Source: a virus. Taken from it: a DNA stretch of 24,406 bases. The translations under genes and the position numbers were made by a program. The DNA is taken from IMG/VR virus record IMGVR_UViG_3300031702_000047, positions 1-24,406 of that record. One strand, given 5' to 3'. The stretch's first letter is position 1. Each line of letters opens with the position of its first letter. Positions 1 to 24,406 of the stretch are shown here, piece by piece. The notes below the pieces were generated by a model that saw only the letters and a program-made list of their open reading frames with translations, ran no database searches and was not told the DNA's origin.

Positions 1-1179
1 AAGAACACTCACATGACCCATATCGAAGATAAGGTCATCTACGGTGGGGTCAAGGGCACACGCGAAGCAATCAATGCTCTACGCGAACTCCGTGATGTGT
101 TAGCAGGTAAAGGCAAAGCAAACCTATCTACTAAGTGGGATGGTGCCCCTGCTATATTCGCAGGTACCGATCCTAGTGACGGCAAGTTCTTTGTGGCAAA
201 GAAGGGTATCTTCAATAAGAACCCCCAGATCTATAAGACTGCCGCTGATTGTGATGAGTTCCTATCTGGAGACCTCGCAGTCAAGATGAAGGACGCATTG
301 AAGTATTTACCTGAACTGGGTATCCAAGGTGTTATCCAAGGTGACTTCCTGTTCGGAGCAGGTGATGTTAAAACCAAAACAATAGAGGGTACGAAGTATA
401 CAACCTTCCACCCCAATACTATTGTATATGCTATACCTTTCGAGCAGTCTAAGTTAGTACGAGACGCGAAAATCGGTATAGTGTGGCACACTACATATAA
501 GGGTAAAGACTTTGAAAACATGAGCGCATCTTATGGTGTAGATGTCTCTAAACTGAAACAAAGTAAGAATGTCTGGAGTCAAGACGCAATGTTGCGTTCT
601 GTTGATGCTACCATGACACAAAAAGAAACGGAGCAAGTAAATGACTACTTATCAAAGATTGGTAAACTATTTAACCAAATTGCGGGATCGACTCTTAGAG
701 TTCTTGAATCAAACCCCACCCTTGCCGGAACCATTGAAACCTACGGTAACACCCTCGTCAGACAAGGCACCTACATCCAAGACCCCAAAGCGCACACGCG
801 CTCCCTCATCGCGTACATCCAAGGGAAGTACCAAAAAGAAATCGACAAACGCAAAACCGAGAAAGGCAAAAGCGTCCAAGTCGCAAAACTCGAAGAAGTA
901 ATGAAGTTCTTCTCTCCGCAGAACCGAGCATCTTTGGAAAAGATGTTCGAAATGCAGAAGTTGATCGTTCTAGCAAAACTGAAACTTATAAATAAACTTA
1001 ACAGTTTAAAGAAAATAGACACATTCGTTAGGACGCGTCAAGGTTACAAGGTCACTGGCGAAGAAGGATATGTGGCAATCGATAAACTTGGTGGTGATGC
1101 TGTGAAACTTGTTGATCGTATGGAGTTCTCATACAACAACTTTTCACCCGATATACTAAAGGGTTGGGAGAAATCTTAA
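1..1179 (+). CDS. DUF6267-type phage protein with ligase-like motifs (5' partial)
   Basis: The frame is open from base 1 and the first ATG (base 13) has no ribosome binding site in the 12 bases before it. From memory, relatives continue upstream through this point, so I treat the gene as 5' truncated. Numbering from the ATG, it shows motifs in the order of covalent nucleotidyltransferases and ligases: K41-W-D-G44 (motif I-like), a KKGIF segment near 63-67, IQGDFLF at 108-114 (motif III-like), EGYV at 351-354 (motif IV-like) and AVKLVDR at 363-369 (motif V-like). A Lys-rich helical stretch (about 205-335) lies between the halves. The family match is by recognition; the ligase-like activity is inference. 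It precedes head-associated genes and is probably expressed late. Confidence 0.75.
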   Translation, partial: KNTHMTHIEDKVIYGGVKGTREAINALRELRDVLAGKGKANLSTKWDGAPAIFAGTDPSDGKFFVAKKGIFNKNPQIYKTAADCDEFLSGDLAVKMKDALKYLPELGIQGVIQGDFLFGAGDVKTKTIEGTKYTTFHPNTIVYAIPFEQSKLVRDAKIGIVWHTTYKGKDFENMSASYGVDVSKLKQSKNVWSQDAMLRSVDATMTQKETEQVNDYLSKIGKLFNQIAGSTLRVLESNPTLAGTIETYGNTLVRQGTYIQDPKAHTRSLIAYIQGKYQKEIDKRKTEKGKSVQVAKLEEVMKFFSPQNRASLEKMFEMQKLIVLAKLKLINKLNSLKKIDTFVRTRQGYKVTGEEGYVAIDKLGGDAVKLVDRMEFSYNNFSPDILKGWEKS

Positions 1180-1213
1180 CTCACTAATGGGTTGAACCAA
1201 AGAGGAACTAAAA

Positions 1214-1606
1214 GTGGCAGATAAACCGCTTAGATTTAAAGAGTTTGTGGAGGTCGAAGAATCTCCTGACGAAGCACTAAACATGACGCAACGTCTTGCG
1301 CGTGGTCGTACCTTCAAGAAGAACAAAGCAAAGATTGCTATGGGTCGCAAACGTGCGTCTCGTAAGATAGCATCTATGGATACCCTCAAGAAACGTTCTC
1401 GCAAAGCGGCACGAACCGTACTCCTAAAGAAAATGACCAAAGACGTGCCCAAGGGTGAGTTGTCATTGTCTCGTCGCCAAGATATAGAGAAGCGATTAGA
1501 GAAGAAGAAAGGGATCATCGACAAGATGGCAAAGAAGTTGTTGCCACAAGTTCGTAAGAAAGAGATGATGAAGAAGAAGGGACAAGGATCTAATAATGCC
1601 AATTAA
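1214..1606 (+). CDS. Small basic head-associated protein (putative internal/structural)
   Basis: A 130-residue, strongly basic protein starting at GTG, with AGAGGA 8 bases upstream. The N-terminus FKEFVEVEES resembles the short capsid-targeting leader of T4 internal head proteins, and VEE|S (14-17) fits the T4 prohead-protease pattern. The rest is helical and very rich in Lys/Arg (about 35-75 and 95-125), suggesting DNA contact inside the head. It overlaps the next gene by 11 bases, so the two are probably translationally coupled. It is a conserved type in marine T4-like phages with no known activity. The head role is inference from the leader, charge and neighbours. Confidence 0.7.
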   Translation: MADKPLRFKEFVEVEESPDEALNMTQRLARGRTFKKNKAKIAMGRKRASRKIASMDTLKKRSRKAARTVLLKKMTKDVPKGELSLSRRQDIEKRLEKKKGIIDKMAKKLLPQVRKKEMMKKKGQGSNNAN

Positions 1607-3311
1607 GAATTTCTCCTCGTATTTGATCGAAGAGAATAAAGAAGTGTACTTCACCTTTGGTCGTATGAATCCTCCTACGATTGGTCACGGTAAGGTGATG
1701 GATGTACTCGCGTCCAAGTCAGGTAAGTCTGACTATAAAGTATACCTGTCGCAGTCAGTGAACCCTAAGAAGGATCCACTGACCTATGCTGATAAGGTTA
1801 AACATACAAGAAAGATGTTTCCAAAACACGCACGTCAAGTAATGTTAGACAAGAACGTCAGAAGCGTGTTCGACATCGCAGTCAAACTATATGACCAAGG
1901 TTACACTAAGGTCAATATGGTTGTGGGCGCAGACCGTATTCGTGAGTTCGAAGTACTGTTAGCGAAGTACAATGGAACTAAAGCACGTCACGGTTTCTAT
2001 AAGTTTCAGAAGATCAGTATCATATCGGCAGGTCAAAGAGATCCCGATGCTACTGGTGTTGAAGGTATGTCTGCGTCTAAGCAACGAGACAATGCCTCAA
2101 AGAATGACTACACCACGTTCTCCCAAGGTGTACCCAAAGGAATGTCCGATGCAGATACACGGAAGTTGTTCAATGATGTTCGGAATGGAATGGGTCTAAA
2201 GGAAGAGCATCAATTCTCAAGACACATACAGTTAGAGACAGTATCCGAGACGCGTGAAGCATACGTCCAAGGGTCTCTGTTTGCTGTAGGTGATGAAGTA
2301 GTAATCAAAGATACGGACGAGTTGGCAACTGTTGCGGTACTAGGTACCAACTATGTTATCATCGAATCAGACGGTAAGAAGATGCGCAAGTGGTTGGATG
2401 CCGTTGAACTAGTAGAAGGTAAGACTGGTGCCCAACGATTAACCAACCGATTAAAGAAGTCTGGTGTTGATCTTGATAAACGTGCCAAGGAACGTGCCGC
2501 AAGTCATGCCGCGCTGAAGAAGAAGTATGCTTCCGAAGATGCCGATGATAAGTTTGGTAGGAAGAAAGGTATGGGGTTTCGCGCCCACAGTACTGCAATC
2601 GAAGAAGACGTATCACAGAAAGAACTGAATGACCTAGAGAAGTTTGCGGATCGTTTGTTAAACAAGTTTGATGTTGACATCGAATTCACACGTCACTTCG
2701 CTGATCGTATGAATGACAAGCGTAACAAACCTGCTATTACTATTGCCGAGTTACAACGTCTGTTCAAGAAGATGGCAGACAACAAGGGTAAGAAGATTAA
2801 GAAGCACGGTAACTCAGAGGCAATCCTAAAGGATATGCAGTCTGACCTCAACCTGCCTGTCGTGATCAACTGGAAGAACGGTGAGTTCGAAGTTGTTAAC
2901 AAAACAATAATGCGCAAGAAAGCATTCAAGTCACCTGATCCCGAACTCAAGTATGAAGGAGTTGAATTGGACGAGAATTGGTTTACTGATTGGGTTGCAG
3001 GGTTAGGTGCTAAGTCTGTACAGAAGTCTGACTATGCTAAAGCGGCAAAGTGGGTTGAGGCAGAGATCAAGAAGTCTAAGGGTAGACACGGAGCAGACTA
3101 CTACGCACAAGAACTTATCCGTAAGTCTGGTGCTAAGATGAACCGTAAGCAGATTGTGTCATTGGTTTCTACAACCGAAGCAGTTGATCATATGGCAAAG
3201 GCAGATAAGAAGATAGATAAAGAAGTCGAAGCAGATAAGAAGAAGCATGACCGTATCTTAGATCGTGCTAGACTGGCACGAGCAAGACAAAAGAATAGGT
3301 CAACTAAATGA
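1596..3311 (+). CDS. Multidomain head protein with N-terminal nucleotidyltransferase
   Basis: A 571-residue modular protein. Residues 1-12 (leader ending LIE|E) look like a T4-type capsid-targeting peptide. Residues 17-200 form a HIGH-superfamily nucleotidyltransferase: FGRMNPPTIGH (21-31) is the nucleotide-binding loop, VVGADR (109-114) a conserved core strand, and GMSASKQRDNA (157-167) the ISSTxxR-like motif. A small beta, KOW-like segment follows (about 224-270), ending in LVE|G (272-275). A basic module (275-337) ends in IEE|D. A module around 364-450 starts FTRHFADRMNDKRNK, as in other marine phage proteins, and LDE|N (458-461) separates the C-terminal basic part. Substrate unknown. The cleavage sites are inferred from motif only. 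Confidence 0.75.
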   Translation: MPIKNFSSYLIEENKEVYFTFGRMNPPTIGHGKVMDVLASKSGKSDYKVYLSQSVNPKKDPLTYADKVKHTRKMFPKHARQVMLDKNVRSVFDIAVKLYDQGYTKVNMVVGADRIREFEVLLAKYNGTKARHGFYKFQKISIISAGQRDPDATGVEGMSASKQRDNASKNDYTTFSQGVPKGMSDADTRKLFNDVRNGMGLKEEHQFSRHIQLETVSETREAYVQGSLFAVGDEVVIKDTDELATVAVLGTNYVIIESDGKKMRKWLDAVELVEGKTGAQRLTNRLKKSGVDLDKRAKERAASHAALKKKYASEDADDKFGRKKGMGFRAHSTAIEEDVSQKELNDLEKFADRLLNKFDVDIEFTRHFADRMNDKRNKPAITIAELQRLFKKMADNKGKKIKKHGNSEAILKDMQSDLNLPVVINWKNGEFEVVNKTIMRKKAFKSPDPELKYEGVELDENWFTDWVAGLGAKSVQKSDYAKAAKWVEAEIKKSKGRHGADYYAQELIRKSGAKMNRKQIVSLVSTTEAVDHMAKADKKIDKEVEADKKKHDRILDRARLARARQKNRSTK

Positions 3312-3574
3312 TTAATTTTAAGAAATACCTTGACGAAGGTCGGTATTCCATGTATGATGTAATAGAAGAAGAAGGTGAGGGACTCTCCGGTAAGTCTAAG
3401 AAGTCTGGCATCTCAGTTGACGTATTAAAGAAAGTATACAATCGCGGTGTTGCGGCATGGAAGACAGGTCATCGTCCGGGCACCACTCCACAACAATGGG
3501 GTTACGCAAGAGTTAATGCCTTTATTGTTAAGAAGAAGAAAGGTAATCTAAACCACGACAAGGATCTAGCATAA
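3308..3574 (+). CDS. DUF5824-like small protein
   Basis: An 88-residue protein whose ATG overlaps the previous stop (ATGA). The core around residues 44-75, with RGVAAWKTGHRPGTTPQQWG and then YARVNAF, matches what I recall as DUF5824, a small phage domain of unknown function. The N-terminus MINFKKYLDE|G is a short amphipathic leader ending in an LxE site, like the T4 capsid-targeting sequence, followed by an acidic linker (19-26). This suggests the DUF5824 domain is head cargo released after processing. Function unknown; family call fairly sure, packaging inferred. Confidence 0.75.
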   Translation: MINFKKYLDEGRYSMYDVIEEEGEGLSGKSKKSGISVDVLKKVYNRGVAAWKTGHRPGTTPQQWGYARVNAFIVKKKKGNLNHDKDLA

Positions 3575-3575
3575 C

Positions 3576-4790
3576 ATGAGAACGTTTAAAGATATACGAG
3601 AGAGTGCCAAAGGTATGGTAGGCGGTTTCTCAGTAGAGATACCCAAGCAAACTATCTCTGGTAAGACTATAGGTGGCGGTAAGAATGGGATCTTTGTTAA
3701 GGCAAAGACTGCTCGTCAAGCAATCAGCATGGCGGCAAAACGTCTGGGTGTTGATTTCAAGATGCTTAAAGTCGGTAAGGTAATTAAAGAAAGTGTCGAG
3801 ACATTAGACGAAGCATATCAGCAATTCTTGGATAAGTCACCTAGTAACTGGGGTGAGGAAAAGGTAGTCGCTTACGGAACCAAGAAAGGTTACAAAGTGA
3901 TCGGTGTATGTGGTCACGGTAAGATAGATGGTATTGTACTGTTCGGTCTTGATACCTCAGATAAGGCATATGTTGGTAAGGAAGCAAAGGTCAAGACTGG
4001 TCAAACAGTATTCCGTTATGCTACTCGTAATAGTATGGCAGGTGACATCTTTCCTTTAGTTAAGATTGATGTTAAACGCGGTCTACTATATAACCTATCA
4101 CAGAAGTCAAGTGATGGCGAGATTGACCACGCAGAGTTTGAAACTAAGAGTTCTAAGTTGCGTTACCTACGTCTTCACAAGGGTGCTAACCTTCGTGACA
4201 TTACTGGGTTCGATCCCGGTTTTGGTTCAATGAAAGAATCTACTCTCATCGAAGCGAAACAGACTCCGCTAGAACAAATGCAGGATATCGTTAAGAACAA
4301 GCAAGCAAAGAAGATCGGTGGTGTTATGGTCGATATGTTTACTGCTAGTACTATCACTCAGGCATACGCTAAAGTTAACCCTGCTATCAAAGCGAAGATG
4401 GAAAAGTCTAGTCTAGATATGCTTGTAGGTCTTGCGCAGAAGATGATGGGTATGAAAGAATCTGTCCAAGAAGGAACTCTTGACGAAGCAATGGGCAAGT
4501 TAAATGCCAAAGGCGAGATCGAGATGACTACCAAGAACTACAGCAAAGTTCACAAAGATTATAAGACCAAGATCAAAGGCACTCCTTATGCTATGCAGAT
4601 AGATCCTAAGACTGGTGGTTCTGCCTTGTTCCCTGTCAAGTTCATCAAAGAATCTGCGAACCTCGAAGAAGGAAAAATGAAAGAGTTTCATGCTATGGTC
4701 AAGAAGGGTATGACTGCCGCACAGATTGCTAAGAAGATTGGCATGAAAGAGAAAGATGTTGCGGAGTTTATGAAAGGTATGAAAGTGTGA
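3576..4790 (+). CDS. Modular head polyprotein with repeated KES...LxE linkers
   Basis: A 404-residue protein made of five short modules. The leader MRTFKDIRE|S is T4 capsid-targeting-like. Each later module boundary has the same type of linker, a KES triplet followed by an LxE site: KESVETLDE|A (71-80), KESTLIE|A (220-227), KESVQEGTLDE|A (294-305) and KESANLEE|G (358-366). The intervening modules do not resemble one another; module 4 (305-357) and the final HTH-like helix pair (366-404, TAAQIAKKIGM) look like pieces seen in other marine phage proteins. I infer a polyprotein cut by the prohead protease into several small internal head peptides. No enzymatic motif is visible. AAGGA lies about 10 bases before the ATG. 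Confidence 0.7.
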   Translation: MRTFKDIRESAKGMVGGFSVEIPKQTISGKTIGGGKNGIFVKAKTARQAISMAAKRLGVDFKMLKVGKVIKESVETLDEAYQQFLDKSPSNWGEEKVVAYGTKKGYKVIGVCGHGKIDGIVLFGLDTSDKAYVGKEAKVKTGQTVFRYATRNSMAGDIFPLVKIDVKRGLLYNLSQKSSDGEIDHAEFETKSSKLRYLRLHKGANLRDITGFDPGFGSMKESTLIEAKQTPLEQMQDIVKNKQAKKIGGVMVDMFTASTITQAYAKVNPAIKAKMEKSSLDMLVGLAQKMMGMKESVQEGTLDEAMGKLNAKGEIEMTTKNYSKVHKDYKTKIKGTPYAMQIDPKTGGSALFPVKFIKESANLEEGKMKEFHAMVKKGMTAAQIAKKIGMKEKDVAEFMKGMKV

Positions 4791-5137
4791 AGAGTTTCAA
4801 AGATGTGGAACGCATTGATGAACACTGCGAATGTACAGATCTCTATGAGGACTTGATGATTACTGAGTCCGAGTATCAGGGTAAGAAGGTTAAGTTAAAC
4901 GATCCAATTCGTACATCCGAGAACAAGAATAAGAAGTTCAAGGTGTATGTGAAGAACGATCAAGGTAACGTAGTTGTTGTACGTTTCGGAGATCCCAATA
5001 TGTCGATCAAACGAGACGATCCGGCAAGACGGAAGTCGTTTCGAGCAAGGCACGATTGTGCGAATCCCGGGCCAAAGCATAAGGCACGGTATTGGAGTTG
5101 CTATCAATGGCGCGGAAGTGCCAAGGTAGACAGTTAA
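4787..5137 (+). CDS. DUF6321-like domain protein, head-associated
   Basis: 116 residues. The GTG start overlaps the previous TGA (GTGA), with AAAGG upstream. The C-terminal core contains FGDPNMSIKRDD (68-79) and RRKSFRARHDC (81-91), then NPGPKHKARYWSC (93-105). This Cys/His/Arg/Trp-rich domain is common in marine T4-like phages and I recall it as DUF6321. The N-terminus MKSFKDVERIDE|H again looks like a capsid-targeting leader, with a second possible site ITE|S (25-28) just before the domain. The conserved Cys and His suggest metal binding or a compact fold. Function unknown. It is the last gene before the late promoters at 5143-5165. Confidence 0.7.
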   Translation: MKSFKDVERIDEHCECTDLYEDLMITESEYQGKKVKLNDPIRTSENKNKKFKVYVKNDQGNVVVVRFGDPNMSIKRDDPARRKSFRARHDCANPGPKHKARYWSCYQWRGSAKVDS

Positions 5138-5142
5138 ATAAG

Positions 5143-5165
5143 TATAAATAGATGTTATATAAATA
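5143..5165 (+). promoter_or_regulatory. Tandem T4-type late promoters
   Basis: Two exact TATAAATA octamers sit at 5143-5150 and 5158-5165, 15 bases apart, in the short gap between 5137 and the ATG at 5194. TATAAATA is the -10-only promoter read in T4 by the gp55 sigma factor with the sliding clamp. By T4 geometry, transcripts would start near 5156 and 5171. No -35 element is expected or seen. They would drive the coiled-coil/membrane gene and the acidic 301-residue head gene late in infection. Confidence 0.7.
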
Positions 5166-5193
5166 ACATTATATCCAATGGGAACACTGAGCA

Positions 5194-5472
5194 ATGGCAC
5201 AAACAGACGATGCCCGACTAGATCGGATCGAACAGAAAATCGACAAGTTAGCAGATGCTATGGTATCACTTGCTCGTACCGAGGAAAAGATTCTTGCGAT
5301 GGAAGAGAACCATCGTAATCATTACGAACGTATGAATAGATTCTCACAAAAGTTAGACGCAATAGAAATTAAAGTAAACGAAAATGCTCACACCGTGAGT
5401 ATCATTAATAAAGTTACGTTTGTCGGGGTTGCCGCTATTATCGGTGCCATCGTTAAAACGTTCTGGTTCTAG
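5194..5472 (+). CDS. Coiled-coil plus C-terminal membrane protein (XhlA/holin-like candidate)
   Basis: 92 residues. Residues 5-68 are a predicted coiled coil with heptad-like spacing (LDRIEQKIDKLADAM onward), followed by one hydrophobic segment at about 73-92 ending in TFWF. This layout, cytoplasmic coiled coil with a C-terminal anchor, resembles XhlA-type lysis accessory proteins and some phage holins; it could instead be a tail or membrane-anchoring protein. It lies directly downstream of tandem late promoters, which fits lysis timing. The endolysin itself is 14 kb away at 19301. The ribosome site is weak (GGAA about 10 bases upstream). The gene is sure; the role is not. Confidence 0.65.
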   Translation: MAQTDDARLDRIEQKIDKLADAMVSLARTEEKILAMEENHRNHYERMNRFSQKLDAIEIKVNENAHTVSIINKVTFVGVAAIIGAIVKTFWF

Positions 5473-5484
5473 GAGACCGTAAGC

Positions 5485-6390
5485 ATGAAAGGTAAAGATA
5501 TGAGTAAGACAATGGAGGCATATTTGTCTATGGTCTCCGAAGCAAAAGCAAAGTTGGATCCAGTAGACGATAAGGCAAACGATAAGAAGTTCAAGGATCG
5601 TAAAGACAAAGACATCGATAATGATGGCGATGTTGATAGTTCTGATGAGTTCTTACATAAGAAGCGTAAGGCAACTGATGACGCGATTGACGGTGGAGAC
5701 AAACCTGCCGACAATGCTAAACCTAAGAAGGGTGTTAATCCTTTCAAGAAGGAAGAAGTTGAGATTGACGAAGCGCGTCAGATGAAAGATCCTAAGAAGG
5801 ACTCTATGGTCACTAAGGGTGGTAAGACTATCGTAATCGACAAGTCTAAAGAGAAAGAGTTCCTTTCGAAAGGTTGGACTCTATCCGAAGCACAGGATGA
5901 TACCGAAGCAGAGAAAGACGATAAGAAACCTTTCCCACCTAAGAAGAAGAAAGAGAAGGGTGGAGCAGACGATGGTGAGACCGAAGCAGAAGCAGAAGAT
6001 GATGACGAAGCACCTGCTGAAACTGATGGTGAACCTGACACCGATGATCCTAAGAAGAAGAAGAAGTCTGGTAACCCTAAGACTGATGACGGTACCGCAG
6101 AGATCTCTAAGATTGAAAGCACTAGTCACAAAGCATTCATTGAGATGTGGTCACAGATCGAAGAAGCAGTTCAAGAAGGACGGCAAGGTGGAACCGCACA
6201 CACTCACGCACCTGCCGAGAAGATCGATGACAAAGAGTCACCGAAGGGTAAAGAGTTCATTGCCAAGCATAAGATCGATAAGAAAGAAGTCGAAGATCTT
6301 CAGGGTGTTGAGAAACCCAAAGAAGTTAAGTTAAAGAAAGAAGCGAGTGAGTTCGAAGTAATTCGTGCCCTTCTATCTGGCAAAATCTAG
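5485..6390 (+). CDS. Charged EF-hand-containing head/scaffold-like protein
   Basis: 301 residues, extremely charged, with Lys runs and Asp/Glu runs (about 138-205). An EF-hand-like loop is at 43-54 (D43, D45, D47, G48, D49, D51, D54), suggesting Ca2+ binding. Prohead-protease-type sites occur at VSE|A (17-20), IDE|A (94-97), LSE|A (133-136) and IEE|A (225-228). An ATG at 5500 with AAAGG before it would give an N-terminus MSKTMEAYLSMVSE|A, close in length to a T4 capsid-targeting leader; the ATG at 5485 has a good AGGAG, so both starts are possible. Charge and sites resemble prohead core or internal proteins. It ends just before the terminator at 6412. Confidence 0.7.
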   Translation: MKGKDMSKTMEAYLSMVSEAKAKLDPVDDKANDKKFKDRKDKDIDNDGDVDSSDEFLHKKRKATDDAIDGGDKPADNAKPKKGVNPFKKEEVEIDEARQMKDPKKDSMVTKGGKTIVIDKSKEKEFLSKGWTLSEAQDDTEAEKDDKKPFPPKKKKEKGGADDGETEAEAEDDDEAPAETDGEPDTDDPKKKKKSGNPKTDDGTAEISKIESTSHKAFIEMWSQIEEAVQEGRQGGTAHTHAPAEKIDDKESPKGKEFIAKHKIDKKEVEDLQGVEKPKEVKLKKEASEFEVIRALLSGKI

Positions 6391-6411
6391 TAGTATTGCC
6401 TAACACAAAAG

Positions 6412-6436
6412 AACCTCACTTAGGTGGGGTTTTTTT
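6412..6436 (+). terminator. Rho-independent terminator
   Basis: AACCTCAC (6412-6419) pairs with GTGGGGTT (6424-6431), an 8-bp stem with one G-U pair around a TTAG loop, followed directly by a T tract to 6436. It closes the head-protein block and sits just upstream of the sigma70 promoter at 6449. Confidence 0.85.
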
Positions 6437-6448
6437 ATGCCTAACGAC

Positions 6449-6477
6449 TTGACTTATTTCTCAGTATGGGTTATAAT
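6449..6477 (+). promoter_or_regulatory. Sigma70-type promoter
   Basis: TTGACT (6449-6454), a 17-base spacer and TATAAT (6472-6477), placed immediately after a terminator and 45 bases before the ATG at 6522. A second TATAAT at 6505-6510 could be an accessory -10. It likely opens the 6522-11099 operon in early or middle infection. Confidence 0.75.
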
Positions 6478-6521
6478 AGTATTATACTAAATAGTACTAT
6501 AGTATATAATTAAGGATATCA

Positions 6522-7445
6522 ATGAAGTTCTACATACTTACATCTTCTCTCCTAGAAGGAATACACCGCGCAACGAAGGTAATCCCTTCCGAAGATATGG
6601 TGGTTGTGATAAACGCAACCGACAAGGAATATGTCGAACGTGCCGTGGACTATTGTAATGAAAACGAACTCGAATACTATGTGACCGAATCAGATGGTAC
6701 TCCTGCCACAGGTAAGAACTCCGTACTGAAGTTGTTCCTAGAGAGTGACAACGACTACATGGTACACGTTGATGGTGATGATATAATCACACATCATGGT
6801 TATCGACTATATACACGAATGGCAAAGCACGAGTCACCGCCAGACATGGTTGTTCTATACAGACAACCTCAGATCAGAGATATAATAGACTTCGATTATG
6901 TACTAAATGAAGTCCAGAATCTAAACGAGCAAAAGGCGTTAAACCTCAATATCAAGTATCCTTATGATAAGTCTGATCCAACCTTTGATACTATCGACCA
7001 CGAATACCTGATGTATTACTTTAAGAAGTACTTTTTAATAAAAGACAAGACCGCAAACAGATGGGCAACTGATAGGGTAGAGTTCGCGAATATGATGAAC
7101 AAGTACTCTGAGTCTAAAGAGTATATGACAAGGATGGTATTCATCTCTCGTAACATTGCTCAAGAGATGTATTATGATCCTGTTCTTAGTGTCGGAGAGG
7201 ATACCATACAGTTCTTGAAGTTAAAACGACTTGCGGTAGAAGGGAAGTATAATATCATAAGAAGAAAAGAAAAGAACGTTCCTACATATATAAGTAACTA
7301 CAATGAAGATTCTATTACTAACATAGTAGGACGGCAAGGTAACGACTGGGATTGGGTAAGACCTCTCGTAGACGAGATCCTAAAATTGGGCAGCCTGCCC
7401 GAACATATTCAACTACCAGAGTTAGATGATGCAACTTACCTATAA
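6522..7445 (+). CDS. GT-A type (family 2-like) glycosyltransferase
   Basis: 307 residues. The N-terminal Rossmann-like part (1-90) ends in a DxD-type motif, VHVDGDD (81-87), which in GT-A enzymes holds the metal and nucleotide sugar. A long acidic/aromatic region follows, with VGEDTIQF near 223-230 matching the general position of the ED acceptor motif in GT2 enzymes. No membrane segment. AAGGA precedes the ATG. It is the first gene of an operon that also has a YkgJ-type, an AsnB-like and a methyltransferase gene. Possible acceptors are phage DNA bases, a virion protein or host surface glycan; the sequence does not decide. Confidence 0.75.
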   Translation: MKFYILTSSLLEGIHRATKVIPSEDMVVVINATDKEYVERAVDYCNENELEYYVTESDGTPATGKNSVLKLFLESDNDYMVHVDGDDIITHHGYRLYTRMAKHESPPDMVVLYRQPQIRDIIDFDYVLNEVQNLNEQKALNLNIKYPYDKSDPTFDTIDHEYLMYYFKKYFLIKDKTANRWATDRVEFANMMNKYSESKEYMTRMVFISRNIAQEMYYDPVLSVGEDTIQFLKLKRLAVEGKYNIIRRKEKNVPTYISNYNEDSITNIVGRQGNDWDWVRPLVDEILKLGSLPEHIQLPELDDATYL

Positions 7446-7794
7446 AACATTTCAACTGTATGCCGCACAGCACTACGAGAATCCTACCTGTATAGATACA
7501 GAAGAGTTCTTTAATGACTTGAAGAGATTCAAGTACATCAAACGACTATTGAATCGATACTATTCTTCGGGTGAACTCAGTGAGAGACTAATCCTGAACC
7601 ACCTGATTGTTATATTCAACTGTTGGGGTTACGAAAACGGAATAGAGATGTTGGCACTGAAGATAGATCCACCTCACTGGAGTGCATTGAAACCATTCCT
7701 AGTATACCTTAAAGCAGTAGAGAACGAAGACCTCACTGGTATCCCAATGGATGCTAACGTAGTTAATGTATTAAGATCACTGAGACAGTTATAA
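7426..7794 (+). CDS. Conserved T4-like phage protein (DUF7207-like)
   Basis: 122 residues, overlapping the glycosyltransferase by 20 bases. Segments FFNDLKRFKYIKRLLNRYY (28-46) and LILNHLIVIFNCWG (55-68) are characteristic of a small helical family in marine and enteric T4-like phages that I recall as DUF7207. No catalytic residues or membrane helices are obvious. An ATG pair at 7426/7429 leaves the exact start open. Function unknown. Confidence 0.7.
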   Translation: MMQLTYKTFQLYAAQHYENPTCIDTEEFFNDLKRFKYIKRLLNRYYSSGELSERLILNHLIVIFNCWGYENGIEMLALKIDPPHWSALKPFLVYLKAVENEDLTGIPMDANVVNVLRSLRQL

Positions 7795-7795
7795 T

Positions 7796-8323
7796 ATGGA
7801 TGATGAACAACAACGCCAAGAAGGGTTTATTGAAACAGTTACTATTGGTAACGAGTGCGGTACTTGTACTGCTTGTTGTACCTCCTTGGGGTTTACAGGA
7901 TCCAGTGAAGAGTTTGATCCGAATCCCGAAGGAACTAAAGCACTTGGTATAGAGTATGACTTTGGCAACATATGTAATAAGGTATGTGACTATGGTTGTA
8001 CTATATACAACATGAGACCCGAACCATGTCGTTCGTTTGAGTGTGCGTATATTTTGCACGATCTGCCATTCGAACATAGACCCGATCAGTCGGGCGTGAT
8101 TACTGAGGTTAAGAAGTTCTGGAACGGTGGCCCTAATTGGGAAAATGGTGTTGTTATGACAGTAGAGAAGTCTGGTGTTACTGGCATAACGTCAACTGAG
8201 TTTAGAGATAAGAACCGAGAGTTGCTTGAAGATATAATAGAACAGACAGGAATATCGATAGGTAAAAAGCAGGATATGTTCTACTTGGTTTCGAAGAAAG
8301 AACATATAGTGGTCTGGCGATGA
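7796..8323 (+). CDS. YkgJ-type Cys-cluster (Zn/Fe-chelating) protein
   Basis: 175 residues. The N-terminal half has the YkgJ/CxxCxxCC signature: Cys21, 24, 27, 28, then Cys60, 64, 68, and CRSFEC (Cys78, 83) after a typical IYxxRPEPCR stretch. These Cys residues probably bind Zn or an Fe-S cluster. The C-terminal half (100-175) is a mixed alpha/beta domain without a motif I recognise. The start is one base after the previous stop region, and its stop overlaps the next ATG (ATGA), so it is probably coupled to the AsnB-like gene. YkgJ proteins have no settled activity; a metal or cofactor role for a neighbouring transferase is inference. Confidence 0.8.
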   Translation: MDDEQQRQEGFIETVTIGNECGTCTACCTSLGFTGSSEEFDPNPEGTKALGIEYDFGNICNKVCDYGCTIYNMRPEPCRSFECAYILHDLPFEHRPDQSGVITEVKKFWNGGPNWENGVVMTVEKSGVTGITSTEFRDKNRELLEDIIEQTGISIGKKQDMFYLVSKKEHIVVWR

Positions 8324-9735
8324 GATTCATAGTAACAGACCAGAAAGAACTATTAGGGCATTGTTCTCATTTACAAACCAAGAAGTTTAATGGTTGGACA
8401 ATATACCATGACGATGAAGTAGAGGTATATAGAGGTGAGGATCATATTGTACTCTATGCAGGGTATGGTATAGAACAACCTCTCTGGATGAACATACCAG
8501 ACTTCGATTCACTGAGAGACTTCAATGGCAACTTCTTTGCGGTTAAGATTGGATTGGATGAGGTTCAGGTTCAACTAGACTATTTCAACAACCATAAAAT
8601 ATTCCACGCAGATAAGTATTTCCGAGAGTGGTCTAACCATCTACCGTGGATGACAAAGACCGAAGAGGATATAGTTAGGGAGTGGTTAGCATACGAACCA
8701 TTGCTACAGCGCGAGTATGCTCCAGACCAAGTTTTAACATTCTTTGGTCATATTAATAGTTTGCTTCCTGACTATGATTATATGCAAGACACTAAGGACG
8801 CATATACTTCTGAGACACGGACAGACCCAGATAAATTGGTAGAGTATATACACAAGTGTATGCTCGAACATTCTAATGTGATTAAGTCTCGTTATAAAAA
8901 CAGGTTTATATCATTGAGTGAGGGTATCGACTCTGCTCTACAGTCACATTACTTCCCAGATGATCCTCAGTATATGTACTCTCTGTCAGAGTGTGACGCA
9001 GGAGATGATGGTAAGAAATATAAGAAACTAGTAGAGAATGATTATACTAACGTCACGCACGAAGTATTCCCTACTGACAGATTCAGAGAGTACACCTTTA
9101 AGTATCTACATGACTCTGCGACCCGATGGGGATCGATTCTTCCTACAATGAAACAGGTTGCTGATTGTGAAGTCAAACCAGATATCGTCATGTATGGTGT
9201 TAACGGAGATGAGATGTTCTTCCGAGACCTTATACCTCATATGCAGATGTTGGCACTAGAGTATTGGGATGAAGATCGCGAGAAGACTACAGACAGTGTA
9301 CTAAATGACTTGATGTGGAAGAAGCACCAGTATGGTGCGCGTTATACTCTGGGTGCTGATCCTTCATTCGAGTGGCACGTTGATGACTTCATTAAGCAAT
9401 GGTTCTATAAGGATCGGACTAAAGAAGCAGGATTGGATATTATGGCAAAGTGGATGACACCTAAGATGTACACAAGAACCATTTCTCAAAACAATGATGT
9501 ACTTACCGCATCCCTATATAATGATAGAAGGATATATCACGAGATACTGAAGTTGCCCAAACAATATCTGATTGAGTTCGCAATGGATACTCCTATACAG
9601 AAGAAGATCCTCAAAGATAAGTTTGACTATGTATGTCGGACTCCACACAAAGATGCGCTATACGCAAACTACGAAGGAATATTCTACAGCATATATGATG
9701 CTACAATGCCTCAGTGTATGTCTAAGAATGTATAA
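8320..9735 (+). CDS. Asparagine-synthetase-like ATP-pyrophosphatase, degenerate glutaminase half
   Basis: 471 residues with AsnB-like order. The N-terminal part has a GATase-II-like strand pattern, FNGNFFAVKIG (68-78) and YFNNHKIFH (89-97), but the protein begins MRF and so lacks the catalytic Cys2 needed to hydrolyse glutamine. The C-terminal part has LSEGIDS (199-205) in place of the PP-loop SGGxDS, and GVNGDEMFF (293-301) like the GxGGDExF motif of AsnB. It probably activates a carboxylate with ATP, using free ammonia or another amine, or has lost activity. Coupled to the YkgJ-type gene. Not a normal asparagine synthetase: shorter, and altered at both active sites. Confidence 0.7.
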   Translation: MRFIVTDQKELLGHCSHLQTKKFNGWTIYHDDEVEVYRGEDHIVLYAGYGIEQPLWMNIPDFDSLRDFNGNFFAVKIGLDEVQVQLDYFNNHKIFHADKYFREWSNHLPWMTKTEEDIVREWLAYEPLLQREYAPDQVLTFFGHINSLLPDYDYMQDTKDAYTSETRTDPDKLVEYIHKCMLEHSNVIKSRYKNRFISLSEGIDSALQSHYFPDDPQYMYSLSECDAGDDGKKYKKLVENDYTNVTHEVFPTDRFREYTFKYLHDSATRWGSILPTMKQVADCEVKPDIVMYGVNGDEMFFRDLIPHMQMLALEYWDEDREKTTDSVLNDLMWKKHQYGARYTLGADPSFEWHVDDFIKQWFYKDRTKEAGLDIMAKWMTPKMYTRTISQNNDVLTASLYNDRRIYHEILKLPKQYLIEFAMDTPIQKKILKDKFDYVCRTPHKDALYANYEGIFYSIYDATMPQCMSKNV

Positions 9736-9738
9736 ATA
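9731..9738 (+). promoter_or_regulatory. T4-type late promoter octamer
   Basis: An exact TATAAATA overlaps the stop codon of the AsnB-like gene and ends 5 bases before the ATG at 9744. With T4 spacing (octamer at about -13 to -6) the transcript would start at the A of that ATG, giving a leaderless message. A chance match is possible. Confidence 0.45.
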
Positions 9739-9743
9739 GACTC

Positions 9744-10337
9744 ATGGGAATATTAAAATCAGCGGCAGACCTCGTATACACGATACGATTCTTAAAACTT
9801 CTAGTGACTCCGTTCGACAAGACGGACGCATTCGAGGCAGGTATTATCGATGCCGATGGAAAGAAGAACAAAGAATATAGTCTAAACAGTTCGGATGATA
9901 GGGACGCATACCGTAGTTACTACACCCCCTTCCATAGACTTGTTTTCAATCTAAAGAAGATCATGGCAAAGGTACCGGGAGGTTCTTCGGTTGTGGCACG
10001 TTATGGTGCCGCACTTGCGTTGATCAAAGAACATGGCGAACTATCAGATGCCAACGTAGACAGGATCCATGCCAAGACTGGTATCGATCTCCTTGATTGT
10101 CTGGCAGAAGAATCACAGTGGTTTATGACAGAAGGACATAGTATTAGTCCGGGAATGTATAAGATGAAGAATGAATCACTGACTGACAAGGTAGACGATA
10201 TCATCTCTAAAGGTGATCAGATCAGAATCACTACCACAGACCCAATAGACGAAGTACTTGGATTGCCTATCTACGAAGCAATTCATGTGCGAAGCAATCA
10301 ACGATTGTTAGTCACTACCTCAGAGATAACAAAATGA
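9744..10337 (+). CDS. Conserved marine T4-like phage protein, probable structural
   Basis: 197 residues. Conserved-looking blocks are SAADLVYTIRFLKLLVTPF (6-24), YRSYYTPFHRLVFNLKKIMA (56-75), VPGGSSVVARYGAALALI (77-94) and a C-terminal beta domain (about 158-197, VLGLPIYEA). I recognise this as a family widespread in T4-like marine phages but cannot give a proven role; the preceding TATAAATA suggests late expression and so a virion or assembly role. It overlaps the downstream methyltransferase by 4 bases. No ribosome site is visible: the AsnB-like stop lies 8 bases upstream. Confidence 0.7.
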   Translation: MGILKSAADLVYTIRFLKLLVTPFDKTDAFEAGIIDADGKKNKEYSLNSSDDRDAYRSYYTPFHRLVFNLKKIMAKVPGGSSVVARYGAALALIKEHGELSDANVDRIHAKTGIDLLDCLAEESQWFMTEGHSISPGMYKMKNESLTDKVDDIISKGDQIRITTTDPIDEVLGLPIYEAIHVRSNQRLLVTTSEITK

Positions 10338-10948
10338 CTCTACAAGACAAATATGACCTAGTGTTTCTTAACGAGATCCGTGGAATCTCCCTAGAAGGTC
10401 ATATGGAATTGACTGCTAACACCGAGAAGACAATGGTAGAACTCTTGGATAAAGTTAAACCTAAGAGAATGTTAGAGATTGGTTTCAATGCAGGACATAG
10501 TGCCTTTATGTGGCAGACCCTTGGTACCACTCTAGAATACTTTCATGCAGTTGATATATGCCAATACCAATACACCAAACCATGTTCTCAGATAATGCAG
10601 ACAATATTCCCTGAGTTTAAGTTTGGCGAGATGGACTCTAAGAACCTTGGTGAGACACGCAGTCTTATAGAATATGACACAGTATTCATTGACGGTGACC
10701 ATACCACGGAAGGATTCACCGCAGACCTCCATTCGTGTATGAATGGAAAGGTAGACAACATCATAGTAGATGACTGGGACTTGTCCAGAGGAGTTAGACA
10801 TACTCTTCAGGATGCGGTCAATGACGTTAACAATCCTTACCAGATCACAGGATTCTACAAGTACGATAACGATAATATAGTTAGGGGTGGTAGAACAAAA
10901 TCTGTCATCGCACTAGTACAAAGGATAATACCAGATGATACCGTTTAA
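10334..10948 (+). CDS. Class I SAM-dependent methyltransferase (Methyltransf_24-like)
   Basis: 204 residues. The SAM-binding motif I is MLEIGFNAGHSAF (46-58), the acidic end of strand 2 is HAVDIC (71-76), FIDGDHTTEG (118-127) is the hallmark metal/acceptor motif of this subfamily, and IIVDDW (143-148) follows. The fold and motifs resemble small O- or N-methyltransferases such as the CmcI and macrocin types, which often act on sugars or small molecules. Substrate unknown; the operon's glycosyltransferase makes a sugar acceptor plausible. Its 3' end overlaps the next small gene by 14 bases. Confidence 0.8.
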   Translation: MTLQDKYDLVFLNEIRGISLEGHMELTANTEKTMVELLDKVKPKRMLEIGFNAGHSAFMWQTLGTTLEYFHAVDICQYQYTKPCSQIMQTIFPEFKFGEMDSKNLGETRSLIEYDTVFIDGDHTTEGFTADLHSCMNGKVDNIIVDDWDLSRGVRHTLQDAVNDVNNPYQITGFYKYDNDNIVRGGRTKSVIALVQRIIPDDTV

Positions 10949-11099
10949 AAGATGGACAGAAGACACCACTACCGCATCTGTGGTAGGTACAGGTGATGAC
11001 AATGAGACTGTAGTCATGCGCAAGAAGTACGACAAGAAGAACAAACGTAAAGACCAACTTGACGTGTTAAAGAGATTTATTAAAAAGACACAGAAATAG
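10935..11099 (+). CDS. 54-residue basic protein
   Basis: A short gene overlapping the methyltransferase end, with AGGAT 8 bases before its ATG. The protein begins MIPFKRWTED, then has a GTGDDNETVVM strand (18-28) and a Lys/Arg-rich tail (29-54, KKYDKKNKRKDQLDV). I recall similar tiny phage proteins but no function. It could bind nucleic acid or be packaged. It stops one base before the -35 of the promoter at 11101. Confidence 0.6.
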   Translation: MIPFKRWTEDTTTASVVGTGDDNETVVMRKKYDKKNKRKDQLDVLKRFIKKTQK

Positions 11100-11100
11100 A

Positions 11101-11130
11101 TTGACATAGCAGTGCGTGATGTGTTATACT
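11101..11130 (+). promoter_or_regulatory. Sigma70-type promoter of the nrd operon
   Basis: TTGACA (11101-11106), an 18-base spacer and TATACT (11125-11130), 25 bases before the ATG at 11156. A perfect -35 with a near-consensus -10 suggests host-polymerase transcription of the nrdA/nrdB block early in infection. Confidence 0.75.
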
Positions 11131-11155
11131 GAACTCTTATTATTAGGAATATATT

Positions 11156-11509
11156 ATGGAACAAGCACAGCACAGAGGTTACACTGTATGCATCTTCGAT
11201 GAAGAAGATGACTACTCTTGGGTGTTTCAAACTCAAGATCAAACAGATAGAAATAAGTTGATATTAGTTCCAACTGAAGGTTACAATGGAACTAAATACC
11301 TTCACCCCGATAGATTTATTATCAAGAATCACGCGGCATCTCTAGTCAACCACTTCATGTGGGAGGGATTAGTGTCGGCAGAAGAACACGATTCGCGGAT
11401 GTGGTCAATGATTAATAACTTCATTGATACGAATAAGCAGTACCTTATAGAAGACTACACGTTCGTTGAAGACGAACCCTTTTACGATTACAGTGGCGGC
11501 AGGGATTAA
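11156..11509 (+). CDS. Acidic small protein upstream of nrdA
   Basis: 117 residues, acidic, with many Tyr and Trp (YSWVFQT at 20-26, MWEGL near 69, FVEDEPFYDY near 103-112). No motif, signal peptide or membrane segment that I recognise. It is the first gene after the sigma70 promoter; its stop directly abuts the nrdA ATG, so it is co-transcribed with the reductase genes. Function unknown. Confidence 0.7.
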   Translation: MEQAQHRGYTVCIFDEEDDYSWVFQTQDQTDRNKLILVPTEGYNGTKYLHPDRFIIKNHAASLVNHFMWEGLVSAEEHDSRMWSMINNFIDTNKQYLIEDYTFVEDEPFYDYSGGRD

Positions 11510-13492
11510 ATGAAGATAGATAAGAAGAAAGATAAGTTACTAGCAGATTATGCAGTTGGAATGTTAAAGGACTTTTATTTGAATGAGAATGAGAAGAGTC
11601 CACAAGAAGCATATGCTCGTGCGGCAACCGCATGGAGTACCTACAAAGAGACCTTAGACGAAGACTTAGCAGAACGTCTATACTCATATGTGTCAAACAA
11701 GTGGTTTATGTTTGCCTCACCAGTTCTATCGAACGCACCCAACGGAACCAAGAAAGGCAAAGGTATGCCTATCAGTTGTTTCCTAACCTATGTACCTGAT
11801 ACCCTAGAAGGATTGATCGAACACTCGTCTGAGTTACGATGGTTGTCCGTTATGGGTGGTGGTGTAGGTGGTCATTGGTCAGATGTTCGTACTGTTTCTG
11901 ATGTAGCACCGGGCCCGATGCCGTTCATTCATACCGTAGATGCGGATATGATTGCCTATCGTCAAGGCAAGACTCGTAAGGGATCCTATGCGGCATATAT
12001 GGATGTATCACATCCAGACATTATTGAGTTCCTTAATATGCGTATCCCTACTGGTGATGTTCAACGCAAGGCACTGAACCTACATAATGCTATCAATATT
12101 ACTGATGAGTTCATGGAAGCAGTTACTAAGGGCGGCACGTTCGATCTAAGAGATCCCAAAGATCAATCAGTCAAAGAGACTATCAATGCTCGTAAGTTAT
12201 GGGAACGTATTCTTGAAACAAGATTCCGTACTGGCGAACCATATATGAACTTTATAGATACTGCTAATAGGGCACTTCCTCAACCTCTGAAAGACCTTGG
12301 TCTGAAGATACACGGAAGTAATTTATGTAATGAAATACATTTACCTACCTCTGCGGAACGAACTGCCGTATGTTGTTTATCATCATTGAACTTGGAGTAT
12401 TATGAAGATTGGAAAGATACATCTATTGTTAGGGATCTCGTCCGTATGTTGGATAATGTCCTTGAGTTCTTTATCGAAAACGCCCCAGACACCATCGCTC
12501 GTGCAAGATACAGTGCCGCAAGGGAACGTTCTATCGGATTGGGAGCAATGGGTTTTCACTCGCTCCTCCAAAAACACGGAGTCGCTTGGGAGTCAGAAAC
12601 TGCTCGTGACATCAATAAAGTTGTCTTTGAACGTATCCAATCTGAAGCAATTGCAGAAACAGAACTGCTTGCTACGGAGAGAGGTGAGTACCTTGATGGA
12701 GTTGACTCTGGAAAACGGAACAGTCATCTTCTTGCCATCGCGCCAAATGCTTCCAGTGGAGTTATCCTGTCTACCTCCCCGTCCATCGAACCCACAAAGG
12801 CAAATGCCTATACTCACCGTACTCGCGCAGGTTCCTTCCTAGTAAAGAACCCATACCTAAATCAGTTGTTAGAAGATAAGGGTGAGAACAACGAGTCCAA
12901 CTGGACTTCTATTATCACCAATAAAGGATCGGTACAACACTTGCCGTTCCTTAACGAAGGTGAGAAGTCTATATATAAAACTGCCCAAGAGTTAGACCAG
13001 AGATGGGTAGTGACACACGCGGCAGACCGTCAACCATTTATATGCCAAGGTCAGTCGGTTAATGTATTCTTCCCTAGTGGTGCTGATAAGTCCTATGTAA
13101 ATCAGGTACATATCAAAGCATGGAAGGAAGGATTAAAAGGATTATACTATCTCCGTACCGAAGCAAAGCAACGTGCCGAGAATGTATCCGAGAAAGTAGA
13201 ACGTGTAGTTATGCAGGAAGATACTAGATCATTGGTCTATACTAAAGCAAACTGTCCGTACTGCGCACTGGCAATGGAAGAGTTGAAGTTACGCGGAATA
13301 CCATTTGATAAGATTGATCTTAAAGAAGTAGGTAAGACAGCGGCAGAAGTTACTGGTCGCAAAGACGTAAGAACTGTACCACAGATATACATTGCAGGTA
13401 AGTATGTCGGTGGATACGAAGACTTAATGGAACACTTAAACAAACCAATAGAGACAAGCGAAGACGATGAATGTCGCGCTTGCGAAGGATAA
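11510..13492 (+). CDS. nrdA: Class I ribonucleotide reductase large subunit with internal glutaredoxin domain
   Basis: 660 residues; reduces ribonucleoside diphosphates for phage DNA synthesis. There is no N-terminal ATP-cone, so dATP feedback at the activity site is probably absent. Key residues by position: Cys90 (SCF), N-L-C273-N-E275 for the thiyl radical and Glu, Cys288/289 (CCLSSLNL), and Tyr546-Tyr547 (GLKGLYYLRTE) for radical transfer. Residues about 568-645 are a glutaredoxin with CPYC at 582-585 and VPQIYIAGKYVGGYEDL. After it comes a C-terminal CRAC pair (Cys655, Cys658), matching the shuttle cysteines that normally end NrdA. The glutaredoxin thus lies between core and tail and may re-reduce the enzyme in cis. 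Followed 3 bases later by nrdB. Confidence 0.95.
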   Translation: MKIDKKKDKLLADYAVGMLKDFYLNENEKSPQEAYARAATAWSTYKETLDEDLAERLYSYVSNKWFMFASPVLSNAPNGTKKGKGMPISCFLTYVPDTLEGLIEHSSELRWLSVMGGGVGGHWSDVRTVSDVAPGPMPFIHTVDADMIAYRQGKTRKGSYAAYMDVSHPDIIEFLNMRIPTGDVQRKALNLHNAINITDEFMEAVTKGGTFDLRDPKDQSVKETINARKLWERILETRFRTGEPYMNFIDTANRALPQPLKDLGLKIHGSNLCNEIHLPTSAERTAVCCLSSLNLEYYEDWKDTSIVRDLVRMLDNVLEFFIENAPDTIARARYSAARERSIGLGAMGFHSLLQKHGVAWESETARDINKVVFERIQSEAIAETELLATERGEYLDGVDSGKRNSHLLAIAPNASSGVILSTSPSIEPTKANAYTHRTRAGSFLVKNPYLNQLLEDKGENNESNWTSIITNKGSVQHLPFLNEGEKSIYKTAQELDQRWVVTHAADRQPFICQGQSVNVFFPSGADKSYVNQVHIKAWKEGLKGLYYLRTEAKQRAENVSEKVERVVMQEDTRSLVYTKANCPYCALAMEELKLRGIPFDKIDLKEVGKTAAEVTGRKDVRTVPQIYIAGKYVGGYEDLMEHLNKPIETSEDDECRACEG

Positions 13493-13495
13493 TCA

Positions 13496-14494
13496 ATGGC
13501 ATTACTAGACTTTAGTCAAACATATAAACCTTTCCTGTACCCTTGGGCAGTAGAGTTAACAAAGAAGCACGAAGAGATTCACTGGACAGAGGATGAGGCA
13601 GATTTATCTGAAGACATCCAAGACTGGAAACTTAAACTTAGCGAAGGTGAGAAGGAATTCATTACTCAGGTACTACGATTGTTCACACAGTCGGACGTAC
13701 AGGTTGGTGAGAACTACCACGAGTTGATGATCCCTAAGTTCAAGAACAACGAGATACGCAATATGCTATCATCATTTGCTAACCGTGAGGGCGTACACCA
13801 ACGTGCGTATGCTCTACTGAATGATACCCTTGGTCTACCAGACGAAGAGCATTCGGCATTCATGGAATACACAGAGATGGCAGACAAGATTGACTTTATG
13901 AAAGAGGGTGACATTCACTCTCATACAGGACTGGCACTAGTACTCGCACAGTCTGTATTCAATGAAGGTATGTCTCTGTTCGCATCATTTGTTATGCTAC
14001 TGAACTTCCAACGTTTCGGTAAGATGAAAGGTATGGGTACTATTGTTGAGTGGTCTATCCGTGATGAGACAATGCACGTCCAAGGCAATGCTAAGTTATA
14101 CCGTGAGTTCTGCGAAGAGCATCCTCGTATCATCAACGACGAGTTGAAGTCTAAGATCTACGAGATGGCAAAGAATGCTGTTAAGTTAGAAGATCGATTC
14201 ATTCACCTTGCGTATAAGTCTGGTGAGATTGAAGGACTATCCGAAGCAGATGTTAAGCAATACATTCGACACATTGCTGATCGTAGACTACTACAACTTG
14301 GTATGAAACCTAAGTTTGGTGTGAAGGACAATCCATTACCGTGGTTGGACTGGGTACTAAATGGCGCGTCACACGATAACTTCTTCGAGAAACGAGTTAC
14401 TGAATACTCTGTAAATGGTATGGAAGGTGACTGGGGATGGGCAGACGAGGCAGAAGAAGTCTGTGCAATTGGCGACAAAGGATGTGCCGCATGA
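13496..14494 (+). CDS. nrdB: Class I ribonucleotide reductase small subunit
   Basis: 332 residues; makes the tyrosyl radical for NrdA. Di-iron ligands line up with the E. coli spacing: Asp67, Glu98, His101, Glu157, Glu191 and His194, with the radical Tyr105 seven residues after Glu98. So it looks like a full class Ia-type, Tyr-containing subunit. The C-terminus (EEVCAIGDKGCAA) should bind NrdA and has two Cys, unlike the usual tail. AAGGAT lies before the ATG; the stop overlaps the next ATG (ATGA), giving a coupled nrdA-nrdB-zinc-ribbon order. Confidence 0.95.
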   Translation: MALLDFSQTYKPFLYPWAVELTKKHEEIHWTEDEADLSEDIQDWKLKLSEGEKEFITQVLRLFTQSDVQVGENYHELMIPKFKNNEIRNMLSSFANREGVHQRAYALLNDTLGLPDEEHSAFMEYTEMADKIDFMKEGDIHSHTGLALVLAQSVFNEGMSLFASFVMLLNFQRFGKMKGMGTIVEWSIRDETMHVQGNAKLYREFCEEHPRIINDELKSKIYEMAKNAVKLEDRFIHLAYKSGEIEGLSEADVKQYIRHIADRRLLQLGMKPKFGVKDNPLPWLDWVLNGASHDNFFEKRVTEYSVNGMEGDWGWADEAEEVCAIGDKGCAA

Positions 14495-14643
14495 TCTTAT
14501 ACGAAATAGAATGTCCTGTATGCGACATTAAAACTACCGTAGCAGTACACTACGAAGAAGACCGTCCTGCGTGTTGTCCTATGTGTGGACAAGATGACAT
14601 CGACGCAGATTCCAGTGATGCAGATATTATATATAATGCATGA
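14491..14643 (+). CDS. Small zinc-ribbon protein
   Basis: 50 residues, starting at the ATG that overlaps the nrdB stop. Cys9 and Cys12 (CPVC) and Cys30 and Cys33 (CPMC) form a four-Cys zinc ribbon; an acidic tail follows. Longer readings upstream lie inside nrdB and are not supported. Such tiny ribbons often follow nrdB in marine T4-like phages, but the role is unknown. It overlaps the next ATG by 4 bases. Confidence 0.75.
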   Translation: MILYEIECPVCDIKTTVAVHYEEDRPACCPMCGQDDIDADSSDADIIYNA

Positions 14644-15113
14644 CATGGAAACTACTTAACGAAGAATACAACCCCGATGAAGACGTACTCAAAGAGTACG
14701 TTGGATTCGTGTATCTGATTACCGAACTAGATACGAACAAGAAATATGTGGGCAAGAAGTTCTTCTGGTCTACTCGAAAACTACCCCCTCTTAAAGGTGC
14801 CAAGCGAAAGCGAACAGTCGTTAAACAATCTGATTGGCAGGACTACTACGGTTCGTCCGAACACCTGAAGGAAGCAGTAGAACAAAAAGGTGTCGAAGCA
14901 TACCACCGAGAGATCCTACATCTCTGTAAGACCAAAGGCGAATGCTCCTACCTAGAAGCAAAGGAACAGTTTGATCGTGATGTACTATTACGAGATGACT
15001 ACTACAACGCATTCATTGGTTGTAAGATCCACGCCAAACATCTCCCCAAGTCTCTCCAACCTTTCATAGAAAGACCGCCTACCAGTACTTGGAAGCGTAA
15101 TACCTTTCCGTAA
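14640..15113 (+). CDS. GIY-YIG-like nuclease domain protein
   Basis: 157 residues. GFVYLI (22-27) and KYVGKKFFWS (35-44) fit the GIY and YIG strands; the segment SDWQDYYGSS (64-73), a mid Arg (REILHLC) and YYNAFIG (121-127, final Asn) complete the pattern. The family occurs in many T4-like phages, where it is annotated as a GIY-YIG or Seg-like endonuclease. It has no separate DNA-binding domain, so it may be a resident nuclease rather than a homing element. It ends the nrd operon. Confidence 0.65.
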   Translation: MTWKLLNEEYNPDEDVLKEYVGFVYLITELDTNKKYVGKKFFWSTRKLPPLKGAKRKRTVVKQSDWQDYYGSSEHLKEAVEQKGVEAYHREILHLCKTKGECSYLEAKEQFDRDVLLRDDYYNAFIGCKIHAKHLPKSLQPFIERPPTSTWKRNTFP

Positions 15114-15132
15114 ATAAGAACCGGATAAGTTA

Positions 15133-15158
15133 AATGAGTCACCGGAAGTACTTGCTTT
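15133..15158 (+). repeat. 26-bp direct repeat, copy 1 (promoter-upstream element)
   Basis: This stretch (core CACCGGAAGTACTTGC) is identical to 15415-15440. It includes the palindrome AAGTACTT and the -35 of the promoter at 15152, so it may be an operator or a duplicated promoter cassette. Confidence 0.8.
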
Positions 15159-15180
15159 TATTACAAGAGTAGGGTATAAT
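15152..15180 (+). promoter_or_regulatory. Sigma70-type promoter, cassette copy 1
   Basis: TTGCTT (15152-15157), a 17-base spacer and TATAAT (15175-15180) preceded by AGGG. The leader to the ATG at 15207 (AGGTACTTA..TTAAT) is shared with the promoter at 16061. Confidence 0.75.
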
Positions 15181-15206
15181 AGGTACTTAATTAATTGAGA
15201 AAGAAT

Positions 15207-15410
15207 ATGAATATGAACGAATTATCCGATACAAACTTGAGTCTATACGAATTATCCGATGTAAACTTTGATAACTACCAAGAATATATTATGGACAATG
15301 CTGATCAATCTGAGGTCACCATCTGTAATGGAGATACACTCTTGGAGGCGGCAGAGAATTCCTACCTTCTAGAAGAGTTCATTCAATCTTCCTCTTTCGT
15401 GACTGAATAG
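15207..15410 (+). CDS. Small acidic protein with tandem repeat at N-terminus
   Basis: 67 residues from the ATG at 15207 (TTG at 15195 is in frame but lies in the ribosome-site region GAGAAAG). Two tandem decapeptides, ELSDTNLSLY and ELSDVNFDNY, open the protein; the rest is acidic with no recognised motif. It has its own promoter cassette. Small, acidic and early-type, it could be a host-takeover protein or protein mimic of DNA; that is inference. Function unknown. Confidence 0.65.
   Translation: MNMNELSDTNLSLYELSDVNFDNYQEYIMDNADQSEVTICNGDTLLEAAENSYLLEEFIQSSSFVTE
15217..15276 (+). repeat. Tandem 30-bp coding repeat
   Basis: Two 30-base units (15217-15246 and 15247-15276) share the first 14 bases (ACGAATTATCCGAT) exactly and about 22 of 30 overall. 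They encode the doubled ELSD peptide of the small acidic protein. Confidence 0.75.
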
Positions 15411-15414
15411 TTTG

Positions 15415-15440
15415 AATGAGTCACCGGAAGTACTTGCTTT
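15415..15440 (+). repeat. 26-bp direct repeat, copy 2 (promoter-upstream element)
   Basis: Identical to 15133-15158. It again ends inside the -35 of a sigma70 promoter, 282 bases downstream of copy 1. Confidence 0.8.
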
Positions 15441-15462
15441 AATAACAATACTAAGGTATAAT
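15434..15462 (+). promoter_or_regulatory. Sigma70-type promoter, cassette copy 2
   Basis: TTGCTT (15434-15439), 17-base spacer, TATAAT (15457-15462). Its leader (ACTTGTATTGAATTGATT) is the same as that behind the promoter at 20775. Confidence 0.75.
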
Positions 15463-15494
15463 ACTTGTATTGAATTGATTGAGAGAAATAAATT

Positions 15495-15686
15495 ATGAAG
15501 AACTTACCTACTGTCTGCGGTTACTTAGGAGCGATCCTAATGGCAATCTTTGCCTTTCACATGAACCCTGTCATTGCTATAGTAGGTCTGTGTCTGTTGT
15601 CTGTTCAGAGTTTCAATGCTCGACTGTGGAACCTAGTAGCACTAAACTTTGTTAGTGTCTGTGGATTCATTACTCAACTGATCTAA
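15495..15686 (+). CDS. Small two-helix membrane protein
   Basis: 63 residues, mostly hydrophobic, with predicted membrane helices at about 8-36 and 43-62. No recognised family. It has a dedicated promoter and GAGAG ribosome site. Tiny early membrane proteins in T4-like phages include superinfection-exclusion (Imm-like) and lysis-control proteins; either is possible, neither is shown. Confidence 0.65.
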   Translation: MKNLPTVCGYLGAILMAIFAFHMNPVIAIVGLCLLSVQSFNARLWNLVALNFVSVCGFITQLI

Positions 15687-15697
15687 GGAAATATATT

Positions 15698-15880
15698 ATG
15701 ATGAAAGCAAAAGATTTATATGACGCGAAGTGTAAAGCAATCGAGTACTTCAAAGTCCCCAAGAGCAAGACTAACCTTGTTGCGGTGGAACCGGGATACG
15801 AAGACGATGGAATCTGTGTAGGGTGGTTCGCATTCTACAACCAAAAGAAAGTCGCAATTATGAGGGAGTACTTAGTATGA
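15698..15880 (+). CDS. Small hypothetical protein
   Basis: 60 residues (59 if the second ATG at 15701 is used); AAGGA lies 8 bases before the first. A predicted alpha/beta mini-fold: helix KDLYDAKCKAIEYF, then strands around NLVAVEP and ICVGWFAFYNQKK. No catalytic motif. Its TGA overlaps the next ATG (ATGA). Function unknown. Confidence 0.6.
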   Translation: MMKAKDLYDAKCKAIEYFKVPKSKTNLVAVEPGYEDDGICVGWFAFYNQKKVAIMREYLV

Positions 15881-16047
15881 GAGCATTACTTGGAGCGTTT
15901 TTAATTATGGGTGCCGTTGGTAGTCAAGACTATGCAATCGAAGCAGGAGAGGTTGCTCCGTCTTTGTGGTTGACTGTTGGGTACTGTGTTGCAGGTTTCA
16001 CCTTAGTGTATTATGGACTAAGAAAGCATATCGTTATAGCAAAATAG
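15877..16047 (+). CDS. Small membrane protein
   Basis: 56 residues, starting at the ATG overlapping the previous stop, with GAGGGAG upstream; a longer reading from 15823 lies within the previous gene. Hydrophobic helices at about 3-16 and 29-47, with an acidic loop (YAIEAGE) between and a basic end (RKHIVIAK). No family recognised. It forms a small operon of membrane or host-interaction candidates with the two genes before it. Confidence 0.6.
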   Translation: MRALLGAFLIMGAVGSQDYAIEAGEVAPSLWLTVGYCVAGFTLVYYGLRKHIVIAK

Positions 16048-16060
16048 TCTAATAATACTG

Positions 16061-16089
16061 TTGACTTTAAAACAAGTCTAGGGTATAAT
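16061..16089 (+). promoter_or_regulatory. Sigma70-type promoter, cassette copy 3
   Basis: TTGACT (16061-16066), 17-base spacer, TATAAT (16084-16089) preceded by TAGGG. The leader AGGTACTTAGTTAAT matches that of the promoter at 15152. Confidence 0.8.
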
Positions 16090-16126
16090 AGGTACTTAGT
16101 TAATCGAGTTGAGAGAGAAAATAGTT

Positions 16127-16651
16127 ATGGCATACATTAGTCAAGAAGAGAAAAAAGAGTTCACTCCTGCGATCAAAGCAGTCCTAAAGAAGTACGGTAT
16201 GAAAGGTACCCTTGGTATCCGTCATCACTCTACTCTTGTTTGTCGCATCACTAAAGGTGATCTAGATATCATCGGTTGCAACAACAAGACCACTATGAAA
16301 AGCACTCGCTTCTACGACAACAACGTCTATGACCTTCGTGGTAAGATGGCGCGTCTTAAAGAGCAGTACATTGACGTTAACCCTTACTGGATCGACGAGA
16401 ACTATGCCGAAGATCAAAACGTTGTTGCTTTCATTAAAGAACTCAAAGAAGCAATGGAAGGGCCACGTTTCTTCAACGAAGATGATAGCATGACCGATTA
16501 CTTCCACCGTAGTCACTACACTGATATCATGGTTGGTTCTTATAACAAACCTTACGAGTGTACTACCGAAGGTTATGATATACAAGAAGACCTTGATATG
16601 CTTCAGGGACGCATTGATGACCTAGAGCGTGAAGATAAGATGGTCGCATAA
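16127..16651 (+). CDS. Conserved phage protein of unknown function
   Basis: 174 residues from the ATG at 16127 (GAGAGAG upstream; the TTG at 16109 overlaps that site). The N-terminal MAYISQEEKKEFTPAIKAVL and GMKGTLGIRHHSTLVCRI recall a family seen in many phages and some plasmids, with no assigned role. The region 96-150 is acidic and rich in Tyr/His; the C-terminus (157-170) is a short coiled coil. It is transcribed alone between its own promoter and the terminator at 16720. Confidence 0.7.
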   Translation: MAYISQEEKKEFTPAIKAVLKKYGMKGTLGIRHHSTLVCRITKGDLDIIGCNNKTTMKSTRFYDNNVYDLRGKMARLKEQYIDVNPYWIDENYAEDQNVVAFIKELKEAMEGPRFFNEDDSMTDYFHRSHYTDIMVGSYNKPYECTTEGYDIQEDLDMLQGRIDDLEREDKMVA

Positions 16652-16719
16652 ATGAAAGGATAAACCTACCGGGCCCTCCCTGAGTAAATACTCGTTGGCA
16701 CTCGGCATGATGGTTTTCT

Positions 16720-16757
16720 CCCCCCCTCTTTTCGAAAGTGATTGGGGGGGTTTTTTT
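16720..16757 (+). terminator. Strong rho-independent terminator
   Basis: Seven C (16720-16726) pair with seven G (16744-16750); the loop contains a smaller CTTT/AAAG hairpin, and seven T follow (16751-16757). The gap 16652-16719 before it holds only a small GAGTA/TACTC hairpin and no gene. Confidence 0.9.
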
Positions 16758-16830
16758 ACATTTAGCGCAGTTATAAGTAAGTGTACAAACTCTTAAAACC
16801 CTATATACTATTAGAAACAGGAATTATTTA

Positions 16831-17259
16831 ATGGCACATTACCGAACTTACGAGGTCTTCGAAGTCTTTGACCTCTTCACCAAAACAACTAATAACGCAG
16901 AACGTGTTGCGTTGTTACAAAAACACGACACTCCTGCCTTGCGAGATGTCCTGCGCGGAACCTTCGATGATCGACTTGTGTGGATCTTGCCTGAAGGAAC
17001 GCCCCCCTATACCCCGAATCGTCCAGAGTCATCTCCGCAAAGTCTCCATAAAGCACATAAAGAATTTGGATACTATGTCAAAGGTGGTTATGGTAATAAC
17101 ATGAACTCCATAAAGAGAGAATCCATGTTTATGCGTATGCTCGAAAGTGTACACCCTTCCGATGCAAATATAATTTTGTCTATGGTCGCTAAGAAAAGAC
17201 CAGTGAAATACCTCAACAAGAAACTAACTCAGGAGACTTTCCCTAACTTAATACCGTAG
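16831..17259 (+). CDS. DUF6433 family protein
   Basis: 142 residues. Strong family blocks: ALRDVLRGTFDDRLVWILP (36-54), EGTPPYTPN (55-63), ESVHPSDANIILSM (109-122) and KKLTQETFPNLI near the end. I recognise this as DUF6433, common in cyanophages and other T4-like phages, function unknown. A possible -10 (TATACT, 16804-16809) lies upstream without a clear -35. AGGAA precedes the ATG. Confidence 0.8.
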   Translation: MAHYRTYEVFEVFDLFTKTTNNAERVALLQKHDTPALRDVLRGTFDDRLVWILPEGTPPYTPNRPESSPQSLHKAHKEFGYYVKGGYGNNMNSIKRESMFMRMLESVHPSDANIILSMVAKKRPVKYLNKKLTQETFPNLIP

Positions 17260-17300
17260 AACCTTAAATCCACTTAACCGTAATAGAAAGAGAGGTGTTG

Positions 17301-17465
17301 ATGTCGAAGAACCAAATAGATCGATTGAAGAAGGACAACAAAGAACTAGGTCATTACATTGCTAAACTTCATAAGAAGGGCAAAACAGACTTAGCATATA
17401 AGATGTCCAAGAAGCAAGACTTTTTAAATCAAACTATTGCAGATACTCTGCAAATGACTCAATAG
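17301..17465 (+). CDS. 54-residue basic helical protein
   Basis: AGAGGTG lies 4-10 bases before the ATG. The protein is Lys-rich and predicted helical throughout (SKNQIDRLKKDNKELGHYIA, then KMSKKQDFLNQTIADTL), like a short coiled coil. No family recognised. It is followed by the GC-rich hairpin at 17475-17516. Confidence 0.55.
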   Translation: MSKNQIDRLKKDNKELGHYIAKLHKKGKTDLAYKMSKKQDFLNQTIADTLQMTQ

Positions 17466-17474
17466 GAAGGTGAT

Positions 17475-17516
17475 CCATATCTCTTCACTCCCCCTCACAA
17501 GGGGGGTGTCGTATGG
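17475..17516 (+). other. GC-rich stem-loop without T tract
   Basis: CAC-(T)-CCCCCT (17486-17495) pairs with AGGGGGGTG (17500-17508) around a CACA loop, extended by CCATAT (17475-17480) with GTATGG (17511-17516). No T run follows, so it is not a standard terminator. It may be an RNA processing or stability element just before the gene at 17535. Confidence 0.6.
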
Positions 17517-17534
17517 ACAGTTAGGACAAATATT

Positions 17535-17771
17535 ATGCCATTATATGACTTTAGAAACATAGATACCGATGAGATTACCGAAGCAGTAGTATCCATCGCA
17601 AACTATGATCAATACCTCATCGATAACCCCCATCTAGTAAGGACGTTCACCAAGGCACCTAGTCTGGTGTCAGGTAGTAAGTCTGCTCTGAGTATGGCGG
17701 GGTCGGGACACCGTGAACTATTACAACGAATCAAAGACGGTTCGGGAGAAGGGAATACTATTAAGACATGA
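17535..17771 (+). CDS. FmdB-like small phage protein lacking zinc Cys
   Basis: 78 residues. MPLYDFRN resembles the first strand of FmdB/zinc-ribbon regulators, and YLIDNPHLVRTF (27-38) and PSLVSGSKS (42-50) match the cyanophage family annotated as FmdB-like, but all zinc Cys are missing. It overlaps phoH by 4 bases (ATGA), a pairing common in T4-like marine phages. Role unknown. Confidence 0.65.
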   Translation: MPLYDFRNIDTDEITEAVVSIANYDQYLIDNPHLVRTFTKAPSLVSGSKSALSMAGSGHRELLQRIKDGSGEGNTIKT

Positions 17772-18505
17772 AACCAAAACTCGCGCATAAACCTAAGTTG
17801 CTACGCATAGATGATCTACTTACCGTAGATCCAATGACAACAGGACAGGAAGAAGTATTTAAAGGATACAAGTCTGGAGATCACATTGTGATGTCTGGTA
17901 GCGCAGGAACAGGCAAGACGTTCACTGCTCTTTATCTGGCACTCGAAGAAGTGTTGAATAAAAGCAACCAATATTCACAGGTTGTTGTGTGTAGGTCAAT
18001 CGTACCTACGCGAGAGATCGGATTCCTTCCGGGAACATTGGAAGAGAAGATGGATGCGTACACCGCACCATACAAAACAATTTGTGCTGAGTTGTTTGAT
18101 GACAGCGAAGCATACTCTAAACTTAACGAGAATGGAAGTATAGAGTTTATTAGTACATCTCACATCCGTGGTACCACTATCAATGATGCGGTAATCGTGG
18201 TAGATGAGATGCAGAACTTGACATTCCACGAATTAGATAGTATAATAACTCGTGTGGGTCAGAACTGTAAGATCATATTCTGTGGAGACTACTACCAGTC
18301 TGACTTCGTTAAAGACGGAGACAAGAATGGTATCATCCGTTTCATGGATATCCTTGAAATGATGAAAGGTTTCACAGTAGTAGAATTTACTTGGAAAGAT
18401 ATTGTACGTTCGGACTTCGTTCGTGACTATATAATGACTAAGGAAATGATGGGCGATAAAGATAACGCTCGTAGACCAAACGGCAAGAAATTTCTCAGGG
18501 AGTAA
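17768..18505 (+). CDS. phoH: PhoH-like P-loop ATPase
   Basis: 245 residues. Walker A is GSAGTGKT (44-51), Walker B VIVVDEMQN (142-150), and SHIRGTTIND (131-140) and FCGDYYQSD are PhoH-family motifs; it is the short phage form without KH or PIN domains. The family is an ATPase/probable RNA helicase linked in some bacteria to phosphate starvation; the phage role is unsettled. No pho box is visible: it is co-translated with the preceding FmdB-like gene. Confidence 0.9.
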   Translation: MKPKLAHKPKLLRIDDLLTVDPMTTGQEEVFKGYKSGDHIVMSGSAGTGKTFTALYLALEEVLNKSNQYSQVVVCRSIVPTREIGFLPGTLEEKMDAYTAPYKTICAELFDDSEAYSKLNENGSIEFISTSHIRGTTINDAVIVVDEMQNLTFHELDSIITRVGQNCKIIFCGDYYQSDFVKDGDKNGIIRFMDILEMMKGFTVVEFTWKDIVRSDFVRDYIMTKEMMGDKDNARRPNGKKFLRE

Positions 18506-18688
18506 ATGATGCCAACTAAATTTAAAGAGAGTAGTGTGATTCGTGCGAAGGGTTCTGGTAAAGCAACAGTTCAACACTTCTACATGAAGGATACACCGAC
18601 TAAAGTATTAGAAGAAGCACTGGAACGCGCAATACCTAAGATGAAGCAGAAGATCAACAATGAGTTGGTCAAGCGGAGTAATGCGTAA
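18506..18688 (+). CDS. Small conserved protein downstream of phoH
   Basis: 60 residues (59 from the second ATG at 18509, which has better spacing from CAGGGAG). PTKFKESSVIRAKGSG then HFYMKDTP matches a tiny basic family that I recall next to phoH in marine T4-like phages. No motif for function. The TAATG junction couples it to the next gene. Confidence 0.65.
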   Translation: MMPTKFKESSVIRAKGSGKATVQHFYMKDTPTKVLEEALERAIPKMKQKINNELVKRSNA

Positions 18689-19311
18689 TGCAATACCCTG
18701 CCTACGATCCTGATGGTAACATTATTCGTAATGCTATTTATAGCGAGGAACTGATAAAGAGACGTTATAACTCTTGGCACTCCTACGAGGAAGATCTTCT
18801 TAATCTGGGTTGGTGCGCACATGAGAAGATGGCAGAGGTAATGAATACCCTACCAGATATTGAACTACGAACAGACAAAGCAGACTTAGCGTGTGGTACT
18901 GGACTTCTCGCCAAAGCATGGCGAAGAGGAGACATGGTTGGATACGATCTTAGTTCTAGGATGGTAGAATTATCAAGAGCAAGCGGAAGATATTCTCGTG
19001 TGTCCGAACTTAATATCAATAGAACACCTCTACCAAAGAAGTACGACTTGATCACCGCGTGTGGTCTATTCGGAGTAGATATGGCAACTGCTATATGTTT
19101 ACCTAATATAGCGGCAAGTCTTAAAGACGATGGTATTCTTCTAACGACAATGCCACAACACCAAGGATACCACGACGAAGCAGGTTGGCAATTCCAAACA
19201 TCTTTTGAACTAATAGACGAAACCGAAGAGTTCCAATCGTGGTTAGGCGAGAATAGCGGAACACCTAAATACCATAAGATACTAACATGGAGAAAAGTAA
19301 ATGAGCAGTAA
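18688..19311 (+). CDS. SAM-dependent methyltransferase
   Basis: 207 residues. Motif I is DLACGTGLLAKAW (66-78), with GYDLS (85-89) as the ribose-binding acid; PKKYDLITACGLF (about 115-127) is the motif IV region. No DNA-methylase (N/D/S)PP(Y/F) motif is present, so a small molecule, protein or RNA substrate is likelier. The gene begins at the previous stop (TAATG) and overlaps the lysozyme gene by 11 bases. Different subfamily from the enzyme at 10334. Confidence 0.8.
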   Translation: MQYPAYDPDGNIIRNAIYSEELIKRRYNSWHSYEEDLLNLGWCAHEKMAEVMNTLPDIELRTDKADLACGTGLLAKAWRRGDMVGYDLSSRMVELSRASGRYSRVSELNINRTPLPKKYDLITACGLFGVDMATAICLPNIAASLKDDGILLTTMPQHQGYHDEAGWQFQTSFELIDETEEFQSWLGENSGTPKYHKILTWRKVNEQ

Positions 19312-19753
19312 ACAGAGACAAGAGATTTTCGAAACCCTAAAGATAGACGAAGGAGTCAAGTATGAAATCTATGCCGATCACCTCGGTTACCCTACTTTCG
19401 GAGTCGGCCATCTCGTACTCGAATCGGATGCGGAAAGTGGAATGGAACTCGGAACACCTATTAGCGAAGAACGTGTTGCACAATGTTTCGACGCAGACCT
19501 TAACCTATCCATCGCAGAATGTGTTGCTCTATACGGAGATGGGTTCAATGACTTCCCGGATACCGCACAGCAAGTACTGGTTAATATGATGTTCAATATG
19601 GGACGCACACGTCTTGGTAAGTTCAAGAACTTCCGTGCCGCATTAGAAGACCATGACTGGAAACGTGCAGGTGTCGAAGGACGAGATAGTCTGTGGTATA
19701 AGCAAGTAACAAACCGTGCCGAACGATTAATGGTACGATTAGAATCAATCTAA
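19301..19753 (+). CDS. T4-type lysozyme (GH24 endolysin)
   Basis: 150 residues; cleaves peptidoglycan for lysis. Catalytic triad matches T4 lysozyme with an offset of six: Glu17 (IDEG), Asp26 (YADHLGY), Thr32 (YPTFGVGH). The C-terminal lobe keeps VNMMFNMG and SLWYKQVTNRAERL. T4 lysozyme has 164 residues; this is slightly shorter. No signal peptide, so export needs a holin; candidates here are the proteins at 5194 and 23786. No late octamer lies just upstream. Confidence 0.93.
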   Translation: MSSKQRQEIFETLKIDEGVKYEIYADHLGYPTFGVGHLVLESDAESGMELGTPISEERVAQCFDADLNLSIAECVALYGDGFNDFPDTAQQVLVNMMFNMGRTRLGKFKNFRAALEDHDWKRAGVEGRDSLWYKQVTNRAERLMVRLESI

Positions 19754-19766
19754 AGGACACCCAATC

Positions 19767-19907
19767 ATGGCAAAGTACACACGCCACGATGATAGTAATA
19801 AGAAACGTGATAAACATAAGAAGTTGTACCAATCAGGTGCAACTAAATTAAGGATCAAGGACGTAGACACTGAGCGTCCTAGATCCAAGAAACTATTGAT
19901 GAGATAA
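19767..19907 (+). CDS. 46-residue basic protein
   Basis: A short gene between lysozyme and glycosyltransferase, with AAGGA before the ATG and its TAA one base before the next ATG. Composition is Lys/Arg/His-rich (about 40%), with SNKKRDKHKK (10-19) and ERPRSKK (36-42); probably nucleic-acid binding. No family recognised. Confidence 0.55.
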   Translation: MAKYTRHDDSNKKRDKHKKLYQSGATKLRIKDVDTERPRSKKLLMR

Positions 19908-19908
19908 T

Positions 19909-20736
19909 ATGAAGAACGCGATATTCCAGTACATGGTAGTTAATGATAAAGTTGATGAACGTGGGATGATCAAGGACAGGAAGAGAGGTGAACTGTATCT
20001 AGAAGTTGCAGAACATTCTCGGAGATCTTTCGAACAGTATGCCTTAACCATAGGTGCCGATCATCACTATGCTGATACACTGGAGTTCGTTAAATCAGAT
20101 GACAGTACTGCATTGTTGTTTGAGTGTTTGCGCGTAATCTATGACCCTATGTTCGACCAGTACGACAAGGTATTGTTTGCTGATACTGATATCATGGTCA
20201 ACACAAACGAGGACATCTTTGATCTCTGCGAAGAGGGAGAAGTCTTTGGTGTCCTAGAGAGTGACTATGTAACCTCTACTGGGGGTGGATATAACTCTTG
20301 GGACTATAAGAAGCAGAACTTTGCAGACTTCTCTGCCAAGTATCAATATCACGACATTCCTGTTGTGCCAGTATTCGCACCAAACAAACCATCCAAGATC
20401 ACCATCCTTAATACAGGCATGGTCATATGGACTAAGGAAGCACGTCTTCGTGCGCGTGAGTTATTCATGGACTGGGAAGAATGGTTCTTCGCACCAGAGG
20501 AAGCACAGTACCATATGTCTATTATGAACGACCAACCTTACATCTCAGGTCAGTTGATGCAACATGACTTTGATCTAGTAACCATTCCCCAGACGTGGAA
20601 CGACTCCCCACACTATGTCACAGAGAAAGTATTCTTTGAGACTGCCAAGATGTGTCACTACACAGGTGGTGAGTGGAAGTTAGATATGCTACGTCACATC
20701 GAAGAAGGTCGATTCAGTCAGTACTACAAACAGTAA
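19909..20736 (+). CDS. GT8-like glycosyltransferase
   Basis: 275 residues. The DxD motif is KVLFADTDIMV (87-97, Asp92/Asp94); NTGMVIWTKEA and NDQPYISGQLMQHD match the acceptor-side strands of GT-A, GT8-like enzymes; a late His (MCHYTGGEWK) fits a metal ligand. No membrane anchor. Substrate unknown. Together with the enzyme at 6522 the phage has two glycosyltransferases of different families. Co-transcribed with the genes before it; no terminator follows in the gap to 20775. Confidence 0.75.
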   Translation: MKNAIFQYMVVNDKVDERGMIKDRKRGELYLEVAEHSRRSFEQYALTIGADHHYADTLEFVKSDDSTALLFECLRVIYDPMFDQYDKVLFADTDIMVNTNEDIFDLCEEGEVFGVLESDYVTSTGGGYNSWDYKKQNFADFSAKYQYHDIPVVPVFAPNKPSKITILNTGMVIWTKEARLRARELFMDWEEWFFAPEEAQYHMSIMNDQPYISGQLMQHDFDLVTIPQTWNDSPHYVTEKVFFETAKMCHYTGGEWKLDMLRHIEEGRFSQYYKQ

Positions 20737-20774
20737 TCTGGTCACGCTTAATTGAAATTAATTCTCGAAATCAC

Positions 20775-20803
20775 TTGACTTCAAAACAATAGTAGGGTAT
20801 AAT
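20775..20803 (+). promoter_or_regulatory. Sigma70-type promoter, cassette copy 4
   Basis: TTGACT (20775-20780), 17-base spacer, TATAAT (20798-20803) preceded by TAGGG. The following ACTTGTATTGAATTGATT is identical to the leader of the promoter at 15434. A TTAATT-GA-AATTAA inverted repeat (20748-20761) lies upstream. Confidence 0.8.
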
Positions 20804-20840
20804 ACTTGTATTGAATTGATTAATGAAGAGAGAAATGATT

Positions 20841-21053
20841 ATGAATGAAGCACAAACTGTTGAGAAGATGGTAGAACTAATTCGAGCAAATGGCGGTGAG
20901 AATGCCAGTACGGACTCGCGAGATGGTGGTGCCAACTATATGTTGGGTTACCTCGGTGCAACGATAGTATCACTTGCCACTAAGTACCCCGAAGTACTCG
21001 AAGAAGTTAACAGCACGATTGATTGGTTGGAAGCATCTCGCGTCAAACACTGA
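20841..21053 (+). CDS. Small acidic hypothetical protein
   Basis: 70 residues from the ATG at 20841, chosen because GAGAGAA sits 6 bases before it as in the other promoter cassettes; ATGs at 20823 and 20835 are in frame. Helical, with VEKMVELIRANGG and PEVLEEVNSTIDWLEA. No family recognised. Heads the 20841-21785 group. Confidence 0.6.
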   Translation: MNEAQTVEKMVELIRANGGENASTDSRDGGANYMLGYLGATIVSLATKYPEVLEEVNSTIDWLEASRVKH

Positions 21054-21067
21054 TTGGAGGCAAAGTA

Positions 21068-21211
21068 ATGGAGCATACACCAAAGTACGTTAGATTCAAT
21101 GATGGAGTGGAGTTCACCTCGGAAGGTGAGTTCCAGATTTTAAGCGATTGGTTCTGGGAGTTGAGAGATTACTACCCAGTTGGATACAAAACAAGAGAGA
21201 ACTATGTATAA
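21068..21211 (+). CDS. 47-residue hypothetical protein
   Basis: ATG at 21068 with a textbook GGAGG 8 bases upstream; the longer reading from 21023 is inside the previous gene. Rich in aromatic residues (WFWELRDYYPVGY at 28-40). No recognised family. Overlaps the next gene's start by 8 bases. Confidence 0.6.
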   Translation: MEHTPKYVRFNDGVEFTSEGEFQILSDWFWELRDYYPVGYKTRENYV

Positions 21212-21785
21212 CGACGAAAAGATAATATTAACAGACATTGATGGCGTAGTCCTTAACTGGGCATACGCTTTCCACGTTTGGATGTCCGAACAAGGACAAG
21301 AGATTAAGAAAGAACACTGCTACGACATATCAGAGACATATGGTTTATCATATCCTGAAGGTAAGTTCCTAGTAAGAATGTTCAACGAGAGTTCTTCGAT
21401 GGGGTTCCTACCTCCTCTTAGAGACGCAATGCATTACATGAAGAAGTTGCACGAAGAGCATGGATATGTATTCCACGCGATCACTAGTCAGAGTAATCAA
21501 CTCAATGCACAGAAGTTGAGGATTATGAACCTAGAGAAGTTGTTCGGTGAGACCCTGTTCGAGAAGTTTATCATTCTTGGATGTGGTGATGACAAGGACG
21601 AAGCACTAGAACCTTACAGAGACTCTGGATATATCTGGGTAGAAGACAAGGTTAAGAATGCTGAGTTAGGTGTTGAGTTAGGACTAGACTCTATACTGAT
21701 GGAACATAGTTTCAATATGCACCACGAGACTATCAAACTTGCCAAGAACTGGAAAGACATCTACGAATACATAACAGGTATCTAA
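21204..21785 (+). CDS. HAD-superfamily phosphatase (5'-nucleotidase-like)
   Basis: 193 residues from the ATG at 21204 (GAGAGA upstream). Motif I LTDIDGVVLNW (9-19; nucleophile Asp11, acid Asp13), a Thr/Ser motif II in AITSQSN (near 87-93), and motif IV as YIWVEDKVKNAELG (about 142-155). The pattern is that of the phage NT5C/deoxyribonucleotidase-like HAD group, which could recycle nucleotides, fitting the NrdAB genes. Substrate is not proved; a sugar phosphate is possible given the transferase genes that follow. Confidence 0.75.
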   Translation: MYNDEKIILTDIDGVVLNWAYAFHVWMSEQGQEIKKEHCYDISETYGLSYPEGKFLVRMFNESSSMGFLPPLRDAMHYMKKLHEEHGYVFHAITSQSNQLNAQKLRIMNLEKLFGETLFEKFIILGCGDDKDEALEPYRDSGYIWVEDKVKNAELGVELGLDSILMEHSFNMHHETIKLAKNWKDIYEYITGI

Positions 21786-21796
21786 AGCATATATAC

Positions 21797-21817
21797 TCTC
21801 ATAGACAACCCATGAGA
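21797..21817 (+). other. Small inverted repeat before carbamoyltransferase
   Basis: TCTCAT (21797-21802) pairs with ATGAGA (21812-21817) around AGACAACCC, ending 7 bases before the ATG at 21825. In RNA it would cover the ribosome-binding region, where no clear Shine-Dalgarno is visible; it may modulate translation. Confidence 0.4.
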
Positions 21818-21824
21818 ATATAAT

Positions 21825-23258
21825 ATGAGATACGTTGGTTTTAGTGAAGACTTCCATGACTCTGCACTATCAATAATAGACAAAGGAGTGGTGACCTATG
21901 CGTCCCACTCCGAACGCTATTCCAAGAAGAAGAACGACAAGAAAATCCACGAAGATCTCTGGAAAGAGGTTCGAGAAGATGACTCGCTTTCATTCTACGA
22001 AGGTGATAAAATATCACCCAGTGGTTTTACCCACAGAAGAAACACCTCCCATCACGGAAAAGCATTACAACCAATAAACTACCACAACCATCACAAGTCG
22101 CATTGTGCTATGGCATTCTACACACGTCCGTGGGAATCTACCAAAGATACCGTAATGGTTTCTATTGATGGAGTAGGAGAAGGTCAGTGTGCTACCATAT
22201 ACAACCACAAGTTTGAGTTACTACACAAATGGGATAACCCTAAGTCTGTAGGATTAGTCTACACTACTGCCACAGATCTGTTGGGTTTACGTCCACTTGA
22301 AGATGAGTATGTTGTTATGGGACTAAGTTCCTATGGCACCGCACCCCCAGATATGGTAAAATACCTTATCGGTTGGTGGAACAGTATTCGAGACTTCCCA
22401 GAACATAAATCAGATGCCGAACTCATAAGACGTATGGACTATAGAACTGCAATGAGAAACGAACTGAAAAAGTTCCTTGCGGTCAATAGCAGAGAAGACT
22501 TTGCGGCAGGTATCCAAGAGTTTGCTAAGTATGGCATAATGACAGTAATGGCACTCGCAAGACAATGGGGATCCAAAGTTGTCTACGGTGGTGGGTGCGC
22601 ACAGAATGTTGTTATCAATACATTAATACACAAGATGTTCGATGATGTACATATTGCTATCTCACCCACAGATGCAGGATCGTCTCTGGGTTGTGCGGCA
22701 TTGCAGTGGGCAAAGGAAACTGGAGGAGATCGATTAGTTTGGTCACCATATTGTGGTTACAACATAATAAGAGAGGTTAACCCTCGTCTAGTAGTCGATC
22801 ACCTGTTAGACGCTAAAGTATGCGGTCTGGCGAACGGTAAAGCAGAGTTTGGCCCAAGAGCGTTAGGTAATAGATCTTTGATAGCAGACGTGCGCTATGA
22901 CGTAAAGGACACAGTAAACGATATAAAACGCAGACAGAAGTACCGTCCATTCGCCCCTGCTATACTAGAGGAGTATGCAGATGAGTACTTCTCTGGCCCT
23001 ATGAATGAATATATGCAATACACCTCGATTGCCAAACACGACTATGATTCAGTCACCCACGTTGATGGTACTGCTCGTGTCCAGATAGTCAAGAAGGATT
23101 GTAAGTCAGTCTTCCGTAAAGTCATCGAAGAATACTATGAGAGGACAGGAGTTCCTATGTTACTAAATACTAGTCTAAACATTCGAGGAAGACCGATGGT
23201 TAATGATGAGCATGATGCTCACCTCTGGGAACAGAAGTACGGAGTAAAGGTATTTTAA
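21825..23258 (+). CDS. NodU/CmcH-type carbamoyltransferase
   Basis: 477 residues; transfers carbamoyl from carbamoyl phosphate, through carbamoyl-AMP in this family, to a hydroxyl. Motifs: NHHKSHCAMAF (88-98) metal site, VSIDGVGEG, YGGGCAQNVVINT, EFGPRALGNRSLIAD, QKYRPFAPAILEEYADEYF and VPMLLNTSLNIRGRPMV near the end. Shorter than the usual 550-600 residues, ending soon after the last motif, and compact N-terminally. Known in marine T4-like phages; acceptor unknown. The next gene starts 2 bases after its stop and encodes an oxygenase, which could supply a hydroxyl (inference). Confidence 0.9.
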   Translation: MRYVGFSEDFHDSALSIIDKGVVTYASHSERYSKKKNDKKIHEDLWKEVREDDSLSFYEGDKISPSGFTHRRNTSHHGKALQPINYHNHHKSHCAMAFYTRPWESTKDTVMVSIDGVGEGQCATIYNHKFELLHKWDNPKSVGLVYTTATDLLGLRPLEDEYVVMGLSSYGTAPPDMVKYLIGWWNSIRDFPEHKSDAELIRRMDYRTAMRNELKKFLAVNSREDFAAGIQEFAKYGIMTVMALARQWGSKVVYGGGCAQNVVINTLIHKMFDDVHIAISPTDAGSSLGCAALQWAKETGGDRLVWSPYCGYNIIREVNPRLVVDHLLDAKVCGLANGKAEFGPRALGNRSLIADVRYDVKDTVNDIKRRQKYRPFAPAILEEYADEYFSGPMNEYMQYTSIAKHDYDSVTHVDGTARVQIVKKDCKSVFRKVIEEYYERTGVPMLLNTSLNIRGRPMVNDEHDAHLWEQKYGVKVF

Positions 23259-23259
23259 T

Positions 23260-23781
23260 ATGTTCGAATATATAAAGAAGTATAAGATTAAAGACTTTGA
23301 CAGATTGCAGAACGAAGTGTTGATGGCAATCGAGATGATCAAAGCAGATAACGAAACCAAGTATGCCAAGATGAGTGCCTCTGATTATAAGGTAGATCTG
23401 AAAGGTGGATCGGAGTTGTATCGGAAACAAGTTCACGAGATGGTGAATGAGTGCGTAGAAGATTATATGGCAGGGTGGAGATGCTCGGATTGGGAAATGC
23501 AGAACTGTTGGTTCGCAGAATACCGTGATGGCGCAGACTTTGATTATCACACACACGAAGGTTGTAATATGTCTGGTGTTATATCACTAGTACTAGACGA
23601 ACCTCGTAATGGCACAAAACTAATGGGGTCGGATATCCAACCCTCGGAAGGAGAAGTCGTATTGTTTCCCGGTATGTTACCACACAAGAGTCCGTATGTA
23701 TATGAAGGTGAGAAGATCGTTATAGGATTCAACTGGAACATGATGGGAAGTGAAGTTCATTCAACAGGAATAAGGGAATAA
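23260..23781 (+). CDS. 2OG-Fe(II) oxygenase-like protein
   Basis: 173 residues. The iron site pattern is FDYHTHEGCNMSGVISL (94-110; His97 and His99, Glu100), with the distal His in LFPGMLPHKS (135-144, His142) and GEKIVIGFNW (150-159) for 2-oxoglutarate (Lys152 where Arg is usual). This is the short phage hydroxylase type (PF13759-like). The acidic iron ligand is not a clear HxD, so activity should be regarded as likely, not certain. Overlap-tight with carbamoyltransferase suggests a shared pathway. Confidence 0.75.
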   Translation: MFEYIKKYKIKDFDRLQNEVLMAIEMIKADNETKYAKMSASDYKVDLKGGSELYRKQVHEMVNECVEDYMAGWRCSDWEMQNCWFAEYRDGADFDYHTHEGCNMSGVISLVLDEPRNGTKLMGSDIQPSEGEVVLFPGMLPHKSPYVYEGEKIVIGFNWNMMGSEVHSTGIRE

Positions 23782-23785
23782 TAAA

Positions 23786-24127
23786 ATGGCAGATAAGAAA
23801 GTATTAACAGTAGACTCGGATGGTTCGATGTTAGGAGCAGACGTTGACGGTGATGGACATATCACTGAGTCAGAACTCTCTATGCACCTAGAGTTTAAAC
23901 GTAAGGAATTAGAAGACGCAGATGCGATGCGCGATGCCCAACGTAAGATGGCGTGGTTTGCCCTCTATGGTATGTTGTTGTATCCGTTCGCAGTTGTACT
24001 TGCCTCACTCGCAGGTTTGTCCGAAGCAACGAGTACATTAGGTTCAATGGCACCCACATACTTTGTATCAGTTGCCGCGATAGTTGCCGCATTCTATGCG
24101 AAGGAAGCATTGAGTACGAAGAAGTAA
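23786..24127 (+). CDS. EF-hand plus two-helix membrane protein
   Basis: 113 residues. A textbook EF-hand loop DVDGDGHITESE sits at 19-30, then a charged helix (32-53), then two hydrophobic segments (about 54-72 and 86-106) and a short Lys tail. A single EF-hand on the soluble side joined to a membrane hairpin suggests Ca2+-sensitive membrane action; a holin or lysis regulator is one possibility, given the two-helix topology and lysozyme 4 kb upstream. No better match recognised. Follows the oxygenase by 4 bases. Confidence 0.7.
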   Translation: MADKKVLTVDSDGSMLGADVDGDGHITESELSMHLEFKRKELEDADAMRDAQRKMAWFALYGMLLYPFAVVLASLAGLSEATSTLGSMAPTYFVSVAAIVAAFYAKEALSTKK

Positions 24128-24144
24128 GGTGGAGATTATATCAT

Positions 24145-24206
24145 GGCGTGGTACTCCCGGAGTAGGTGATTTTATGTGGGCACTTAATTGTGCCCATAAC
24201 CACGCC
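24145..24206 (+). promoter_or_regulatory. Predicted three-way-junction RNA around a start codon
   Basis: Outer stem GGCGTGG (24145-24151) with CCACGCC (24200-24206); hairpin TACTC/GAGTA (24152-24156/24160-24164); hairpin 24175-24183/24190-24198 with core GGGCAC/GTGCCC and loop TTAATT. The joining strand (24165-24174) carries GGTGATTTTA, the ribosome site of the gene starting at 24174. A cis-acting translational control element is inferred. Confidence 0.5.
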
Positions 24207-24406
24207 TATGAAACTGGCACAAAGATCGAGTTAGAGTTTCACTGGGAACATGATGAGAGTCACAACCATCACTTCGAGGATCCAGAGACGATCATCGAAC
24301 GGTGTGACTATCTGCATTCGTTCTATAACAGACAAGATGATGTAACGATCAAGCACGTCTACGAAGCATACAGTCGCTACAGAGATTGGAAGTTCGGAGA
24401 TGATGT
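24174..24406 (+). CDS. Hypothetical protein, 3' partial
   Basis: Open from the ATG at 24174 to the window end (77 full codons), with AGGTGAT 4 bases upstream. Begins MWALNCAHNHAYETGTKIEL; His- and acidic-rich (HWEHDESHNHHFEDPE at about 24-39), then VYEAYSRYRDWKFGDD. The His cluster suggests metal binding. No family recognised. Its start codon lies at the base of a hairpin in the junction RNA above. Confidence 0.6.
   Translation, partial: MWALNCAHNHAYETGTKIELEFHWEHDESHNHHFEDPETIIERCDYLHSFYNRQDDVTIKHVYEAYSRYRDWKFGDD

Follow-up and report, generated by a model that had tools for sequence, protein, structure and literature searches.

A block of leader-tagged modular proteins, probably packaged in the head, in a T4-like marine myovirus

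What are the products of a gene block lying between replication genes and ribonucleotide reductase in a virus fragment, and where do they end up? The window (the whole 24,406-nt stretch analyzed; coordinates are 1-based) contains this block at 1214-6390. We propose that it probably encodes tagged, head-packaged (poly)proteins of a T4-like marine myovirus that are cut by a gp21-family prohead protease, for which no cleavage data exist. Packaging into the head is well supported by homologues and leaders, in the absence of proteomics for this phage; that the leaders work as such, that every site is cut, that the modules are freed from one another, and that they reach the host is inferred.

Six consecutive genes, starting at 1214, 1596, 3308, 3576, 4787, and 5485, had previously been described as bearing leaders of the T4 internal-protein type. 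All six ORFs were recovered with their leaders, accounting for six of the seven genes in the block (Table 1). They are not strictly consecutive, as a leaderless membrane gene is interposed, and a seventh leader gene, encoding a DUF6267 protein, lies directly upstream. Its own leader is lost at the window edge and was read as MIEFDQHIKE from the near-identical contig L015 (ORF at 5373). Each leader ends in a [LIVMF]xE site, with the predicted cut (/) after Glu. Under the loose criterion of the earlier note ([LIV]xE[AGSEH], where the E falls between residues 8 and 22), 6/6 block genes qualify versus 5/32 other window genes (p=1.7e-4), a value that is post hoc because the criterion was taken from these same genes. 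An independent criterion is provided by the genetically mapped spacing of the T4 IPIII leader (positions 4, 7, 8, and 10), in which positions 4 and 7 serve targeting while 8 and 10 are required for processing (PMC9026906). Exact spacing was found in three of the six block genes (1596, 3308, and 5485) versus none of the 32 others (p=0.0024). Genes 1214, 3576, and 4787 fit more loosely; exact matches do occur among the homologues of 1214 and 4787 (e.g., FKQFVSE in L001, and FKQYIDE). A possible extra small tagged protein further downstream is listed in Table 1 and is not part of the finding.

The spacing recurs among homologues: 22/36 non-redundant DUF6267 proteins (61%, against a 2% background), 28/49 for gene 1596 (57% against 3%), 46% for gene 3308, and 9/24 for gene 5485 (38% against 2%). 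Background, defined as the motif rate elsewhere in the same proteins, was 2-8% across these four families, and five control families, each with at least 13 N-termini, gave 0-5%. Homologues of genes 1214 (12%), 3576 (7%), and 4787 (21%) match the spacing more rarely.

Table 1. Features of the block and its surroundings (predicted cuts marked by a slash)
Feature	Position	Strand	Support
DUF6267 gene, start outside window (window opens at KNTHMTHIED)	13-1179	+	Pfam PF19782, E=3e-99
Leader of gene 1214, MADKPLRFKEFVEVEESPDE, loose CTS match; with site, MADKPLRFKEFVEVEE/S	1214-1273	+	homologues L045 FKQFISE, L001 FKQFVSE, L074 FKDMVSE
Gene 1214 very basic module, up to stop	1274-1606	+	recurrence in other contexts
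Leader of gene 1596, MPIKNFSSYLIE/E, exact T4 CTS spacing	1596-1631	+	
Gene 1596 nucleotidylyltransferase (NMNAT/PPAT-like) module	1632-2204	+	phrog_395, 1.7e-64
Gene 1596 linker, sites LKE/ and VSE/	2205-2249	+	pLDDT<50 at residues 210-215
Gene 1596 small beta-rich module, residues 219-274	2250-2417	+	structure model; kept beside nucleotidyltransferase in relatives
Gene 1596 exchanged cassette	2408-2598	+	comparison with L014/L015
Gene 1596 FTxHF module, residues 338-446, function unknown	2607-2933	+	alignment
Gene 1596 C-terminal helical module after GVELDE/, plus tail	2976-3311	+	
Leader of gene 3308, MINFKKYLDE/G, exact T4 CTS spacing	3308-3337	+	
Gene 3308 DUF5824 module	3338-3574	+	Pfam PF19141, 9.9e-20
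Leader of gene 3576, MRTFKDIRE/S	3576-3602	+	
Gene 3576 module 1, residues 10-72	3603-3791	+	behind unrelated sequence in L066, L190
Gene 3576 linker 1, VIKE/SVETLDE/A	3792-3812	+	
Gene 3576 module 2, AYQQFLDK..., residues 80-221	3813-4238	+	[LIVMF]xE in 6/7 independent contexts
Gene 3576 linker 2, SMKE/STLIE/A	4239-4253	+	
Gene 3576 module 3, AKQTPLEQMQ..., residues 227-295, leader-fused in L199	4254-4460	+	[LIVMF]xE in 5/8 contexts
Gene 3576 linker 3, GMKE/SVQEGTLDE/A	4461-4487	+	
Gene 3576 module 4, AMGKLNAKGE..., residues 305-359	4488-4652	+	
Gene 3576 linker 4, FIKE/SANLEE/G	4653-4670	+	
Gene 3576 module 5, GKMKEFHAM..., residues 366-404, to stop	4671-4790	+	[LIVMF]xE in 6/6 independent contexts
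Leader of gene 4787, MKSFKDVERIDE/H	4787-4822	+	
Gene 4787 DUF5754-like module after LMITE/S	4868-5137	+	Pfam PF19058, 5.7e-5, under gathering cut-off
XhlA/holin-like small membrane gene, 92 aa, no leader, interrupts block	5194-5472	+	
Leader of gene 5485, ...MEAYLSMVSE/A, T4 CTS spacing (Y..MV.E); with site, MKGKDMSKTMEAYLSMVSE/A	5485-5541	+	
Gene 5485 EF-hand/dockerin-like acidic module, DKDIDNDGDVDSSDE	5551-5694	+	phrog_22379
Gene 5485 module ARQMKDPKKD..., flanked by IDE/ and LSE/	5773-5889	+	leader-fused in L056 (FKELRLTE/ARQM)
Possible extra small tagged protein, MIPFKRWTED/TTTASVV	10935-11099	+	

Internal sites and module shuffling were not part of the earlier note. Several block proteins are strings of modules, which recur elsewhere behind unrelated upstream sequence with the site retained; the check proposed in that note, whether homologues keep leaders and sites while the cargo varies, had a positive outcome. 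Gene 3576 consists of a leader and five modules, and each of its four linkers holds two hydrophobic-x-Glu sites. Module 2 adjoins the leader directly in L035/L024 (MKTIKELMTE/AYQQ). The relatives used for this gene were metagenomic viral contigs, and tblastn against annotated phages gave no match. For the basic module of gene 1214, 32 dissimilar upstream contexts were compared: Glu immediately precedes the module in 28/32 and [LIVMF]xE in 12/32; the module is also fused within a 602-aa protein of phage phiM12. The DUF5824 module, stand-alone in gene 3308, is internal and behind an LDE site in Melnitz (L004 compared), where the DUF5754-like module forms the C-terminal part of a 650-aa protein; the latter keeps [LIVMF]xE in 5/9 independent upstream contexts. 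The EF-hand-like module of gene 5485 recurs at many loci, yet has a site at its start in only 1/28 contexts.

Exchange is seen in gene 1596, where an otherwise 98-99% identical phage has a single module replaced, with the sites as borders: L014 and L015 carry unrelated DNA in place of the cassette, whose edges fall about three residues or less from LVE/ (residue 274) and IEE/ (residue 337). The downstream FTxHF module (invariant D24, F27, T28, H30, F31, R34, D37, R39, and N40) has [LIVMF]xE at exactly -3 to -1 in 10/15 independent upstream contexts. An assignment to BECR/RelE-type nuclease toxins, suggested by eye from FTxHFxxRxxDxRN, was dropped after empty profile and fold searches: neither Pfam nor PDB profiles matched, and the weak AlphaFold2 model (pLDDT 63) found no significant fold match.

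Across modules, [LIVMF]xE occupies exactly -3 to -1 of the module start in 60/165 dissimilar upstream contexts, against a background of 2.2%. Module boundaries were initially drawn by eye from the window sequence. At automatic, dereplicated homology breakpoints the motif frequency was 0.313, versus 0.212 under circular shift (p=1.6e-7), and of 14 residues tested, Glu alone was clearly enriched. The reversed motif (Glu-x-hydrophobic) was likewise enriched (difference 0.074), and part of the breakpoint signal therefore reflects Glu-rich linker composition. A family-level version built by single linkage, with a sign test across 22 families, did not reach significance; one component took in most contexts, and the circular-shift and module-start tests were used instead. 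Breakpoint z-scores from non-dereplicated contexts, inflated by relatedness, were set aside.

These figures bear on the reading in which the proteins are tagged and packaged but cut at the leader only, the internal motifs arising incidentally from linkers that are flexible, rich in Glu, and located at the points of module recombination, and the mature cargo remaining multidomain. Glu-rich linkers and the reversed-motif enrichment are in keeping with it, as is the behavior of T4, whose cargo (Alt and the internal proteins, for example) is trimmed at the termini and not cut into pieces. Linker codon sharing (0.56, versus 0.43 predicted from codon usage) is somewhat raised, as expected if linkers also serve as shared DNA. 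However, synonymous codons and the middle residue of the site vary while hydrophobic-x-Glu stays constant; the site keeps exact register before modules with unrelated upstream sequence, including leader-fused copies in which the leader supplies it; and the linkers of gene 3576 carry paired sites. We consider leader-only cutting somewhat unlikely. A DNA-level recombination site as the cause of conserved linkers is disfavored by the varying codons, although a contribution is not excluded.

The domain content of the cargo was partly as previously claimed. The nucleotidyltransferase (PHROG and fold) and DUF5824 (Pfam) were upheld, but the DUF6321-like domain was not: DUF6321 gave no hit anywhere in the window, and in near-identical L015 the matching slot of gene 1596 is occupied by another module. 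For the 1596 nucleotidylyltransferase module, which has an HxGH-like motif (PPTIGH), the AlphaFold2 model (pLDDT mostly 80-90) matched PPAT 1o6b best in Foldseek (E=8e-5) and also NMNATs, with TM (target) values of ~0.5-0.7; no sequence-profile link between gene 1596 and PDB entries was found. Motif and model together thus meet the requirements for a predicted member of the nucleotidylyltransferase (NMNAT/PPAT) superfamily, its substrate undetermined. The DUF6267 protein, with KWDG, EGxV, and KxVxR invariant in 30 aligned sequences, meets, on sequence motifs alone, the test for covalent nucleotidyltransferases of the DNA/RNA ligase superfamily (KxDG, EGxV/I, and the Lys of motif V), with no sequence-profile match among PDB entries.

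The earlier interpretation of the block as head cargo gains support from the leaders of homologues, the virion presence of relatives, and the accompanying protease and capsid sites. Published MS places block homologues in CsCl-purified or purified virions of S-SCSM1, S-CREM2, S-SM1, and S-SZBM1, the S-SM1 and S-SZBM1 virions including a cytidylyltransferase. In S-SCSM1, 7/10 block genes are annotated as virion proteins, only a single further gene so annotated lies away from the structural clusters (P=3e-10), and adjoining replication genes are not so annotated. In S-CREM2, T4-spaced leaders occur on the MS-detected gp6, gp12, gp13, gp14, gp136, and gp154 and on four undetected proteins, an association with detection among non-structural proteins (Fisher p=1e-4); its kinase and SAM-hydrolase genes also bear leaders. 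The S-CRM01 virion kinase, its detection cited in PMC10665884, begins MISFDQFLSE. Semi-tryptic peptides for the cyanophages were not found in the published accounts, as far as these could be consulted. A gp21-type protease (Peptidase_S77) is encoded in C48C1 and S-CREM2, while this phage's own gp21 lies outside the fragment; major capsid proteins of relatives have LTE/ or LAE/ sites (FLTE/T, LLTE/A, and FLAE/A).

A second alternative is that these are prohead core or scaffold proteins like T4 gp22, gp67, and gp68, multiply cut by gp21, largely expelled, and without a role in the next host. T4 core proteins are indeed cut by gp21 into multiple fragments (PMC9026906), and the low-complexity, charged 5485 and basic 1214 products would suit a core. 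Yet a separate gp22-type scaffold gene adjoins gp21 in C48C1 and S-CREM2, the modules include an NMNAT/PPAT enzyme fold, the leader-bearing S-CREM2 genes include the kinase and SAM hydrolase, and block products of relatives remain in mature virions (peptide positions not given); we judge this explanation improbable. That the proteins are ordinary early or metabolic ones, with coincidental leaders and sites and with contamination behind their virion detection, is suggested by the block's genomic location and by the caution of the S-CREM2 authors that abundant non-packaged proteins may co-purify, but, already disfavored, it is scarcely credible given the conserved T4-spaced leaders, their association with MS detection, and the S-SCSM1 contrast with neighboring replication genes.

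In the preferred reading, that of tagged and protease-cut head cargo, the N-terminal capsid-targeting leader would bind the prohead core and end in a gp21-family site, with one or two further sites of this type predicted in the linkers between modules. One leader would thereby load a whole string into the prohead. The head-maturing protease would remove the leader and could cut the string into separate modules, which may remain beside the DNA and pass into the next host with it. Since every module carries its own site, modules could be gained, lost, or swapped without harm to packaging or release. Whether the head-maturation protease thus doubles as a polyprotein protease, with interchangeable effector modules sharing one leader, cut in the head, co-injected, and rapidly exchanged at cleavage sites, is evenly poised. 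Reports of enzymes in cyanophage virions (NMNAT, kinases, and SAM hydrolase) have not settled between packaging and contamination; a readable leader makes the question directly testable and allows candidate cargo to be listed from sequence in one of the ocean's commonest virus groups. Internal cutting, if true, would provide a general route to unknown early-acting phage effectors.

Among known systems, the cyanophage virion NMNAT/cytidylyltransferases (S-SCSM1, S-CREM2, S-SM1, and S-SZBM1) are homologous to the 1596 nucleotidyltransferase; the publications, in the portions available, leave packaging versus contamination unsettled and do not discuss a leader or protease site as a route. Ejection proteins of the giant phages SPN3US and phiKZ are head proteins that a related protease cleaves on the C-terminal side of Glu and that are believed to reach the host cell, according to the available parts of these reports (PMC5694885, PMC10052503); there, most have long propeptides in place of a short leader of the T4 type, and module strings are not described. 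T4 gp22, gp67, and gp68 share several predicted gp21 sites per chain, unlike the block in that its relatives have separate scaffold genes, virion-persisting products, and an enzyme fold. T4 IPI, IPII, IPIII, and Alt (CTS, gp21-cut) share the 10-20-residue N-terminal leader (aromatic-x-x-aromatic-hydrophobic-x-Glu), the gp21-family site, and the T4-like phage setting, with homologues of the block in virions; the block's cargo families have no detected relation to them. A leader suffices to bring a foreign protein into heads, as shown in T4 only (PMC9026906), and the leaders described here could also be used to load foreign cargo in these phages. Whereas T4 cargo comprises single proteins trimmed at their ends, many cargo proteins of the block are strings of swappable modules with predicted inter-module sites, and internal cutting, if real, would mean that the internal-protein scheme of T4, which uses single tagged proteins, also extends to strings of modules.

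Packaging in the virion is well supported for homologues of the block (genes starting at 1214, 1596, 3308, 3576, 4787 and 5485) and appears highly probable for the block itself. The window is a 24.4-kb fragment listed as a viral contig; among annotated phages, Phage C48C1 (Kyanoviridae) is closest to it, and Pelagibacter phage HTVC008M, Methylophilales phage Melnitz and T4-like cyanophages are more distant. In these marine phages, the equivalent block has replication genes on one side and primase/ribonucleotide reductase on the other; in the S-CREM2 record it is flanked by late sigma factor and primase.

The earlier note had read the block as six consecutive genes encoding head cargo with T4 internal-protein-type leaders. 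All six ORFs are present, each starting aromatic-x-x-hydrophobic, then hydrophobic-x-Glu ([LIVMF]xE, the predicted cleavage site), although the holin-like gene 5194 breaks their strict consecutiveness. The note's looser leader rule, derived from the same six genes that it scores, matches 6/6 block genes and 5/32 other window genes. T4 IPIII spacing served as a standard independent of the window genes: targeting depends on residues 4 and 7 and processing on residues 8 and 10, with gp21 cleaving after L/I-x-E (PMC9026906). The reference leader, MKTYQEFIAE, was verified in T4-like records. Exact T4 spacing was found in 1596, 3308 and 5485 and in no other window gene (3/6 vs 0/32, p=0.0024). The DUF6267 gene sits at the left edge, its leader outside the window; L015, a contig 98-99% identical to the window, supplies it (MIEFDQHIKE). 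A 54-residue window protein also has a leader-like start, kept in relatives (MKTFNKFSED...).

The T4-spaced motif was found in 61% of non-redundant IMG/VR homologue N-termini for DUF6267, 57% for 1596, 46% for 3308 and 38% for 5485; elsewhere in these proteins its frequency is 2-8%. Among control families from outside the block, five (5194, 6522, 7426, 9744, 11510; 13-49 N-termini each) gave 0-5%, and a sixth (13496) 1/9. The match is weak in 1214 (12%), 4787 (21%) and 3576 (7%), families carrying looser variants such as FKELREE and FSELRES. In C48C1, an in-frame upstream start adds a leader that the annotated cytidyltransferase start omits; a leader on a gene outside the block leaves further cargo possible.

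The virion data come from homologues only. The virion proteome of cyanophage S-SCSM1 is published (PMC9602691), and its GenBank record annotates 7/10 genes of the corresponding block as virion protein, NMNAT among them; outside the block and structural clusters, RegA alone is so annotated (P=3e-10). S-CREM2 carries T4-spaced leaders on gp6 SAM hydrolase, gp12, gp13, gp14 kinase, gp136 and gp154 cytidylyltransferase, all of which were detected in virions (PMC10665884, Table 3). Leader and detection are associated (Fisher p=1e-4; tail and neck clusters left out of the carrier count), with four further carriers undetected. The S-CRM01 kinase, cited as a virion protein in PMC10665884, starts MISFDQFLSE, and cytidylyltransferase is reported in virions of S-SM1 (PMC3037559) and S-SZBM1 (PMC9146016). 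The S-CREM2 authors say that they could not rule out contamination (PMC10665884), and the S-SCSM1 authors considered that proteins were possibly just left over in suspension (PMC9602691). We offer the leaders as a candidate explanation for packaging of the detected proteins.

Several further features were observed. Small proteins detected in S-SCSM1 and S-CREM2 virions copy the major capsid protein N-terminal arm, possibly as a capsid-lattice mimic. The unrelated, leader-bearing S-CREM2 gp12 and gp14, S-SCSM1 gp91 and S-RIM2 cytidylyltransferase share, soon after the leader, a short glycine/aromatic module (A..LGLxYxGxGyWxDxxTGkxvxrt), possibly a common head-binding module. S-SCSM1 virion protein gp93 ends in a leader-like sequence, recalling the C-terminal processing of T4 Alt. 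S-CREM2 gp12, annotated Cas9, has no Pfam match at E<0.01 and matches phrog_3561 (function unknown); the published virion Cas9 is thus doubtful.

Coordinates of features and predicted cut sites (slash, predicted cut)
Feature	Record	Position	Sequence
DUF6267 gene	window	13-1179	
Six-gene block	window	1214-6390	
Swapped segment	window	2408-2598	
54-residue protein	window	10935-11099	MIPFKRWTEDTTTASVVGTGDDNETVV
FTxHF module	gene 1596 product	residues 338-446	
Linker 1	gene 3576 product		VIKE/SVETLDE/A
Linker 2	gene 3576 product		SMKE/STLIE/A
Linker 3	gene 3576 product		GMKE/SVQEGTLDE/A
Linker 4	gene 3576 product		FIKE/SANLEE/G
Cytidyltransferase, upstream start	C48C1 (L001)	11998	MIKNFSQYLLE
Cytidyltransferase, annotated start	C48C1 (L001)	12064	
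Leader-bearing gene outside block	C48C1 (L001)	5837	MKFKTYLNE
Arm copy, gp97	S-SCSM1 (L207)	7976-8161	GGFTGxxAxxGPxAGYDPLM
Arm copy, gp160	S-CREM2 (L006)	12343-13236	GGFTGxxAxxGPxAGYDPLM
Arm copy, small protein	L005	17037-17579	GGFTGxxAxxGPxAGYDPLM
Cytidylyltransferase	S-RIM2 (L005)	11761-14826	
gp93	S-SCSM1 (L207)	6481-6690	TFKEFLEYIE-stop
gp12	S-CREM2 (L007)	7704-10313	

The gene 3576 product can be read as a leader and five modules (63, 142, 69, 55 and 39 residues), with two predicted sites in 4/4 linkers. These modules recur in relatives in different orders and proteins: module 2 directly follows the leader in L035 and L024 (MKTIKELMTE/AYQQ) and module 3 in L199; in L056 the 5485 ARQM module is likewise fused to a leader (FKELRLTE/ARQM). 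DUF5824 and the DUF5754-like module have their own genes in the window and are segments of a 650-residue protein in Melnitz. The expectation that leaders and sites are conserved while cargo varies was borne out, with exceptions. When the count is restricted to homologues whose upstream sequences are dissimilar, and the window is left out, hydrophobic-x-Glu occupies the exact predicted module start in 60/165 contexts vs 2.2% per position (highest by module: 6/6, 6/7, 10/15, 5/8, 5/9). The EF-hand-like module (1/28 contexts) is a clear exception, and the DUF6267 site lies one residue off the expected place. In 132 dereplicated proteins, an automatic test placed hydrophobic-x-Glu near homology breakpoints at 0.313 vs 0.212 (p=1.6e-7), Glu alone being clearly enriched among 14 residues tested. 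Part of this signal comes from Glu-rich linkers, since the motif read in reverse is raised as well, and an earlier family-level breakpoint test found no significance.

A module swap is seen in L014 and L015, near-identical contigs matching the window at 98-99% across 7.8 kb save for one segment of unrelated sequence, whose edges fall no more than about three residues from LVE/ (274) and IEE/ (337) of gene 1596; the downstream FTxHF module is the same protein sequence in all three. The C-terminus of the S-RIM2 cytidylyltransferase shares 79% identity with one module of gp89, a virion protein of S-SCSM1. C48C1 and S-CREM2 encode a Peptidase_S77 (gp21 family) adjoining the scaffold gene. Major capsid proteins of C48C1, S-CREM2 and S-SCSM1 contain FLTE/T, LLTE/A and FLAE/A, which we take to correspond to the T4 gp23 cut position.

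As to cargo, the N-terminal part of 1596 is a nucleotidylyltransferase with an NMNAT/PPAT fold, and a role in NAD repair against host defence is possible, if speculative. The FTxHF module has many invariant residues and no recognisable fold; the 1214 product is small and very basic. DUF6267 (unknown function in Pfam) keeps KWDG, EGxV and KxVxR invariant in 30 diverse sequences, a putative signature of ATP-dependent ligase-type nucleotidyltransferases resting on motifs without fold support.

Most likely, the leader would bind the prohead core and be removed by gp21, internal sites would let the string be cut into modules, and these, kept with the DNA, would pass into the host. Internal cutting is inferred, with the balance leaning modestly towards it; delivery is inferred from T4 precedent. 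A search of open-licence papers found nothing on T4-type leaders in cyanophages, nor on these domain families in phages. A review of T4 has already proposed that the leader enables T4-like phages to load varied proteins (PMC9026906); the new element is module strings with sites at the joints.

Follow-up and report, generated by a model that had tools for sequence, protein, structure and literature searches.

Introduction

Why would a phage protein conserve the short stretches that join its parts, when the parts themselves do not resemble one another? The question is raised by an open reading frame of a 24-kb IMG/VR virus fragment (24,406 nucleotides; the whole of this stretch is referred to below as the window). 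We judge the window, from its gene content and from relatives that carry gp21 and gp23, to originate from a T4-like marine phage. A second record, of 43.8 kb, encodes a protein identical to the 404-residue product of this frame. Viral proteases that process polyproteins are familiar mainly from RNA viruses and retroviruses.

Results

A chain of unlike modules joined by one type of linker

A first-pass annotation, made without database searches, had described the protein as unrelated modules joined by a repeated KES...LxE linker. Four such linkers are indeed present (Table 1; the arrow marks the predicted cut). They follow the pattern KES, one to five residues (one to six had been claimed), [L/I]xE, and A or G. 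Four [LI]xE[AG] motifs would be met by chance with P=0.0019, as estimated from 200,000 same-composition shuffles of the polyprotein, and the complete KES..[LI]xE[AG] linker occurred at most twice in any of the 200,000 shuffles, against the four observed. The pieces between the linkers belong to different sequence families, in agreement with their reported dissimilarity. All five modules are basic (pI 9.0-10.1) and comprise 39-147 residues (about 7, 16, 8.5, 7 and 4 kDa). Pfam returned no family for the 404-residue protein at E<=0.1, and no known effector or peptidase domain.

Table 1. Features of the polyprotein gene and its neighbours, in positions of the 24,406-nucleotide window
Feature	Position	Strand	Remarks
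Cytidylyltransferase/NMNAT-like multi-module protein	1596..3311	+	homologues in cyanophage virions
DUF5824 protein, own targeting-like start MINFKKYLDE↓G	3308..3574	+	fused into CTP-transferase polyprotein in Melnitz
Polyprotein ORF	3576..4790	+	404 aa, 44.4 kDa, pI 9.7
Capsid-targeting-like N-terminus MRTFKDIRE↓S, residues 1-9	3576..3602	+	I-x-E↓S; pLDDT<50 at 1-16
M1, residues 10-79 including linker	3603..3812	+	17 loci; pI about 10; folded at 17-70
Linker 1, KESVETLDE↓A (cut before A80)	3786..3812	+	pLDDT<50 at 72-93
M2, residues 80-226 including linker	3813..4253	+	40 loci; AF2 alone pTM 0.76; no PDB fold match
Linker 2, KESTLIE↓A (cut before A227)	4233..4253	+	pLDDT<50 at 216-228
M3, residues 227-304 including linker	4254..4487	+	29 loci; related to part of L179 gp67/68-slot protein
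Linker 3, KESVQEGTLDE↓A (cut before A305)	4455..4487	+	pLDDT<50 at 284-306
M4, residues 305-365 including linker	4488..4670	+	6 loci
Linker 4, KESANLEE↓G (cut before G366)	4647..4670	+	pLDDT<50 at 359-363
M5, residues 366-404, three helices, HTH-like	4671..4787	+	41 loci; weak HTH hits, E=0.004-0.08
DUF5754-like protein	4787..5137	+	module in Melnitz
Acidic multi-site protein, EF-hand-like module	5485..6390	+	related to annotated virion protein SSCSM1_92

The full-length AlphaFold2 model (11 sequences; mean pLDDT 61, pTM 0.35) consists of folded pieces, with gaps of pLDDT<50 at the targeting-like start and at all four linkers. Separate domains with disordered linkers had been expected by the annotation. 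Short stretches of pLDDT<50 are also found inside modules, at residues 116-118, 273-282 and 344-348; the alignment used for folding (A3) aligns the M3 rows poorly. The full-length model found no match in the PDB, and M2 gave nothing usable against the PDB by sequence, Foldseek or VIA-align 2 (best Z 2.1). The best viral fold match of the M2 model, in BFVD, was the uncharacterised Vibrio phage nt-1 protein R9TJK7 (E=0.019, prob 1.00); judging from the models, R9TJK7 is possibly a stand-alone M2 in another T4-like phage. Members of the M3 family had only weak hits in PHROGs and Pfam, none of them credible.

The start of the protein, MRTFKDIRE↓S, resembles in sequence the T4 capsid-targeting sequence, targeting itself being inferred. 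It qualifies as a CTS-type feature, that is, a ~10-residue N-terminal sequence ending in a gp21-type site; the site, IRE↓S, differs from the commonest form. Similar MKTFKxxxxE↓A/G/S starts are found on many other polyproteins, and similar targeting-like starts on neighbouring ORFs.

The linkers match the specificity of the prohead protease

The T4 prohead protease gp21 cleaves after L/I-x-E (PMC9026906). The gp21-substrate motif, L/I-x-E followed by a small residue, is met by the four linkers and by IRE↓S at residue 9, while single sites are weak evidence because L/I-x-E is short. The protein had been proposed to be a processed string of peptides. The match to gp21 specificity supports the processing, although proteolysis of the polyprotein is inferred, no cleavage product having been seen; the pieces, at 39-147 residues, are proteins rather than peptides.

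We could not find gp21 in the window or in the 43.8-kb record, both of which are fragments. Among 20 records searched, Peptidase_S77 (gp21) was present in nine (a 151-kb relative, six other long records and the isolates Melnitz-3 and C48C1) and was not found in the other 11, most of which are short fragments. All five records with gp23 also encode gp21; in one 92-kb record (G016) neither was found. Candidate sites of like kind, for example LAE↓S, LTE↓T and LGE↓A, are seen near the start of gp23 in five relatives. In the 151-kb relative, the proteins with the most sites over shuffles were the scaffold (in the gp22 position, adjoining gp21), gp21 and the polyprotein.

Linkers and modules also occur in the head gene cluster itself. 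In the portal-gp21-scaffold-gp23 cluster of five relatives (L174, L176, L177, L178 and L179), proteins in the gp67/68 slot, a label that rests on gene position, contain the linker, polyprotein modules or both. That of L176 contains KESVELDE↓G. That of L179 was matched by the M3 family HMM with E=9e-14, and by the window's own M3 with 43% identity over 51 columns (E=1.3e-6). The polyprotein gene does not lie between portal and gp21; it adjoins DUF6267/CTP-transferase, and shares only module homology with the gp67/68-slot proteins.

Modules are reordered, with breakpoints at the linkers

The linker consensus over 289 sites is KESV(E/D)L(D/E)E↓(A/G), and a scan with linker DNA only, with no module in the query, retrieved at least 120 IMG/VR stretches. 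We compared proteins chosen by module homology only with the remaining ORFs of their loci. Of the K[E/D]S occurrences, 62% in the former and 8% in the latter had a cut motif no more than 12 residues downstream, and the density of K[E/D]S was 5 times higher in the former. The collected loci contained 142 multi-site ORFs, reducing to 93 non-redundant ones (91 without a few gp21 copies that the set included), with up to ten strict sites each. A long string, the 815-residue polyprotein at 1500-3947 of L050, has about seven SVELDE-type linkers and contains a near-perfect linker repeat, two of them being identical over 27 nt.

A search with the whole protein revealed 35 IMG/VR loci that carry module subsets in differing orders. 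With iterated profiles the modules were found at 17 to 41 loci each (M4 at only 6), in 17 arrangements, and both orders were seen for 8 of the 10 module pairs; examples of arrangements are M2-M5, M5-M2, M2-M5-M3 and M4-M3-M1-M5-M2. The pieces of the multi-site ORFs made up about 230 families, 58 of them recurrent, with both orders in 42 of 119 recurrent family pairs; these family counts are rough, because single-linkage chaining has put M1 and the EF-hand module together in family 0.

Protein homology ended within 8 residues of a predicted cut in 28.7% of cases, against 13.4% (maximum 16.5%) for a shifted-site null. With the linkers masked, 40% of the protein breakpoints lay near cuts, versus 15% with decoy masks. 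For DNA of at least 80% identity, 64.8% of the breakpoints fell within 24 nt of a cut site (null 17.4%, maximum 26.2%), and about a third were away from any predicted site. The modules thus occur independently and in different orders, with breakpoints clustering at the linkers, as the first-pass annotation had anticipated; one fixed order with a single compact fold, which it had named as the refuting outcome, is not what is seen.

The third-position likeness of linker codons was 0.56 between proteins, versus a background of 0.48, and 0.79 within one protein (11 pairs). Given this excess over background, some of the linker's conservation may be due to homology of the DNA. The breakpoint and codon results, in which the shared ancestry of sequences was not fully corrected, fit a putative exchange of cassettes through recombination in the linkers. 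Internal targeting-like stretches in L015 (VSE↓AIKTFKDINE↓A) and L016 (VTE↓AIKTFKDISE↓A) give the appearance of a gene, complete with a targeting sequence of its own, fused into the chain. In addition, the polyprotein at 2-1417 of L110 has a module (GLPSYSxPTFKEIQSKGKKLGDWMGKSYFEYDG...) twice, with other modules in between, a cassette duplication.

Neighbouring genes and virion proteins

The polyprotein occupies a conserved slot with DUF6267, cytidylyltransferase/NMNAT-like, DUF5824 and DUF5754-like proteins, and a CTP-transferase lies within 6 kb of 87 of the 142 multi-site ORFs. In the equivalent slot of Synechococcus phage S-SCSM1, the products of SSCSM1_89 to 93 carry virion-protein annotations, and SSCSM1_92 and _93 have up to 58% and 77% identity, respectively, to polyprotein modules over about 60 residues. 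NMNAT was reported in S-SCSM1 virions by mass spectrometry; the authors of that paper allow that such proteins may be virion-carried or leftovers of the infected cell. S-CREM2 virions also include a cytidylyltransferase.

A whole-protein tblastn against phage isolates gave no match, and M5 (with its linker) was not found in phage isolates either; M2 was not found in bacterial genomes. Among phage isolates, M3 was seen only in Melnitz, a cultured OM43 phage, and close relatives of catalogue family 1 (GYSPKEIKM...) in the Melnitz phages and C48C1 only. In both Melnitz and C48C1, the DUF6267-type gene, the small basic one, the CTP-transferase gene and those that follow stand in the same order.

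Discussion

At the level of sequence we establish the linkers, the modular build and its reordering, the clustering of breakpoints at linkers, the presence of gp21 and gp23 in relatives, the sharing of modules with gp67/68-slot proteins, and the annotated virion location of related S-SCSM1 genes. We consider it probable that the chain is a polyprotein of the prohead core, which gp21 divides into small basic head proteins and whose cassettes are exchanged at the linkers; its cleavage and targeting, and the retention and injection of the pieces, are inferred. We assign the neighbouring genes and the gp67/68-slot proteins to this same system. By inference from T4, the N-terminal targeting-like sequence would bring the complete chain to the prohead core, where gp21 would cut after each L/I-x-E during maturation. 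Of the five small basic proteins so produced, some would stay with the head DNA and probably be injected, again as inferred from T4. The evolving unit would be a module plus its linker, with cassettes exchanged, duplicated, dropped and reordered via recombination of linker DNA.

The main rival is that the polyprotein is prohead-core scaffold only, so that the pieces cut by gp21 form a size-determining or filling core, which is cleared from the head and not injected. T4 gp22, gp67 and gp68 each yield several cleavage pieces, most of which exit the head (PMC9026906, PMC5694885), and M3 and other modules do occur in gp67/68-slot proteins adjoining gp21. We nevertheless find a role as scaffold alone unlikely, though it retains some weight: two module relatives, SSCSM1_92 and _93, as well as the neighbouring NMNAT, have been reported from mature virions, and the pieces resemble T4 internal proteins in being for the most part folded, basic and highly diverse.

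It could also be that the chain is never cut, and that KES..LxE stretches serve as flexible spacers, and as joints at which recombination is tolerated, rather than as protease sites. The lack of any observed cleavage product, the upstream KES, which is outside the published gp21 motif, and the likeness of linker codons, through which DNA homology may partly explain the conservation, leave room for an uncut protein. It appears improbable, however, given the position-specific match to L/I-x-E at the junctions, the targeting-like start of the chain and the presence of the identical linker type in a gp67/68-slot protein; moreover, the site-rich proteins of the 151-kb genome include the one in the scaffold position and gp21 itself. 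We give very little credence to a polyvalent protein (Iyer et al. 2017), in which one injected chain has several effector domains that are freed by its own peptidase domains. The chain is similar to polyvalent proteins in having several variable, unrelated modules and in being probable head cargo; polyvalent proteins are thought to be packaged (PMC5512222). Polyvalent proteins have known effector domains and embedded peptidases, whereas Pfam finds neither in the 404-residue polyprotein, and its sites suit an external head protease.

The polyprotein, read as a gp21-processed chain of head proteins, is a variant of the T4 internal-protein system, previously undescribed in the literature searched. 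It shares with T4 IPI-IPIII and Alt the ~10-residue start ending in a cut site, the L/I-x-E motif, the small, basic and variable proteins, and the phage group. In T4, however, each internal protein has its own gene and one N-terminal cut (Alt also a C-terminal one), whereas here several are joined in one chain that has repeated internal sites and is reordered between phages. T4 gp67, gp68 and gp22 are alike as multi-site gp21 substrates, and through M3 and the linker in the gp67/68-slot proteins of relatives; the polyprotein differs from them by its separate cluster with DUF6267 and CTP-transferase, and by its exchangeable modules. The ejection proteins of phiKZ and SPN3US (cut at S/A-x-E or A-x-E) are likewise head cargo processed by a gp21 homologue, but unlike the polyprotein they are not assembled from unrelated modules: each is a single, propeptide-bearing protein. 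A swappable internal-head-protein polyprotein of tailed phages was not found in the open-access literature searched, which does not prove its absence.

If our preferred explanation is true, one targeting sequence loads many head proteins at a fixed ratio, and cassette exchange renews the set. With the linker as a sequence handle, the system can be pulled out of metagenomes, and much marine phage dark matter can be divided into modules that are countable and individually testable. T4 IPI has anti-restriction activity, an example of a function to test in the modules. A wider interpretation, which we offer only tentatively, is that the linker is a dual device, a gp21 cut site in the protein and a conserved recombination joint in the DNA. 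Across uncultured marine T4-like phages, this might then give an open-ended library of exchangeable proteins delivered by the head: a cargo belt that resembles an integron but has no integrase.

Other features of the window

No tRNA or Rfam matches were found in the window. The acidic multi-site protein, both in the window and at 6916-8478 of L180, has an EF-hand/dockerin-like loop, DKDIDNDGDVDSSDEFLHKKRKA; modules related to this loop are found in several polyproteins and in the annotated virion protein SSCSM1_92. The CTP-transferase protein of the window (first row of Table 1) includes KTGAQRLTNRLKKSGVDLDKRAK..., a module that L019, L015 and L016 have as a cassette of its own. Finally, by our reading of the sequence, a single ORF at 11510-13492 of the window encodes the large subunit of ribonucleotide reductase and, at its C-terminus, a glutaredoxin-like domain (CPYC).
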